NCBI GenBank assembly: GCA_038993745.2
Contig: CP160630.1
Location: forward strand, 1,240,001 to 1,304,000
Source of the DNA: Aliivibrio fischeri
GTDB taxonomy: Bacteria; Pseudomonadota; Gammaproteobacteria; Enterobacterales; Vibrionaceae
Reading direction: 5' to 3'
Length of the DNA: 64,000 bases
Both the position numbers and the translations under genes were made by a program. A model generated the notes under the pieces. It had not been told where the DNA came from. It saw only the letters and a program-made list of their open reading frames with translations, and made no database searches. Below, in pieces: positions 1 through 64,000 of the stretch (positions are counted from its first letter, which is position 1; every line of letters begins with the position of its first letter).

Positions 1-565
1 AAATAATAGCTCCTCCTTTTTTTGAATCGTTAACATCAACTAAATTTTTTAAAGGTCCCTCTGTAGTAGGAATCGCATCACTTAGTTTCATAATATGAAT
101 TTGAGACTCTGATGAAAGTTGCGAAACCATTTTTTTAGCAATGGTATAACTTCCATGAGGGCATCCATCATCAACCGGATACAAAGTCCAGCTAACATTA
201 GTACCTTTTGTTATCCAATTTAATTGGTCTATTTTAGTAAGTAACGAATTTTCACCATTTGGGTTATGTTTTGATTTTTTATTTAATCGATGATGTTCTC
301 CCCACATAGCAAAGACAACTCCTACACTTAGCGGTGTCGATATATTTAATATTAATCGGCGAGACTCAACTAATTTAACAGCTAGTCTAAACATTAATGG
401 AGCAGACTCGGCATCAACAAAATTGTTAAATTCAGAAATCGATATATGTTCAAAAGAAATAAGCTTATCTGCCAATAATAATAATTTATTCTGATCTTTT
501 TCACAGGTTAGATCAAACGTGTTATCTGAATTAGAAATAATATCTGAAATGATTTTTCTATCCAT
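1..565 (-). CDS. putative GT-A-fold glycosyltransferase, N-terminal part (cut by window edge)
   Basis: An open frame runs leftward from ATG at 565 to the window edge without a stop, giving about 188 residues beginning MDRKIISDIISNSDN. A GGAAG ribosome site lies about 10 bases upstream of the ATG. There is no signal peptide. Residues about 80-150 hold a hydrophobic strand, an MWGEHHRLN stretch and then a YPVDDGCPHGS segment. The hydrophobic strand followed by a DDG motif resembles the nucleotide-sugar-binding face of GT-A glycosyltransferases. The catalytic C-terminal half is outside the window, so substrate and family cannot be set. It is divergent from the phosphatase gene at 746, next to other glycan genes, which fits a polysaccharide role. 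Function is inferred from one motif only. Confidence 0.5.
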   Translation of the reverse strand, partial: MDRKIISDIISNSDNTFDLTCEKDQNKLLLLADKLISFEHISISEFNNFVDAESAPLMFRLAVKLVESRRLILNISTPLSVGVVFAMWGEHHRLNKKSKHNPNGENSLLTKIDQLNWITKGTNVSWTLYPVDDGCPHGSYTIAKKMVSQLSSESQIHIMKLSDAIPTTEGPLKNLVDVNDSKKGGAII

Positions 566-745
566 GGTTTAGTCTTCCTTTTAGTTATTGAAATAACATA
601 TTTAAAAAAACATAGGAAAGAGAAATATAAAAAACCATTAATAAAAAAAATAAGTACTTCTGCCTTGAATCGTTGTTTTTATGTCCTAGGCTAGATAAAA
701 GCATTCAATCGTATGTTTGAGTTAAGGCTATGGGAAAGGATACCA

Positions 746-1999
746 ATGGAATACATTTTAGTTGTAGATGATGACCCCGTCAGTCTTTTATTTATGTCCT
801 CACTACTAAAACGTTGTGGTTATCAGGCTATATCCGCTAAAAATGGACTTGAAGCCATGATTATTTTACAAGATAACCCTCAAATACAATTTGTATTAAG
901 TGACTGGATAATGCCAGAAATGGATGGCATTGAATTATGTAAACGATTGAAAGAAATAGCATTTGATCGCTATATTTTCTTTGTTTTATTATCAGGTAAA
1001 AATGACCAGCACTCTATAATTAACGGAATAAACGCTGGTGCAGATGATTTTATTGTTAAAGGTACTGATGCTAAAGAGCTAGAAGCTCGTGTAAAAGCAG
1101 GCTTTCGCACACTAGAACTACACAATAAAATAATCGAAAAAAACCAAGAATTGGACTCAGCTTACGCAACAATACGCAAAGATCTTGATTCTGCTGGCGA
1201 TCTTATACGTCAATTATTACCAACCCAAACCAACTTTATTGGCGTGGAATTAAATTATATTTCCATACCCAGTGCACAAATTGGAGGAGATATGTTGGGA
1301 TACATGCAGTTGGATCCTGATCATCTCGCTTTTTATCTTTTTGATGTCGCAGGACACGGTGTGTCATCTGCATTAATGTCTTTTTCAGTTCAACAAAGTT
1401 TATCTGTCATTGACGGACCATCATCAATAGTAAAAGACACTCAAAATCGAATTATTCCTCCAGAAGAAGTGATTAATAAACTTAATAAACTCTATATCAG
1501 TGACGATAAGATCCAACTTTATTTCACCATGATTTATGCCGTACTAAATGTCAAAACTGGCGTAATACATTACTGTTCAGCAGGCCATCCTCCGCTAGTT
1601 TGGCTACACAATGTTACGAAAAAAGCTGAGTTAATTGGTCATGAGAACTTTGTTGTTGGTGCTTTTGATTTTGTTGATTACCAATCATCGCAAATACAAC
1701 TAGAACCAAACGATAAAATCTGGTTGTACTCAGATGGAATAACTGAGGCGGAAAACAAACCAAAAACGAAACAATTTACCGAAAATGGGCTTAGAAAAGC
1801 CATTATGGACATTCACAATCACCCAACCCATTTACAAACTGAACTGCTCGTTAATCGAGTAAGAACTTGGCAAGAATCAAACTTATTTGATGATGATGTT
1901 AGTGTTCTTGCTGTTGAGTGGAAAGGCTATTCAAAACAAGAGGATGACTCATGCAATACGAAATTAACAACCAAGGTAAATGCACAGTTTTTCAGATAA
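746..1999 (+). CDS. response regulator with C-terminal SpoIIE-type PP2C phosphatase
   Basis: The start is placed at ATG 746 because AAAGGA lies five bases before it; an in-frame ATG at 713 has no such site. Residues 1-125 are a receiver with the acidic pair VDDD, phospho-acceptor Asp53 in LSDWIMPEMDG and Lys in FIVKG. A short helical linker follows, then a PP2C/SpoIIE phosphatase domain (about 175-395) with metal-binding GGDM, FDVAGHG and DDDVSVLAVEW. The family dephosphorylates STAS anti-sigma antagonists, and the STAS gene comes next. It resembles SypE without the N-terminal kinase domain. The frame overlaps the STAS gene by 49 bases. A stop (TGA 1945-1947) in the adjacent frame, just before the STAS ATG, suggests one missing base near 1920-1926 and a true end at 1947. 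Confidence 0.85.
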   Translation: MEYILVVDDDPVSLLFMSSLLKRCGYQAISAKNGLEAMIILQDNPQIQFVLSDWIMPEMDGIELCKRLKEIAFDRYIFFVLLSGKNDQHSIINGINAGADDFIVKGTDAKELEARVKAGFRTLELHNKIIEKNQELDSAYATIRKDLDSAGDLIRQLLPTQTNFIGVELNYISIPSAQIGGDMLGYMQLDPDHLAFYLFDVAGHGVSSALMSFSVQQSLSVIDGPSSIVKDTQNRIIPPEEVINKLNKLYISDDKIQLYFTMIYAVLNVKTGVIHYCSAGHPPLVWLHNVTKKAELIGHENFVVGAFDFVDYQSSQIQLEPNDKIWLYSDGITEAENKPKTKQFTENGLRKAIMDIHNHPTHLQTELLVNRVRTWQESNLFDDDVSVLAVEWKGYSKQEDDSCNTKLTTKVNAQFFR

Positions 2000-2283
2000 A
2001 TGAAGAACGATTTGATGCAAAATTAGCACCTCAATTTCGTAAAGAAGCCGAGGAACTATTAAGCCAAATAGGTGACCATCTCATTCTTGATCTTGGCAGT
2101 GTCAAATTCATGGATAGCAGTGGGCTTGGTGCTATTATGGGCGTATATAAATTATGTAGAGGAAAAACCGTTAGTGTCGTTCACCTTCAAAAGCCAGTTG
2201 AAGATTTATTAAAGCTAACCAGAATGAATAGACTTATTCCCAACTATTCAACCCTAGAAGATGCAATGCTAACGTCAGCATAA
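1951..2283 (+). CDS. STAS-domain anti-sigma factor antagonist (SypA/SpoIIAA-like)
   Basis: This 110-residue single-domain protein fits the STAS family in length. The signature FMDSSGLGAIMG puts the expected phospho-serine at Ser56, the same position as in SypA of this window, so it is probably a paralogue of SypA. In partner switching, a HATPase kinase phosphorylates this serine and a PP2C phosphatase removes the phosphate; both enzymes are encoded beside it (phosphatase 746, kinase 3457). AAGAGGA upstream serves as the ribosome site. The output partner is unknown. It could regulate the glycan genes nearby or the sigma factor at 12601, but no sequence evidence decides this. Confidence 0.88.
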   Translation: MQYEINNQGKCTVFQINEERFDAKLAPQFRKEAEELLSQIGDHLILDLGSVKFMDSSGLGAIMGVYKLCRGKTVSVVHLQKPVEDLLKLTRMNRLIPNYSTLEDAMLTSA

Positions 2284-2296
2284 TAAAGGAACGATT

Positions 2297-3441
2297 ATGA
2301 AAGGAATGATTTTAGCCGCAGGTAAAGGCACACGAGTAAAACCAATAACTCACACAATACCAAAACCAATGATCCCGATTTTAGGTAAACCAGTAATGGA
2401 ATCTATGATCGAACTTTTTGTTAAACACAACATAAATAAGATCATGGTAAACACAAGTCATTTATCTGAAGTTATTGAAGGATACTTCAGAGATGGTCAT
2501 CATTTCAATGCACAGTTATCTTACTCCTACGAAGGTGAAATCATTGACGGTGAATTCAAAAGTAAGACATTAGGTTCCGCAGGTGGAATGCAAAAGATTC
2601 AACAATTTTCAGGATTTTTTGATGATACTTTTGTCGTGGTATGTGGTGATGCTTGGATTGATTTAGATTTAACAAAAGCAATCGAACATCACAAAGAAAA
2701 AGGGGTATAGCAACTATTGTAACAAAAGCCGTTCTCACAGAAGATATTCATAAATATGGTATTGTTGTATCAAATGAACACGGCTTAATTACGAACTTCC
2801 AAGAAAAACCAACCGCCAATGAAGCTTTATCAAACCAAGCTAATACAGGTATCTATATTTTTGAACCTGCTATCTTTGATTTTATACCTACAGAAGGTGA
2901 ATACGATATCGGCAGTGAATTATTTCCTTTATTAGTTGAAAAAAATATTCCTTTTTATTCTGTAAATATGGATTTCCAATGGTTAGATGTTGGTAATATT
3001 ACTGATATTTGGGATGTTACAAATGATATTCTGAATGGAAAAGTTAATGGTTATCCTATCCCAGGGACTCAGATCAAAGCTGGAGTCTGGGTTGGGATTA
3101 ATACCGTTGTTGATTTTGAACATTGCAATATAACTCCTCCAGTTGTTATTTCTAGTGGCTGCCATATTAAAAATGGAGCAACAATAGAAGGTCCAACAGT
3201 CATAAGTGCAAATTGTATCGTTGATTCAGAAGCTATCATTCGCAATTCATTAATATATGACTACATTCATATCCGTGATTTCATGTTGCTTGATCAAAAA
3301 ACGGTTTTTGATAACTATTGCATTGATAGAGATGGAAACAGTGATTGCTTTGCCAAAATGACAAAGGAGAGCGTTTCTTCAGTCATGAAAGATGCTTTAT
3401 CTGATTTATCAACTTTTACACAAAGCACAACAGAAAAGTAA
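2297..3441 (+). CDS. sugar-1-phosphate nucleotidyltransferase, frameshifted as sequenced
   Basis: The N-terminal Rossmann-type nucleotidyltransferase domain has the nucleotide-binding signature LAAGKGTRVKPIT and KPMIPILGKP, and later a GDAWIDLD metal-site segment. The C-terminal third (about 260-345) is a left-handed beta-helix of isoleucine-rich hexapeptide turns. Such enzymes make NDP-sugars such as GDP-mannose or UDP/dTDP-glucose; the exact sugar cannot be read. The frame stops at 2710 after HHKEKGV. Continuing in the adjacent frame gives IATIVTKAVLTED and then an unbroken reading to 3441. One G missing from the run at 2702-2705 explains the break; restored length is 381 residues. Its place between the STAS and kinase genes suggests it supplies precursor to a glycan controlled by this module. 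Confidence 0.85.
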
Positions 3442-3456
3442 TAAAGGAAAGCAAAC

Positions 3457-3900
3457 ATGGTTAATGCTATTTTTTCTAACACTTATCTCAGCTCTCTTGA
3501 AGCTTCTCGAACGGTATCTAATGACATAAGAGAATATTGGGGAGCATTAAACATTAGTGAAGATATTATTAATGAAGCAGAGCTATGTTTAGTTGAAATG
3601 GTAAATAATACATATGAACATGCTTACCTCAATCAAGAAGGTTCTTTGATTGAGGTAAAGTCATATCTACAAACAGAAAATATCTTATTAATTGAGATAT
3701 CAGATTATGGATATGCTCTAAACACAAATGGATTAGCTCAACAAATCCCTAACGATTTCATTACTCCAGAAAAAGATAAACCAGAGACATGGCTAACATC
3801 AGGCCGTGGTTTTTTAATCGTCGAGCAATTAATGGACAGCATTATTTATGAGAATAAAGATGGTAAAAATACATTTTACTTAAGCAAGCGACTAAGCTAA
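3457..3900 (+). CDS. HATPase_c anti-sigma/serine kinase (RsbW/SpoIIAB-like)
   Basis: This 147-residue protein is a single GHKL ATPase domain. The N-box is seen in AELCLVEMVNNTYEHAY, the G1 box in ISDYGYAL and a glycine-rich lid in SGRGFLIVEQLMD. Family members phosphorylate a STAS antagonist on serine and may sequester a sigma factor or other target. It is the last gene of the four-gene group and is similar in layout to the N-terminal kinase domain of SypE, here as a separate protein. GGAAAGC before the ATG is a plausible ribosome site. It ends four bases from the end of the convergent gene at 3905, with no terminator between. Confidence 0.85.
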   Translation: MVNAIFSNTYLSSLEASRTVSNDIREYWGALNISEDIINEAELCLVEMVNNTYEHAYLNQEGSLIEVKSYLQTENILLIEISDYGYALNTNGLAQQIPNDFITPEKDKPETWLTSGRGFLIVEQLMDSIIYENKDGKNTFYLSKRLS

Positions 3901-3904
3901 AAAA

Positions 3905-4837
3905 CTATTTATTTTCCTCTTCAGTCATCATAGGAGTAAAACTTCTTCTTTGCAGTACCTCTACTCCACTCTTACCTGAATTGCCTATATTAGCTTTATG
4001 TATTGGATTGTATTCTGATTCAGGGGCTTCTTTTTGATTTTCTTCTACCGACTTTAAATCCTTTATTTCTACATTTCGATAGTTAAACTCTTCATCTGGA
4101 GTAATTATCACTATTTGTTCGGATTTATTTTTACGTGGATTATCTTGAGGGTAAATATCGGTAGGCTCAATCTCTGCGGATTCAGTACGAGGAGTAAAAC
4201 TTTGACGCGGTGTAAAAGAGCGATTTAATCCAGTTAACTTACCTTTTTCAACCGGTTTCATTGATTTTGATGAATAATAATTTGGTACATCAACTGGAAG
4301 ATTTTTTGGGGTCGAGTTATTCGCTTTCAGGCCTAATTTAGGTCCTTTGAATACGAAAAGTTGTAATTTTTCTTCCCAAACTTGCAAAATAGCCAACTCT
4401 CGCTGCCACTCAGAATCAAGAGAGACGCCAATATCAGTAGTTGTCAATTGTGTTGATAATTGCGTATTTATTTGTTCATATCGTCGATGTAATGCTTTTT
4501 GTAATTGAACCCACTCAGTGCCACCAGTGAGTAAATAGCGAGTACTATTTGCCCAATATTCATATGCTTTTATATCATTATATTTATTTGCTTCTATTGC
4601 CGCTAATGCTTCTGATAACCCTGCATATTGCCACATCGCCTGAGAACCTAGTTTTGATTCTGAAGCAATAATTTGATTTGTTAATCTATGCCAATAATCA
4701 GCCGCTCGTTTATCTCTAGAAGTATTCGATAACATCGTCCCTTTACTATAAATCGATAGATTAAAATCAACGACCTGAGCTTCAGCCCGAAAGAGAAAAA
4801 AACAACTAAATAACATAAAAAAACGCATCGTCTTCAT
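3905..4837 (-). CDS. secreted/periplasmic protein of unknown function with SFTPR repeats
   Basis: I do not recognise a family. The start is taken as ATG 4837, which overlaps the stop of the upstream gene as ATGA (translational coupling); an in-frame ATG at 4858 would lengthen it by seven residues. It begins with a signal peptide (KTMRFFMLFSCFFLFRAEA). A helical region with many Trp and Gln follows (about 30-160), and then a low-complexity, Pro/Ser/Lys-rich C-terminal half containing SFTPR twice in tandem and a third SFTPM near the end. It is the last gene of the DUF3131/GT2 group, so a periplasmic accessory role in glycan export or modification is possible. Confidence 0.6.
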   Translation of the reverse strand: MKTMRFFMLFSCFFLFRAEAQVVDFNLSIYSKGTMLSNTSRDKRAADYWHRLTNQIIASESKLGSQAMWQYAGLSEALAAIEANKYNDIKAYEYWANSTRYLLTGGTEWVQLQKALHRRYEQINTQLSTQLTTTDIGVSLDSEWQRELAILQVWEEKLQLFVFKGPKLGLKANNSTPKNLPVDVPNYYSSKSMKPVEKGKLTGLNRSFTPRQSFTPRTESAEIEPTDIYPQDNPRKNKSEQIVIITPDEEFNYRNVEIKDLKSVEENQKEAPESEYNPIHKANIGNSGKSGVEVLQRRSFTPMMTEEENK

Positions 4838-6216
4838 CGAAAAGTCTCCACTAAACAATGTCCAGGATGTGAAAATCGAGATTTGAATTGAACATCACGA
4901 TACTCTTTTGATTTTTCTGGTTGGTATAGTTTCCCTTTAGTTTTATAAAGTAAAGCTTCTAAAACACCGGCATTAGTCTGTAAGGAAATACTTTTTTCAT
5001 AACTACTGTTTAATTCATAGCGTCCCTCATACCAGCCTCTTTCAGGGTCATATAACTCTTGTACTAATACCATTAAACGATCGGTATAATCAGATTTCCA
5101 TAAAGCCCACATCTGAAAAGCAACTCGTGTTGAAATTAACGCTAGTTCATCATATGAAGTACCATCTTCGGCTAAAGTTATCCAAGGTGTCCCTAAGGCG
5201 TAAATAGCGTCATAAACGAAATAAGGCTCACCAGATACGATATGTTCCCCTCTTGCTGTATATATTCGTTCATGCTCCCATCTAGCCTCTTGAATTCGAT
5301 AGATTGAATCAGCCATAGCTGACATCACCTCATCCGTATGTGTTGCATCACTTGATGAGTCATCTGAAATTTTATCCCAATTAAATTCTAATCCTAAACG
5401 CAAATATGGTGTGCTATAAACAGGGCGTAAAACATCAAAAATGCGCGGATCTCGACCATCAAAAATAAAATCAATACCATACATAGTTGCGACGTTATAA
5501 GGATCTATTCGCATGGCTTTTTGGGGGACGATCTGCCAATCAAGATAACCATATGATGTATACTCTTCTACACCCAATCGTCCCTCTTTATATCTCGCAA
5601 CATTTCCTTGATAGACACTTGCACCAAACAGTTCTCCCTCCTCATTTACAAGCTCACAAAAATTCCATTTAAGTACTGCCTTATCAATATATTCTATGAA
5701 TTGAGGATTATATTGCTTAACAATAGCAAGAACGATCAACAGTCGACCAATATCAATAGAAGACCATCCAATATCATTCGGCTGATTTCCATAGTCCACC
5801 ATTTGTCCTGTCTGAGTGCTATACACTTTATTAGGAATTTGACCAATACTTAAAGGCATATCATTTAAAAAAGTGAGAACCAATGACAACCGTTCGTCGT
5901 GCTCTTTACTCGTAATAAATTTAAATTCACGAGCAGCAGTTAATGCCATAAGATAATCAGCAATACCAGACATATTTGTGGTTGGATAATTATCAATACT
6001 ATTAACAAGGCCTGTCGTTAACTGAGTATTATTTTCCATATATACCCAAGCAAGGCGAGCCCATTCAAGCTCACCTTCTGTTAATTCGCCATATCTTCCT
6101 TGCCTAATTGCTTGTGATTGACTTATCGAGTTCACTCCATCTTGAACTCCTTGATATAAAACTCCACAAGATGACAATAAGAAGCTTATTAAAATAACAA
6201 CTACGCCCTTTAGCAT
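4834..6216 (-). CDS. DUF3131 lipoprotein (paralogue 1)
   Basis: This 460-residue protein has a lipoprotein signal peptide with lipobox LSSC at about residue 16. The rest is a DUF3131-type domain, recognised by conserved blocks shared with its two neighbours: NNTQLTTGLVNSIDNYP, the LPNKVY-type turn (IPNKVYSTQTG), VDYGNQPNDIGWSSIDIGRLL and GEPYFVYDAIYALG. The alternation of Trp/Tyr-rich helices resembles an alpha/alpha-toroid like that of glycan-acting enzymes, but a catalytic role is not proven. DUF3131 genes often lie next to glycosyltransferase genes, as here. It shares an operon with the two paralogues and the GT2, and its stop overlaps the start of the gene at 4837. Confidence 0.75.
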   Translation of the reverse strand: MLKGVVVILISFLLSSCGVLYQGVQDGVNSISQSQAIRQGRYGELTEGELEWARLAWVYMENNTQLTTGLVNSIDNYPTTNMSGIADYLMALTAAREFKFITSKEHDERLSLVLTFLNDMPLSIGQIPNKVYSTQTGQMVDYGNQPNDIGWSSIDIGRLLIVLAIVKQYNPQFIEYIDKAVLKWNFCELVNEEGELFGASVYQGNVARYKEGRLGVEEYTSYGYLDWQIVPQKAMRIDPYNVATMYGIDFIFDGRDPRIFDVLRPVYSTPYLRLGLEFNWDKISDDSSSDATHTDEVMSAMADSIYRIQEARWEHERIYTARGEHIVSGEPYFVYDAIYALGTPWITLAEDGTSYDELALISTRVAFQMWALWKSDYTDRLMVLVQELYDPERGWYEGRYELNSSYEKSISLQTNAGVLEALLYKTKGKLYQPEKSKEYRDVQFKSRFSHPGHCLVETFR

Positions 6217-6235
6217 CCATTTCCCTTCAATAAAA

Positions 6236-7642
6236 CTATAAACGTGAAGGTTTCATTGGTTTTCTTGGCAAACATTGTCCTTCATAACCAAATGGCGATT
6301 CTAGCGCTTTCTCCCATAGACTTGGAACGGCGTTTTCTTTATATGTTAATAATTTACCTTGCTCTTTAAAAAGTAAGATTTCTAACGTGATCCCATTGTT
6401 ATTTGAAGTAAAGGTGTTAATTAAACCTGTTCCGTTTTCAAACATACCTTCATAGAAACCTTTTTTTCTATCGTATAGATTAGAAACATGATCGAATAAT
6501 AAATCAGTATATTCTGTATCCCACAGCGCCCACATCCCCATCGCACCTTTAACTGCAACTGCTGAGTATTGTGGTAAAAACTCACCATTTTCCGAAATAG
6601 TATTCCAAGCAAATCCATCTGTATAAATAGTGTCATAAACAAAATAAGGGGCACCAGCTAACTGATGTTCTGTTCTTGCGGTAATAATCCCTGTTTGCTT
6701 ATAACGCTCTTCTTGTACTCGATATATATTTAGAGCAAATTCTGCCATCCAACCATTCGAATAACTTGTATCATGAGGACTCTTATCTGTGGTTAAGTCC
6801 CATCCAAGTTCTATCGCATCCAATACATAGCTTTCTGTTACTACATAACTGTGAGCCTTCAGCTTCCTTGGGTCTCTTGTATCGTAAGGAATGTCATAAC
6901 CATATAAATTAATGGTTCCATATGGCTCAGGCATTGATGCTTGTGTCGTATCAAATCCCCACAGTTGAAAACCTTTTGCTGCATATTCTTCGTAACCTAA
7001 TCGACCTTCTTGAAGGTATTGCACAGGTTTTCCATTCTCTAATAACGCCCCAAACATGGTTCCATTTTCATCTACAACATTACAAAAATTCCAACGTAAA
7101 ACAACCGAATCAATGCTCGTTGCAAACTCTGGATATCTATTTTTCAATATATGAAGCCAAATAAGTAAACGCCCTAAATCAAGAGCAGAGTAACCAATTT
7201 CGCCAGGTTGATTACCATAATCCACTTTTGCTCCATTCTGAGTGTTATATGCTTTATTTGGTAATTCACCTTTAAATAAATCCAATGTATTTAGTGTTGT
7301 GAGAAATTTGATTAAGCGAATATCAAACTCCTCTTTTTCTATAATTCCAAGCTCATAAGCACTCGTCATCCCAGCTAAATACGAAGCAGCATCCCACCAT
7401 GTTACTGAAGGATAATTATTTACCGCATTGACCAACCCCGTAGATTCTTGATAATTATTTTCAAAATAAGTCCAGGCTATACGTGCCATATCCATTTCTT
7501 TTTCGGTTAACTTACCTTGGCGAGCCATTGGAGTGACCCAATGATCTTTTTTTTCTACTATATCTTCAGAAAAATGGTTGTATTTATTTCCGCAGCCCGC
7601 CAAAACTAAACCCAGCAAACCTATTGAGATATAACGCATCAT
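6236..7642 (-). CDS. DUF3131 lipoprotein (paralogue 2)
   Basis: This 468-residue protein has a signal peptide with lipobox LAGC near residue 17, preceded by a strong AAGGAGG ribosome site. A second ATG lies one codon inside the first. The DUF3131 blocks are all present: NNYQESTGLVNAVNNYPS, LPNKAYNTQNG, VDYGNQPGEIGYSALDLGRLL and GAPYFVYDTIYTDG. It is the closest in layout to the downstream paralogue at 4834, with a 19-base gap between them. Tandem copies suggest duplication followed by divergence. It probably sits on the outer-membrane inner face, acting on or binding a glycan made by the GT2 at 8975. Activity is unknown. Confidence 0.75.
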   Translation of the reverse strand: MMRYISIGLLGLVLAGCGNKYNHFSEDIVEKKDHWVTPMARQGKLTEKEMDMARIAWTYFENNYQESTGLVNAVNNYPSVTWWDAASYLAGMTSAYELGIIEKEEFDIRLIKFLTTLNTLDLFKGELPNKAYNTQNGAKVDYGNQPGEIGYSALDLGRLLIWLHILKNRYPEFATSIDSVVLRWNFCNVVDENGTMFGALLENGKPVQYLQEGRLGYEEYAAKGFQLWGFDTTQASMPEPYGTINLYGYDIPYDTRDPRKLKAHSYVVTESYVLDAIELGWDLTTDKSPHDTSYSNGWMAEFALNIYRVQEERYKQTGIITARTEHQLAGAPYFVYDTIYTDGFAWNTISENGEFLPQYSAVAVKGAMGMWALWDTEYTDLLFDHVSNLYDRKKGFYEGMFENGTGLINTFTSNNNGITLEILLFKEQGKLLTYKENAVPSLWEKALESPFGYEGQCLPRKPMKPSRL

Positions 7643-7666
7643 TATCCTCCTTAATCTTGCTACGAT

Positions 7667-9033
7667 TTACTTAGCGCCAACGCTTAAAAGTGGGCCATTT
7701 TCGATATACGCAAGAGACTCAAGTACTATCCCATTTGTGTTAGCTGTTATCGCTTTATTCTTTGTACCATCAGATTCATAACGTCCTGAAAACCATCCTT
7801 TCTTTTCAGAGTAGAGTGTATTCACTTCATTAATTAATATATTGGTATAATCTGTTTTATATAACGCATACCAACCAAAAGCAGCTTTGGTAGATAGTGA
7901 TTTGAATTCTGATGCATCTTCACCTGTATCTGTAATTGCGTTCCACTCTTTACCATCAGAAAAAACGGTGTTGTAAACAAAATATGGTGCCTGATCTAAA
8001 TTATCCTCACTAACCGCAGTCACAATTCCCGTATCTCTATAACGGTTCTCTTGAGCCTGATAAACACGATGAGCAAAAATTTTAGATACACTATCAGCAC
8101 CAAACTCTAACCCATCTAATATATATGACTCACTAACGACATAGTTATGTGCATGATATTTTGCAGGATCACGCAAGTCCGTTGGTATCTCAACACCACT
8201 AATGGTTTTAAATTCTAGATAATCGATATATTTCATCGCATTAAATACATCTCGCCCCATTAAGGACATGGATTTAGATGCGTATTCTTCATACCCAATA
8301 CGACCTTCTTGTACTAATTCAAATCCATCAGATGTAGCAGAAAGGCGGGCTCCATATAAATAACCCTCTTTGATCATGTCACCTACATGCCATGCATTAA
8401 GAACATTATTTACCGATTTATTAAATTCTGGATACTGCCAAATCAAAATATTAAATGGTACTAAGATTCGTCCAATATCAATAGCCGACCAACCAATACC
8501 ATTCGGAGTCGGACTATTACTATAATCCACCATTTCTAATGTAATCGTGTTATATGCTTTATTTGGTAATCGATTATTGACTAAAGGCAGTCGAGCAAGT
8601 GTATGTAGCGCCTTTTCCATACGAATATTAAATACATCTTCAGTAATTACATTCAACTTTTCAGCTGAAATTAGCCCATTAAATACGATGCCGTATCCCA
8701 CATGGTGGTAGATGGGTAACCATCAACTGAATTTACAAGTCCTGTATTTTCTTGATAATTATTTTCGAAATACTTCCATGCGGTATTCGCCCATTGATAC
8801 TCTTCTTGAGTTAATATTCGACTAGGTTTGAGTGGGATTTTTTCTTCATGTTCAAAAGTAATATTCCCTAAAACCTGTGACGTCTCACGAGTTTCAATTG
8901 CAAATGAAATAAACAACGCAGTCGCTAACCCTAGTATAAATACGATATGGTGGCGAGCATTTATCAATGCCTTTCTAAATTCCATATTTGACTTCCTCTT
9001 GCCCTTGTTCTGATTGATTTTGTTGCTCATCAT
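7667..9033 (-). CDS. DUF3131 membrane-anchored protein (paralogue 3), frameshifted as sequenced
   Basis: The N-terminus lacks a lipobox. It has one membrane segment (about residues 24-44, IVFILGLATALFISFAI), which should leave the DUF3131 domain in the periplasm. The first frame stops at TASYLMG. The adjacent frame continues LISAEKLNVITEDVFNIRM, which lines up with SYLAGMTSAYELGIIEKEEF of paralogue 2. Restoring one G in the run at 8675-8677 gives 455 residues. Conserved blocks NNYQENTGLVNSVDGYPS, LPNKAYNT and APYFVYNTVFSDG are visible. The start overlaps the end of the GT2 gene, so the two are probably translationally coupled. Confidence 0.75.
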
Positions 9034-10839
9034 CGTTTGATTTAGGACTCCAAAATGCCGAAGCTATCATTCCCCACATAGCCAGCATATTGTTAATAAT
9101 CCAAAATGTATTTAGTACTAATCCACCAAATGAATAACTTCCATAAGCACCAGTTGAATATCCCGTCCATGCGTAAACAACGCTAAACAAACTCAAACTA
9201 AACACAGCGATTTGTGGGATCACCAACTTAACAAAGTTACCACTCTGCCTCTCTTTCGGTGTTGTAGGAAAACTAATTTTCTTCCCTCTAAGAACAGTCC
9301 ATAGCGCTTTAAAATTAACTGGAAAGAAAGATAAAAAATTTGTTTTACCTTTATAACCAGCCACTCCCATGTCCCAACCATCATTGCTAATTCAGCCGTC
9401 AAAACAAAAGGTAGGAAATGCAAATAAAAGGTCACATCATAAGCGCTAACTGGAGCAATACTTGTTAAGAAATAAACAATAGGACAAAGTAAAAAAATGA
9501 TGTTCCAAATTGCCGATAAATTGGACCAGAAACTCGCTCCATACATAAGTTTTTGTTTAAGACTCATCCCTTTTCTAAACAATGGATTATCATTCATGAA
9601 AATATCAATCGAGCCGCCTGAATATTTAAACCGTTGTACTGTCCACGTCTGTAAATCTTGTGGGGACAACATTTTACTTTCGACTTGAGGATGTAAAACA
9701 GACCGCCAATTACGCTCTGAATCTGAATGCAAAACTAAAGAAGTATATAAATCTTCAGACACGTGGAACTTATACGGAGTGAATTCAGTATCAATAAAGA
9801 TCTCTTGTTTCAAATTATCCGAAACATCTTTATCAACGACCTTTTCCTTTGTCATTTTTCTAATCTGTTTTTCTATTTCAGATTGTTCTTTTATGATTTG
9901 CTCACTATAACTACGAAGCGCAGCTTCCATGACCGCTTCTCGTCGATGTATGGAGCCAGCTCCACAGCAAAACGATGCATTAGCCCAATTTCTACGACGT
10001 TGTATTACGTCATAAAACATTTGTGGATCATTAACAAAAGGATCTTCACCTAATGTCACCGGCCCATATATTTTTTCTATGCCTCGACCAATACATGCAG
10101 ACCAATTTCCCAATTTACGCTGCATAAATTGCGGTAGTCTTTCACCTTCAGGTATATCAAAGAACCATTGAGGAGTTTGTACCCATGCAACATCTGGATC
10201 TCTAAAGTACCCTAAGGTGTGTTCTAAAATCGTTGGAAATGGTCTTGTGTCTGCATCACAGATAACAACAAAATCACCGTAGGTTTGTTCCATTGCGTTT
10301 CGTAAATTTCCGGCTTTAAATCCTGTATTACCTTCTCGAGTAATATATCCGATATTCATTTCTTCAGCTAATTTAGCCATTTCTTCACGTTTACCATCAT
10401 CAAGAATAAAGATTTTAATATCAATATCATGAGGATACGTTATCTTTTGAGCATCAAGTATACTCAATTTTACCAATTCAGGTTCTTCATCATAAGAAGG
10501 GAAAAAAACATCCACACTAATTGGTCTATTTTCATCAGTTTCAAGAACACATTCTTTTATTTTATATGGAGCGGGCTTTCTTGGTTCATCCTGAGTTTTC
10601 CAAAGATTGAAAGTAAATAAGACCGAGCCAATAAAAGCACACGATTCTGCAAAAGCTAAAGGCAAAGAAAACCATAATGCATCGTAGTTAAGAGCAAAGC
10701 TCCAACGCCACCATAAATACCAGATACCCAAGGTTAAATTACATGTTGCCAAATATTGATAAGTTAATTCACGAAAATGACTGTGAGGGACAGGTTCGGG
10801 AGGGCTTCTATCTTCATATTTACTAAAGTAAAAATCCAT
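8975..10839 (-). CDS. membrane family 2 glycosyltransferase (cellulose-synthase-like), frameshifted as sequenced
   Basis: Membrane segments lie near the N-terminus (about 25-75). A cytosolic GT2 domain follows with FFPSYDEEPE, the ILDDG motif, ICDADTRPFP (DxD), TPQWF and a C-terminal VQRFKYSGG that replaces the usual QxxRW. Several membrane helices follow. Family members polymerise a sugar from an NDP donor while moving the chain across the inner membrane. The first frame goes astray after VGTWE, and the adjacent frame continues GVAGYKGKTNFLSFFPVNF. One G missing from the run at 9366-9368 accounts for it; restored length is 621 residues. No PilZ domain is evident. It heads the operon with the DUF3131 genes, and GGAG precedes the start. 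The product glycan is unknown. Confidence 0.82.
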
Positions 10840-10975
10840 TTATTTTCTCCAAGATGAATATGGTAACCAGCATTAAAAAATCGAAATAGCTAATACAAAC
10901 AACTTAGGATAGAAAAGAGCAAAAATGTAATTAAAAAAATGTTTTTAACTCAAACAAAGTATCTTTTTTATATAT

Positions 10976-12556
10976 CTAAGCAATAGCTGATAATTTTTCT
11001 CTTTCAATTAACTTTAATGACCAATTTATAATATTATCAATAGATTGAGGTTTACTGATGTAATACCCTTGTACGTAATCACAACCTAGCTCTTGCAACT
11101 CGCAGAATAAGTGTTCATCTTCAACACCTTCAGCAACCACATTACACCCTAAGCTATGAGCAAGATAAATCGTTGACGCTACAATTGCATAATCACTATT
11201 GCCAATGGCCATATTTCGAATAAAAGATTGATCAATTTTAATTTGATTAAATGCCAAGACTCTTAATAAAGATAAAGAGGAATATCCTGTACCAAAATCA
11301 TCAATGCTGATGTAAAAACCTAACTCTGATAATTTAGATAACATTAGATAGGCGGCATCAACATCTGACATTAAAGCACTTTCTGTTATTTCTAAGATCA
11401 TACTAGATGGCTCAAGATGCTTATTGGCTACCATATCAAACAATTGGTTATACAAATCATCGTCATATAAATCTAACGTTGATATATTTAGATGAACTTG
11501 GAAATTTAAATTGTCATTTTTTAATCTAATAATATCTGAAGTAACTTGGCTCACAACCCATTTCGTTATCCCTTTGATATAATTGTTTTTTTCTGCAATC
11601 GAAATAAATTTATCAGGAGGAATCATGCTTCCGTCTTTTTGTGGCCAACGAATCAATGCTTCATAACCATGTAGAGTTTTATCCATGCTATTGACGATTG
11701 GTTGATAGTACAGCTCAAATTCTTTATTCGGAATCGCATGAACTAATTTACTTAAGATATCAACTTCATCATTAATAGATTGTGCATAATTTTCTGAATA
11801 AAAGTCTATAACCAAACCTAATTTCTTAGCCTTATAACAAGCAATATCAACTCGTTTAAGCATCTCATCTACGCTATCTATATCATCAGAGTAAATCACA
11901 TTGCCTATAATTGGTTGAAGTATGAAATTTTTCCCTTTCATTTTAATTGGTTGGATGAGCAATTCATATACATCTAAAGCTATACTATTTATTTTATCTT
12001 TATTCGTTAAATTACCAATAATCAATATCTCATTATTATCATAAAAAATTGATACATTAGGATCATTACGATGTTTTTTAACGATTAAAGATGCATAGGA
12101 TAATATACTATTAAATGTTCTATCAGAAGAGTATTCAATCAAAGCTCTATGATTCTGAATTTTAATTTTAGTAAGGTTAAATGGAATGCGATTTTCAATT
12201 CTACCTTCAATCACAGCTCGGTAAACTCTTGATTTATTAGTGATAACATTGCTATGATCTTGTGTTTGAACATTCTGATTTATTTTATTTGTCACTAATA
12301 TACAGACAAATGCTAATTGTGTTAAAAATGTAACACTAATTAGCATTGATAAGTCTATATAATTTTTAACCCCTTTTTCCAAAAGAGAGTTTTCAATATA
12401 AATAAATCCTATAAAATAAATAAGAAGCAATATAGATATTAATATCTTCTTTGATAACTCATTATTTTTTATAATATCATAAATACCTTTAGATAATAAA
12501 ACCAAAGATACAACATTGGCAAACAACAATAATTTTAAGATAACGTCATTATCCAT
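10976..12556 (-). CDS. membrane-bound EAL-domain protein (probable c-di-GMP phosphodiesterase) with degenerate GGDEF
   Basis: Residues 1-95 form about three to four membrane helices. The middle (about 130-265) has the length and fold pattern of a GGDEF domain, but the active-site motif is replaced by YDNNE, so cyclase activity is unlikely. The C-terminal EAL domain (about 270-515) keeps the catalytic set: EALIRW, LNIST, EITES, DDFGTGYSS, KIDQSF and AEGVED. The family cleaves c-di-GMP. It lies 44 bases downstream of rpoQ on the same strand with no terminator between, so it is likely cotranscribed. This would link the RpoQ regulon to c-di-GMP removal, but the regulatory link is inference. Confidence 0.87.
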   Translation of the reverse strand: MDNDVILKLLLFANVVSLVLLSKGIYDIIKNNELSKKILISILLLIYFIGFIYIENSLLEKGVKNYIDLSMLISVTFLTQLAFVCILVTNKINQNVQTQDHSNVITNKSRVYRAVIEGRIENRIPFNLTKIKIQNHRALIEYSSDRTFNSILSYASLIVKKHRNDPNVSIFYDNNEILIIGNLTNKDKINSIALDVYELLIQPIKMKGKNFILQPIIGNVIYSDDIDSVDEMLKRVDIACYKAKKLGLVIDFYSENYAQSINDEVDILSKLVHAIPNKEFELYYQPIVNSMDKTLHGYEALIRWPQKDGSMIPPDKFISIAEKNNYIKGITKWVVSQVTSDIIRLKNDNLNFQVHLNISTLDLYDDDLYNQLFDMVANKHLEPSSMILEITESALMSDVDAAYLMLSKLSELGFYISIDDFGTGYSSLSLLRVLAFNQIKIDQSFIRNMAIGNSDYAIVASTIYLAHSLGCNVVAEGVEDEHLFCELQELGCDYVQGYYISKPQSIDNIINWSLKLIEREKLSAIA

Positions 12557-12600
12557 ACAAATACAACCTCAACATATCTATGACATTAAAAAGAATAGTA

Positions 12601-13485
12601 CTACCCTAAAGCTATTTCTAAATCCAACTTATTTTTCTTAAAGATAGTATTCAATTTAATGAGTGTTTCTGATTGTATTTGTCTTACTCTTTCCTTTGAT
12701 AAATCCAAATCTCTACCTAAGTCTTCTAGCGTCTTAACTTTACATCCAAACAACCCATATCTATTAATAATAATTTCTTTTTCTCTATAATTTAGTGAAT
12801 CAATCCAAGAAGATAAATTCTTATCTAAATTATCTTGAGATAAAGAACTGTCAGGTTCCAAAGCTCTATCTTTCGAAGAAAGCTCAAGAAATTTAGGTGG
12901 TGTTTCATCACTACTGGCTGAATGGCAAGTAAGTTGACTTGGTATTAAGCTTATAATTTTATTTACTTTAATTTGTTCTTCTTCACAATAAGAAGAAATA
13001 TCCCTGATCGAAGGTTCACGCTTTAACGATTTAGATAATTCACGAGCAGCTCTCAGGTAAATATTTAACTCTTTTGTTATATGAACAGGAAGACGAACCG
13101 TTCTAGAATGATTGAAAAGCGCACTCTCAATCGATTCTCTAATCCACCATACCGCATAGGTTGAAAAACGATAGCCTAATTCTGGGTTAAATTTTTCTAT
13201 CGCCTTAATCAAACCTAAATTGCCTTCTTCGATAATATCTAAAATGGCTAAATCTGTTTGATTCCTTGTTCGATATTTATTAGCAACTTTAACAACAAGT
13301 CTTAAATTAGATTCGATTAATTTATTCCTCGCCGATATATCCCCTTTTTTATAAAGTCTGCTATAAATCAATTCCTCTTTTGCTGTAAGTAATTGATAAC
13401 GATTTATCTCTTTCAAATATATTGAATAAGAATCTTTTAGATCCTGTTCTTCACAGGCTTTCATATCTAACTTTGCATAAGCCAT
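12601..13485 (-). CDS. rpoQ: RpoS-like alternative sigma factor RpoQ
   Basis: This 294-residue group 2 sigma factor has region 1.2/2.1 (SIYLKEINRYQLLTAKEE), region 2.2-2.4 (DIIEEGNLGLIKAIEKF and FSTYAVWWIRESIE), region 3 (about 140-220) and region 4 with the helix-turn-helix LEDLGRDLDLSKERVRQIQ. It lacks the extended N-terminus of RpoD. Its position upstream of syp matches rpoQ of V. fischeri, a sigma factor positively controlled by the quorum regulator LitR and affecting motility, chitinase and luminescence. The name rests on family plus synteny. AGGA lies seven bases before the ATG. The intergenic region holds a LitR-like motif and a hairpin. Confidence 0.87.
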   Translation of the reverse strand: MAYAKLDMKACEEQDLKDSYSIYLKEINRYQLLTAKEELIYSRLYKKGDISARNKLIESNLRLVVKVANKYRTRNQTDLAILDIIEEGNLGLIKAIEKFNPELGYRFSTYAVWWIRESIESALFNHSRTVRLPVHITKELNIYLRAARELSKSLKREPSIRDISSYCEEEQIKVNKIISLIPSQLTCHSASSDETPPKFLELSSKDRALEPDSSLSQDNLDKNLSSWIDSLNYREKEIIINRYGLFGCKVKTLEDLGRDLDLSKERVRQIQSETLIKLNTIFKKNKLDLEIALG

Positions 13486-13525
13486 AACATATCCTTGTAC
13501 CTAGCTGTTTTATATTTATTGTTAT

Positions 13526-13543
13526 CAACTGTTTTTTCAGTTG
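13526..13543. other. perfect 6-bp inverted repeat in the rpoQ leader/promoter
   Basis: CAACTG, six T, CAGTTG. It is 41 bases upstream of the rpoQ start. The arms are short and there is no trailing T run on the rpoQ strand, so it is more likely an operator or leader stem than a terminator. Confidence 0.4.
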
Positions 13544-13805
13544 TGAATAAACTATGGTACAAACCCTAACAAGCGGCAATACCGTAAACTATTTTTCATT
13601 AAAAAAAAGAAAGAATTGTTGCCACGATCACAACTAATTAATATTCATTCTCAGAATTAAGACGACAATATATTGACACTGACTTATTTACAAGATAGAC
13701 AATAAAAACATCACCATAAATAGAAACGATAAAATAACATTTACATTCAAACGTCTTTTAAGATAGAAACTTACTGTTTGTCTTAGAGTCTTTAAAATAA
13801 ACTAA

Positions 13806-13827
13806 TAATTGATATTTATAACAATAA
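13806..13827. promoter_or_regulatory. candidate LitR/LuxR-family binding site
   Basis: Read on the minus strand, this 22-base stretch starts TTATTG and ends ATATCAATTA. By my alignment it matches the V. harveyi LuxR-type palindrome (half TTATTGATAAA) at 17 of 22 positions. LitR is known to activate rpoQ in V. fischeri. The site is about 320 bases from rpoQ and about 100 bases from the kinase start, so it could serve either. AT-richness makes chance matches likely. Confidence 0.4.
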
Positions 13828-13928
13828 ATTTCAGATAAAAACAAAAGATAATTATCTGTTTTTCGATTTTTTTATCCTATGCTTTGATCATAGGTCTGCA
13901 TTTGGTCTCTTAGAAACAAGGATTGTTT

Positions 13929-16520
13929 ATGGCGCTACTGAATCGTTTTTCTATAAAATCAAGGGTTCTAACCATTACTTTTATTCCCTTACTTATTCTA
14001 TGCTTATTTTTAAGTAAAGAAATACATCATCAGATAAAAAACATTAATACTCTAAACATTCTTAAAAAGAATTTAGAGTTAAATAGATTATTATTTTCCT
14101 ATACGAATTCAATGCATTTTGAACGAGAAAATCTATTGCTTAGTGAAAACAATTCAACAATAAAAACAGATAGTGATATTTATATAAATAATATGCTACT
14201 CCAAACGACAGATGCAGACTCATCAGAATTGCATAGTGCTATAAACAAATTAGAGCGCATTACTAATGAGAAAAGTTCGCTAAGCGACATCATAAATCGC
14301 TCTGAATTACAAATGAACAATATCAGTAATGTGTATAATATTTTAGCGAAAAAAAACACCGTTATTCCTTTCATTAGCATTAATCAAAAACTAGCTTTAC
14401 TACATCGATTAGAACTAATCAATTATTGGACCTTAAATGAAAATTGGTACACTCAACTAAGCACTCTGTTACCATCTCAACAGTTTGAAAAACAAATTGA
14501 TCGTCTCCATTACCAGCAGCAACTATACGCAAAAGAACTGATTCAAATAAAAAACTTCAATTTAGACCTTCAAGAGTTGAAAAAATCATTCACGGCAAAA
14601 TCACCATCTCAAATAAATATTGATAACTATTTATCTCTTACGAAAACAGCAGTAAACACTACCTTAACAGAGTTAACGCAAGAGATCATAAGCGAATTAA
14701 AGAACCAACAGCTTATTGCTACTGGTCAGGTTATTTTACTAATTTCTATTTTTTTGTTCATTTCAGTTATTGGTTTATCTCTATCAGTACGAATCCGCTC
14801 CTATTTAAAATTAATATATTCATCAATGTGTAAAATAGAAAGAAGTCATAATTACAGTATGAAGTTACCTATAGATGGAAATGATGAACTATCTTTCTTT
14901 TCAAAGAAAATAAATAAGTTAATAGCTAAACGTCGCTTAAGTGAAGAAACATTAATTTCTGCTAAAGAAGAAGCAGAGAACTCCAACCATGCAAAAACAA
15001 CATTCCTTGCAAATATGTCACACGAGATAAGAACTCCACTCAATGGAATTATAGGAATGTCGAGCGTGTTAGCTGAAACTAAACTCACCCCAATTCAACT
15101 GGATTACCTAAATACAATAGAAACGTCATCACAAACCTTACTAATTTTAATTAACGATATTTTAGACTTATCAAAAATTGAAGCAGGAAATTTTGCAATT
15201 TATACTCAACCTAGCAACATACGTGAAATTATATTCGATACTCTTTCCGTTGATATAGCAAAAGCAACCGAAAAGAATCTAGATTTACACGTTTTTATTT
15301 CTCCTGATGTTCCAAACTATCTAAATCTGGATGAACATAGAATCAAACAAGTTTTAATGAATTTAACGTCTAATGCGATGAAATTTACATCAAAAGGGTT
15401 TATTTCTATTTCGATAGAGTTCTCACATTTAATGGCGAATAAAGGAAACTTAACCATTTCTGTCAAAGACTCTGGCATCGGTATAAATACCAATGTAAAA
15501 GAAAATATTATCAACCCATTCATACAAGGCGATAGCTCAATCACTAGACGTTTTGGTGGTACCGGATTAGGGTTAACAATCACCAATCAACTTATTGAAT
15601 TAATGGGAGGAAAATTAGACATAGAGTCAGAACCAGAAAAAGGGAGTTGCTTTTCTTTCCGCATAAAAACTGATTTTATTAATAAAAAATTTCAAATACC
15701 AGAAAAGCTTAAACAACGAACGATTATATTAGTTGATGATAACTCAGGATTGTCTAAACAATTAACTCAAGAATTACATCGCTACCAAATTAAAAATATC
15801 ATAGTTAAAGATACATCCGACAAAATCACGATTTTTGATAGCAGTAAAGCGATTATCTTATATTGCGTTACTAGCTGCTTAGAAGAAAACTGTCGAGATA
15901 AACTAATCAGAATTCACAATCAAAATTTAAATACACCTTTAGTTCTTGTTCAAAAACACAAAAGCCGTATCAATACGCTTGATTCTATTATTGATGGCTT
16001 AGTAACGTTCCCTATATTAGGACACCGTTTTATTAAAACCTTAGAAAACTCACTAAGTATTCATTTAGAAAATCTAGAATCTATCAACAATATACTTCAT
16101 CCGGCTTCTTTAAATTCAAAGAAATTAAAGAGAAAAAAAGAGTTAAGCAAAGAGCATATCCTTATTGTTGAAGATAACCTTGTAAATCAAAAAGTAGCGT
16201 CGTTATTTCTTGGTAACTCAGGATACACTTTTGATATAGCAAGTAATGGACAAGAAGCTGTTGAAAAATTCACAGATAGCAAAGCATACAACATCATTCT
16301 TATGGATTGTATGATGCCTATAAAAGATGGATTTACAGCAACAAAAGAAATTAGAAAAGTAGAAAAAGCGCAAAATAGGAAGAAAATACCTATCATCGCT
16401 TTAACTGCCAGTATCCTAGATCAAGATATATCAAAATGCTATGAATCAGGGATGGATGATTTTATAGCAAAACCTTTCAAAAAAGAGATTTTATTAGAAA
16501 AAATCATGACGATAAAATAA
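13929..16520 (+). CDS. hybrid sensor histidine kinase with two receiver domains
   Basis: The start is ATG 13929, with AAGGA six bases before it. A first membrane helix (about 13-31) is followed by a long helical periplasmic sensor (about 35-262); its YTNSMHFERENLLL segment is reminiscent of nitrate/nitrite-sensing (NIT) domains. A second membrane helix (about 263-285) and HAMP follow. The HisKA domain has FLANMSHEIRTPLNG, and the HATPase has LTSNAMKF, DSGIGI and GGTGLGL. Receiver 1 (about 595-710) keeps VDDN but lacks the acceptor Asp and the Lys, so it looks dead. Receiver 2 (about 740-862) is intact (IVEDN, LMDCMMP, IAKPF). There is no HPt domain. The receiver protein at 16530 is a likely partner. 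The position matches a two-component pair upstream of syp in V. fischeri. Confidence 0.88.
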   Translation: MALLNRFSIKSRVLTITFIPLLILCLFLSKEIHHQIKNINTLNILKKNLELNRLLFSYTNSMHFERENLLLSENNSTIKTDSDIYINNMLLQTTDADSSELHSAINKLERITNEKSSLSDIINRSELQMNNISNVYNILAKKNTVIPFISINQKLALLHRLELINYWTLNENWYTQLSTLLPSQQFEKQIDRLHYQQQLYAKELIQIKNFNLDLQELKKSFTAKSPSQINIDNYLSLTKTAVNTTLTELTQEIISELKNQQLIATGQVILLISIFLFISVIGLSLSVRIRSYLKLIYSSMCKIERSHNYSMKLPIDGNDELSFFSKKINKLIAKRRLSEETLISAKEEAENSNHAKTTFLANMSHEIRTPLNGIIGMSSVLAETKLTPIQLDYLNTIETSSQTLLILINDILDLSKIEAGNFAIYTQPSNIREIIFDTLSVDIAKATEKNLDLHVFISPDVPNYLNLDEHRIKQVLMNLTSNAMKFTSKGFISISIEFSHLMANKGNLTISVKDSGIGINTNVKENIINPFIQGDSSITRRFGGTGLGLTITNQLIELMGGKLDIESEPEKGSCFSFRIKTDFINKKFQIPEKLKQRTIILVDDNSGLSKQLTQELHRYQIKNIIVKDTSDKITIFDSSKAIILYCVTSCLEENCRDKLIRIHNQNLNTPLVLVQKHKSRINTLDSIIDGLVTFPILGHRFIKTLENSLSIHLENLESINNILHPASLNSKKLKRKKELSKEHILIVEDNLVNQKVASLFLGNSGYTFDIASNGQEAVEKFTDSKAYNIILMDCMMPIKDGFTATKEIRKVEKAQNRKKIPIIALTASILDQDISKCYESGMDDFIAKPFKKEILLEKIMTIK

Positions 16521-16529
16521 GGATAACGC

Positions 16530-18230
16530 ATGACTTCGGCTTTTAATCCAACATCGGGTACTCTCAATCTGTCAAACTTCGATATACTTATCGTCGATGA
16601 CTGCCAAATATCGTCCATGTATTTATTTCAGTTAGTTAAACAACTTGGTTTTACACAAATAGATAAAGCTTACTCATATCAAGATGCCATAAAATGCTGT
16701 GCAAAAAAAAGATACGCATTACTCTTCATTGATTTTCATCTTGAACAAGCGATTAATGGCTCAGAATTACACGATCTACTTAAGGAAAAAGGCTTTATAT
16801 CTCCTTATGCAAGAGTTATTACGGTATCAGGAGATAACACCACACAAACGGTTATTGGCACGATTTCAAAAGGACAGGGAGACTATCTATGTAAACCAAT
16901 AAATAAAGCCACGCTGCAAAACAAAATACAAAATGCCTTTTCTGAATATCAGCTTTTTAAGAAGCTGTATAAACTTTTAGAACAACATAAATATGACGAA
17001 TTATTATCCACAGCAGTATCAATAGCTGCTCATAAAAACATTGTTGAACTCGACATATTTCTTATTGATTTCCTCTATGAGCACGATAAAAACCTTCTGT
17101 TAAAACTGACACAGGAAACAACGTTTAGTAATAGAAAAAACTACATTCTGGCGCGTTTAAAAGTACAAAATGAAAAAAAATTATTGCATCCACTTAACTT
17201 AATACAAGCAACAACACAACTTTGCGAAAAACATCCATTATTCGTTCAAGCGTTTGATTTTTTAAGCTTATTACAAATAAACATTCAACATTATGAAGAA
17301 TCATTAAACTCAGCTTTAAATGCGTTAGCCCTAACAACAAGATCTCCACATCGATCCTTATCCGTATTAAAGCTATCTTTAATATGTAATGACAAAAGTG
17401 AATTTCTAAAAGCAAGCCACCTACTTGCAAGTCATTTACCTATTTCTTCTCCTAGCTGGTGTTCGTATCTATCTGAATGTTTAAGTTATTTTAACAGTTA
17501 TATTCAACAAACCACATCAGAAATAGATAAGAAACAATTAATTTTAGAACAAAAAAACTTCGTACGTCGTTGTGAATACCGTCTAACTGAAAAACAAAAA
17601 GTGCAACTAAATATTCTATACAATTATTCAATAAGCAAACGCTTAATTGAAGAGGGGCAAATAGCAAAAGCAAAAAGATTAACCTTAAAAGCCACCACCT
17701 CTTTTTATGATAACCTGCACCAACTCAACACGATTGTATTGATCGAATTAATGTATTTACTTTCTTTTTTTGGTGAGCTTTGGCTTATGACCAAGGTCAA
17801 TACTGTATTGAAAACAAAAACAAATTTAGATAACTATTGCCGAGATTGTCTTAATATATTAAAAAATGATTCTGAGCTAATTCAATCTATAGCTCAATTA
17901 TCCATTACGATAGAAAAACTTTCTGATTCTAAAACTGAACAACCGACATTTGATCAGCTCTCGAACGAGCTACAGCGCCATCCCTACTCCTCTGAATTGT
18001 GTATTAATTTTTTAGAAAAAATTATTAAATTAAGCCAAGATCTCCCTAATAATTTAAACAAAACAATAGATTTAATTAACGAAATGCCACTTTCCTTAGA
18101 ACTAAACCTACGCCGAGATGCGATATTAAAACAATTACATGCTCATATAGATATTGATAATGAATTATCATTGCACGTATCTCAATCTCCTTCGACATTG
18201 AATATTCCTTCATTTATTGCAAACAGATAA
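16530..18230 (+). CDS. response regulator with long helical (TPR-like) output region
   Basis: The 566-residue product begins nine bases after the kinase stop, with AAGGATA as ribosome site. Residues 20-145 are a receiver: IVDDCQ, acceptor Asp in LLFIDFH and Lys in YLCKPI. The rest (about 150-560) is almost all amphipathic helices with paired patterns such as LYEHDKNLLLKL and FDFLSLLQINIQHYEESLNSALNAL, consistent with TPR-like repeats. There is no DNA-binding, GGDEF, EAL or PP2C domain. The layout recalls VieB of V. cholerae, which acts by protein contact. The partner is unknown; the upstream kinase is the obvious phosphodonor. Confidence 0.82.
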   Translation: MTSAFNPTSGTLNLSNFDILIVDDCQISSMYLFQLVKQLGFTQIDKAYSYQDAIKCCAKKRYALLFIDFHLEQAINGSELHDLLKEKGFISPYARVITVSGDNTTQTVIGTISKGQGDYLCKPINKATLQNKIQNAFSEYQLFKKLYKLLEQHKYDELLSTAVSIAAHKNIVELDIFLIDFLYEHDKNLLLKLTQETTFSNRKNYILARLKVQNEKKLLHPLNLIQATTQLCEKHPLFVQAFDFLSLLQINIQHYEESLNSALNALALTTRSPHRSLSVLKLSLICNDKSEFLKASHLLASHLPISSPSWCSYLSECLSYFNSYIQQTTSEIDKKQLILEQKNFVRRCEYRLTEKQKVQLNILYNYSISKRLIEEGQIAKAKRLTLKATTSFYDNLHQLNTIVLIELMYLLSFFGELWLMTKVNTVLKTKTNLDNYCRDCLNILKNDSELIQSIAQLSITIEKLSDSKTEQPTFDQLSNELQRHPYSSELCINFLEKIIKLSQDLPNNLNKTIDLINEMPLSLELNLRRDAILKQLHAHIDIDNELSLHVSQSPSTLNIPSFIANR

Positions 18231-18261
18231 CGCAAGCAATTAACGTAAACCAAAATAAAAA

Positions 18262-18283
18262 AGCCACGTAGTACTACGTGGCT
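18262..18283. terminator. bidirectional Rho-independent terminator
   Basis: AGCCACGTAGT and its exact complement form an uninterrupted 22-base palindrome, flanked by A-rich sequence on the left and TTT on the right. It lies between convergent genes ending at 18230 and 18312. Confidence 0.85.
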
Positions 18284-18311
18284 TTGCAATAATCACATGG
18301 ATTATTTTAAT

Positions 18312-18779
18312 TTAATACCATTCCCATTGAGTACCATCTACAACAAACTTTTTCTGTTGTGGATCACTACCATCATATAACCAAATTTCAACAACACTTT
18401 CATTCAAGCTATCAGCAATTGCAAATTCAATATCAACAGCCCCATTAGTTAATGGCACATCTATAATTTTACTTCCATAATCAACAATATACCCTCCATC
18501 ATCTTTCTCACTAAAACTCGAATAAACAGATAAATGTGCACGAGATGGTAAACTACCACTCAAATCGACAATTAACCGTTGATCATCTATTGGATTAAAT
18601 GAAAACCCTTCAGGAGCAACTAGATCTTGTGTTCTTATTGGTTCCGGTTGATCATCTGCTGCTGGAGAACTTCCACTAGCATTCCCACCAGATGATGAAC
18701 CTCCGCTATCACTACATGCCATTAAGAACAGTGCTGTTATCGATACAATAGCTATCTTATCCAAAATAATATTTTTCAT
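18312..18779 (-). CDS. small lipoprotein of unknown function
   Basis: This 155-residue protein has a signal peptide ending in lipobox LMAC (about residue 22). A Gly/Ser-rich spacer (SDSGGSSSGGNASGSS) follows, then a compact beta-rich domain containing GFSFNPIDDQRLIVDLSG and ending QKKFVVDGTQWEWY. No family is recognised. It lies 15 bases downstream of the large LruC protein gene on the same strand and is probably cotranscribed with it, so the two may work together at the cell surface. AAAGGA precedes the start. Confidence 0.65.
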   Translation of the reverse strand: MKNIILDKIAIVSITALFLMACSDSGGSSSGGNASGSSPAADDQPEPIRTQDLVAPEGFSFNPIDDQRLIVDLSGSLPSRAHLSVYSSFSEKDDGGYIVDYGSKIIDVPLTNGAVDIEFAIADSLNESVVEIWLYDGSDPQQKKFVVDGTQWEWY

Positions 18780-18794
18780 AATAACGTCCTTTTC

Positions 18795-20909
18795 TTAATA
18801 GTATTTATTCGCAATAGCATTAGTTATGTCATACCAATCTGTATGAGTTTCACCACCTGATGTTGTGTAATCTGCAAATTGAGGATAGGCAACAACAAGG
18901 TCAACACGCTCTCTTGGCCATTTCCACTCATCATAAATAAGCAGAGCCCACGGCATATTATTGCTAGTTTTAAAATAACGAGACGTATTAGGATCACTCG
19001 TATCTTCTGCTAACTGATAAAAATTAGTATCAAATTTTTCAGTTGGTGCTTGGTCAGCTAAGTGAACCTCATAACTTCGACCTGGTGCTTGGGCAAAACT
19101 TGGACCATGGTAATAACCTGGAGTCGCATACAAGAATGGGTCATAAGGCATCGCAGGCATACTGCTAGTTGTAACTGGAGTCACAAGACTAAAATGTAAC
19201 TCAAACTCAACACCGACATCCTCTCGGCAATCATCTAATGTTCTATAGAAATAACAACTGTAGCTCGATACTTCAATTGCATCATTGATCACAATAAAGC
19301 TTGCTTCTGTCATTCCTGATTCTTGAACATCACCATCTTGCAACACTGAATTGTAATATAAGCGTGTCTTATCTGAGTCGATATTAGTTGCATCAATACC
19401 GGCTAATCGTACAGCAAAACCACTATGATAACTTGCCCCAACAGCAACTAACTGGCCACTAATACTCACTTTAGCAACATCACCATCTTTTAATGTTTCA
19501 GTGATTCGATATCTCAAAACCATATCATTCATATCGTAATCAGCAGTCTCAGGCCAATTATCCTCATAAGCAATCGTTACGTAGCCGTCTGCTGAAGGAA
19601 AATGACGCTGTGATGTATTAGCGTCAACGATAGTAACGACATGATCCTCTACTTCACCTGAAGTTGAGCCACCATAATAAGCTAATCCTGTTTGTTGACT
19701 AAAACGGAATCTTGACCAAGTTTCACCAACCGTAGCGCCAAATGGCACACTGATAACTAAATTATTACTACCGGCTACTAGAGCTTTATCTGTAATAACT
19801 TGTTCACCATCATCAGAAAAATCACCATCATCATTCCAATCGAACCAAGCTGATAAATAACCAGTTGTTGATGCACTTACCGTAATAACAGAATCAAGTC
19901 CCGGTTCTAAAGCAGTAACAAAACCCACACCATCTTCATCATCACTGGTAATTGAATCATCTGAATCTGGAGACTGTGCTGCGTAATAATCACCATCTAC
20001 TGAAGCTCCTAACCATGTTACTCCATCCATTTCATGACGAGCACCATTGGAAGCTAATGTTGTTCCATAGTTTGTATCTGGAGCATCACCGAAATCAATC
20101 GTAGCTGGTTCATCTGTATCAATAAGAGGTGCATTAGCACAACGGGCACCATCATTTTGGTTAGAATAAGGACCGTCAGCAAACTTGATTGCAGGAACAA
20201 CACCTGAATCAATGATCGCTTGAGTAGATAAATTCACTCGATAAATTTGACCGTCTTGGTTACGTGATAAATATAAATAACCATCCACATCAAAATACAT
20301 AGCACCAAAGGTGCCTAATTCACCGGTGTCACCAATATAAGTAGCAACTCCTGTATTGATATCGAATTCATATAACCCACCGCTACCATTATCTACACCA
20401 TATAAACGACTGTTACTTGGATGAAAAGCAAAATCCGTTAATGATACCGACGCCGTTGAAGTAATTAATTGTGCAGTTAGAGTGGAGTTCACATTCGAAT
20501 CTAAAGGAGATAGATCGATCTTATATAACCCCGTTCCACTACGATATACATAGTAGTGATGGTCATATACATCACCGACATAAAATGTTTTATTCGAAGG
20601 TAATCCATTTACATTTAACGTCGTTGCTTGAAAGTTTTGCCCTAACCGAACCACGTTATAATTCGTAGTATCAAAGCCATAAATATATCGGTCAGTCTCA
20701 TTAAAACCAACCCCATTTATATTAGAAGATAATCCCGTATCATCTTGCAAAAGACTATTAGTCCCGGTAACTAAATTAATACCATAGACAGACACAGGTT
20801 TACCTTGAAATAAATACGCCTTACTTGGACACGAATCAAAAGCAACAGCAAACACTTTTGAGCTGACTAATAAAAGTATTAGCATTGTTATCTTAAAAAA
20901 TTGATACAT
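18795..20909 (-). CDS. large secreted protein with GEVED and LruC domains
   Basis: The 704-residue product has a signal peptide (MYQFFKITMLILLLVSSKVFA). Residues about 25-265 look like a repeat/propeller region with YGFDTTNY-type and LYGVDNGSGGLYEFD strands. Residues about 270-425 form a GEVED domain: DFGDAPDTNYGT, a DSDDSITSDDEDGVGF acidic calcium-type stretch, WFDWNDDGDFSDDGEQVI and GEVEDHVVTI. The C-terminal part carries the LruC signature DYDMNDMVLRYRI. These domains occur in extracellular, probably Ca-binding adhesin-type proteins. It lies just upstream of syp on the opposite strand, so it may be a matrix or surface protein; that is inference. Confidence 0.78.
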   Translation of the reverse strand: MYQFFKITMLILLLVSSKVFAVAFDSCPSKAYLFQGKPVSVYGINLVTGTNSLLQDDTGLSSNINGVGFNETDRYIYGFDTTNYNVVRLGQNFQATTLNVNGLPSNKTFYVGDVYDHHYYVYRSGTGLYKIDLSPLDSNVNSTLTAQLITSTASVSLTDFAFHPSNSRLYGVDNGSGGLYEFDINTGVATYIGDTGELGTFGAMYFDVDGYLYLSRNQDGQIYRVNLSTQAIIDSGVVPAIKFADGPYSNQNDGARCANAPLIDTDEPATIDFGDAPDTNYGTTLASNGARHEMDGVTWLGASVDGDYYAAQSPDSDDSITSDDEDGVGFVTALEPGLDSVITVSASTTGYLSAWFDWNDDGDFSDDGEQVITDKALVAGSNNLVISVPFGATVGETWSRFRFSQQTGLAYYGGSTSGEVEDHVVTIVDANTSQRHFPSADGYVTIAYEDNWPETADYDMNDMVLRYRITETLKDGDVAKVSISGQLVAVGASYHSGFAVRLAGIDATNIDSDKTRLYYNSVLQDGDVQESGMTEASFIVINDAIEVSSYSCYFYRTLDDCREDVGVEFELHFSLVTPVTTSSMPAMPYDPFLYATPGYYHGPSFAQAPGRSYEVHLADQAPTEKFDTNFYQLAEDTSDPNTSRYFKTSNNMPWALLIYDEWKWPRERVDLVVAYPQFADYTTSGGETHTDWYDITNAIANKYY

Positions 20910-21157
20910 AGCTTCTTCCTTATAGTTATGGTGTTACTTTTTATAACCATTCAAAAGACATGCCAGAAATAACCCATTGTTTTTAAAGAACTTTAAATCA
21001 CCCAACCTCTGTTTTTTTATTCTGACAATCAGTTTGCACTCAATTAATTTCATTTTAATAAATAAAAACGCACAGTAAATTCATCTTATTTTATTCAAAA
21101 TAGGCGTATCAAAAACGACCTCATTTTTATCTCTTTACCTATCTGCTCTTAAGTCGA

Positions 21158-21172
21158 TTCTCATTCTGCAAA
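21158..21172 (+). promoter_or_regulatory. SypG enhancer (SE) match, sypA promoter, copy 1
   Basis: TTCTCATTCTGCAAA fits the published SypG enhancer pattern TTCTCANNNTGMDWN. It lies about 100 bases before the -24 element. Together with copy 2 it forms a near-palindrome spanning 21158-21191. Confidence 0.75.
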
Positions 21173-21176
21173 CTGC

Positions 21177-21191
21177 ATTGCAAATTGAGAA
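21177..21191 (-). promoter_or_regulatory. SypG enhancer (SE) match, sypA promoter, copy 2
   Basis: On the minus strand this reads TTCTCAATTTGCAAT, again matching TTCTCANNNTGMDWN. It faces copy 1 with four bases between them. Confidence 0.72.
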
Positions 21192-21234
21192 TACATCGCA
21201 AAAAAAAATAAAACAAAGGCTAACAAAAATTAAC

Positions 21235-21246
21235 TTATTGATAAAT
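21235..21246 (+). promoter_or_regulatory. LitR/LuxR-type half site next to the sypA -24 element
   Basis: TTATTGATAAAT is identical to the first 12 bases of the LuxR-family consensus; the other half is not conserved. It ends 13 bases before the TTGGCAC element. Binding here could hinder sigma-54 holoenzyme or SypG looping. LitR is reported to repress syp in A. salmonicida. A direct site here is inference. Confidence 0.4.
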
Positions 21247-21259
21247 AAAGACTAAATTT

Positions 21260-21276
21260 TTGGCACGCATACTGCT
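21260..21276 (+). promoter_or_regulatory. sigma-54 promoter of sypA
   Basis: TTGGCACGCATACTGCT has the invariant GG and GC separated by ten bases. It lies about 48 bases before the sypA ATG. Confidence 0.88.
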
Positions 21277-21323
21277 CTAGTAACTTTATCGAAACAACGA
21301 GGATTATTCCCTAGGAGCTTATT

Positions 21324-21641
21324 ATGGAACTACATCAATTCGAATCAAATGCAGATATTTTGGTGCTATCAGTTCAAGGTGATATGGACGCCATCGGTTG
21401 TAGAGATATTCAACCATCCATCGATAGCGTGATTGAACAAGAACATCATCAAGTTCAAATCGATTTATCACACGTAGCCTTTTTAGATTCATCAGGTATT
21501 GGCGCTATTGTTTATCTATATAAACGACTTATAGAGAAAGATCGTACTATGCAGATTAAAAATGCACATGGTCAGCCACTAGAGTTACTAAAACTTCTAC
21601 GTATTGAAAACGCAATTCCTGTTAATAAAACAACGCATTAA
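21324..21641 (+). CDS. sypA: SypA, STAS-domain biofilm regulator
   Basis: This 105-residue single STAS domain has LDSSGIGAIVYL, which places Ser56 as the phospho-site. In V. fischeri, unphosphorylated SypA promotes biofilm formation, while SypE phosphorylates or dephosphorylates Ser56. It acts in the cytoplasm downstream of syp transcription. The AGGAG site lies six bases before the ATG. It is the first gene of the syp locus, expressed from the sigma-54 promoter at 21260. Confidence 0.95.
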   Translation: MELHQFESNADILVLSVQGDMDAIGCRDIQPSIDSVIEQEHHQVQIDLSHVAFLDSSGIGAIVYLYKRLIEKDRTMQIKNAHGQPLELLKLLRIENAIPVNKTTH

Positions 21642-21689
21642 TTAGTGCAAAACACCATTTTAACTGTATGACACATGGAGAGTTATAAA

Positions 21690-22514
21690 ATGAAAAAAAT
21701 ATTAGGATTAGTTTTTGGATTACTTTCTGTGTCTGGTTGTACATCTTTTGCTGAACCAGGCAAAGGTGGAGAAGCTGAAAATTACCCACAAGCGGCTTTT
21801 AGCCCTGTCATGCCAGATCAACCTCTTGGACCTGAGCATGGACTTAGATTTGATTGGGAATTAGCAGCTCGCCACCTAGATATTCTGATTCTAGAAAAAG
21901 CAGAATGGTGTTTTCCTGCGACCGTGCATCAAGCGAAACAAAATGAAGCTCGTATTGCACGAGAATTAGAAGGAGGTTTACAACTGGATGCGGCAAATGA
22001 CTTGGTTATTCAACGTAACTTGCTAAAACGATTAGAGCGCCAGTTAGATTACGTGAAACGCCAAGAAACCTGTCAACCACCGACAGATTCAAACAATGGA
22101 AACTCAGACATTGAGTTAGCTCAAAAGATTCATGACTTATTAAATCGAGACAATCAATTTGCTTTTAATTCCGCGGAATTAAACCCTAAATACATTGTTA
22201 ATCTATCAGAAGCGTCACAATTACTAAATCAACATAAAGACTTTAAATTGCTTATTACAGGCCATGCTGATGCGTTAGGTGAAGAAGATGCGAATCAGAA
22301 CCTAGCTCTTGAGCGTGCCAAACAAGTAAAACGTTACTTAAGTATTTTTGGTCTTTCGCAACAACGAATCCATGTTGATTCAGTCGGCTCAAATGATCCT
22401 TACCTAAGCGGTACTGAGCCTCATGTACGCCTAACCAATCGCCGAGTAACTATCGAGCTATTACAACTCGATCAACCACTAATGCTTGAAAAACCATCAC
22501 ACAATGAGGGCTAA
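21690..22514 (+). CDS. sypB: SypB, OmpA-family outer-membrane lipoprotein
   Basis: The start is taken at ATG 21690, with GGAG nine bases before it; an in-frame ATG at 21675 has no site. The signal peptide ends in lipobox SVSGC. The central helical part (about 55-130) precedes a C-terminal OmpA/MotB-like peptidoglycan-binding domain: FNSAELNPKY, ITGHADALGEEDANQNLALE, RAKQVKRYL and LTNRRVTIEL. It probably tethers the export machinery to the cell wall. Confidence 0.92.
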   Translation: MKKILGLVFGLLSVSGCTSFAEPGKGGEAENYPQAAFSPVMPDQPLGPEHGLRFDWELAARHLDILILEKAEWCFPATVHQAKQNEARIARELEGGLQLDAANDLVIQRNLLKRLERQLDYVKRQETCQPPTDSNNGNSDIELAQKIHDLLNRDNQFAFNSAELNPKYIVNLSEASQLLNQHKDFKLLITGHADALGEEDANQNLALERAKQVKRYLSIFGLSQQRIHVDSVGSNDPYLSGTEPHVRLTNRRVTIELLQLDQPLMLEKPSHNEG

Positions 22515-22518
22515 GAAC

Positions 22519-24630
22519 ATGCGTATTATTCAAGTTCTACTTATCATAGTAATGCTGTCTCCCCTTTCTGTTTCTCAAGCGAAAGAGAAGAAGGATGTAG
22601 TTCGTGTGGGCGATATCATTTCAATCATGCTGCCCGGTGAGGACTCATTAAATAAAGGTTTTCAGGTCGATAAACAAGGACGCTTAATTTTACCTGAAAT
22701 TGGACCAATCTCAGTGGTAGGCAAAACCGAAGCACAAATGGTTTCAACAGTAACATTAAATTTAAAAACCATTTTACAAGACTTAACTAATCTACAAGTG
22801 TTTATCAGTAAACGTCAGCTGATTGTGAATATTCAAGGATATGTAAAACAACCAGGTGAATATACACTGTCTGATGGCGACTCAGTACAACTGGCACTTT
22901 ACGCAGCAGGTGGTTTACGTTCTGGTGCTCAACTTAACCGTCTACAACTGCGTCGTTCAAACAAAGTAACGACCTTTAACTATAAGGCGTTCTTAGATTC
23001 AGGTGATCAAGCCCTTCTACCCACTCTGCAATCATTAGATACCTTATTTATCCCAGCTTCTCCTATGGTTGGTAATATTGAACAAGAATTTGACCCAGCA
23101 AAATTATCCCAAGCTGGTGACGCTGCCGATGGAAAGAAAGCAATCAAAGTATTTGGTGAGGTAAATTCTCCGGGTACTTTTTCATATAAAGATGGCAGTA
23201 ACCTTGTTGATGTTCTAATGAGAGCGGGTGGTGTAACTCGCTACGCAGGTGTCGAACAAATTCGAGTAATCTCTAAAAACCAACCAGCCTTGTTTAACCT
23301 TAAGCGTTATTTAGATACTGGGGATTCTAATCTATTACCACCATTAGAAGTTGGCTCAACCATTTTCGTACCTAAACAAGAAGAAGAAATTAAATCAGGC
23401 TCTAATATGGTGTATGTCATGGGTGAAGTCGCAAAACCCGGTGCTTTTGAAGGGAAGAAAGGCGCAACGTTTATGGATATCTTAGCCAATGCTGGAGGCC
23501 CAACACGTTTTGCTGAATCTCGTCAAATCCGAGTAATTAAAGCCAATGGGGCGGTGATTAATTTTGATTTATCAGGTTACACCGAAGGTACAAACTATCA
23601 ACGACCTCCAGCAATTGCTGCCGGTGATGCGATTTTTGTTCCTGAAAAAACCGATATGAACGAAAAATCATGGTTAAAAATTGCGCCTAGCCGTGCCGTT
23701 CGTGTCCTAGGAGAAGTACAACACCCAGGACGAATTGAATGGTCAGATGAAATGTCATTTTTAGATTTACTGGCGCATGTAGGTGGTCCAACTCTACGTG
23801 GAGATACCACAAGAATTGAAATTGTAACTCCAGATGCAAGCGGTAAGAATCATGTTTATACCTTTAACTTAGATTCATTTATATCAAAAGGAAAACCCGA
23901 TTCAGCACTACCAACCATTCGTGCAGGCGCGACTATTCGAGTTCACGATTTACCTCAAGATCCATCAGACAACAAATCACAATGGGTACGTCAAAGTTCT
24001 GATAGCTCAATTTATGTCTTTGGCCAAGTAAATGCTGCGGGCCGCTATCGTTTTACCAATGATATGCATTTCCTAGATATCTTATCGGCGGCTGATGGCC
24101 CAACCATGGATGCCGATATTCACAATATTCGAATTACTCACAGAGATAAAAGTTATGCTCGTGTAAGTAAACTAAATCTAGCTTTATATTTTGAAACGGG
24201 TGATGAATCCCTACTACCAAAAGTAAAAACAGGTGACACCATTTATATTCCTGAAAAAAATCGTATTTGGGTCGATGAAAGTAAAGAAACCACCATTCGT
24301 GTGCTAGGAGCCATCAATAAACCCGGTCGCTATCGTTTTAATGATTCAATGACATTACTTGACCTATTAGCAGAAGCCGGAGGTCCTAGTGATGTGGCTT
24401 ATCTTGAAAAAATCAGTGTGGTAAACCATTCATTGAATGAAGGACAAGCAAGAACCTTTGACCTTGTTGAGTTCAGTCGTACTGCTGATTTTAGAAGCAT
24501 TCCCGTACTAAGAGCTGGCGATACCGTATATATTCCAAATAAAGACGAAAGCACAATGGAGCAAGTACGTGTTGTAATGAAAGATGTTTTCCAAGTTGTC
24601 GCAACCATTGCCTTGATAGGAGCATTATAA
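22519..24630 (+). CDS. sypC: SypC, polysaccharide export outer-membrane protein (Wza-like, multiple SLBB domains)
   Basis: The start is set at ATG 22519 with GAGG nine bases before it and the sypB stop just upstream; it opens a clean signal peptide ending SVSQA. A poly_export domain (about 28-105) with VGDIISIMLPGE is followed by about six repeats built on VxGEVxxPGxFxxxxGxxxxDxLxxAGG, the SLBB fold, each ending in a LPxLxxGDTxxxP strand. A C-terminal helix (VVATIALIGAL) may be membrane-spanning. It should form the secretion channel. More SLBB copies are present than in Wza. Confidence 0.93.
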   Translation: MRIIQVLLIIVMLSPLSVSQAKEKKDVVRVGDIISIMLPGEDSLNKGFQVDKQGRLILPEIGPISVVGKTEAQMVSTVTLNLKTILQDLTNLQVFISKRQLIVNIQGYVKQPGEYTLSDGDSVQLALYAAGGLRSGAQLNRLQLRRSNKVTTFNYKAFLDSGDQALLPTLQSLDTLFIPASPMVGNIEQEFDPAKLSQAGDAADGKKAIKVFGEVNSPGTFSYKDGSNLVDVLMRAGGVTRYAGVEQIRVISKNQPALFNLKRYLDTGDSNLLPPLEVGSTIFVPKQEEEIKSGSNMVYVMGEVAKPGAFEGKKGATFMDILANAGGPTRFAESRQIRVIKANGAVINFDLSGYTEGTNYQRPPAIAAGDAIFVPEKTDMNEKSWLKIAPSRAVRVLGEVQHPGRIEWSDEMSFLDLLAHVGGPTLRGDTTRIEIVTPDASGKNHVYTFNLDSFISKGKPDSALPTIRAGATIRVHDLPQDPSDNKSQWVRQSSDSSIYVFGQVNAAGRYRFTNDMHFLDILSAADGPTMDADIHNIRITHRDKSYARVSKLNLALYFETGDESLLPKVKTGDTIYIPEKNRIWVDESKETTIRVLGAINKPGRYRFNDSMTLLDLLAEAGGPSDVAYLEKISVVNHSLNEGQARTFDLVEFSRTADFRSIPVLRAGDTVYIPNKDESTMEQVRVVMKDVFQVVATIALIGAL

Positions 24631-25337
24631 TGAGGATCCCATCGTGCCATATGGAAATTGAACAAATCTTTTTGCAATTAGAGCAACAAGATAGCCGTTC
24701 ACTTTGCATTACATCAACCAATTCTGGTGAAGGAGTAAGTTCATTGGCTCAAGCATTAACTGAGCGACACTTACTTGCTGGCTATCGAACACTATTGGTT
24801 GATCTTAATCTTCAAAATCCAAGTTTAATACCACTGTCATTTATACCAAACGATACCGATGTAGCTGAAACAAACTCTCATTATCTGACTTTCTCTCAAC
24901 ACAATAGTGTCGTGCTTTCAGGTCTTGCTGTGCCCACAAATAAAGCGGAAATCGTCGAATTGCGTCAACCCAAAAACTTGAAAAAGCGAATTGATACTTG
25001 GTTAAAAGAGTTCGATAAAGTCATTATTGATGCTTCATCTGTTTCACAACTCAATACCAACAATATTCCAGCTCAAACTATTGCTGGCTGTTGTGAAAGT
25101 ACCCTTATGGTTATTTTGTCTGGTCAAACACTTCAAACCGAATTTAAAGATGCACTAGAAAAGCTAGAACATCACAACGCAAATATTATTGGTCATGTTT
25201 TTAATGATAAATACCAACCAAGTTTAAAAAATGAAATTTGTAGAGAAATCCAACGTTTATCTTTTTTACCAAAAAAAATATCAACTAGACTTATCGCAAT
25301 AGTCCAAAGAAACCGATTTTTATCAACAGTGGTGTAA
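24630..25337 (+). CDS. sypD: SypD, Wzc-like ParA/BY-kinase-type protein with altered Walker A
   Basis: The start overlaps the sypC stop (TAATG). This 235-residue cytoplasmic domain corresponds to the C-terminal part of Wzc, with the membrane part presumably supplied by SypO. Walker A' appears as LLVDLNLQNPS and Walker B as KVIIDASS. The P-loop reads TNSGEGVSS, so the usual Lys of GEGK(S/T) is Val. The tail has no tyrosine cluster. ATP binding or autokinase activity is therefore doubtful; the protein may act only structurally on SypO. Confidence 0.85.
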   Translation: MRIPSCHMEIEQIFLQLEQQDSRSLCITSTNSGEGVSSLAQALTERHLLAGYRTLLVDLNLQNPSLIPLSFIPNDTDVAETNSHYLTFSQHNSVVLSGLAVPTNKAEIVELRQPKNLKKRIDTWLKEFDKVIIDASSVSQLNTNNIPAQTIAGCCESTLMVILSGQTLQTEFKDALEKLEHHNANIIGHVFNDKYQPSLKNEICREIQRLSFLPKKISTRLIAIVQRNRFLSTVV

Positions 25338-25339
25338 TC

Positions 25340-26857
25340 ATGAATTCTACTTTACTTTTTTCAGATACAAAGCCCACATCACTAGAGTCGGTGAGAGTGT
25401 TGCGCCAATCGTTATCTAAAATTCTTAAAAATCTTGAAATAAATACGACCGTATTGAATCAATGCTTATTGTGCTTTTCTGAATGGAGCACCAATCTAGT
25501 TTTACACCCTATTCAACCAAGTAAAAACATCAGCCTAACTCTGCGAAAAAGCAATAGTCACTGGCAAATAGACATTATTGATGATGGTATACCTTGGGAT
25601 CCAACTGAACAGCATAAAGAATCCGAACTCAGTGAATTTTCATTAAAATGTGGCGGGCGAGGGATTGATATCATTCAAGATCAAACTGATGATATTAGAT
25701 ACAAATCGACAATAGAGAACAATACATTAAGCCTATTATGGGAGCGTTCCCCTTCCCATAAACACCCTCATATCTTAATTGTTGAAGACGATGCAATTCA
25801 ATCAAAGTTACTTCAGGCGTATCTTAAATCCAATTTTTCAATAACAGCAACAACCAATGGCAGAGAAGCGCTGCAATTTCTACAGCATAACACCGTTGAT
25901 TTAATTATCTCAGATATTCAAATGCCTGAAATGAGTGGTTTAGAGCTAAGAACGCAACTAGAAAAAGAGAATAACTTTTCAATTCCGTTTATTTTCCTTT
26001 CTAATTTACAAGATACAAATACCGTCAATTGTGCTGCCGAATTAGGCATTGATGATTTTCTGCAAAAACCCGTACAAAAAACACAATTAATATACTCTAT
26101 TACTCGTGTATTAGGCCGTTTCCACCAGGTCTATCACGCACTATCAGAACAACTTAATCAAAAAATCGCCCATACTCTATTACCACAAGTTGAGGCACAC
26201 TCTGATAAATGGAAGCTGATCACACAGCAAAGAACCGCAGGTCAAGGCGGTGGAGATTTTACTTTATCCAGAGCTAACAATAATAACACTCTACTGCTTC
26301 TTGCTGATGTAATGGGACACGATGAAAGTGCCAAATTCTTTGCTTACGCTTATGCAGGTTATGTGCGAGGCCTAATGCAACATGCAGACCTCACACAACC
26401 ATCGCAACTTTTATCTCAACTTTCAAATAATGCATTTAAAGACCAACTTCTATCACAAACAATGTTAACCACATGTTGCTTAAGTTTTATTGGTGATGAT
26501 ACGATAAAAATAAGTAGCGCTGGACATCCAAAACCTCTCCACATAACACCAAGGGGAATTAACATTATCGAAATTGAGGGGACACTTCCAGGATTGCTCC
26601 CTACAACTCATTATAAAGAAACCACAATATCAATGAAGTATGGAGAACGTTTAGCATTATTTACTGATGGGTTATTTGAATCAGGTGACACTATTTCTGA
26701 ACGAGATACCTTAGAGAAGGCCATAAAAAAACAGTTAATAGAAACACTACATTTACCAATAGAGCAAGCTATCAACCAGATAATAAAAACTTTTGATGCT
26801 CTAGCGGGGACGCCACCCAATGACGATGCATTATTGCTGTTAATTGAGAATCAATAA
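25340..26857 (+). CDS. sypE: SypE, kinase-receiver-phosphatase regulator of SypA
   Basis: This 505-residue protein has three domains: an RsbW-like HATPase (about 10-138; Asn52 in FSEWSTNLV, GGRGIDI), a receiver (about 144-265; IVEDD, acceptor Asp192 in IISDIQMPEM, LQKPV) and a PP2C phosphatase (about 285-503; GGGDF, DVMGHD, NDDALLLL). SypE adds or removes phosphate on SypA Ser56 according to receiver state. The gene is intact here, unlike V. fischeri group A strains, which carry a sypE frameshift. It begins two bases after the sypD stop, with no strong ribosome site. Confidence 0.95.
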   Translation: MNSTLLFSDTKPTSLESVRVLRQSLSKILKNLEINTTVLNQCLLCFSEWSTNLVLHPIQPSKNISLTLRKSNSHWQIDIIDDGIPWDPTEQHKESELSEFSLKCGGRGIDIIQDQTDDIRYKSTIENNTLSLLWERSPSHKHPHILIVEDDAIQSKLLQAYLKSNFSITATTNGREALQFLQHNTVDLIISDIQMPEMSGLELRTQLEKENNFSIPFIFLSNLQDTNTVNCAAELGIDDFLQKPVQKTQLIYSITRVLGRFHQVYHALSEQLNQKIAHTLLPQVEAHSDKWKLITQQRTAGQGGGDFTLSRANNNNTLLLLADVMGHDESAKFFAYAYAGYVRGLMQHADLTQPSQLLSQLSNNAFKDQLLSQTMLTTCCLSFIGDDTIKISSAGHPKPLHITPRGINIIEIEGTLPGLLPTTHYKETTISMKYGERLALFTDGLFESGDTISERDTLEKAIKKQLIETLHLPIEQAINQIIKTFDALAGTPPNDDALLLLIENQ

Positions 26858-26884
26858 AAAGCAAACATTGCAAAGGAGCTAACT

Positions 26885-29184
26885 ATGACATTTCGACTTA
26901 AAACGATCATTGGTATCTCTATTATTCAGTGCATCATGTTACTGATCTTAGTATTTAGTTCTGTAAAATTTATTTCAGATTCTAATGAGCAAAGATTAAT
27001 AGCAAGAGCCAATGCATCTGTGCATATGTTCTCCAATGCAATAAAAGATTCCATACTCAATAATCAATACGATAAGGTAGCTTCCTTAATGGATGATTTT
27101 ATCGCGTTAGAAAAAATTTGTTATATTCGTATTTTTCGTGAAGATGGAAGCTTAATTGTTGAAGGTGGGCCGAAATTACATGAAGTAGCCAACCCAAACT
27201 CCTCAATTCTTCATAATGCGTCAGATGGTACTTATGACGTCATTTTACCAATAATCACCAATGATAAAACATTAGGGAAAGTAGAAATCGGATTTGGTAC
27301 TCATGGTGAAAACACTTTCCTTTCTCAAGCTAAATCATGGATATATGCTATCGCATCCATTGAACTTATTTTTGTTATTGGGCTTTCGTTTTTACTTGGT
27401 AACGCCCTAACCCGCAATCTCCATAAACTAAAAAAAGCCGTTAACACCGTTGCTAGTCAAGGTCCTGGAGCACAAGTTGATATATCATCTACCGGAGATT
27501 TAGGTGATGTAGCACAAGCATTTAATACCATGTCTTTAAAGCTTGAGCAAAACTATCAAGATCTACAGCAAGCCAGAAATGAAGCAGAAGCAGCCAATAA
27601 AAGTAAAAGTCGATTTTTAGCTTCCATGAGTCACGAAATACGAACACCTATGAATGCTGTCCTAGGTTTACTCGCGATTTTAAAAGACATAACCTTAAAA
27701 CCAAATCAAAAAGAGCTTGTTAATACCGCAACAGATTCAAGTGAACTGTTACTTTCAATAATTAATGATATTCTCGATTTCTCACGCATGGAAGCCAACA
27801 CCTTCTACCTTGAAAATCAAACCTTTAACATACATAAAAGTTTAAATAGTGTACTCAAAACTTTTCATCCACAAGCACAAAATAAGCAATTAGAACTGTC
27901 ATTAGCTATTGCTGATAATGTTCCATCCTATGTTCAAGGCGATGCTCACCGATTACGTCAAATATTATTAAATTTGGTTGGTAACAGCTTAAAGTTCACT
28001 GATGATGGGCAGGTTCAAATATTAGTTAATGCCGAAGAGCATGAAGGACGAATCCAACTACACTGCTCAGTCCAAGATTCAGGCATTGGTATACAGCAAG
28101 AACAATTAAAATATCTATTTGACGAGTTTACTATGGCAGATAACAGCTTTTCTCGAACTCATGAGGGGTCTGGTTTAGGGTTAGCTATCTGTCAACGCTT
28201 AGTCCATATGATGGATGGCACTATTACAGTGAACAGCCAATATGGTTTGGGCAGTGAGTTCTCTTTCAATATTAAATTAGATAAAGCCACACCAGAAGAA
28301 ATTAACCGTCTATTATCAAATGAAAAAATAGAACAACAAAGAGATGTTGAGCAGCAAAAAGCCTGTGTGTTCTCTGATGCTAATATTCTTGTAGTTGAAG
28401 ATAATCATGCGAATCAAATTGTCATTAAAAACACATTAAATTATGCAGGTTACTCAATTGATATTGCTCAAAATGGTAAAGAAGCGATAACAAAAGCAAT
28501 TAATACCCAATACGATCTTATTTTTATGGATATATCCATGCCTGAAATGGATGGAATGACAGCAACAAAAAAAATTCGATCACTTTCAGATGCACATAAA
28601 CACATGCCTATCATCGCACTCACAGCTCATGCCCTATCTGGTGATAAAGAACGATTTATAGAAGCTGGAATGACCGATTATCTTTCTAAACCTTTAATCG
28701 AAGTAATTTATTAGAATGCCTAGCTAAGTATTTGTTTAAAGAGAGCAAACAAGACCCTTCATTTTGCCAAGAATGTGACCTATGTGAGTTTAATGAATCA
28801 ACCGAAGAACCTAAAAATATGGATAATGAGCTATTATTAGTAGATGAACAGATAATTCAGCAAATCATTACTGACACAGATGCGAGTGTCATGCCTGAAC
28901 TAATCCGTTTTTATATTATTGAATCAAAAGAACGAGTAGAAACTATCTCCAATGCAGCAAAAAATAAAGATTTATATGCATTAGAGTTTGAGTCGCATAC
29001 ATTAGGAAGCAGTGCATTAACGCTTGGAAACGTCGCCTTATCTACGCTTGCAAGAGAAATTGAAATTCATTGTATTAATCAACAATTTGATGATGCGTTA
29101 GAAAAAGCAGCACATCTCCCTGATTTAGCGACACTTTCACTCGATGCACTTGAACAAAGAAATAAACAAGGTTTTTCAAAATAA
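26885..29184 (+). CDS. sypF: SypF, hybrid sensor kinase with HPt; frameshifted as sequenced
   Basis: Membrane helices at about 8-30 and 152-174 flank a periplasmic domain, with HAMP about 175-225. HisKA has His250 (FLASMSHEIRTPMN); HATPase has LVGNSLKF, DSGIGI and GSGLGLAI. The receiver has Asp549 (LIFMDISMPEM). The frame stops at 28714 after LSKPLIE, while the adjacent frame continues SNLLECLAKYLFK into an HPt domain. Restoring one A at about 28700 gives 766 residues and puts the HPt histidine (FESHTLGSSA) at exactly 705, as in V. fischeri. SypF passes phosphate to SypG and SypE. AAGGAG precedes the start. If the break is real, the HPt needed for biofilm signalling would be lost. Confidence 0.92.
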
Positions 29185-29221
29185 AAGAATAAAATTTGCT
29201 AGGTAAAACAGGATGTTACTT

Positions 29222-30724
29222 ATGCTACAAAAAGTATTATTAGTCGAAGACTCCACTTCTCTGGCTATCCTCTATAAACAATATGTGAAAGATGAACCTT
29301 ATGAATTCTTTCACGTTACTACAGGGGAGCAAGCGAAGGCATTTATGGAAAAGAATCCACCACATTTGGTGATTCTCGATTTGAAACTGCCAGATATGTC
29401 TGGGCAGGATGTACTCGCATGGATGAAAGAAAAACAACTACCTACCGCTGTTATCATTGCAACCGCTCACGGCACAATTAATATTGCTGTGAACCTCCTA
29501 CAGAATGGTGCAGATGATTTTATCGAAAAACCAATCCAAGCAGAACGATTAAAAACATCCATAGCTAACCATTTAAAACGCAACAAACTAGAAGGTCTAG
29601 TTGAAGATTTACAAAACACCTTCAATCGAAAACAATACCAAGGTTTTATTGGCTCAAGTTTACCTATGCAGGCCGTCTATAAAATCATTGATGCCGTCGC
29701 TCCGACAACAGCTAGTGTTTTCATCTATGGTGAAAGTGGTACGGGTAAAGAAGTATGTGCCGAGGCAATTCATTATCAAAGTAAACGCAGTAATAAGCCT
29801 TTTGTAGCCATCAATTGCGGTGCCATACCAAGAGATTTAATGGAAAGTGAGATTTTCGGTCATATAAAAGGCGCTTTCACTGGCGCCACCACCGACCGTA
29901 AAGGCGCTGCCATGTTAGCTAATGGTGGCACACTCTTTTTGGATGAGTTGTGTGAAATGGAACTTGAAATGCAAAAAAAATTATTGCGTTTCTTACAGAC
30001 AGGACGATTCACTCCACTAGGTGGAAGCAAAGAACTCAGCACCGATATACGCATTATTTGTGCAACGAACCGAGACCCACTGACTGAAGTTAACGAAGGT
30101 CGCTTTAGAGAGGATTTATATTACCGAGTCCATGTTGTACCTATTCATATGCCACCACTACGTGAACGTGGAACCGATATCATTGATATTGCCACTTTCT
30201 TCTTAAAAAAATACGCAAAAGAAGATCATAAAAAATTTAAGGCATTAAAACGTAATGTTGAATTAAGACTATGCAATTACTCATGGCCAGGTAACGTACG
30301 TCAGCTACAAAATATTATTCGAAATGTAGTGGTATTACATAATGATACCCATGTAGCAATAGAGCACCTTCCACCACCATTAAATCAACCAGTAACCAAT
30401 AAAGTTGCACCCGGTGCTTCTAAACCATCTTTTACAGCACCTTCTCAGCTATCAACAAATATGGAAACCGCTGAAGTTCAACAGAATCAAACAGAACAAC
30501 AGCTATCCCCATCACCTGAAGGACAAACTTTAGAAACCAGTGCGACAGATGCAATTAATACTAGTGTAATTCGCCCAATGGCAGATATCGAACGTGAAGT
30601 CATTCAAAATGCCATCGATCATTGCGATGGTAATGTTCTTAATGCTGCCGTTCTCTTAGAGTTAAGCCCATCAACACTCTATCGTAAAAAGCAGGCGTGG
30701 GAAGCCTATGAAGAATCGGAATGA
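29222..30724 (+). CDS. sypG: SypG, sigma-54-dependent response regulator of syp
   Basis: ATG 29222 is preferred over 29213 because AGGA at 29210-29213 overlaps the latter, and it places the acceptor at Asp53 (VILDLKLPDM). The receiver spans about 4-120. The AAA+ domain (about 140-375) has Walker A GESGTGKE, the sigma-54 contact GAFTGA and Walker B GGTLFLDE, plus NVRQLQN. A Gln/Pro-rich linker precedes a Fis-type helix-turn-helix (about 450-495; NVLNAAVLLELSPSTLYRK). It binds the SE sites found upstream of sypA, sypI, sypM and sypP. Confidence 0.96.
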   Translation: MLQKVLLVEDSTSLAILYKQYVKDEPYEFFHVTTGEQAKAFMEKNPPHLVILDLKLPDMSGQDVLAWMKEKQLPTAVIIATAHGTINIAVNLLQNGADDFIEKPIQAERLKTSIANHLKRNKLEGLVEDLQNTFNRKQYQGFIGSSLPMQAVYKIIDAVAPTTASVFIYGESGTGKEVCAEAIHYQSKRSNKPFVAINCGAIPRDLMESEIFGHIKGAFTGATTDRKGAAMLANGGTLFLDELCEMELEMQKKLLRFLQTGRFTPLGGSKELSTDIRIICATNRDPLTEVNEGRFREDLYYRVHVVPIHMPPLRERGTDIIDIATFFLKKYAKEDHKKFKALKRNVELRLCNYSWPGNVRQLQNIIRNVVVLHNDTHVAIEHLPPPLNQPVTNKVAPGASKPSFTAPSQLSTNMETAEVQQNQTEQQLSPSPEGQTLETSATDAINTSVIRPMADIEREVIQNAIDHCDGNVLNAAVLLELSPSTLYRKKQAWEAYEESE

Positions 30725-31723
30725 TGAAATATGGTTACTGCTTGATAGCCGCGATTTTGGAGGCATCGAATCACACGTATTACAGCTTGCAAAAGGGATA
30801 AAGTCCTTTCAACGCTCAGTACGTGTGATTTTTCTATGCCGTTACCCTACAACCCACCCTTTAATCGCCCTACTTAATGAGGCGAATGTTTCTTATCGTT
30901 TTTTAGGGGGTCACTTTCGTCTCTATTGACCTATACACGCCACCACAGTCCAAAAGTCATTCATTCACATGGCTACAAAGCAGCATTATATTCCAGGTTA
31001 CTGCGCATCTCTCAATACACCTCTCAGCAAAAAATACGCTATATCAATACCTATCATGCAGGTGAAATTTCACGAGGAAAACTAGCCATATATGATTTAA
31101 TTGATCGTTGGAGTGCCCCGTTGAGCCATTGCAACTTTGCAGTAAGTGAATTAATTAAAAAAAGAATCCCAAGCAAAACAGTGGTATTAAATAACTTCAT
31201 AAATACAGAGAATTTAACTCTATCAAAAGGCACCCAAATTGCGTTTGTTGGGCGTCTAAGTCATGAAAAAGCGCCTGATCGCTTCCTTGAATTAGCCAAT
31301 CAGCTATCTAAAGTACAGTTTCATTTTTATGGCTCAGGTCCAATGGAAAAAAACTTACAAAACCACTCACCTTCCAATCTTCATTTTCACGGGCATCAAA
31401 ACTCAATGGATTCCATTTGGCCACACATTGGATTACTTGTTATTTGCTCACGTTATGAAGGCTTACCTATGGTTGCATTAGAGGCTATGGGGCGAGGTAT
31501 TCCGGTGGTCTCAACCCCCGTAGGAAATATGCCGACACTCATCTGTAATAATGAAAATGGATGGATAGTTACCCCTGATGCTCTACCTACAGCAATAAAA
31601 AATTGGGTAAACTTACCGTCATCTCAAGCTAAAAATATTCAGAAAAATGCACAACAAACCATTCAAGAAACTTTCTCTTCTCAGGCTGTCATCCCCTCTT
31701 TATTATCTGCTTATCAAATTTAA
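30708..31723 (+). CDS. sypH: SypH, glycosyltransferase family 4; frameshifted as sequenced
   Basis: The start overlaps the end of sypG by 17 bases. The N-terminal part (LLLDSRDFGGIESHVLQLA) is a typical GT4 opening. The frame stops after FLGGHFRLY at 30929; the adjacent frame reads SLSSLLTYTRHHSPKVIHSHG and continues to 31723. One G missing from the run at 30906-30910 restores 338 residues. The C-terminal donor domain has IAFVGRLSHEKAPDRFLELA and the EGLPMVALEAMGRGIPVVST (E-x7-E) motif. It adds a sugar to the Syp repeat unit at the cytoplasmic face. Confidence 0.9.
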
Positions 31724-31751
31724 TTTTGTTTCTCATATTGATAAAAATCCA

Positions 31752-31766
31752 TTCTCAATTTGAGAA
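31752..31766. promoter_or_regulatory. SypG enhancer (SE) match upstream of sypI
   Basis: TTCTCAATTTGAGAA matches TTCTCANNNTGMDWN and is a perfect palindrome of TTCTCA around three bases. It is 59 bases before the -24 element. Confidence 0.82.
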
Positions 31767-31825
31767 AAATAAAACAGCATATAAATTAATCATTAAAATT
31801 CAACAAGATAATATAACATTCAAGA

Positions 31826-31841
31826 TGGCACTCCATTTGCT
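31826..31841 (+). promoter_or_regulatory. sigma-54 promoter of sypI
   Basis: TGGCACTCCATTTGCT has GG and GC separated by ten bases. It is about 43 bases before the sypI ATG, in the gap after sypH. Confidence 0.85.
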
Positions 31842-31883
31842 CTATCTCTTATATCAAGAAGAAACTGCAAGGATGGTGAGCCG

Positions 31884-33157
31884 ATGTCTAAATCAAAAAA
31901 ACAACCTTACTGTTTGTACATTATGGTGATAACTGGATCCGAGGCAGTGAAGTTTGTCTTATTAATCTAATTAAAAGCATCAACCATCAGAAATACCGCT
32001 GTATTTTATGGTGTAATCAACAATGTCTTGCTGATGAAGTAAATAAGCAAGTGGAAGCAGTGTACGTTACTCCTTTCACATTACTGCTTGGTTGGGATTC
32101 TCCTCGATTTTCATTATCTAACTGGTTCCAGTTTTATCAACAGGGTAAACAAATCATCAAGTCACATAATATTGACTTAATCCATTGCAATAGTGCTGCG
32201 CCTTGTCAATGGATGAACTTGGTTGCTCGTCATACTCAAATTCCATTAGTCACTCACCTACATACCCAATATCCACTAAGGGATAGACTGAGCCTAGGTA
32301 TTCATTTAAGTCCTAAACTCGTCACAGTAAGTGATGCGATTAGTCAAAACGTTTTAACTGACGGGTACAAAAAAGAGCAACTAACAACAATACCAAATGG
32401 AATAAATACAACAAAATTAAACACACAACATAAAATCGACCTAAGAACCCAATTAGGTATTGATAAAAATGCTTATGTTTTAGCAACATCAGGCTCATTA
32501 ATTCATCGAAAAGGAGTCGACTTACTCATTGATAGCTTAGTTCTGGTTGACGCTGTAACGCTAAATATCCATTTAGTTATCATTGGTGAAGGGGAAGAAA
32601 GAGCAAACCTTGAAGCACAGGTTCGTCGATTAAAACTCACCAACAACGTCCATTTTTTAGGCGAGCAATCTAATGTTGTCGGTTTATTAAAAAGCGATAT
32701 TAATGCATACATCAGCGGAGCAAGAGATGAAGCCTTTGGTTTAGCACTCATTGAGGCATCACTGGCTCAATTACCTGTTATTGCACCTATGGTTGGTGGT
32801 ATTCCAGAGGTAATCACACACTACGAAACTGGCTTTCTTACACAACCCAATGACAGCGAATCTTTTGCAAAAGCCATTATGGTGTTTATCCAAAACCCGC
32901 ACTTAGCTTCTCGCCTAGGGAAAAAAGGAAAAGAAACCGTTTATCGTTATTTCACCTTATCTCAATACGCACAACAATTTGAAAATATCTATGAAGAACA
33001 ACTCATTAATAATCAATCACACACCCAACCTCTATGGGCGGCAATTAAACCTATTTTCAATAACTTAACGTACATTTCTAAACTATTTGTACGTAACCAC
33101 ATTGCCTCTCACTTCCGCTCAAATGACGATCTAAGCAAGGAGGCACACCATGAATAA
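31884..33157 (+). CDS. sypI: SypI, glycosyltransferase family 4; frameshifted as sequenced
   Basis: ATG 31884 opens MSKSKKQPYCLYI, after which the frame is lost. The adjacent frame continues YGDNWIRGSEVCLINLIKSI, a normal GT4 N-terminus, and runs to 33157. One T missing at about 31920-31922 (ATT for ATTT) restores 424 residues. Donor-domain features are LATSGSLIHRKGVDLLIDSL, IGEGEERANLE and EAFGLALIEASLAQLPVIAP. It is the first gene after the internal sigma-54 promoter at 31826. Confidence 0.9.
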
Positions 33158-34313
33158 TATCAACCATATCTTAGTATTCGATCCCATCACCTACGCTGGA
33201 GGCTCAAAAGTTGCCACTCGTGAAATGATGGATTTAATAAACAGAAAAAAACACCACATTACGATACTTACCGCAAATCCAAGCTCTTGGTTATTACGTA
33301 ATGTTGAAATGATCAATATGTCACACCCTAAATGGCTTCCAATATCAGAACATGGGAAAGGTTATTGGTTAAGACAACTCTATTTTTGTTTTTGGTTGAT
33401 ATATACACGAATTTTCTATGGAAAAATAAATATGGCTGTAGGGGCTTCAGGTCCTGGGATCGACATGCCTCTTTATCTTATGAAAGGGTTGCTTGGCTAT
33501 CAAATTACTCAGCTAATTCATGGACCAGTCGGTTTATCTCGATCTATTGGTCTCTGTTTATGTAAAGCTCAACACGTTTTCTACTTAAAAAGCGCTTATC
33601 CTTCATTAATCGCTGCAATCAAACAAGTATGGCGTAAAAAACCTGAAACCGTTCAAGAAGAAAATGCACAACATCTATTACGTACTCATCATTTTGAAGC
33701 ATTTGTGAATGGTATTAGTGAAAAGAACTTACCTTCTCCTTGTCAGTATGAAACCCCTTCTCTTTTTTGGGCTGCATCATTATTAAAATGGAAAGGATTA
33801 GATTTATTACTAGAGGTAATTAATTCCACTCCAGAATCTAATAGAGTACCAGTTAGAGTTTGCTATCTACTACCTGAAAACAATGCTCTACCCACAACAA
33901 AAGCACCGCAGGATATAAAAAGCATTGAATGGCATCATCAACCAGCTCAACTTGATCGTCTTCGCTCACAATCCAATATTTTTATTTCAACAAGTCACCA
34001 AGAACCATTTGGTTTGTCTATCCTTGAAGCTCTCACTGCAGGCATGTGTGTAATTATCCCTTCCGATGGCGCTTTTTGGGATCTGGTATTAACGCATAAT
34101 AAAAACTGCTTAAAATATAAACCTAATGATATCAGCTCATTACAACAACAAATTAATAAAGCAACATCTAATACTCAACTAATAAAAACATTAGGAAAAG
34201 CAGGTACTCATCTATCACAAGGTTATCGCTCAGAACAATGTTATTTGAATATTAAATTAGCCATAGAAAAACGTCCTTTTTCAGCTCTATTATTAGATGA
34301 GGTGAAACAATGA
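33150..34313 (+). CDS. sypJ: SypJ, glycosyltransferase
   Basis: This 387-residue protein overlaps the sypI end by eight bases and has AAGGAGG as ribosome site. It has a GT-B layout: N-terminal acceptor domain with GGSKVATREM and a C-terminal donor domain with FWAASLLKWKGLDLLLEVI and the EPFGLSILEALTAGMCVIIP motif. It is one of several sugar transferases for the Syp repeat unit. Its substrate cannot be read. Confidence 0.92.
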   Translation: MNNINHILVFDPITYAGGSKVATREMMDLINRKKHHITILTANPSSWLLRNVEMINMSHPKWLPISEHGKGYWLRQLYFCFWLIYTRIFYGKINMAVGASGPGIDMPLYLMKGLLGYQITQLIHGPVGLSRSIGLCLCKAQHVFYLKSAYPSLIAAIKQVWRKKPETVQEENAQHLLRTHHFEAFVNGISEKNLPSPCQYETPSLFWAASLLKWKGLDLLLEVINSTPESNRVPVRVCYLLPENNALPTTKAPQDIKSIEWHHQPAQLDRLRSQSNIFISTSHQEPFGLSILEALTAGMCVIIPSDGAFWDLVLTHNKNCLKYKPNDISSLQQQINKATSNTQLIKTLGKAGTHLSQGYRSEQCYLNIKLAIEKRPFSALLLDEVKQ

Positions 34314-35752
34314 GTCTATTTCCTTTATCACCCGTGCTAAAAAACATGGTGCTGTATGGGACAAGTATCGTGCTAATGAAAGGCGTATCTCTGTTCATGC
34401 TGCCATATATTGCTAATCATATTTCACAATATGAATTAGGACGTTTAGAGCTACTCGCTACTTTTGCAATGATCTTAAGTGTTGTTCTTGGATTTTCATT
34501 ACACGAAGCACTTTATCGTTTTGCAGGAGCAGAACAAGACCCTTATAAAAAAAGAAAGATAACGGCACAAATATTCACATTAACCATGATTGTAGGCGCA
34601 GTATCTTTACCTATCATTTGGATAATCAGTCCTTTCTTTAATGAATTCAAACCAGAATATGCAAGTACTATTGAACTTGAATTATTGCTTATGCCTTTGG
34701 CTTTCGAAGGAATGATTGCCGTTGTGTTAGCCTCTTTAAGAATGCAAGATAAAGCACAATTATTCTTCTATTTAACAACAGGTCGAGCATTACTTCAGGC
34801 CATATTAACCGTTATTGTTTTACAACAAGGTTATGGCGTAACCGCTATTTTACTTGCTGGTTTTATTAGTGCAGTAATACAAATAATTGCTTTGGTTTAC
34901 ATACAAATGAATGAAAACCTGAAAGTAGAAAATACAAGCTATGTATTTAGCAAAGACATTGCTCAACTATGTCTTCCATATTGCTTTCCATTAATGCTAA
35001 GTGGATTGATTGCTTTTGGTTTAAACGGCTTTGAACGTTGGGTGCTTGCAGAAAACACCAGTTTTAATGACATTGCCTTATATGCTGTAGCACTTAAGTT
35101 CTCTCTTGCTCTTACACTACTGATGCAACCATTTTGTATGTGGTGGATGCCTAAACGTTTTGATTACTTACATGCAAAAGGAAATAAACTAACAGCGCAA
35201 ATAACAGAAAGTAGCCTTGTACTACTATGTTCATTAACGATCCTAGTCAGCTACTTAGCTCCTGTATTAATCGATTGGTTAATGCCAACCACCTATCAAT
35301 CAGCAAAACATATTGCAGTTGCCTTGATCATCGTTTCAGCAATCAAAGAATTAAATGAGTTAATTAATATTGGAGTACTTGCTAAGAAAAAAACAAACGC
35401 ATTACTTTGGATTAATGGCGTAGCTACAATCATAGGAGTTGCATTAATTGTTATGTTAACGCCAATATACGGTGTATCGGGCGTTCTTACTTCATTGATT
35501 ATCGCGCAACTACTACGAGTTATTGCTACATTCATTCTATCTCAACGTTACCATAATCTTCCCTACTCAATGGGAAAACTAGTGGTTATATTTTTAATTA
35601 CAACCATTTCAATTGCACTCAGTTTGTCAGGATATTCAACCCTGTTACATCTTGTTATCGCCGCGGCTTCTACGGTTACCTTGATTGTCTTTGCTTTTCA
35701 ATTAAGTCTCATCACTTTTCCTAAAAAAGAACAAACAGGAAAAACACTATGA
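34310..35752 (+). CDS. sypK: SypK, Wzx-like oligosaccharide flippase
   Basis: The 480-residue product is mostly hydrophobic, with about 12-14 membrane helices beginning at residue 12 (NMVLYGTSIVLMKGVSLFMLP). It belongs to the MATE/polysaccharide translocase superfamily. Start overlaps the sypJ stop as ATGA. It should flip the lipid-linked Syp unit to the periplasmic face for SypL. Confidence 0.92.
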   Translation: MSLFPLSPVLKNMVLYGTSIVLMKGVSLFMLPYIANHISQYELGRLELLATFAMILSVVLGFSLHEALYRFAGAEQDPYKKRKITAQIFTLTMIVGAVSLPIIWIISPFFNEFKPEYASTIELELLLMPLAFEGMIAVVLASLRMQDKAQLFFYLTTGRALLQAILTVIVLQQGYGVTAILLAGFISAVIQIIALVYIQMNENLKVENTSYVFSKDIAQLCLPYCFPLMLSGLIAFGLNGFERWVLAENTSFNDIALYAVALKFSLALTLLMQPFCMWWMPKRFDYLHAKGNKLTAQITESSLVLLCSLTILVSYLAPVLIDWLMPTTYQSAKHIAVALIIVSAIKELNELINIGVLAKKKTNALLWINGVATIIGVALIVMLTPIYGVSGVLTSLIIAQLLRVIATFILSQRYHNLPYSMGKLVVIFLITTISIALSLSGYSTLLHLVIAAASTVTLIVFAFQLSLITFPKKEQTGKTL

Positions 35753-37134
35753 TGGATAATAATGTGCCACTTCAATCTCAATCATTACAATGGTTTACAG
35801 CTGTTGTATGCTCATTGCTAGCAGGAGTCTTGTGGCACTTATTTCCTCATCCAGCATTAATTGTTGTACTAGGTATAATTCCTCTTGCCGTTTTATATAC
35901 ATTAAATCGTCCATTTTTAATGGTATTATTTTTCGTCATTTTTTCCTTCTTCCGAATTCACGAGGTTTTTCCTCAACTTTACTCTTTAAAAATCCCACTA
36001 TTGTTGTCTCTAGGATCACTTGCAGCTCTAGCTTGGCAAGTTGGGATTACTCGTCAAATTAAATTATTCTGGTGTAAAGAATTTACCTTACTTACTTGTT
36101 TTTTATTTTTGATTATCGTGGGTATTGTACTAGCTGGTAACCGTCCAATTGCTATTGAATACTTTAAAAACATCTATTGGAAAATTATTTTAATGACTTT
36201 CGCTATTGCCGTATTAGTCAGAACACCACAGCAACTAACTTTCACTTTAAGAGCAATCACCATTGCAGGCGTACTCGTCGGGATCGTAGCCATTCAAAAT
36301 AAACTAGGAGGTATTGGATTAGTAGAAGAGACCCGTGTAACCATAGGGCGAGAACTCGGTTCTATGTTGGGAGATCCTAATGATTTAGCACTAGTACTTA
36401 TGTTCCCTACATCTTTTGCTGTAGGTCTACTAGTAACCCATCAATTACCTTGGCATCAACGCCTCATTGGTTTTATCGCTATTCCTATTCTATTTTGGGC
36501 AATTATAGCAACACAAAGTCGAGGTGGATTATTAGGTATAATGGCTGTTTTTGGGATTTATGGCTTACAACGTATCAAGTCAAAAGCTTTATTGTTATCT
36601 ATCGCTATCCTTGCTGGCGGTATATTATTCGCCGTTGCTGGTATCTCAGATAGAGCTTCAGGAGGCTCGGCAGAAGCAGGCGTTGACGCATCAGCAATGG
36701 GACGTTTATACGCGTGGGAAGCTGCTTTTAAGATGGCATTAGCCAACCCATTAACAGGTGTAGGTTTAGATAATTTTTATTCCAATTATTTCTATTATAG
36801 TCCTCACTGGGACGGATTAAATCATGCCGTTCATAGTACATGGTTTGGGGTTCTTGCTGAAACAGGCTTTCTAGGCCTAAGTATCTTTATTGCTCTTATT
36901 GTCGTACTAATTAAAAATGCCAACCACACTTTACAATCGGTTAAAGCAGTTAAAGACCGAATTGATCCCGCAATCTATACCAGTGCTCAAGCTGTATTTG
37001 CAGGATTAATAGGAACCATAGTATCGGGAACATTTTTAACTCAAGGTTTCAATTGGCCAATCTATATTTTAGCTGCACTTGTCGTCGCGGTAGGTAAAAC
37101 AGCTCAGGTTGCATTAAACCAATTAAAAGAGTAA
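35749..37134 (+). CDS. sypL: SypL, Wzy/O-antigen ligase-like polymerase
   Basis: The 461-residue protein has about 11 membrane helices and a Wzy_C domain. The large periplasmic loop (about 310-365) contains GRLYAWEAAFKMALANPLTG and HAVHSTWFGVLAETG, with the conserved His of ligases/polymerases. It should polymerise or ligate Syp units. Start overlaps the sypK stop; a second ATG lies one codon in. Confidence 0.92.
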   Translation: MMDNNVPLQSQSLQWFTAVVCSLLAGVLWHLFPHPALIVVLGIIPLAVLYTLNRPFLMVLFFVIFSFFRIHEVFPQLYSLKIPLLLSLGSLAALAWQVGITRQIKLFWCKEFTLLTCFLFLIIVGIVLAGNRPIAIEYFKNIYWKIILMTFAIAVLVRTPQQLTFTLRAITIAGVLVGIVAIQNKLGGIGLVEETRVTIGRELGSMLGDPNDLALVLMFPTSFAVGLLVTHQLPWHQRLIGFIAIPILFWAIIATQSRGGLLGIMAVFGIYGLQRIKSKALLLSIAILAGGILFAVAGISDRASGGSAEAGVDASAMGRLYAWEAAFKMALANPLTGVGLDNFYSNYFYYSPHWDGLNHAVHSTWFGVLAETGFLGLSIFIALIVVLIKNANHTLQSVKAVKDRIDPAIYTSAQAVFAGLIGTIVSGTFLTQGFNWPIYILAALVVAVGKTAQVALNQLKE

Positions 37135-37153
37135 ATCCTCACTTTCAAATCGA

Positions 37154-37168
37154 TTCTCAAAATGAGAA
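37154..37168. promoter_or_regulatory. SypG enhancer (SE) match upstream of sypM
   Basis: TTCTCAAAATGAGAA matches TTCTCANNNTGMDWN and is palindromic apart from the centre. It is 57 bases before the -24 element. Confidence 0.82.
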
Positions 37169-37225
37169 ATTTAGAATAACCCTAACCAAAATAACATATC
37201 CAATTGAAATATAAGTAAAAAAATA

Positions 37226-37242
37226 TTGGCACATTCCATGAT
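37226..37242 (+). promoter_or_regulatory. sigma-54 promoter of sypM, with atypical -12 element
   Basis: TTGGCACATTCCATGAT has a good -24 half, but the -12 dinucleotide ten bases later is GA rather than GC. Position relative to the SE and to sypM is like that of the other three promoters. Confidence 0.7.
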
Positions 37243-37280
37243 TGATCTACATAAAGAAGAATCAAAAAAGGAATGCCAAT

Positions 37281-38036
37281 ATGAACACATTATCAATTTA
37301 TCGTTTTAAACAGTGGCTAAAAGAAGGTGAGAGTCCGCTAGCTCTGACGCTATTTCGTATAGCGAAATCCATCCGACATTTTGAGTTGCCAACTCCTCGC
37401 CTGCTTAACAAGGTACTTTATGGGTTGCACAAGACTCTATGTACTCAATGGCAAGCGTTTATTCACCTTATTTTTTATGTTCCAGCTTTCAAAGGTCGTT
37501 TAGAAAGTTATGGGAAACGCACACTGCTTTACGGTGGCTTACCCTTCTTTAGTGGTCCTTTAACGATGCGCATTGGTAATGACTGCCGCATTTCAGGGCA
37601 AACGACCTTTAGTGGGCGAACGAATTCAGATAATCCAACCTTAGAAGTGGGAGACAATGTCGATATTTGTTGGCAAACCACTATTGCTGTAGGCAACAAA
37701 GTTATTATTGGTAACAATGTGCGAATTGCAGGACAAGGTTTTTTATGTGGGTATCCAGGACATCCAATTGATCCAACTGAGCGAGCTTTGGGGAAACCTG
37801 ATCTAGATAGTCAAGTGGGCGATATTATCTTAGAGCAAGACGTATGGCTTGGTTCTCGAGTGAGTATTATCGGCAACGTTACGGTTGGTGAAGGAACCAT
37901 TGTTGCATCTGGTAGTGTCGTAACCAAAAGCCTTCCACCTTTTGTACTTGCCGCCGGAAATCCTGCCAAAGTAATCAAAAAACTAGATGTTAATGCATCA
38001 AATACAATCAAAGAGGAAATTCACTATGAAGCCTGA
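37281..38036 (+). CDS. sypM: SypM, hexapeptide-repeat acetyltransferase
   Basis: The start is ATG 37281 with AAGGAA nine bases before it. The 251-residue protein has an N-terminal helical stretch, then a left-handed beta-helix (about 90-225) with IGNDCRISGQTTFSGR, VGNKVIIGNNVRIAGQ and the terminal DVWLGSRVSIIGNVTVGEG, typical of the LpxA/NodL O-acetyltransferases. It probably acetylates a Syp sugar. It starts the third syp transcription unit. Confidence 0.92.
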   Translation: MNTLSIYRFKQWLKEGESPLALTLFRIAKSIRHFELPTPRLLNKVLYGLHKTLCTQWQAFIHLIFYVPAFKGRLESYGKRTLLYGGLPFFSGPLTMRIGNDCRISGQTTFSGRTNSDNPTLEVGDNVDICWQTTIAVGNKVIIGNNVRIAGQGFLCGYPGHPIDPTERALGKPDLDSQVGDIILEQDVWLGSRVSIIGNVTVGEGTIVASGSVVTKSLPPFVLAAGNPAKVIKKLDVNASNTIKEEIHYEA

Positions 38037-39162
38037 TTTGATTGTATTTGGAGAAGATTGGGGAGGACTTCCCTCAAGTACCCAACATTTAATAAAACAG
38101 CTAGCACTTACTCGAAAAGTAGTGTGGATTAACTCTATTGGTTTACGCCAACCTCGCTTCTCAATTCATGATATGAAACGAGTATGGAGAAAGCTGACAC
38201 AAAAAAGAGCAGTTCAAGCTCATAATGAAAATGAGGCTCCGTTTACAACGGTAAATATCAAAACCATCCCTGCACCAAAGGGAACATTTGCTCGTTGGGT
38301 TGCAAAAAAGCTTATCATCAATCAACTTAAGCCTATTTTGCAAAAAGAAAAACTAAACCAACCTATCTTATGGACATCATTACCTACGGTTGCTGATGTG
38401 TGTGGTGAACTAGGTGAAAAAAGCGTTGTTTATTATTGTGGTGACGATTTTGGTGCATTAGCTGGTGTTGACCACAGCACAGTAATACAGCATGAACAAA
38501 AACTCATTGATAAAGCGGATCTCATCCTAGCCGCCAGTAAAGAGTTACTAATAAAATTTCCTAAGAGAAAAACCCAACTATTAACCCATGGTGTTGATTT
38601 CACATTATTTAATCAACCAGTACCAAGAGCAAAAGATTTGCCTAATGATGGGCGCCCTATTGCTGGCTTTTATGGCAGTCTATCCGATTGGCTTGATTAC
38701 GACTTACTAAATCAAGTCATTGCAGAAAACCCACTTTGGCATTTCGTTTTTATCGGAAAAAATGAATTAACGTATAACCCATTTAAAAATCACTCTAATT
38801 TGCACTTACTTGGGCCCAAAATGCACTACCACTTGCCAAGATACAGTCAACATTGGCAGGTAAACTTACTCCCATTTGTTGATAACGAACAAATCAGAGC
38901 CTGTAATCCTCTAAAATTATTGGAATATCTGGCGACAGGAACGCCTATTATTAGTACCTCATTTCCTGCATTAACACCTTATATTGCTGAAATTCACACT
39001 GTAAATTCAGTTCAAGACTTTACGATTCACTTAAACAGTATTCATTCTAATTGGCTCAATACATCAATACATAAAAAGAACACTCAACAAGCCGCATTAA
39101 CTAAAAAACATACATGGCAGGCAAAAGCTCAACAGCTTGATGTGTGGTTGGAGGCATTATGA
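38026..39162 (+). CDS. sypN: SypN, glycosyltransferase
   Basis: ATG 38026 overlaps the sypM end by eleven bases and has AGAGGAA before it; upstream in-frame codons lack a site. The 378-residue GT-B protein has an N-terminal domain with WGGLPSSTQHLI and IGLRQPRF and a donor domain with AGFYGSLSDWLDYDLL and ACNPLKLLEYLATGTPIIST. It is similar to GT1/4 enzymes that add a sugar to lipid-linked intermediates. Confidence 0.9.
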   Translation: MKPDLIVFGEDWGGLPSSTQHLIKQLALTRKVVWINSIGLRQPRFSIHDMKRVWRKLTQKRAVQAHNENEAPFTTVNIKTIPAPKGTFARWVAKKLIINQLKPILQKEKLNQPILWTSLPTVADVCGELGEKSVVYYCGDDFGALAGVDHSTVIQHEQKLIDKADLILAASKELLIKFPKRKTQLLTHGVDFTLFNQPVPRAKDLPNDGRPIAGFYGSLSDWLDYDLLNQVIAENPLWHFVFIGKNELTYNPFKNHSNLHLLGPKMHYHLPRYSQHWQVNLLPFVDNEQIRACNPLKLLEYLATGTPIISTSFPALTPYIAEIHTVNSVQDFTIHLNSIHSNWLNTSIHKKNTQQAALTKKHTWQAKAQQLDVWLEAL

Positions 39163-40658
39163 TCACTTTAAGCCAACGTATTTTTATTATTTTAGAATCA
39201 GCATGGCGTCGTCGCTATTTGATTGTCTTACCCATTATATTAATGCCTTTTATTGGATTAACTATTGCGAAGTTAGCACCAAAGCATTATGACTCTCACA
39301 CCAGTATGTTGATCCAAGAAACAGCGAAAATGAACCCATTCCTAGAAGATTTAGCCGTTTCGACCATGTTAAAAGAGCGATTAAGTGCTTTACAAACACT
39401 TTTACATAGTCGTCATATTTTAGGCTCAGTTGCAGAGGAGCGAGGTTATATTCATGAGTCAATGTCCCCTCAAGCCATTGATAATGAAATCAATCAACTA
39501 TCCGCCAACTTATCTGTCAGCATGGCCGGTAAAGATTTAATTCGTATTGATTATCGAGCAAATAATCCTGATGGCATGAAAGATACGCTAGAGGCAGTTA
39601 GTCGTCATTTTACTGAACAACTTTTGGCTCCAGAACGTTCATCAATGAAGGATTCAAGTCAATTCCTCTCTGATAATATTGAATTTCGTCGACAAGAATT
39701 AGATGCCGCAGAAGAAAAATTAGCCGAATTTAAAAGCCAAGAAAATACCGTACTACCTGAAATGCAGCTCACAAGCTTAGATAGGCTAACCAAACTAAAA
39801 CAACGTTTATACGAACGACAAGCCGAGCTCGCTGGTGCGAAAAAACGCTTAGGTTCAATCGATCTTCAACTTTCAAAAACCAATCCAGTAATAGGAAAAA
39901 TAGAAGAACAAATCATTCGAATTCGTGGTGAACTGACTTTATTACAAGCTAAATACACCCCTCAACACAGTAAAGTTCAAGGAAAGTTACGTAATTTAAA
40001 CCGTCTAGAAGAAGAGCGTTCTCGCTTACTTTCACAAACTCAACCGGGCTTAAGTAGTGAGCAATTATGGGACATAGCAAGTAGCAACAGTGTTGAAGAT
40101 TTAGCAAAAGCGCCGCCAATACTTCTATCTCAATTAGAAGAGCTACAACAAGCAACCAGTAAAGTTGATGCATTAACAGAAGAAACACGAGTTCTCGAAA
40201 GCATGATCAAGGATATTGAACTACAAGCATCCACATTTGGACAAAACGAAAAAGTACTTTATCAATTACAACGAGATCTCACACTAAAACGTGAACTCTA
40301 TAATGATCTAGTTGAGCGATTTGAAATGGCAAAACTTACTCGTTCACTGGGTGTTTTTGAGCAAGAAAAACGAGTAAAAATTATTGATCGACCTTATACA
40401 CCAAGTGGTCCTTCAAACTTACCCACCATTCTATATGCTATTGCAGGCATTGCTGGAGGAATAGGATTAGGCATAGGTATGGCAGTAATTGCCGAATTAT
40501 GCGACACCAGTATTCGAAGAAAAGACGAAATTAAAATACTGAGCTCAGCCCCTGTTCTTAGTCGTATACCGCCACAGCCCGTGAAATGTTTTCATCAAAC
40601 TGAAGAAAACCCAACAGTAGCAGACAACTTACTGGCAAACATATCTAAAGCAAATTAA
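39159..40658 (+). CDS. sypO: SypO, Wzz/PCP chain-length regulator
   Basis: ATG 39159 follows GGAGG and overlaps the sypN stop. The 499-residue protein has two membrane helices (about 17-38 and 425-450) around a long periplasmic coiled coil (about 170-400; FRRQELDAAEEKLAEFKSQE), the PCP/Wzz-GumC layout. The second segment is preceded by the Pro-rich RPYTPSGPSNLP. It lacks a kinase domain; SypD would be its cytoplasmic partner. Confidence 0.92.
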   Translation: MITLSQRIFIILESAWRRRYLIVLPIILMPFIGLTIAKLAPKHYDSHTSMLIQETAKMNPFLEDLAVSTMLKERLSALQTLLHSRHILGSVAEERGYIHESMSPQAIDNEINQLSANLSVSMAGKDLIRIDYRANNPDGMKDTLEAVSRHFTEQLLAPERSSMKDSSQFLSDNIEFRRQELDAAEEKLAEFKSQENTVLPEMQLTSLDRLTKLKQRLYERQAELAGAKKRLGSIDLQLSKTNPVIGKIEEQIIRIRGELTLLQAKYTPQHSKVQGKLRNLNRLEEERSRLLSQTQPGLSSEQLWDIASSNSVEDLAKAPPILLSQLEELQQATSKVDALTEETRVLESMIKDIELQASTFGQNEKVLYQLQRDLTLKRELYNDLVERFEMAKLTRSLGVFEQEKRVKIIDRPYTPSGPSNLPTILYAIAGIAGGIGLGIGMAVIAELCDTSIRRKDEIKILSSAPVLSRIPPQPVKCFHQTEENPTVADNLLANISKAN

Positions 40659-40702
40659 AAATGAATCTCTTATTAATGTGAAACTTCAGATTACTAAATT
40701 CA

Positions 40703-40717
40703 TTCTCAATTTGAGAA
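40703..40717. promoter_or_regulatory. SypG enhancer (SE) match upstream of sypP
   Basis: TTCTCAATTTGAGAA, the same 15 bases as upstream of sypI. It ends 47 bases before the sigma-54 element. Confidence 0.82.
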
Positions 40718-40764
40718 AAAGAAAAAATCAACAATCAACCTATTGAATAATAAAGAAATTTTAA

Positions 40765-40781
40765 TTGGCACAATCTCTGCA
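40765..40781 (+). promoter_or_regulatory. sigma-54 promoter of sypP
   Basis: TTGGCACAATCTCTGCA has GG and GC separated by ten bases. It lies about 35 bases before the sypP ATG. Confidence 0.87.
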
Positions 40782-40815
40782 ATTTGTACATTAGAATCAC
40801 AAATAGGAGTGCGAT

Positions 40816-41904
40816 ATGAAAACCATTATTCACGTTGTCCAACACCTTTCACCTGGCGGGTTAGAAAGTATGGTATTAGATATGTTGGAGTTTACAAGCC
40901 AAGAACATCGCATCATTATTGTGAGCTTAGATGGTGCCTATGAAAAAACATTGGAAAATTGGCCAAGGTTACAACGTTATCAAGACCAAATTATATGTTT
41001 GAATAAATCAGCAGGATTTTCCTTTAAAGTAATAAAACAACTACTTAATTTATTTAAAACCTATAACGCAACGGTTGTACACTCTCATCATATAGGGCCA
41101 TTAATTTACTCTGGAATTGCAGCCAAACTGAATAAAAAAATAAATCATGTTCATACAGAACACGATGCATGGCACCTCAATGCTAGCAAACATCGTCGAT
41201 TACAACGATTTGCTCTTTCTCTGTCTCAACCTAAATTAGTTGCAGATGCCAGTTTTGTAAAAAAAGCACTTAACAACATTTTTAATAGCTACCCTATTTA
41301 CACAATAAAAAATGGCATTAACCCATACAAATTCAGCATCGGTGATAAACAAAAAGCAAGAAATAAACTCAATATAATATTACCTGTTAATTCCATTGTT
41401 GTTGGTAATGCTGGGCGACTAGAAACTGTAAAAGGTCAATTAAACCTGATTGAAGCATTCCGTTTTTTAAATTCTAAATATCACTTACTGCTTGCAGGTT
41501 CTGGCTCCCAAAAAGAGCACTTAATGCAACTAGTTAAACGATATCACTTAGAAGATAGAGTGCACTTTTTAGGACATATCGATCATATGCCGACCTTTTA
41601 TCACGCATTAGATTTATTTTGTCTTCCTTCAAATAACGAAGGATTCCCATTATCGACGCTGGAGGCTCAGGCTTGTGGGATCCCTTGTATCGCAAATGAT
41701 GTTGGTGGAGTAAGTGAAACTCTATGTCCAAAATCCAGCATTTTAGTCAGTAACAATGCTGCTATAACATTAGCTCAAGCCATTGAATCAATGACACACA
41801 AAACCAGAAAATTCTCTTCACGAGATTTCATTTTAAAAAATAACCATGCTCAATCGATGGTTAATGCATATGAAGAGTTATATTTTGAAGGAGCAAATCT
41901 ATGA
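40816..41904 (+). CDS. sypP: SypP, glycosyltransferase family 4
   Basis: The 362-residue GT-B protein has AGGAG before its start. The N-terminal domain carries HLSPGGLESMVLDML; the donor domain has VGNAGRLETVKGQLNLIEAF, LAGSGSQKEHLMQLV and NNEGFPLSTLEAQACGIPCI. It opens the fourth syp transcription unit and overlaps sypQ as ATGA. The sugar substrate is unknown. Confidence 0.93.
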   Translation: MKTIIHVVQHLSPGGLESMVLDMLEFTSQEHRIIIVSLDGAYEKTLENWPRLQRYQDQIICLNKSAGFSFKVIKQLLNLFKTYNATVVHSHHIGPLIYSGIAAKLNKKINHVHTEHDAWHLNASKHRRLQRFALSLSQPKLVADASFVKKALNNIFNSYPIYTIKNGINPYKFSIGDKQKARNKLNIILPVNSIVVGNAGRLETVKGQLNLIEAFRFLNSKYHLLLAGSGSQKEHLMQLVKRYHLEDRVHFLGHIDHMPTFYHALDLFCLPSNNEGFPLSTLEAQACGIPCIANDVGGVSETLCPKSSILVSNNAAITLAQAIESMTHKTRKFSSRDFILKNNHAQSMVNAYEELYFEGANL

Positions 41905-43088
41905 ATCTTTTTCTTATCATCATCACATCGTTAAGTATTGGTATCGTAATATACCATCATGCTCTTTACCCTATACTATTACGCTGGTTTGCTTCTCGTC
42001 GCCCAATAAAAGCAATAAAGCCAACCTGTAGAAACTTTGCTGAATCAAAAAAAGATCGTACATTGCCGTCAATAACCATGATCATTCCAGCTTATAACGA
42101 GTCACAATGGATTGCTGAAAAAATTCGCAATTTATCTTGTTTAGATTATCCATCATCAAAATTAAAAATTATCATCGCATGTGATGGATGTACTGATGAC
42201 ACTGTTACTATTGCTTATAACACTATACAAGAAGCTCTATGTGCAGATACCCACTTTGAAATTTTAGATTTTGAACATAATCGAGGAAAAGTGGCCTTAC
42301 TTAATCAACTTATTCCTCAATATCAGTCAAGTGATGTCATTGCTCTGAGTGATGTTTCAGCCCTGCTTTCTTACGATGCATTGTTAATTGCAGCTAAACA
42401 TTTCGAGAACAAAAATGTTGGTGTTGTAAATCCTACTTATCATTTATTAACACCTTCCTCTGAAGGCGAAAAGAAATATTGGGAGTATCAAACCCTTATT
42501 AAACAACAAGAAGCAACATTAGGTTCAAGCTTAGGATCTCATGGGGCTTTTTATCTATTTCGTTCCGAGCTATTTATTCATCTAGAGTCAGATACCATTA
42601 ATGATGATTTTATTTTACCCATGATGATAGTAAAACAAGGTTATCAAGCAGTATACGACCCAAGCATTCTAGCAGTAGAACTAGAACGCGTAGTACAAGA
42701 AGAAGACTTTTCTCGAAGATTAAGAATTTCAGCAGGGAATGTACAACAATTATTCCGTCTAGTTACCTTGTTTAACCCTAAATACAAAGGAACAGCATTT
42801 ACCTTTTTCTCTGGTAAAGGGTTAAGAGCAATGATGCCATATTTCATGCTTATTGCGTATATCGGCTCAGCTTGCCTTTTATCTAACCCTTTATTTTTAA
42901 TCGCATTTATTGGACAAACCATTGGATATTGCATAGGGGTTATTAGTTTATTCTTACCTGCATTATTTTCAAATAAATATTGTCAGATCCTTGCCTATTT
43001 AATATCAGGTCACACTGCCAATTTACTCGGTGGATTAAATTATCTATTAAAAAAACCAACCGCTCCGTGGACTCGAGTTCAAAAATAA
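41901..43088 (+). CDS. sypQ: SypQ, membrane family 2 glycosyltransferase
   Basis: The 395-residue protein has an N-terminal membrane helix, a GT2 domain (about 50-290) with MIIPAYNES, IACDGCTDDT, LSDVSALLS (DxS) and NDDFILP, then several C-terminal membrane helices. It shows the BcsA/PgaC-like layout. AAGGAG lies before the start. Confidence 0.92.
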   Translation: MNLFLIIITSLSIGIVIYHHALYPILLRWFASRRPIKAIKPTCRNFAESKKDRTLPSITMIIPAYNESQWIAEKIRNLSCLDYPSSKLKIIIACDGCTDDTVTIAYNTIQEALCADTHFEILDFEHNRGKVALLNQLIPQYQSSDVIALSDVSALLSYDALLIAAKHFENKNVGVVNPTYHLLTPSSEGEKKYWEYQTLIKQQEATLGSSLGSHGAFYLFRSELFIHLESDTINDDFILPMMIVKQGYQAVYDPSILAVELERVVQEEDFSRRLRISAGNVQQLFRLVTLFNPKYKGTAFTFFSGKGLRAMMPYFMLIAYIGSACLLSNPLFLIAFIGQTIGYCIGVISLFLPALFSNKYCQILAYLISGHTANLLGGLNYLLKKPTAPWTRVQK

Positions 43089-43102
43089 CAGAGGATTTTA
43101 TT

Positions 43103-43747
43103 ATGATAGATTCATATTACACAATGAACCAATCGACCATTAAAGCCAAACGTGCTTTTGATGTTTGTTTATCCATTATAGGCTTAATGCTTACGCTTCC
43201 ACTTTTTCCATTTATTGCTCTAGCGATTAAGTTAGATTCAAAAGGCCCAGTTTTTTACCGTCAACTTCGAGTTGGAAAAGCCATGCCAGATCAAATTCAT
43301 GTTTTTGAAATGATAAAATTTAGAAGTATGGTGCAAGATGCAGAAGTGGCTACTGGGGCAACCCTTGCAACAAAAGGCGACAGTAGAGTAACTACCGTTG
43401 GTCGTATATTGCGAAAAACACGCTTAGACGAGTTACCACAATTTTTTAATGTAATAAATGGAGATATGTCTCTTGTAGGGCCTCGACCTGAAAGACCAAC
43501 CTTTTATAATAAATTAGAACGTGAAATCCCTTATTTTAGTGAAAGAACTTATGGAGTATTACCGGGTATTACAGGATTAGCTCAAATTAACCAAGGTTAT
43601 GATACGTGTATTGAAGATGTTCGTTCAAAGGTGGGATTTGATCATAGCTACGCTCTATCGTTAACATCAATTTCAGGATGGATTAAATCTGATCTTTATA
43701 TCCTTCTAATGACAATTAAAGTAATGATATTTGCTCGAGGTCAATAA
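43103..43747 (+). CDS. sypR: SypR, undecaprenyl-phosphate sugar phosphotransferase
   Basis: ATG 43103 has AGAGGA eight bases upstream. The 214-residue product has KRAFDVCLSIIGLMLTLPL, a membrane helix, then MIKFRSMVQDAE, RLDELPQFFNVINGDMSLVG and PRPERPTF, the PF02397 signature. Such enzymes (WbaP/WcaJ type) start the repeat unit by moving a sugar-1-phosphate to undecaprenyl phosphate. It is the last syp gene; no clear terminator follows before binA. Confidence 0.94.
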   Translation: MIDSYYTMNQSTIKAKRAFDVCLSIIGLMLTLPLFPFIALAIKLDSKGPVFYRQLRVGKAMPDQIHVFEMIKFRSMVQDAEVATGATLATKGDSRVTTVGRILRKTRLDELPQFFNVINGDMSLVGPRPERPTFYNKLEREIPYFSERTYGVLPGITGLAQINQGYDTCIEDVRSKVGFDHSYALSLTSISGWIKSDLYILLMTIKVMIFARGQ

Positions 43748-43967
43748 AATCATAACGGTTTCTATTTGAATTTTATATACAATTTACCTTTAACCACTCA
43801 AATTTTATGTGTATTACAAATGGAAATTTTATGATTCCATGCGAGCTAACTAATTAATTTATAAATAGACGTGCTTTGCAGTTATCAAATTTAAGACAAA
43901 TAATGAATGGAATAAACTGCTACTATCTAACGAATAGCTATCAACTATTAGGAAATGGATACCTGAT

Positions 43968-45860
43968 ATGCAAAAAACGTTAACGTCTGCCATCGACATT
44001 CCTGAACAAATGCAAAACGATTGGCAAAATATGCTCGATATTTTATCGAATGTAATTAATGTACCTGCTGCATTAATTATGCGTATTTATGATAATGACA
44101 TTAAAGTTTTTTCATCAAGTTCTTCCACAGAAAATCCTTACATTAAAGGAGCAACAGAAAAGCTCAACCAAGGGCTATATTGCGAAACCGTAATAAAAGA
44201 AAGACAAGAATTAACCGTATTTAATGCCTTGGTAGATCCTGAATGGAACAGCAACCCCGATCTTAAACAAAATATGATCGCCTATTGTGGGTTACCCCTT
44301 TATTGGCCAGACAATACCCCTTTTGGCACCCTATGTATTCTAGACAAAAAAGAAAATCACTTTTCACCGACTTATCAAAAGTTGATGAAAACCTATCAGC
44401 ATTCGATTGAAGCCCAACTCAACACGTTATATCAACATGCTGATTTACTTAACCGTCACAAAGAGCTGCAGGCAGAAGTTGCAAGAACAACTCAGCATCT
44501 GAATGAAATAAATATCAAGTTATCCAATGAAATTGATTGTCGACGAGCAGCAGAGCAAAAAGTTGAGTATCATAAAAATCATGATGTTAATACGGGTTTT
44601 CTAAACCCCATCGCTATTCATAGACATGTTGATAATCTAATAAAAAACGAAACTAAATTTGTACTTTTGCATATACATTTTGCTAATAGTCGTAAAATAC
44701 AACAAGAATACGGTTATCAAGCGTTTGACTCTTTATTAATAGAATACCGTTCAAAGCTAACAAAAATCACTGATACTTCAGTTACTGGGCGCTTAGGTTC
44801 ATCGGATATTTTATTGATTATTCAGACAGATAAAGAAAAGCTGCCACAGCTGTGCCAACATTTATCTGAAATAGGCCAAGCAAACTACACGGCAAATGAA
44901 CAATCTCTACATCTGCAAACTTATGTTGGAGCAGTACATTCTAAAGAAGGTATATCTCGTTCAGATTTACTGCAATTTGCTTACGATACCGTTGTAAAAT
45001 GCCAAAGCTTAGGTAAAACTTTTACCATTGCAGACGTATCACTGCCTACTCAATCGTCATTATCTGAGCATAAAATTGAGCGCTATTTATTAGAAGCCGT
45101 TCGTAATCACGATCTATTCTTAAACTATCAACCTAAAGTATGCCCAGTAAATAAAAAATGGATTGGTTGTGAAGCACTATTACGCTGGAATCACCCACAT
45201 TTAGGTGCAATCGCTAATGACGTATTAATCCAATTAGCAGAACGAAATGGCCTTATTTATGAGCTAGGGAACTTTGCACTTAGAAACGCAATTCAACAGG
45301 CATCTGAGTGGATCCTACATTCACCAAACTTTGTCATGGCCGTAAATATTTCTGCTGTCCAACTAAAAGATCCCCACTTTGTAACTCACATAAAACAATT
45401 ACTTAGTTTATATCAACTACCTTCAAAAAACCTTGAACTAGAAGTAACAGAAAGTGGCTTAATTTCTGATGAGCCGCTGGCAATTACAACATTAAGCCAA
45501 TTGAATAATATGGGAATTTCTATTGCATTAGATGATTTTGGAACAGGTTATGCCTCATTCCAATACCTTAAAAAATACCCATTCAGTTCATTAAAAATTG
45601 ATAAAAGTTTTATTGCCAATATTGAACAAAATGAAGACGACCAAAACATTGTTTGTGCAATGATCAACATAGCCAAAAAACTGCAACTTAAAGTTGTGGT
45701 TGAAGGCGTTGAAAACCAAAACCAAGAAGCGTTTGTAGTTAAAGAAGGTATTGACTTAATTCAAGGTTATCTTTATTCCAAACCCATTTCCGCAACCGAT
45801 TTTGAAGAAGGTTTATTTAATCAATCTTCAATTGGTACCCCCTACTTTCAGTTTGTGTAA
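43968..45860 (+). CDS. binA: BinA, GAF-GGDEF-EAL c-di-GMP phosphodiesterase
   Basis: The 630-residue cytoplasmic protein has a GAF domain (about 15-150), a coiled coil (about 160-200), a degenerate GGDEF domain (about 200-350; the motif reads GSSDI) and an EAL domain (about 365-615) with EALLRWNHP, NISAVQL, EVTESGL, DDFGTGYASF, KIDKSFI and VEGVEN. The position right after sypR is that of binA, shown in V. fischeri to lower c-di-GMP and inhibit syp-dependent biofilm and cellulose. It has its own 220-base upstream gap. Confidence 0.94.
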   Translation: MQKTLTSAIDIPEQMQNDWQNMLDILSNVINVPAALIMRIYDNDIKVFSSSSSTENPYIKGATEKLNQGLYCETVIKERQELTVFNALVDPEWNSNPDLKQNMIAYCGLPLYWPDNTPFGTLCILDKKENHFSPTYQKLMKTYQHSIEAQLNTLYQHADLLNRHKELQAEVARTTQHLNEINIKLSNEIDCRRAAEQKVEYHKNHDVNTGFLNPIAIHRHVDNLIKNETKFVLLHIHFANSRKIQQEYGYQAFDSLLIEYRSKLTKITDTSVTGRLGSSDILLIIQTDKEKLPQLCQHLSEIGQANYTANEQSLHLQTYVGAVHSKEGISRSDLLQFAYDTVVKCQSLGKTFTIADVSLPTQSSLSEHKIERYLLEAVRNHDLFLNYQPKVCPVNKKWIGCEALLRWNHPHLGAIANDVLIQLAERNGLIYELGNFALRNAIQQASEWILHSPNFVMAVNISAVQLKDPHFVTHIKQLLSLYQLPSKNLELEVTESGLISDEPLAITTLSQLNNMGISIALDDFGTGYASFQYLKKYPFSSLKIDKSFIANIEQNEDDQNIVCAMINIAKKLQLKVVVEGVENQNQEAFVVKEGIDLIQGYLYSKPISATDFEEGLFNQSSIGTPYFQFV

Positions 45861-45932
45861 TGGGCACTCTAAAATATCATTATAGAAAGAAGCAGAAGAT
45901 CTGATACTCTTGCTAACAAATATCATAATAAA

Positions 45933-46496
45933 ATGAACTCAGTCAGCATGAATATTCAAAAAATAGAACAAGAAGTACAGCAATGGTTAGAAGATGTGGT
46001 CATCGGCCTCAATCTTTGCCCTTTTGCAGCAAAACCTAACCGTAATAAACAAATCAAAATTTTTGTATCTGAAGCAACAACAGAAGAAGCATTACTTGAA
46101 GATATTCTTCAAGAGTTGATGAATTTAGATTCAAAAACGGCTGAAGAGCTAGAAACAACACTCGTTGCGATTCCTAATATGCTGCAAGACTTTATGGATT
46201 ATAACTTCTTCTTGGATTGGGTTGACGCACTCATCAAACAGCAAGAATGGGAAGGTATTTATCAAATTGCGACGTTCCATCCTGATTACTGTTTTGGTGG
46301 TGCAGAGCCTGAAGATGATGAGAACCTAACCAATCGCTCTCCATATCCTGTCCTTCACCTTATTCGTGAAGAAAGCATGGAAAAAGTCCTAAAACACTAT
46401 CCAAATCCAGAGGCAATTCCAGATACAAATATTGCACGTGTTGAAGCGTTAACCTTAGAAGAACGTCGTAAGCTATTCCCTTACTTGTTCGTATAA
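45933..46496 (+). CDS. DUF1415 family protein
   Basis: This 187-residue soluble protein has the DUF1415 features VQQWLEDVVIGLNLCPFA and FHPDYCFGGAEPEDDEN, with conserved Cys in both. Its biochemical role is unknown. An alternative start lies at 45948; neither has a strong ribosome site. It is widely kept in Vibrionaceae and unrelated to syp in function as far as is known. Confidence 0.85.
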   Translation: MNSVSMNIQKIEQEVQQWLEDVVIGLNLCPFAAKPNRNKQIKIFVSEATTEEALLEDILQELMNLDSKTAEELETTLVAIPNMLQDFMDYNFFLDWVDALIKQQEWEGIYQIATFHPDYCFGGAEPEDDENLTNRSPYPVLHLIREESMEKVLKHYPNPEAIPDTNIARVEALTLEERRKLFPYLFV

Positions 46497-46536
46497 GATA
46501 GGCTAGCAGCCATTAAGAAATAATTGAGAGAAATCG

Positions 46537-46764
46537 ATGAAACGAGTTGTTTTATATGTTGCAGACAAATGCCCTCACTGCAAAGAAGCGCAACGCTACC
46601 TTGATTCTAAAGGCATTAAGTATCGTTTAACTAACGCAAAGATGCAGCGTGGCCGTAAAGAGTTAGAAGCCATTGGTGCTCGCTCTGTGCCAGTATTAAA
46701 AATCGGCGATCAAATGATGGCTGGTTGGAATCAAAAGAATTTCGATAAGATATATAATAGTTAA
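46537..46764 (+). CDS. glutaredoxin-like protein
   Basis: The 75-residue protein has a thioredoxin fold pattern with redox motif CPHC at residues 13-16 and cis-proline SVPV at about 52. Length and motif suit a small glutaredoxin/NrdH-type dithiol protein. TGAGAG lies before the ATG. It follows the DUF1415 gene by 40 bases and may be cotranscribed. A terminator follows. Confidence 0.88.
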   Translation: MKRVVLYVADKCPHCKEAQRYLDSKGIKYRLTNAKMQRGRKELEAIGARSVPVLKIGDQMMAGWNQKNFDKIYNS

Positions 46765-46768
46765 TTAA

Positions 46769-46799
46769 AAATGGAGCTTATTTATAAGCTCCATTTTTT
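46769..46799. terminator. bidirectional terminator
   Basis: A 12-bp stem (AAATGGAGCTTA with its complement) with a four-base loop is followed by a T run. It lies between convergent genes. Confidence 0.87.
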
Positions 46800-46863
46800 C
46801 ACACACTTATAAATTTAAAAACACTCTCAATAAGATATTAATATTTTCAAAAATTAATTTATA

Positions 46864-47265
46864 TTAATCAATAGTCACACTATCGACATAAATAATATAA
46901 TTATCTTCTTTATTTACTTCACCTTTGATCGTCACTTTATCGTTTGGTTTCACTTGTAAACCAGACATTTTATCACCATCAATTTTTACATTTAAAGAAC
47001 CTGTATTATCTTTAAATACATACACTTCCTTTCCTAGAGGCTCAATTAAATACCCTGTTAATAGGATAGGTGTGTCATCAATAACGGCGCTGGCATTTAA
47101 TACCGATTCTACGCTATTTATTCCATCAACAGGTTTAGAGAATTCATCCTGATAATTAGCAGCTTGATCATTAGCAGCTTGATCATTAGCAGCTTGATCA
47201 TTAGCCAATGCAAGTGTTGATGAACAAGCTAATATTAGTGTAAATAACAAATGTCTTTTTTTCAT
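46864..47265 (-). CDS. periplasmic OB-fold (YgiW/YdeI, BOF) family protein
   Basis: The 133-residue product has a signal peptide ending TLALA. It then carries ANDQA repeats and a BOF domain (about 58-133): ILLTGYLIEPLGKEVYVFKD, LNVKIDGD and DKVTIKGEVNKED. Family members are stress-associated periplasmic proteins. The repeat region is encoded by three 15-base units. Confidence 0.85.
   Translation of the reverse strand: MKKRHLLFTLILACSSTLALANDQAANDQAANDQAANYQDEFSKPVDGINSVESVLNASAVIDDTPILLTGYLIEPLGKEVYVFKDNTGSLNVKIDGDKMSGLQVKPNDKVTIKGEVNKEDNYIIYVDSVTID
47155..47199. repeat. three tandem copies of a 15-base unit
   Basis: ATTAGCAGCTTGATC occurs three times in a row, with part of a fourth copy. 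It encodes ANDQA repeats right after the signal peptide cleavage site, in frame, so copy number can change without breaking the gene. Confidence 0.9.
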
Positions 47266-47612
47266 AAATAAAACCTTACCTATTATTATATGAATAACTA
47301 CATTAACATTTGTAACTCAATTTAATTATGATCAAAATAAGTTATAAATATATAGTAGTTTTAATCAATTTCATTTAGAGATTACGCCTAGTTTTTAATT
47401 ATATCAAGACTTATATTTATTTTTATATTTCGATTAAAAACATTATTATAACCGACAAGGTGATATTAATTAACTCACTGATTAACATCGCATATATTAC
47501 ATTTTCACTAATGCAAAGTTTCATCCAAAAAAGTAAAATATGAACATAGGTAAAAGGCAGGTTTTAATATAATTAAAACCTGCATAAAAACTAAAATAAT
47601 AATTTTAAATAC
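47266..47612. other. 347-base intergenic stretch
   Basis: It is AT-rich with no coding frame I would support. The right end holds the terminator for the ABC permease; the left end must carry the promoter of the gene at 47265. Nothing else is recognised. Confidence 0.6.
47557..47583. terminator. terminator downstream of the ABC permease
   Basis: GCAGGTTTTAAT and its exact complement are separated by three bases, a strong 12-bp stem. On the minus strand the stem is followed by CTTTT. Confidence 0.75.
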
Positions 47613-50071
47613 CTACTTTAACGGCTTTAATAGCTGATTGATCACACTCACTAAACTCATAAATACAATCATCATTGCTATTAAAGGCAATACAAGCCAC
47701 ATACTGATATGAAGTGTCGGCTCTAATTTAAAGCCCCATTTCACTAAGCTGAATACAATAGTCTCTGCTCCCATCACCGCCACAAATCCCGCAGCCAATG
47801 CCATTACACCGTATTCACTCCACAACGTATTACTGATGCGCTGACGGCTAGCCCAAGAGTACGATAAAGAGTGATTTCACGCTGACGTTGATACAAACTC
47901 AAACGAAGTAACGTGAATATCAATAAAATACCACTCACTACGCCTAATCCGGCTAATACAGTTAATGACCACGTGATTTGAGCTAGCATGGCTTGGATCT
48001 TTCCACCCATGGTTCTAAAGTCCAACAAACTAACCGTAGGGTAATCACGAGCCAATTGATTCAATAACGTGTTCTCATCATCGTTAACTTTAAAACTCAC
48101 TAACCACGTTGCAGGTAAATCCGCAATCACATCTGGTGTGAAGATAAAATAAAAATTCGGTTTCATGCTTTGCCAATCAACGACACGAATCGAGTTAACT
48201 ACAGCGGTAAAGGGCTGACTATTAACAGAAAAACTCAATGTATCACCAATAGTAATATCTAAATCGTTCGCAACATCTTGCTCAACAGACACCCCATTTT
48301 CACTCGTCCACGCCCCTACCGTCACCTGATTATGAACAGGCAAAGTATCACGCCATGTAAAATTAATTTCACGGCGTAGCGCATCTGAGCCTTGCCCTTC
48401 ACCTTTCATTTTTTCTTTGGTACTTTCACCATTAATTTCCGTTAAGCGACCACGAACAATCGGATACCCTTCTGAGCGATCCAATTTTTCATTATCCAAT
48501 GCTTGCAGGTAATCTCGTTGCTCATAAGGAGCAATATTCATCGCAAATACATTAGCTGCATCTGGTGGTAAGGTTTGTTGCCAATCGCCTAATAAATCGG
48601 TTCTCACTAGCCAAATCACGGCCACTAACATTAAAGAGCCAGACAGTGCAGCCAATTGCATCATACTATTTTTGGGGGAACGCTTAATCCGACTCAATGC
48701 TAATGTCATCGCTGCTCCCCATTTAAAACGTCCTAAAAAATGCACTAAGCCATAACTCACTCCAGCAAGCAGAATAAATAAAACAACCAATCCAATCGAA
48801 ACCATCCAAACTAGACTGTTACTGCCGTACATCAGCAAAAATGCCGCTGTAGGAACCAAAATTAGCCATAACCCTTTTTTAGACGAATGACTTATTTGAG
48901 ACTGGAGAACAGAAATCGCAGGCGTCTCTAATAAGCGTAATAGTGGAATACCAAGTGCTGGTAGCCCAATGAATAACGCAACGATAGAACCAAATAGAAA
49001 AGGTTGCCAACCATAGCTGGGTAACTCTTCAGGCAGAATATCGGCAAGAGGTATACGCAATAATAATTCAAGCCCTAACCCGATTAACGAACCTGCAATC
49101 ACCCCTATAATAAACATCAAACCAATTTGACTAAATAGCCAGCGCTTCAGCCACGCTTTGCTTGCACCCATGCTCTTTAGCATCGCAACAGTATTCGCAC
49201 GACTGGTTGCATAGTGCTGACAAGTTAGCACTAAAGTGACTGAAGCCATTAAGATCACCATCAAAATCGTCAATGACAAGTATTGCTTCGCTTTCTGCAT
49301 TAAATCCGCAGTTCGACCTTGAGTTTCTTCACTTATCCAACTTTCTCCAGCTTGCAATTCATACTCATTTTGAAGCAATGAGATCCCATTATAATTCCCT
49401 TTAAATAACGTTCGATATTGAACTCGGCTGCCAAGTTGAATGGCACCTGTTTTATCTAAATCAGATTGATGAATAAACACACTTGGCATGGTGCGAAATG
49501 GATTAAACGCGAGTTCAGGCTCTGATTCAATCACACCAGAGATCGGTAACTCAGCATCACCAATGGCAATCACATCACCAATATTTAATTCAAGTAAGGA
49601 TAAAAGTCGATCCGCGACCCACACTTCTCCTTGATTAACCTGCGTATATACTTCATTGTTTTCGCCATGCAATAATAGCTCACCACGAAGTGGGTAATTG
49701 CTCTCAACAGATTTAACGCTCACCAATTGCATTCCAGTATCACTAAATGCCATGGTTTGAAAACGAACTTGGGAAGAAGTAGCTAAGTTTTGCTCAGCAG
49801 CACGCTGTAAAATAGATTCAGGGGTAGGATTTGCTGAACGGAAAACCAAATCCGCCGCCATCATAGAGCGACCTTGATCCGTCATGACTTTTTCAACCCG
49901 GATGGCTAAAGCAGATAACGCAACAACACAGGCTACAATTAAAGTTAACGCCGCCATTACAGGCCATAATTGTCCCTGCCAAATCTCACGCCAACTCCAG
50001 CGTAATATCATCCGGTTTCCAGAAGGTAGATGATTTCCTAAAGAGGTTGAGGTTAATGATTTCTCATTCAT
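47613..50071 (-). CDS. ybbP: YbbP-like ABC transporter permease; frameshifted near its C-terminus
   Basis: The true start is ATG 50071 (MNEKSLTSTSLG). In the given sequence it is fused to the ATPase upstream. It has an N-terminal helix (about 35-55), a large periplasmic domain, FtsX-type helices (about 260-420), a second periplasmic domain and C-terminal helices. The frame goes astray after LYRTLG; the adjacent frame reads ASRQRISNTLWSEYGVMALAAG. One G missing at 47852-47854 explains this; restored length is 819 residues. With YbbA it forms a type VII/MacB-class complex; in E. coli ybbAP is divergent from tesA, as here. Substrate unknown. Confidence 0.88.
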
Positions 50072-50072
50072 T

Positions 50073-50749
50073 TCACACCACCTCTTCAAAAATTCGCCAG
50101 CATCTATCGTCAATGTTCGCTCACATCGCTCTGCTAACTTGGGATCATGAGTAATAAGAACCAAGGTAGTGCCATGCTTTTGGTTCATCTCGAATAAAAG
50201 CTCAATAATATGTTCAGCCGTATGCTGATCTAGATTTCCTGTCGGTTCATCGGCAAATAAAATTTGAGGTTGAGTCATAAAGGCACGAGCCAATGCCACA
50301 CGCTGCTGTTCACCACCAGAAAGTTGAGATGGCAGATGTGTTTCTCTTCCAGACAATCCAACAGAAGCAAGTAACTGTTTTGCTTTTTTAATGTCTTCTC
50401 CTTCTCCACGTAAAATAGCAGGTAAGGTGACATTCTCAAGGGCGGTCAATGATGGAATAAGCAAGAAACTTTGAAATACAAAACCAATGGATTCACTTCG
50501 GATCTGAGCTCGAGTCTCATCATCCAGTTGAGACAAATTTTGTCCTAATAATTCAATATCACCAGTAGAAGGAATATCCAATCCTGCAAGCAAGGTCATT
50601 AACGTTGACTTTCCAGCCCCAGAGGTACCAACAATTGCAACACTTTGGCCTGATAGAACCTCAAAAGAAATGTCTTTTAAAATGGTTAATTCTGCCTCGT
50701 TAGAAATCACAGATTTTCCAACTGAACTCACTTTTATGGCAATCGTCAT
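50073..50749 (-). CDS. ybbA: YbbA-like ABC transporter ATPase; fused to permease by a frameshift
   Basis: Walker A GTSGAGKST, signature LSGGEQQRVALARA, Walker B ILFADEPTG and the H-loop ITHD are all present. The read frame passes through GEFLKRWCE into the permease. With one more T in the run at 50088-50092 it would end GEFFEEVV then TGA at 50073, giving 225 residues, the usual family length. The permease ATG lies one base past the stop. The fusion is therefore almost certainly artificial. Confidence 0.9.
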
Positions 50750-50907
50750 TATCCTTTCCTTTTGATATTATTTTTATGCTGTTATACGTATTGTATACAT
50801 AAGTTCTTATTAATCAGCAATTTCATTTACACTTCTTTAACCAATTTATATAGGCAGATTTACGCTTTCTGCTATTCTATTGCTATCCATTATTGTTAAG
50901 GTTTCTC

Positions 50908-51522
50908 ATGCGTAGATTACTGACTTTTATTCTGATACTTATTAGCAGCCAGCTACTTACTGTAAAAGCTGCTTATAGCCAAACGTTACTGATTCTTGGT
51001 GACAGCTTGAGTGCAGGTTATAACATGCCGATAGAACAAAGTTGGCCTTCACTATTACCAGAACAACTCAAAGCTTTAGGTAAACCAACCACAGTTATAA
51101 ATGGCAGTATTTCAGGCGATACAACAGGCAACGGGCTAGATCGACTACCTAATCTATTAAAACAACATAAACCTAATTATGTACTTATTGAATTAGGAGC
51201 AAATGATGGATTACGTGGATTTCCACCACAGAAGATTAATGCTAATTTAGAAAAGATGTTCGCTCAAATTAAGGCGATTAATGCACAACCATTATTGATG
51301 CAAATTCAAGTACCACCTAACTATGGAAAACGATACAGCCAAGCATTTGGATCAATTTACCCTAAATTAAGTGAAAAACACGCCATCCCTCTATTACCTT
51401 TTTTCTTAGAACAAGTAATCGTAAAACCAGAATGGATGATGAAAGATGGATTGCATCCAAAGCCAGAAGCCCAACCTTGGATAGCAGAGTTTATGGCAGA
51501 AGAACTGCAACCCTATTTATAA
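50908..51522 (+). CDS. tesA: TesA, multifunctional acyl-CoA thioesterase/lysophospholipase/protease I
   Basis: ATG 50908 with TAAGG before it is chosen; an upstream in-frame TTG at 50893 has none. The 204-residue product has a signal peptide (about 1-22). SGNH hydrolase blocks: GDSLSAGYN (nucleophile Ser), GSISGDT, GANDG and DGLHP (Asp/His). It acts in the periplasm. Divergent from ybbA. Confidence 0.93.
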   Translation: MRRLLTFILILISSQLLTVKAAYSQTLLILGDSLSAGYNMPIEQSWPSLLPEQLKALGKPTTVINGSISGDTTGNGLDRLPNLLKQHKPNYVLIELGANDGLRGFPPQKINANLEKMFAQIKAINAQPLLMQIQVPPNYGKRYSQAFGSIYPKLSEKHAIPLLPFFLEQVIVKPEWMMKDGLHPKPEAQPWIAEFMAEELQPYL

Positions 51523-51543
51523 CCAGGTTTATTCATAAAAAAC

Positions 51544-51573
51544 AAAAAGCCCGCTTATATAAACGGGCTTTTT
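51544..51573. terminator. bidirectional terminator between tesA and maoP
   Basis: AAAAAGCCCG and its complement CGGGCTTTTT form a ten-bp stem with a ten-base loop. Confidence 0.87.
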
Positions 51574-51600
51574 ACGTTACTGATACCAATACTATTGGTA

Positions 51601-51939
51601 CTATTCTGTATCATCATCAGCAGAACCACTATCGTCATCATCTGAATTATCTGATGAACGCTGTGTTCCACATAATGTATGAAACCTTGGTTTAAAGTTA
51701 ATCTTATTTTGATACTTTAACCAACACTGTGCAAATTCTGAAGTCTCAGCAGGTTGATGCTGTATTTGCTCAACAAATCGTATTTCTGCTTCTGATTCAG
51801 GAGCCAACGTACCGTCTAGTAACGACTGCATTGTTCGACCGTAGGTTTCTAAAATCAACGCTTCGCGGATTGTGAAACCACTGCGACTAAAACCTCGTTT
51901 GAAGTTTTTGTCATCGTAAAATTTAGTAAGAGTTCGCAT
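51601..51939 (-). CDS. maoP: MaoP (YifE), DUF413 protein
   Basis: The DUF413 core FYDDKNFKRGFSRSGFTIRE and FVEQIQHQP lies in a product that begins best at Met 51939 (MRTLTKFYDD), by comparison with family members; an in-frame ATG at 51999 adds 20 residues. The C-terminus is acidic (SSDNSDDDDSGSADDD). In E. coli MaoP helps organise the Ori macrodomain and its gene is also divergent from hdfR. A nucleoid role is inferred from that. Confidence 0.87.
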   Translation of the reverse strand: MRTLTKFYDDKNFKRGFSRSGFTIREALILETYGRTMQSLLDGTLAPESEAEIRFVEQIQHQPAETSEFAQCWLKYQNKINFKPRFHTLCGTQRSSDNSDDDDSGSADDDTE

Positions 51940-52069
51940 TGATGCTTCTTCGTGACCACAAAAAACGTATATGTAATTCAGTGCAGTCACATTGTACAAC
52001 GAAAAATATTAGCGATTTCAATCAAAATATTTTATTGTGGCGGTTACCACCATCAAAGAGATGATAACT

Positions 52070-52930
52070 TTGGATACTGATCTGCTTAAAACCTTCTTAG
52101 AAGTCACAAAAACGCGCCACTTTGGGCGTGCTGCAGAGCATTTATTTCTCACACAATCTGCCGTGAGTTTCCGTGTTCGACAGCTTGAATCACAACTAGG
52201 AAACCCATTGTTTACGCGCCAGCGCCATAATGTACAGCTAACTGCGGCAGGTGAGCGCTTACTTCCTTATGCAGAAGCAATCTTGCAAACTTGGGGAAGA
52301 GCAAAACAAGACGTTGCACTAACTGAAGATTACAACTCGCAAATCACCATCGGCGCCAGTGCATTAATCTGGGAATTTGATGGAATATCAGATTGGATAA
52401 ATGGGATCTATGACACAATCTCTGGTTTAGCGTTACGCCTAGAATCCATACCTCGTCAAGAACTGGCAAAAGCATTATTAGAAAAAAGTGTCGACCTTTT
52501 CATTACTAGTGAACCGCCAAAAATTGATGGTATTCGAGTATTTAAGATTCGAGATTATCAATTACAACTCGTTTCTAGCACTCCAAACAGTACGATGGAA
52601 ACCATTCAATCCATGCCATTAGTGTATTTAGATTGGGGAGCACGGTTTGCGATTCAGCATAGTAAAATTGCTGAACTGCAAAAAACCCCTATTCTACATA
52701 CCCATTCGTCAAAGATGGCATTGGATTATTTAATGTCGCATTCAAGCATTGGTTACTTGCCTGCCCCAGTTATTAACCAAAGTGTTGATAACAAAGAGTT
52801 ATACGTTGTAGAGGGCGCACCAATTATGGAGCAAGAACTGTACCTAGTGTGGCAAGAAAAAAGCGAAAAAGCAGAGCTTATTGAGCAAATTACCAACATA
52901 AAACCGAAAATGGTTACCTCTAGCGTTTAA
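52070..52930 (+). CDS. hdfR: HdfR-like LysR transcriptional regulator
   Basis: An N-terminal winged helix-turn-helix (about 3-62; FGRAAEHLFLTQSAVSFRVR) is followed by a LysR substrate domain. The start is taken as TTG 52070 (DTDLLKTFLEV follows): AAGAG is well spaced from it. ATG 52061 abuts that site, and GTG 52037 has none. HdfR represses flhDC in enterics; its target here is unknown. Divergent maoP supports the identity. Confidence 0.87.
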   Translation: MDTDLLKTFLEVTKTRHFGRAAEHLFLTQSAVSFRVRQLESQLGNPLFTRQRHNVQLTAAGERLLPYAEAILQTWGRAKQDVALTEDYNSQITIGASALIWEFDGISDWINGIYDTISGLALRLESIPRQELAKALLEKSVDLFITSEPPKIDGIRVFKIRDYQLQLVSSTPNSTMETIQSMPLVYLDWGARFAIQHSKIAELQKTPILHTHSSKMALDYLMSHSSIGYLPAPVINQSVDNKELYVVEGAPIMEQELYLVWQEKSEKAELIEQITNIKPKMVTSSV

Positions 52931-52953
52931 CAAACGATTCTTCGATTTACGAT

Positions 52954-52980
52954 AAGGGCTTACATAAGCCCTTTTATTTT
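52954..52980 (+). terminator. terminator after hdfR
   Basis: AAGGGCTTA and its complement have a two-base loop and TTTTATTTT tail. Confidence 0.85.
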
Positions 52981-53084
52981 GTCTATTTCTATAATAAATC
53001 ACTGTATTAAGTGGTTTAATTGCCTTTTCATCGTTACTATAATTATTATCTTTTTAATCTTACTTCCATCCATGGAGTACGACA

Positions 53085-54434
53085 TTGAACGAACATCAAG
53101 ATTTATCATTCCAAATTGAAACCTTATTCAATGCCGACGACCAACAGCAACAAATAAGCTTATTGAGTGAGTTTGTAGAAAACGGCTTAGATACAGGTTC
53201 TGTGGCTCGTATTTTAGAAGCTTTCCCAGTTGATGACCGTGTGCAATTATGGCGTCACTTACCACTAGAGATGCACATTGAAGTATTAACGGAAATGCGT
53301 GCTGATGCTCGTGTGGCTATTCTTGAAGAATTGTCAGAAGCCGAACTAAACTTCACTTTAGCAAAACTGGATAACTTATCGTTAATTGAGTGGGCAGAAT
53401 CCCTGCCTGATGATATTTTCAGCCTTGCATTACAACTTATCAGTCGTGATGAGTTGGACTTATACGATGATGCAAAACAATATGACGACGATGAAGTTGG
53501 TCACTGGGCTGATAGAAAAATAGCAACTCTGCCTTTTAACGTGAGCGTAGGCCGAGCTAAAAAGCTATTAAAAACCAATTTGTTTGAATCGCACCAATAC
53601 ATGCACTTAATCAATCGTGCCCATAAGTTTCACGGTATTGTGCAATATACAGATATTTTAACTGCTGATGATTCAGTCAAAATTAACACATTAAAATTAG
53701 AAGATTGCTTAGTCCTTAATGTTCACCAACCACTAAGTGAGAGTATTGAAGCAATCGAACACTCAGCGGTGCCAAGTGTTGCTATTGTTGATGATGAAAA
53801 CACGTTAATTGGCCAGTTAGATTGGCAGTTTGCGATTAATACCCAACGTGAAATCTATGAAACCCGATTAATGGCCGGTACCGGTATGGACGAAGGTGAT
53901 GATCTATTCTCACCTATCATCAAGAGTTCGAAAAAGCGTGGTGTGTGGTTAGGCATTAACTTGCTTACTGCTATTTTAGCGTCGATTACTATCGGTTTAT
54001 TTGAAGATGTCATTACCCAAGTCGTTGCTCTAGCGGTATTAATGCCGATTGTGGCCTCTATGGGAGGGATTGCAGGTAGCCAAACCTTAACGCTCATGGT
54101 TCGTGCAATGGCACTAAACCAAGTTACCGCTGGTAACCGTTTTGCCTTGTTAAAAAATGAATTAGGCATTGGCTCCATCAACGGATTGCTATGGTCGTTA
54201 ATCATCGGTGGTATTGCTGGTGCGTGGTTCCAATCTTTTGCTTTGGGTGCCACAATTTCACTGGCTATCATTGTCAATATCGTTACCGCAGCACTATTTG
54301 GAGTACTTATTCCTATCACACTAGATAAGTTTAAACTTGATCCTGCACTGGCTGGTTCAGTTATCCTAACCACAGTAACTGATGTAGTTGGCTTCTTTGC
54401 TTTCTTAGGTACAGCAAGCCTAGTAATGATGTAA
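53085..54434 (+). CDS. mgtE: MgtE magnesium transporter
   Basis: TTG start at 53085 with GGAG seven bases before it. The 449-residue protein has an MgtE N-terminal superhelical domain (about 20-125; WAESLPDDIFSLAL), two CBS domains (about 130-255) and five membrane helices (about 280-449) with MPIVASMGGIAGSQTL in the pore region. It carries Mg2+ across the inner membrane and is gated by Mg2+ in the CBS part. Confidence 0.93.
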   Translation: MNEHQDLSFQIETLFNADDQQQQISLLSEFVENGLDTGSVARILEAFPVDDRVQLWRHLPLEMHIEVLTEMRADARVAILEELSEAELNFTLAKLDNLSLIEWAESLPDDIFSLALQLISRDELDLYDDAKQYDDDEVGHWADRKIATLPFNVSVGRAKKLLKTNLFESHQYMHLINRAHKFHGIVQYTDILTADDSVKINTLKLEDCLVLNVHQPLSESIEAIEHSAVPSVAIVDDENTLIGQLDWQFAINTQREIYETRLMAGTGMDEGDDLFSPIIKSSKKRGVWLGINLLTAILASITIGLFEDVITQVVALAVLMPIVASMGGIAGSQTLTLMVRAMALNQVTAGNRFALLKNELGIGSINGLLWSLIIGGIAGAWFQSFALGATISLAIIVNIVTAALFGVLIPITLDKFKLDPALAGSVILTTVTDVVGFFAFLGTASLVMM

Positions 54435-54453
54435 AGTAAACCTCTGTAAAATC

Positions 54454-54488
54454 CCCTCTCTGAATTGATATAAGCAAATCAGAGAGGG
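54454..54488 (+). terminator. terminator after mgtE
   Basis: CCCTCTCTGA and its exact complement, separated by 15 bases; the T tail is short (TTCT). Confidence 0.75.
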
Positions 54489-54551
54489 TTCTAATCTCAC
54501 TTACCTATTTTTATCTCATCAAATAGCTCAAAAAAATTTAAAACCTAACGC

Positions 54552-54582
54552 TTGACCCGTCTATAAGTGCAGGGTTGATAAT
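54552..54582 (+). promoter_or_regulatory. MerR-type promoter with 19-base spacer
   Basis: TTGACC and GATAAT are separated by 19 bases, longer than the usual 17, with an ACCC...GGGT dyad in the spacer. This is the layout that MerR-family activators underwind. It is just upstream of the merR-type gene, so autoregulation is likely. Confidence 0.65.
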
Positions 54583-54610
54583 CGCCTCCAGATGGACAAG
54601 AGAGCACACT

Positions 54611-55132
54611 ATGTTAACTGTAACGCAAATGGCAAAGCACCATAATATCTCCCGCACTACGATTTTATATTATGAACGAGCAGGATTACTTCTACCTGCT
54701 TATCGTTCTGATAACGGCTATCGTTGGTACGGAGATAAAGAATCCAAACGATTAGAAGCCATCATGGCTTATCGATCATTTGGTATTCCTATTACAGACA
54801 TCATGCCGCTGCTTGACCATCAAGACGACATGACACAAGAAAGTATTTTACGTAATCAATTTAATGCGCTTGAAAATGAGATTCAACGATTACGACAACA
54901 ACAAAATGCGATTGTCATGTTACTAAAGCAACCTACACTATTGGAGCAAAATATGGTTACTAAAGCACGCTGGGTCGAAATAATGAAAGCAGCAGGTCTT
55001 AATGAACAAGACATGCAAAATTGGCACAAACAGTTCGAAAAAATGGAACCTGATGCTCATCAAGAGTTTTTAGAATCACTAAGTATTGATGCAGAGGAAA
55101 TTTCTGAGATTAGAGCTTGGTCTAAAGCTTAA
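54611..55132 (+). CDS. MerR-family transcriptional regulator
   Basis: ATG 54611 (MLTVTQMAKHHNISRTTILYYE) is the family start, with AAGAGAG upstream; a longer in-frame start at 54575 would overlap the -10 region. Helix-turn-helix (about 3-35), then RSDNGYRWYGDKESKRLEAI and a coiled coil (about 75-105). The C-terminal part has no Cys metal site. It has a TipAS-like look; effector unknown. Confidence 0.87.
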   Translation: MLTVTQMAKHHNISRTTILYYERAGLLLPAYRSDNGYRWYGDKESKRLEAIMAYRSFGIPITDIMPLLDHQDDMTQESILRNQFNALENEIQRLRQQQNAIVMLLKQPTLLEQNMVTKARWVEIMKAAGLNEQDMQNWHKQFEKMEPDAHQEFLESLSIDAEEISEIRAWSKA

Positions 55133-55146
55133 GAGATAAAAACGGA

Positions 55147-55175
55147 AACGCCTAAAGTTATTAGCTTTAGGCGTT
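55147..55175. terminator. bidirectional terminator
   Basis: AACGCCTAAAG and its complement form an 11-bp stem with a seven-base loop. It lies between convergent genes. Confidence 0.75.
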
Positions 55176-55209
55176 ACTTCTAACAAGACACGATTAAAAA
55201 AACCGAGTG

Positions 55210-55641
55210 TTATAACTTCATGTGTAAGATTGGAAATGGTTTTCCCATATCATCAAGTTCAGAGCGAGATTCAACTTTAAACCCCATATGTTGATAAAAG
55301 CCAACTGCTTGTGGATTTTGTTCATTAACATCCACACTCTCGGCATTCAGCTCATTCACAGCATAGGTTAACAAGGCTGTTCCAATTCCTTCTCCTCTTG
55401 CTTCATTTAGAATAAATAGCATTTCAATTTTTTGATTTAGTACGCCGATAAAACCAAGAATCGCACCATTATTATTCTTTATACAACGCAAAGTTACTGA
55501 AGGAAACGCATGCTCCATGATAATAGGCTTAAAAAACTCAATATCTTCATCACTAATAAAGTCATGAGTTGCTCGGACTGAATTTTCCCAAACAGACAGC
55601 ATTTCTGCATAGTCTTTAGGAAGCACATTTTCGATAATCAT
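55210..55641 (-). CDS. GNAT-family N-acetyltransferase
   Basis: This 143-residue protein has the acetyl-CoA motif ARGEGIGTALLTYAV and C-terminal NPQAVGFYQHMGFKVESRSE. Those are motifs A and B of the GNAT fold. The N-terminus (MLSVWENSVRATHDFISDEDI) resembles YafP/YjaB-type acetyltransferases. Substrate unknown. Confidence 0.88.
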   Translation of the reverse strand: MIIENVLPKDYAEMLSVWENSVRATHDFISDEDIEFFKPIIMEHAFPSVTLRCIKNNNGAILGFIGVLNQKIEMLFILNEARGEGIGTALLTYAVNELNAESVDVNEQNPQAVGFYQHMGFKVESRSELDDMGKPFPILHMKL

Positions 55642-55694
55642 ACTGTTCTCACTTAAACGGGTTCATATTGATATGCGCAGCCGCGAATGTTCTA

Positions 55695-56569
55695 TTATAC
55701 ACATTTTTTAGACATAAACTTAGAAGCAAATCCAGTAACAAACATGGTGCCAATAACCACTAAAATCGTACCTATAATGGCATTTACTCCCACCGTTTCA
55801 CCTAAGAACAAATACCCCCATAAAATCCCAAAAACAGGAATAATAAAGGTAACTGTTAAAGCAGAAGAAGCACCAAGCTCCTTAATAAGTCGAAAATACA
55901 ATAAATAAGCCAATCCCGTACATACAGCACCAAGTGCAAAAACAGCCGCAATAATATCTGAAGTGACTTCTTCTCGAACAGGCATAAAAGGAACAAGAGG
56001 CAATACAAGTAATACAGATGCCCACATACTACCGTGCGCATTATTAAACGGCTCAACGCTTGGTGCATTTTTGGCATAATTAGTCGCAACCCCATAGCTA
56101 AACGCACCAATTAACGCAGTAATAATTGGAATAATCGCTTCATCGCCAATATTAATCGCTTCCCACCCAACCAATACACTTACACCAATCATTCCAAGAA
56201 TCAGACCAAATATAACGTCTTTACTTAATCTTGTTCGAGTCCAGATAGCTCCAATAACGGCTCCCCAAATCGGAGCTGTGGAATTAAGAACAGCCAAAGT
56301 AGATACATTTAACACTTGCGCAGAATATGCAAATAACAAAAAAGGCAAAGCCGAATTAAACAGACCTAAAATAAGGAAGTGTTTAATATTAGACATAAAA
56401 CGTAGCGATTTTTTGAGGAAAAATGAAACAACAAGCAGAGTCAATGCGGCAAAAGCGACACGTACTTCAATTAAAACCGCAGGGCCTAACGGATTAGCCG
56501 CAATCCTAACAAATAAAAATGAGCCCCCCACAAAGCAGCTAACGTAAATAAACTTAAGATATTAACCAT
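55695..56569 (-). CDS. EamA/DMT-superfamily transporter; N-terminus frameshifted as sequenced
   Basis: ATG 56569 has GGAG six bases before it and reads MVNILSLFTLAALWG, then loses frame. The adjacent frame continues GGSFLFVRIAANPLGPAVL to 55695. One G missing from the run at 56524-56529 restores 291 residues and ten membrane helices in two EamA repeats (second begins about 145). Such carriers export metabolites or amino acids. The downstream fragment alone could start at GTG 56531 but would lack helix 1. Confidence 0.85.
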
Positions 56570-56812
56570 CTGTAACTCCAAACTGTGTTTGATTTTTGAG
56601 TGTGTTCGATAATGACAAATAACTCAACGACATCATTAAAAAATGTCATTAACTGCTCACATTTAAAACTCAAATAGATTAGCGCTACTAACGAACTCAT
56701 ATTTTTCAATAGAGTTATAGACTGTCTCAATATTTGACAAGGTATATATAAACAAAAAAGGTATTATGTACGGATACACATAAAAACAAACTTCTATTTA
56801 AAGGAAAAAATT

Positions 56813-57202
56813 ATGAAAATTCGCTTTTATCTTCTTGCAGCACTCGCTATGACTTCACTTTTTGGCTGCGGTGGAGGCGAACAATCTCTGAAAGTGACAG
56901 CAAGCGCATACACATCAAGTGTTGGTGAGACAGATGATACCCCGAACCTTGCTGCATGGGGAGATACGCTTAAGCCGGGAATGAAATCAATCGCAGTATC
57001 AAGAGATCTGATCGAAATGGGCCTTACTCACAACCAAGAAGTGAGAATCGAAGGGCTTGATGGTACATATCGCGTTCTTGATAAAATGAACAAACGTTGG
57101 AAAAAGAAGATCGACATTTACATGGGTGAAGATGTTGAAAAAGCAAGACAATGGGGTAAGAAAGAAGTCGTTATCTACTGGACTGTAGAAGAAGAAAAGT
57201 AG
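56813..57202 (+). CDS. lipoprotein with 3D (double-psi beta-barrel) domain
   Basis: The 129-residue product has lipobox LFGC at about residue 19. The remainder has the VTASAYTSSVGETDDTPNLAAWGD opening and RVLDKMNKRWKKKIDIYMG ending with DIYMGEDVEKARQWGKK, the 3D-domain (YuiC/MltA-like) pattern with conserved Asp residues. This fold occurs in cell-wall-acting proteins. AAAGGA lies before the ATG. Confidence 0.8.
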   Translation: MKIRFYLLAALAMTSLFGCGGGEQSLKVTASAYTSSVGETDDTPNLAAWGDTLKPGMKSIAVSRDLIEMGLTHNQEVRIEGLDGTYRVLDKMNKRWKKKIDIYMGEDVEKARQWGKKEVVIYWTVEEEK

Positions 57203-57237
57203 AAAGTTAATAACTGCGAATCCAAAGATTTATAACT

Positions 57238-57267
57238 AAAGTGGCCTTATTGTGAGGCCACTTTTTT
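57238..57267. terminator. bidirectional terminator
   Basis: AAAGTGGCCT and its complement are followed by TTTTTT; between convergent genes. Confidence 0.87.
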
Positions 57268-57286
57268 ATATTTCTAATAAAAGATT

Positions 57287-59152
57287 CTAACTGCCGATCA
57301 CGCCGCCGTTATCTTTGGTGATCATCACAATCGTTGATCGAGGCTTACTGTTTCCACCTTGTGGGAAATGTCCAGATGGGTGTTGTACACCAACAAACAT
57401 CGTCTTTTGATCTTCAGAGAAAGTTAACCCAGTAATTTCACAACCAATTGGGCCAGTTAAGAAGCGACGCACTTCTCCAGTATTAGGATCACCACACAAC
57501 ATCTGATTATTACCTTGTCCCGCAAAGTCCCCTTTGTTTGAGTAATTACCATCAGTTTGGATCCATAAACGTCCTGCTTTATCAAAACCAATACCATCAG
57601 GACTGTTAAACATATTATCTTTATTGATGTTATCACTACCAGCGTACAAACTATCTTTATGAACCGTTGGATTACCCGCAATTACGTATAAATCCCACTG
57701 GAACGTATCACTAACATGATTGGCATTAGTTGGCGCCCAACGCACAATTTGTCCATAATGATTTTCAGCACGAGGGTTAACACCATCAACGTCTTGGCCT
57801 TCTTTTACACCTCGATATTTATTATTGGTTAGTGTACAAAATACGTGCTTTTTATCAGGATGAACCGCAACCCATTCAGGTCTATCCATTGTGGTTGCCC
57901 CCACTTGGGTTGCCGCACGACGAGCAAAAATCATCACTTCAGCTTGGCTATTGAACCCATTTTCTCTGGTTAACCCATTTTTACCATAAATCAACTCTAG
58001 CCACTGGCCATCACCTTCTAACTTATCGTCTTTCATTGCAAATTTAGCAACGTACAAGGTGCCCTCTTCAAGGAGATTACGATTTGCTCTGTTATTCCCT
58101 TCTTGATATTTATCTTTTGATACGAACTTATAAAGGTGTTCACCACGTTCGTCATCACCAAGATACACCACAACATGGCCATCATCATTTACAACCAGTG
58201 CAGCATTTTCATGTTTAAATCGACCTAGTGCCGTTCGTTTTAATGGCGTTGATGTTGGATCATTTGGATCAATTTCAACCACCCACCCAAAACGATTCGG
58301 TTCATTTGGATTTTTCGCTACATCAAAACGATCATCAAAATTATGCCATTGATAATCACTTTGCTCTGCTTTAATACCATAACGCTTATCATCAGGTGTT
58401 AATTCTGCATTTTGTTCTGAACCAAAAAAATCATTAAAATTTTCTTCGCACGTTAAATAAGTACCCCAAGGCGTTTCACCATTTGCACAGTTATTAAAGG
58501 TACCTAACACTTTTTTACCCGTAGGATCGGCTTTGGTTTTTAGTAAATCATGACCCGCAGCAGGACCAGTCACTTCCATTTCAGTATTTGCTGTTATACG
58601 GCGATTTGCCTTGCCTGCTGAATCCATCGTCCATTGACCGTTCTTTTTTACAATTTCAACAATGGTAATTCCCACGGCCGCCTGTGCTTTAGCTACATCA
58701 TCCGCAGTCATTTCTTTGCCTTGGTGAGCAAACAGAAATTCATAATTAGTATATTCATTATTAACTGCAAGAATCGCTCGATCGTTTGATAATGGGAATA
58801 CACTCATGCCATCTGTGTTATCACCAAATTGCAATGCTTGCGCTTTTGAATCTTGCTTTCCATTTGGATTAAATTTCGGAGCGTTAGCAAAGATAGGGTC
58901 TCCCCAAGACATTAATGTATTCCAACTGTACCCTTTGGGAAGCACAATAGAGTCACTTGTAGAGGTAGGAATGGCTTCAAAATTTAATAACGCATTATTC
59001 ATATTACCAGCGATGGCTTTTGCTACTGGGTTTAACGCCAAAAAAGCGCCAGCACCTGCCGCCGCAATTCCCATCAAGAAACCTCGACGAGATAAACGAG
59101 CATTCACCATATTGCTAAAATCAGATTCTTTCTCTACAAATTTATTCATCAT
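57287..59152 (-). CDS. PhoX-family (DUF839) alkaline phosphatase, Tat-exported
   Basis: The 621-residue protein has a twin-arginine signal (LSRRGFLMGIAAAGAGAFLA at about 19-38). The PhoX features are NNEYTNYEF, NNCANGETPWGTYLTCEENF, GRFKHENAALVVNDDGHVVV, YLGDDERGEHLYKFV and GNPTVHKDS followed by SPDGIGFD. PhoX enzymes use Ca and Fe and release phosphate from phosphoesters in the periplasm. GGGAAG precedes the start. A weak Pho-box-like pair is upstream. It ends with FPQGGNSKPRSTIVMI. Confidence 0.9.
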   Translation of the reverse strand: MMNKFVEKESDFSNMVNARLSRRGFLMGIAAAGAGAFLALNPVAKAIAGNMNNALLNFEAIPTSTSDSIVLPKGYSWNTLMSWGDPIFANAPKFNPNGKQDSKAQALQFGDNTDGMSVFPLSNDRAILAVNNEYTNYEFLFAHQGKEMTADDVAKAQAAVGITIVEIVKKNGQWTMDSAGKANRRITANTEMEVTGPAAGHDLLKTKADPTGKKVLGTFNNCANGETPWGTYLTCEENFNDFFGSEQNAELTPDDKRYGIKAEQSDYQWHNFDDRFDVAKNPNEPNRFGWVVEIDPNDPTSTPLKRTALGRFKHENAALVVNDDGHVVVYLGDDERGEHLYKFVSKDKYQEGNNRANRNLLEEGTLYVAKFAMKDDKLEGDGQWLELIYGKNGLTRENGFNSQAEVMIFARRAATQVGATTMDRPEWVAVHPDKKHVFCTLTNNKYRGVKEGQDVDGVNPRAENHYGQIVRWAPTNANHVSDTFQWDLYVIAGNPTVHKDSLYAGSDNINKDNMFNSPDGIGFDKAGRLWIQTDGNYSNKGDFAGQGNNQMLCGDPNTGEVRRFLTGPIGCEITGLTFSEDQKTMFVGVQHPSGHFPQGGNSKPRSTIVMITKDNGGVIGS

Positions 59153-59220
59153 ACTTCCCTTTTGAAACTGTTATTTTTATAAGTGTATTTTTACAATCAG
59201 AAGTAGACTAAAGGTGCTTT

Positions 59221-59239
59221 GTGACAGAAATATTGAAAG
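59221..59239 (-). promoter_or_regulatory. weak Pho-box-like pair upstream of phoX
   Basis: On the minus strand CTTTCAA and CTGTCAC occur with starts 12 bases apart (11 expected). The second half-site is perfect, the first is not. Confidence 0.25.
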
Positions 59240-59389
59240 GAGATGACGATTTTATTGCGTATTTTTATTATCACTCTATATAAAAATAATATTAATAATT
59301 AAATATAAAGCTGTAATAAACGACAGGGACATAAGCGTAATCATTCATATAAGATCCGCTCAAAAGTTAGAAATATAAAGAAGGATTTT

Positions 59390-59785
59390 ATGAAGAAAAT
59401 ATCAACGTTGTTACTTTTAACTCTTATATCGTCATCTACTTTTGCCGATAATATATACTCGTTCAAGTCATTAAGTAATCTGAGAGAAGTTCCCAAAGTT
59501 GGCGATACTTATAAGTTAGACCCAGTAGATCAGGCTTCTATAGAACTTGTTTGTTGGGATAAGGGAGAAAGTGACTATCGTTCTTTTTCTGCATGTGAAA
59601 TTGTAGTTAACTATTCAGAAAAAGCACTCTATGATCCTTGTTTTCAGGTAACAAATAGGTTTTCCACTCCGCCCATTTATGTCGAATTAAATAATAATAG
59701 ATTTTCTGGTTTACACATATCTGGAATGAAAATTAAATTTAAAGAAATAAAATATGGCAATTTATTTTTTGAACTTATCAAGTAA
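59390..59785 (+). CDS. small secreted protein of unknown function
   Basis: The 131-residue product has a signal peptide (about 1-19, ending STFA). The mature part is beta-rich with Cys in LVCWDKGE, FSACEIVV and YDPCFQV, so disulfides are possible. No family is recognised. AAGGA precedes the ATG. It is a single gene between a divergent phoX and a convergent DUF1254 gene. Confidence 0.6.
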   Translation: MKKISTLLLLTLISSSTFADNIYSFKSLSNLREVPKVGDTYKLDPVDQASIELVCWDKGESDYRSFSACEIVVNYSEKALYDPCFQVTNRFSTPPIYVELNNNRFSGLHISGMKIKFKEIKYGNLFFELIK

Positions 59786-59805
59786 CTTTGGAGATTATAT
59801 CTTAA

Positions 59806-59834
59806 TAAAAAAGCCTCTATTGCAGAGGCCTTTT
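59806..59834. terminator. bidirectional terminator
   Basis: GCCTCT and AGAGGC with A and T runs on either side; between convergent genes. Confidence 0.8.
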
Positions 59835-59839
59835 AGCTT

Positions 59840-61324
59840 TTATTTAATCTTAACAACCGCTGGTGGTTGCCAAGTACCACTTAGCATTTCCTCTTTAGGG
59901 CCGTAAGCGCGAATAGTCATTGCTATGTCATCTTTTGGAGCAGGTAACCAGTTACCTATTTTATCTTCACTTGGTTTTTCATTTTGAATATATATGGTTA
60001 AGGAGCCATCTTTATTGTATTTCATCCCTTTATTCTTTGTACCTATTGAATAACGCTTTATATCATTTGGAACAAAGAAATGATTAGAGTTATACATAGT
60101 CAAAGACCAAAAACCATCAACAGGAGGAAGTTCTCCCTTTTTGAACGTTAATGTATAATTGTGGTTCCCATTAATACGCGTCCCATTTTCATCTTTATAT
60201 TGATAAAGATAACTCGTTTCGGTTACATCGTTAGTAAAAATGTTTGATTTAGCTACAGCTAAACGTGTTAAATAATCCGTTCCAAAGCGTCCATTATCTT
60301 GGGGTCTAGTCCAGTAATTATTTATTTCTTTACCTACATTCTCTAAGTGAAAAAGTGGGGCTACAATATTCATCTCAGCTTGATTAGCTACATCGTTTAA
60401 TATTTTTTGTAGCTCTTTATTCTCTTCTGCTTGAAGTAATAACTCCTTGAACTGTGCATACATAGCTTCTTCACCAGGAAGAGGAGATACCTCTTCTAAT
60501 ACTTTCCCAAGCTGTTCTGCGCTAAAGAACGTATTAGGATTTACCCATGTTTTCTCTGATTTGGTTTTCTTAGCTTCTGGGATATTTGGTAAAGATTTCC
60601 AATTGGTTACCTTCATTATTCCTGTAAATTCCGATAAAGGATAAGCACCTAATTGATTAACTACCGACTGAATTGCTTCTCTATCTTCAGCTGTGTCATC
60701 CATAAAAACACGTGGAATCACAACAGCAAGGTCTGTTGACGAACGAAATACTTTATTAATACCTTCAGGTATCTCACCATCCCACTCCGGTGACACTATC
60801 ATATAAAAACCTGGCTTAGAGTCATAAATACTGCTGAGCTGTGCAAAACTATCCGTTCTCTGATCTTCCGCCATTACCGTCCAAAAACGATCTCCAAAAT
60901 CAGGAACCTGTATCACAACTGGCTCTTTATCTAGAGATAACATGCCAAAACCATATACAACATCTTGATTAGGATGGGCAACATCTCTCATGTTTGGTGA
61001 TACATAATCAGAAAGCATAGTTAAATGATTAATAGGGGCTGCTGGCATAGCTCCCCCAATATAACCTTGATATGGTACCTGCTTAAAAGCTTCACGTCGG
61101 TTATGCATATTAACCATCGGCCAGCCCCAAACATACGCATAATTTGCAATCGCTTTTGCGTATCCTTTAGTCATAATAGAACCTGTTGGTCCTTTTGCTG
61201 CTTGCTCATACGATAACGACTGTACTGGGATATCTGTTCGGTTGTTTTCAGCAATACTAATATTTTGACAACCAACCATTAAAGTCGCTATTGGCAATAA
61301 TAGACAAATTCGATTTAATTTCAT
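59840..61324 (-). CDS. DUF1254/DUF1214 lipoprotein
   Basis: The 494-residue protein has lipobox MVGC near residue 18. DUF1254 (about 60-200) has YAYVWGWPMVNMHNRRE and PNQDVVYGFGMLSLDKEPV; DUF1214 (about 370-485) has LPPVDGFWSLTMYNSNHFFV and NEKPSEDKIGNWLPAP. These domains are common in secreted proteins with no firm biochemical role. The next gene upstream encodes a paralogue. Confidence 0.87.
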   Translation of the reverse strand: MKLNRICLLLPIATLMVGCQNISIAENNRTDIPVQSLSYEQAAKGPTGSIMTKGYAKAIANYAYVWGWPMVNMHNRREAFKQVPYQGYIGGAMPAAPINHLTMLSDYVSPNMRDVAHPNQDVVYGFGMLSLDKEPVVIQVPDFGDRFWTVMAEDQRTDSFAQLSSIYDSKPGFYMIVSPEWDGEIPEGINKVFRSSTDLAVVIPRVFMDDTAEDREAIQSVVNQLGAYPLSEFTGIMKVTNWKSLPNIPEAKKTKSEKTWVNPNTFFSAEQLGKVLEEVSPLPGEEAMYAQFKELLLQAEENKELQKILNDVANQAEMNIVAPLFHLENVGKEINNYWTRPQDNGRFGTDYLTRLAVAKSNIFTNDVTETSYLYQYKDENGTRINGNHNYTLTFKKGELPPVDGFWSLTMYNSNHFFVPNDIKRYSIGTKNKGMKYNKDGSLTIYIQNEKPSEDKIGNWLPAPKDDIAMTIRAYGPKEEMLSGTWQPPAVVKIK

Positions 61325-61342
61325 GATAGGACTCCTAAACTA

Positions 61343-62646
61343 TTATTTCGAAATTACCGCTTGAGGCATTTGATAATCACCTTTTTGAACAGCTTCACTT
61401 GCGCCATACAAACGCATAACTAAATAAAACTCTTTTTTAGGAATAGGAAGAAAATTCGATTTACCCTTATTTGTTTTTTCATCAGCACTCAAAGTAATAG
61501 TGTAATATCCGTCCTTATCAGCAATTAATGTCCTGTCTCCTCGGCTATGTCGATTTAACCCGTTCTTTGCCATTAATCGGTTATCAGCCCCATATACTGT
61601 CACAGACCAAAATTCACTTACATCTGGAGCTTTAAAATGCATTGTATAACTGTGTTTTGCCCCATTTAATTTATGACCGTTAGGATCTTTTTCTAACTTA
61701 CGATAAGCGGCTTCTTCTGGTGGTAACCCCCACTGACCAACATAAGTACCAACAGAGAAAACACCACGATCAGCATCTCCCAAACTTTTTCTCGTACCAA
61801 GAATCAAACGGGCATCAGTAGTTGTTTTGGATAATTCAGCGATATGCTTCAACCCTTTTTCCTTACCAATTTTTTGCATTTGTAATTGTTCATGCTGAAA
61901 TCATACTTACACGCTTCTAAACCCACGGACTTATATTGTTGTAACCACTGCTTATCCGCTTTCGCTAAACTACCTTCACAAAGCACAAAATTGGTTGTTT
62001 CTAACCAAGACGTTTTTTCTGGATCTGGATAATGACGAATACGAGGTTTTGGTCCATTTTTGCCAAGATATTCAGATAACGTTCTAATGTTCCATTGATC
62101 CATATATGACTGAGCAACTTGAGTGTCTTGTGGACCATTAGCCATAATTCGTCCCATCAATTTAACGAAGTTAGAATCAACTCGAATGACTTCGTCAACA
62201 GAAGCAGGGACTTCCCCCTTCCACGTTGGTGATGCATACATAAACTGACCACCTTGCTTACCACGAGTGCGTGAACCAAACATACTATCTGTGTAATGTC
62301 CCATATCCATAGTATGAAGAATCCAATATCGATCATCATCCATGTTTGGAACACTAACAATGACCGGTTCTTGAGCTACATCTAACCACCCCATTAAATG
62401 TAATGTGTCGTTATTAATTGTTGGGTGCGCAGTATAAGTATCATCAGCTAAATGACGGATATTTTGAAAACGGTTTAATGGATAGTCAGGTTTTACTGCT
62501 GTTTCATAAAAAAACTTATAAGCCTCATCCATAGAATAAGCGTACAGATAGGCATCTTCGGCAAGCTTTTCTGTAATCTGAGCAAACGCCACATTTGTAC
62601 TTCCTATCACTAAACAAGCAGCACTAATCGCATGTTTTAATTTCAT
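61343..62646 (-). CDS. secreted DUF1254/DUF1214 protein; frameshifted as sequenced
   Basis: The signal peptide (about 1-22) ends NVAFA. DUF1254 has YLYAYSMDEAYKFFYE and HPTINNDTLHLMGWLDVAQE. The frame runs on to KCKKLVRKKG and stops at 61849; the adjacent frame reads MQKIGKEKGLKHIAEL and goes on to a DUF1214 with EFWSVTVYGADNRLM and KGKSNFLPIP. One A missing from the run near 61876-61880 restores 434 residues. It lies 18 bases upstream of the paralogue at 59840 and may share its transcript. Confidence 0.83.
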
Positions 62647-62787
62647 TCTATCGCTCCAGCATTATTATTAATTAAGTAGCTACACTATAAAAACTCACGA
62701 ATTGAATGACGAATAGCAAAAACCAATACAGAACATATCAATTTTGATATAGTTTGATAGGAGATAAAATCAGAATGGATATATAAG

Positions 62788-63702
62788 ATGAAAAACTTTG
62801 ATTTAAATCTTTTACGAACTTTGAATGTTTTATTAGAAACCCGTAGCACAACTATCGCAGCCACACGATTACATACTAGCCAACCTGCGATCAGCCGTTC
62901 ATTGCGTAAATTGCGAGATATATTTCAAGATGATTTACTTATCAGAAAAAATGGCAGATTTCAGTTAACTGTAAAAGCTGAAGAATTAACACAAACACTT
63001 CCAATGATATTTAATGGCATTGATGAACTAATGTGGAATGCCGAACCATTTGAACCACTTAACGCTTCTAATGATCTAACTATTGCGATGAATTCTTCTA
63101 TTGCTCAATGGTTTGCTCCAATTTTAATTCAGCATTTATCACAAACCGCACCAAATATATCACTCACGATTGTTGATTGGACAGAATCATCACCTGATGA
63201 TATCGCTGATGGTGCTGTTCAATACGGAATTAACTATTTCCCAATGGATTTACCTAAACATTTAATACAAAGAAAAGGCGGAACGGATTCTTTCGTTTTA
63301 GCATGCCAAAAAGAACATCAGCATATAGGGAAGGTAATGAAAGCTATAGATTTTGAACAATACCCTATTGCCATTCATGTAATTCAAAATTGGAATGATA
63401 AGAAAGATCACCTATCTCGAATATTAACGCCAATGGATATTAAGCCCTCAATCAAACTTCGTAGCTCGCACTTAAACATTATTCTACAAGCCATAGTGCA
63501 GTCAGATATGTTATTGCCGTGTTCTAAATATTTAGCTCAGAGCCTTGATGAACGATTTAGCTATATTGAGTTTGATCAATCATTAACAACACCAGAAGGT
63601 AACTTTGGTTTTGTGTACGCCGTAAAATGGCGGAATGATCCTTTTTTACAGTGGTTAAATGCTTCTATTTCTAATTTAGTAAATACGAAATTAATACAAT
63701 AA
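62788..63702 (+). CDS. LysR-family transcriptional regulator
   Basis: The 304-residue protein has a wHTH (about 5-62; TTIAATRLHTSQPAISRSLR) and a substrate-binding domain. It is divergent from the DUF1254 pair with a 141-base gap, so it may control them. It resembles NodD/LeuO-type members (FDLNLLRTLNVLLETRS). Effector unknown. Confidence 0.88.
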   Translation: MKNFDLNLLRTLNVLLETRSTTIAATRLHTSQPAISRSLRKLRDIFQDDLLIRKNGRFQLTVKAEELTQTLPMIFNGIDELMWNAEPFEPLNASNDLTIAMNSSIAQWFAPILIQHLSQTAPNISLTIVDWTESSPDDIADGAVQYGINYFPMDLPKHLIQRKGGTDSFVLACQKEHQHIGKVMKAIDFEQYPIAIHVIQNWNDKKDHLSRILTPMDIKPSIKLRSSHLNIILQAIVQSDMLLPCSKYLAQSLDERFSYIEFDQSLTTPEGNFGFVYAVKWRNDPFLQWLNASISNLVNTKLIQ

Positions 63703-63704
63703 AA

Positions 63705-63727
63705 AAAGCCTCTATTACAGAGGCTTT
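63705..63727. terminator. bidirectional terminator
   Basis: AAAGCCTCT and its complement with a five-base loop; convergent genes on both sides. Confidence 0.85.
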
Positions 63728-63740
63728 AACTTAATAGGTA

Positions 63741-64000
63741 TTACATCAGCCATTTCCACCAAACAAAAATAGCTAAAAATCCAAATAAATAAACCAAACC
63801 AACAATGGATAACGTTTTTAATTTTGCCCCCATTTTTAGTTCATCTGGCAATTCCGTTTTTGTTACTAAAATATAATTTAGAGCAGCAAAAATCGGTGTT
63901 GTGATAAACGCCATGATCATTGCAAAATCTAACATACTCATTAAAGAAGAAATAAACAAAGTAACAATGGTAATCGCCAATACAGAAACAATCATGACCC
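63741..64000 (-). CDS. C-terminal part of an integral membrane transporter (possibly NRAMP-like)
   Basis: About 84 residues of three hydrophobic helices are visible; the frame stays open to the window edge. The ending LMSMLDFAMIMAFITTPIFAALNY and ELPDELKMGAKLKTL resembles the C-terminus of NRAMP-type metal carriers, but this is a weak call from a short fragment. Confidence 0.45.
   Translation of the reverse strand, partial: VMIVSVLAITIVTLFISSLMSMLDFAMIMAFITTPIFAALNYILVTKTELPDELKMGAKLKTLSIVGLVYLFGFLAIFVWWKWLM

What the first reader, a model, noticed from the sequence alone, without database searches (positions are those of the whole stretch)
746..3900. Second partner-switching module, a split version of SypE/SypA, beside its own glycan genes
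A receiver-PP2C phosphatase, a STAS protein with Ser at 56 (as in SypA), and a stand-alone HATPase kinase are encoded together, with a sugar nucleotidyltransferase between them. SypE carries kinase, receiver and phosphatase in one chain; here kinase and phosphatase are separate. The convergent operon at 3905-10839 encodes a GT2 and DUF3131 proteins. I infer a regulated glycan system parallel to syp, perhaps with cross-talk at the STAS proteins. I know of no description of it.
Basis: partly seen in the sequence, partly recalled or inferred. Interest (0 to 1): 0.75.

Follow-up and report, generated by a model that had tools for sequence, protein, structure and literature searches.

The report
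Partner-switch controlled beta-glucan gene cluster
The bacterium carries a three-protein on/off switch packed together with genes that appear to build, trim and export a glucose polymer, and the same package recurs in a number of marine vibrios and some distant bacteria, so it is probably a real but uncharacterised way of switching a polymer-making machine.

Summary
Observation confirmed: 746-3900 encodes a receiver-PP2C phosphatase, a STAS protein (Ser56/Ser57), a UDP-glucose-pyrophosphorylase-like enzyme and an RsbW-like kinase; 3905-10839 a cellulose-synthase-like GT2 and three DUF3131 proteins. The nucleotidyltransferase, GT2 and first DUF3131 frames are broken in this assembly but intact in relatives. 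The set is conserved: 41 of 44 Vibrionaceae genomes with this GT2 (of 329 searched) have the kinase. The trio also adjoins GT2-DUF3131 in Pantoea and in 5 (plus one split) of 12 loci of an unnamed family outside the class; in another such family a STAS gene precedes GT2 in 5 of 5 loci with upstream DNA (directly in 4). No RpoQ-like or GGDEF/EAL gene is linked in 37 of 40 fetched Vibrionaceae loci. Best reading: a dedicated RsbU/V/W-type switch whose STAS output acts on the glucan machine. It is not a split SypE/SypA (24-39% local identity). DUF3131 has the fold of beta-1,2-glucanases/GH189; GH16 lichenase-type and GH9 genes in some clusters suggest a beta-glucan of undetermined linkage. Closest known: S. 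meliloti Bgr/BgsA. Against: three genomes have the trio without GT2; 8 of 20 outside loci lack switch genes. Phosphorylation and target untested.

The parts
1..565 (-). 5' part of a GT2-like gene of about 421 aa, divergent from the switch operon and cut by the window edge
   Evidence: L133 17301-18566 = window -700 to 565, 62% identical to L117:18649-19938, which has a weak Glycos_transf_2 match, 5.5e-6; hit in 20 of 40 relatives' loci
746..1999 (+). Receiver-PP2C (RsbU/SpoIIE-type) phosphatase, input of the switch
   Evidence: Pfam PF00072 and PF07228; phospho-acceptor and metal-binding Asp invariant in 14 aligned sequences
1951..2283 (+). STAS protein (RsbV/SpoIIAA-type), overlaps the phosphatase gene by 49 bases
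   Evidence: Pfam PF01740; D55-S56-S57-G58 invariant in 14; PDB profile hits to anti-sigma factor antagonists
2297..3441 (+). Nucleotidyltransferase with hexapeptide C-terminus, UDP-glucose-pyrophosphorylase-like; reading frame interrupted near 2700 in this assembly
   Evidence: Two ORFs 2297-2710 and 2968-3441; one ORF in 40 of 40 relatives with the gene; intact relative L117:8852-9973 matches PDB 8x7s, UTP-glucose-1-phosphate uridylyltransferase, E 1.9e-121
3457..3900 (+). Stand-alone HATPase_c_2 serine kinase (RsbW/SpoIIAB-type)
   Evidence: Pfam PF13581 9.4e-18; profile hits to anti-sigma F factor (SpoIIAB) and RsbW structures, 3e-9 and 3e-7; N-box and SGRG invariant in 14
3905..4858 (-). 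Protein of 309-317 aa, probably secreted (signal-like N-terminus by eye), function unknown, last gene of the glycan operon
   Evidence: ORF; no Pfam match; homologue in 26 of 60 fetched loci, some others being cut short of it
4834..6216 (-). DUF3131 protein, third of three (lipoprotein-like N-terminus by eye)
   Evidence: PF11329 1.7e-100
6236..7642 (-). DUF3131 protein, second of three (lipoprotein-like N-terminus by eye)
7667..9033 (-). DUF3131 protein, first of three, with a hydrophobic N-terminus; frame broken in this assembly
   Evidence: ORFs 8671-9033 and 7667-8701; one 438-441 aa ORF in the 9 relatives' loci printed; pieces match A. sifiae 87-90%
8975..10839 (-). GT2 membrane glycosyltransferase, cellulose-synthase-like; frame broken in this assembly
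   Evidence: ORFs 9220-10839 and 8975-9370; one 616-633 aa ORF in 40 of 40 relatives; a very similar intact protein P0128 exists; relative L101 hits BcsA structures, 6.5e-36

Best explanation
It is a dedicated RsbU/RsbV/RsbW-type partner-switching module that governs an adjacent beta-glucan synthesis and export machine. Shown by sequence: the three switch proteins with intact motifs, their conserved linkage to GT2 + three DUF3131 genes, and the absence of a linked RpoQ-like sigma factor or GGDEF/EAL protein in most relatives. Inferred: a histidine kinase phosphorylates the receiver and sets the PP2C activity; the HATPase kinase phosphorylates the STAS protein at the DSSG serine pair and so turns it off; the phosphatase restores it. 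Inferred, less certain: unphosphorylated STAS is the output and acts on the glucan machine itself (GT2, or the UDP-glucose-forming enzyme encoded between STAS and kinase) rather than freeing a sigma factor. The DUF3131 proteins are probably periplasmic hydrolases or transglycosylases that trim or rearrange the chain; a strand-rich, probably outer-membrane, protein and an RTX protein encoded divergently may help export and anchor the matrix. Chain linkage is open: mixed beta-1,3/1,4 or beta-1,2-containing.
For: Linkage in Vibrionaceae: trio beside GT2 in 40 of 44 relatives' trio loci; 41 of 44 GT2 genomes, window included, have the kinase. Outside, of 20 GT2-DUF3131 loci with usable flanks: trio in 6 (Pantoea L134; L239-L243), trio split over two DUF3131 loci in 1 genome (L225 + L227), STAS only in 5, none in 8. 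STAS gene upstream of GT2 without a kinase or phosphatase gene on the stretch in 5 of 5 f200 loci with upstream DNA, directly in 4; in 4 of 5 the DSSG motif is altered: suggests STAS works at the synthase. No RpoQ-like and no GGDEF/EAL hit in 37 of 40 Vibrionaceae loci. Gene order STAS-NT-kinase, NT = UTP-glucose-1-phosphate uridylyltransferase-like. GT2 = BcsA-like. GH16 with EIDIEF, best PDB hits beta-glucanases of the 1,3-1,4 type; GH9 and GH2 genes in some clusters. DUF3131 fold = GH189/beta-1,2-glucanase.
Against: No biochemistry. Three Vibrionaceae genomes (L053, L062, L065) hold the trio with no GT2 near it and no GT2 hit anywhere, so the trio can serve something else. 8 of 20 outside GT2-DUF3131 loci and Vibrionaceae G132 have no switch gene nearby. 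G047 and G175 have no kinase hit anywhere in their assemblies, though their GT2 contigs end before the expected place. The f200 contigs are short (1.9-4.4 kb upstream of STAS or GT2) and those genomes were not searched for kinase or phosphatase genes, so 'STAS only' may be partial. Kinase matches in L242 and L243 are weak (1e-4, 2e-4). GT2-switch distance correlations (rho 0.73-0.77) do not discriminate: shared ancestry gives them too, and GT2 vs DUF3131b is only 0.57. Lichenase-type GH16 (19 of 40 loci within reach) and the beta-1,2-type DUF3131 fold point to different linkages.
Confidence: 0.6

Rival explanations
1. Classical output: the HATPase kinase is an anti-sigma factor, and the STAS protein frees a sigma factor (RpoQ here, RpoS or another elsewhere) that transcribes the glycan genes.
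For: Profile hits of the kinase and STAS are to anti-sigma factors and antagonists. rpoQ lies 8.7 kb from the kinase gene in the window (12601-13485) and in the fetched stretch of 3 other Aliivibrio genomes. Some gram-negative switches target sigma factors (recalled, e.g. CrsA of Shewanella oneidensis).
Against: No RpoQ-like gene in 37 of 40 Vibrionaceae cluster loci. STAS-only stretches show no kinase to act as anti-sigma factor (short contigs). Only rpoQ was used as query, so distant sigma families and unlinked sigma factors are not excluded.
Confidence: 0.2
2. Bgr-like output: STAS controls an unlinked diguanylate cyclase, and c-di-GMP activates the GT2, as in Sinorhizobium meliloti.
For: [quoted passage not shown] An EAL gene (pdeV by gene order in V. 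fischeri) is linked in Aliivibrio. A diguanylate cyclase gene is annotated near the putative bgsBA pair of S. meliloti pSymB (L135).
Against: GGDEF/EAL hits in only 3 of 40 Vibrionaceae loci, all Aliivibrio. GT2 about 25% identical to the S. meliloti enzyme; its QxxRW site reads QxxKY; no PilZ match in the Pfam scan of one GT2, though BgsA too binds c-di-GMP without PilZ (PMC5567048 passages). Unlinked cyclases are not excluded.
Confidence: 0.15
3. A split duplicate of SypE/SypA feeding into syp, with cross-talk at the STAS proteins.
For: Same protein families, same Ser56, both in one 64 kb window; SypA is the only other STAS hit of this genome in the profile search (E 5.9e-13).
Against: Low identity to SypA and SypE; own glycan genes; most relatives' clusters have no sypF/sypG/rpoQ-type gene within about 10 kb.
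Confidence: 0.05

Closest known systems
Sinorhizobium meliloti BgrU/BgrV/BgrW switch with BgsA mixed-linkage beta-glucan synthase
   Same: Split phosphatase/STAS-type/kinase switch controlling a GT2 beta-glucan synthase (Bgr: one passage of PMC7647112; BgsA: passages of PMC5567048; the primary paper on Bgr, Baena 2019, not held and not read)
   Different: There the output is the DGC BgrR, and c-di-GMP acts on the C-terminus of BgsA. The pSymB enzyme that I take for BgsA from its neighbouring adaptor gene (L135, not annotated as such) is about 25% identical to this GT2 and keeps QxxRW; its annotated neighbours within 6 kb include a DGC but no DUF3131 or switch gene
Vibrio fischeri SypE/SypA
   Same: Receiver, phosphatase and kinase functions acting on a STAS protein with Ser56, beside polysaccharide genes (PMC4517449 passages)
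   Different: One chain in SypE; distant sequences; different polysaccharide locus
Klebsiella pneumoniae 'block 3b' and Pantoea piersonii plasmid locus
   Same: Cellulose-synthase-like gene, three DUF3131, OpgC, hybrid kinase, anti-sigma factor and antagonist (Klebsiella: one passage of PMC12974863; Pantoea: L134)
   Different: OpgC and a hybrid kinase present, no nucleotidyltransferase hit in L134; switch genes divergent from the GT2 operon; listed, not studied, in that passage. Klebsiella DNA was not examined
Nostoc punctiforme HmpU/HmpV/HmpW
   Same: Split switch in a motility-and-polysaccharide locus; target of HmpV unknown (PMC8256260 passage)
   Different: Cyanobacterial locus, not compared by sequence
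SGL clan and GH189 (beta-1,2-glucanases; cyclisation domain of cyclic beta-1,2-glucan synthase; PMC12102758 passages)
   Different: 10-18% identity in the listed clan rows; linked to a GT2 and, in some clusters, lichenase-type GH16; activity unknown

Membership tests
RsbU/V/W-type partner-switching system | PP2C/SpoIIE phosphatase with metal-binding Asp residues | tested here: met
   PF07228 2.7e-37; GGD182, D200, D330, D383-D384 invariant in 14
RsbU/V/W-type partner-switching system | Single-domain STAS protein with DS[ST]G phosphorylation motif | tested here: met
RsbU/V/W-type partner-switching system | GHKL serine kinase of the RsbW/SpoIIAB type | tested here: met
   PF13581; SpoIIAB and RsbW structures by profile; motifs invariant
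RsbU/V/W-type partner-switching system | Phosphorylation-dependent exchange of binding partners and a defined target | not testable with these tools
   Needs biochemistry
SypE/SypA | Kinase, receiver and phosphatase in one chain | tested here: not met
   Separate genes at 746-1999 and 3457-3900
SypE/SypA | Orthology of STAS and phosphatase to SypA and SypE | tested here: not met
   39% over 54 aa and 24%; SypE and SypA are separate genes of the same window
S. meliloti Bgr/Bgs mixed-linkage glucan system | BgsA-type GT2 with QxxRW | tested here: not met
   About 25% identity; QR[FYL]KY in 11 of the 12 GT2 sequences aligned with the S. meliloti enzyme
S. meliloti Bgr/Bgs mixed-linkage glucan system | Diguanylate cyclase as STAS target | tested here: inconclusive
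   No GGDEF/EAL hit in 37 of 40 loci; unlinked ones not excluded
SGL clan / GH189 | (alpha/alpha)6 barrel fold of the clan | tested here: met
SGL clan / GH189 | Clan-defining Glu, Tyr and Phe and a catalytic pair | not tested
   No residue-level superposition was made

The most novel reading that the evidence does not exclude
A widespread, uncharacterised class of beta-glucan machine (GT2 with a QxxKY instead of QxxRW acceptor-site motif, plus GH189-like DUF3131 processing enzymes) is gated post-translationally by a STAS protein acting directly on the synthase, with neither sigma factor nor c-di-GMP; the STAS-only loci are the stripped-down form and the phosphatase and kinase are an added phospho-switch.
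Probability: 0.33. Interest if true: 0.78.

Novelty: new variant of a known kind. Interest (0 to 1): 0.6.

Why it matters
It adds a second, independent partner switch to the syp neighbourhood of Aliivibrio and shows that such a switch is a recurrent (not constant) companion of one family of glycosyltransferase in several bacterial groups. If STAS acts on the synthase, it would be a way of controlling a cellulose-like synthase without c-di-GMP or a sigma factor. It also gives DUF3131 a testable activity, and gives the Klebsiella 'block 3b' gene list a working hypothesis.

Tried and rejected
Rejected: 'split SypE/SypA' as origin. Not used as evidence of loss of function: the three broken frames. 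Overlapping same-strand ORF pairs are 1.7 per 20 kb in 10 stretches of this genome against 0.33 in 9 of A. sifiae, but the numbers of ORFs of at least 300 or 500 aa do not differ (7.8 vs 7.2; 2.6 vs 2.7 per 20 kb), and intact cluster loci of relatives (L040-L042) also score 2-4 on the overlap measure; so a general excess of broken frames is suggested, not shown, and sequencing error, decay and loss of this system cannot be told apart. Led nowhere: structure of the divergent 335-aa protein (pLDDT 56; 12 predicted strands, so 'outer-membrane barrel' is inference; not searched further); STAS profile in the class (12 of 369 genomes; apart from the window's STAS and SypA the hits were E 8e-20 or weaker and were not followed). 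DUF3131 in the class sample is rare: 12 of 369 genomes at E 0.001, full-length only in this genome and G464. Promoter and terminator scan at chance. DUF3131b vs PDB by single sequence: no real hit. Weak DUF3131 hits in proteins of about 1,800-2,970 aa are probably cyclic beta-glucan synthases (inference). Non-Vibrionaceae kinase hits: L126 is a 560-aa fused protein; L131 and L132 were not examined. Dropped from counts: 20 of the 65 kinase-positive genomes belong to a related phosphatase-plus-HATPase family; 16 were fetched and show no STAS hit, 4 (G127, G167, G179, G237) were not fetched and were classed by frame length only. L017 (3 kb contig of a 79% complete genome, no GT2 hit) was kept in the trio count. 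L230 (GT2 at a contig edge) was left out of the 20 outside loci. L244 has a STAS hit inside a 496-aa ORF, counted as 'none'. After rechecking, the novel case was lowered from 0.35 to 0.33 because one of the five f200 STAS genes is not directly upstream of GT2 and those contigs are short.
Full report
What is there. The gene order rpoQ-EAL with a divergent kinase-like ORF (12601-13485, 10976-12556, 13923-16520) matches rpoQ-pdeV and VF_A1016 of V. fischeri (passages of PMC12369385). Window 746-3900 encodes a receiver-PP2C phosphatase, a STAS protein, a nucleotidyltransferase and a HATPase_c_2 kinase; 3905-10839 on the other strand encodes GT2, three DUF3131 and one further protein. Key residues are invariant over 14 aligned sequences. 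The STAS serine at 56 is real and the neighbouring S57 is equally conserved; which of the two is phosphorylated here is not known.

Broken frames. The nucleotidyltransferase, GT2 and first DUF3131 genes are each split over two frames here. The first two are single ORFs in 40 of 40 relatives that have them, the third in the 9 relatives' loci printed. An intact 621-aa GT2 (P0128, source not named) is 99% identical to the window's C-terminal piece and 93% over 540 aa to the rest, which includes an out-of-frame tail. One measure suggests a general excess of broken frames in this genome, others do not, so I draw no conclusion about loss of function.

Conservation in Vibrionaceae. The kinase has a match in 65 of 329 genomes. 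I fetched 60 of the 64 other places: 44 carry phosphatase, STAS and kinase together; 16 carry a related phosphatase plus HATPase without a STAS hit. With the window, 45 genomes have the trio. GT2 lies beside it in 41; of the other 4, one (L017) is a 3 kb contig and three (L053, L062, L065) have none nearby; none of the 4 genomes has a GT2 hit. In the reverse direction GT2 occurs in 44 of 329 genomes; 41 have the kinase. G047, G175 and G132 have no kinase hit; the GT2 contigs of G047 and G175 end before the place where the switch genes would lie, and the G132 locus lacks them. In the 37 non-Aliivibrio loci GT2 and the trio run in one direction, typically phosphatase-STAS-nucleotidyltransferase-kinase-(GH2, GH9 in some)-GT2-DUF3131 x3; in the 4 Aliivibrio genomes GT2 onwards is turned round. 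L079 has the trio and GT2 without the nucleotidyltransferase. Named examples: A. sifiae, P. profundum, P. jeanii, V. fortis, V. barjaei, V. sinensis. STAS relatives are also named from Shewanella and Moritella, and GT2 relatives from Shewanella and Ferrimonas; their context was not examined.

Beyond Vibrionaceae. A Pantoea piersonii plasmid holds kinase, STAS and phosphatase divergent from GT2-DUF3131 x3, with OpgC, a hybrid-kinase-like response regulator and a sugar-binding-domain (GH2-like) protein (L134). [quoted passage not shown] In an unnamed family of the phylum outside the class (f216), 12 of 149 genomes have the GT2 at E 1e-100: the trio is adjacent in 5 (L239-L243, kinase match weak in L242 and L243), distributed over two DUF3131-bearing loci in 1 (L225, L227), absent in 6. 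In a second one (f200), 6 of 74 have the GT2; all 5 with upstream sequence held have a STAS gene upstream of GT2, directly in 4, with a 711-aa ORF between in L231, and no kinase or phosphatase hit on these short stretches. L223 (same class) and L232 (f216, from the phylum sample) have none. In total 6 trio, 1 split trio, 5 STAS-only and 8 none among 20 usable outside loci.

What the cluster makes. GT2 resembles BcsA, is about 25% identical to the S. meliloti pSymB enzyme that I take for BgsA, keeps the D, DxD and SED motifs but reads QR[FYL]KY where the S. meliloti enzyme and BcsA have QxxRW (11 of 12 sequences; L223 departs at several motifs). The nucleotidyltransferase matches a UTP-glucose-1-phosphate uridylyltransferase structure, so UDP-glucose is the likely donor. 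GH16 of the cluster matches lichenases and has EIDIEF, also in this genome's own copy. Within the fetched flanks GH16 is hit in 19, GH2 in 16 and GH9 in 11 of 40 loci. The DUF3131 model matches the cyclisation domain of cyclic beta-1,2-glucan synthase and beta-1,2-glucanases, with a weak sequence match. These pointers disagree on linkage, so I claim only a beta-glucan. A strand-rich 335-aa protein (38 of 40 loci) and an RTX protein (32 of 40) are encoded nearby; this genome has both upstream of the window, with GH16, a fourth DUF3131 and type-I-secretion-like genes.

How it probably works. Receiver input; PP2C and kinase set the phosphorylation state of STAS (inferred from family knowledge). 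The output is unlikely to be a linked sigma factor or c-di-GMP enzyme, because 37 of 40 Vibrionaceae loci have neither an RpoQ-like gene nor a GGDEF/EAL hit. The STAS-only loci, in 4 of 5 with an altered DSSG, suggest that STAS itself works on the synthase. The nucleotidyltransferase encoded between STAS and kinase is a second candidate target but is missing in L079 and not found in L134. Likely input kinases are the sypF-like proteins of 577-899 aa encoded beside the cluster in L134, L240, L242 and L243; among the 40 Vibrionaceae loci a sypF-type hit occurs only in L087.

Relation to known systems. By sequence it is an RsbU/V/W-type switch. It is not SypE/SypA in split form. It is closest in logic to S. 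meliloti BgrU/V/W-BgsA, of which I saw the switch only in one passage of PMC7647112 and the synthase in passages of PMC5567048, PMC9495663, PMC7997180 and PMC6821405. Searches for prior description, seen as listings only: DUF3131 (3 papers); partner-switching + STAS + glucan + response regulator (1); RpoQ + V. fischeri + syp (20 of 58 listed); partner-switching + Vibrio + STAS (11); lichenase + Vibrio + glucan (10 of 42 listed); anti-sigma factor antagonist + cellulose synthase + Photobacterium (8). No title or abstract start among them describes this system in Vibrio; the library holds open-licence papers only.

Noticed in passing
L133 (G000:C2:1222000-1241500), 5093-17000: The glycan cluster extends about 12 kb upstream of the window: GH16 (EIDIEF), a fourth DUF3131, type-I-secretion-like genes, a long RTX protein and a strand-rich protein; several frames look broken.
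   Followed up: partly
window 28714-28732, 61343-62646 and 47804-50749: Further genes look frame-broken or fused by eye: sypF separated from its HPt part, a DUF1254-like gene in two ORFs (recalled family name), and an ABC ATPase fused to its permease.
   Followed up: no
L081, L083-L086, L088-L098: A related family with receiver-PP2C and HATPase in one chain or as two neighbouring ORFs and no STAS hit nearby (16 loci fetched); natural fused and split forms of the same pair.
   Followed up: partly
L053, L062, L065: Trio phosphatase-STAS-kinase without glucan genes nearby; possible other target, useful as contrast.
   Followed up: partly
GT2 family: QxxRW of processive GT2 enzymes reads QxxKY in 11 of 12 members aligned (not L223); a possible clue to product specificity.
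   Followed up: partly
The DUF3131 profile hits, over its first ~90 positions, proteins of about 1,800-2,970 aa, probably cyclic beta-glucan synthases, linking DUF3131 to their cyclisation domain.
   Followed up: partly
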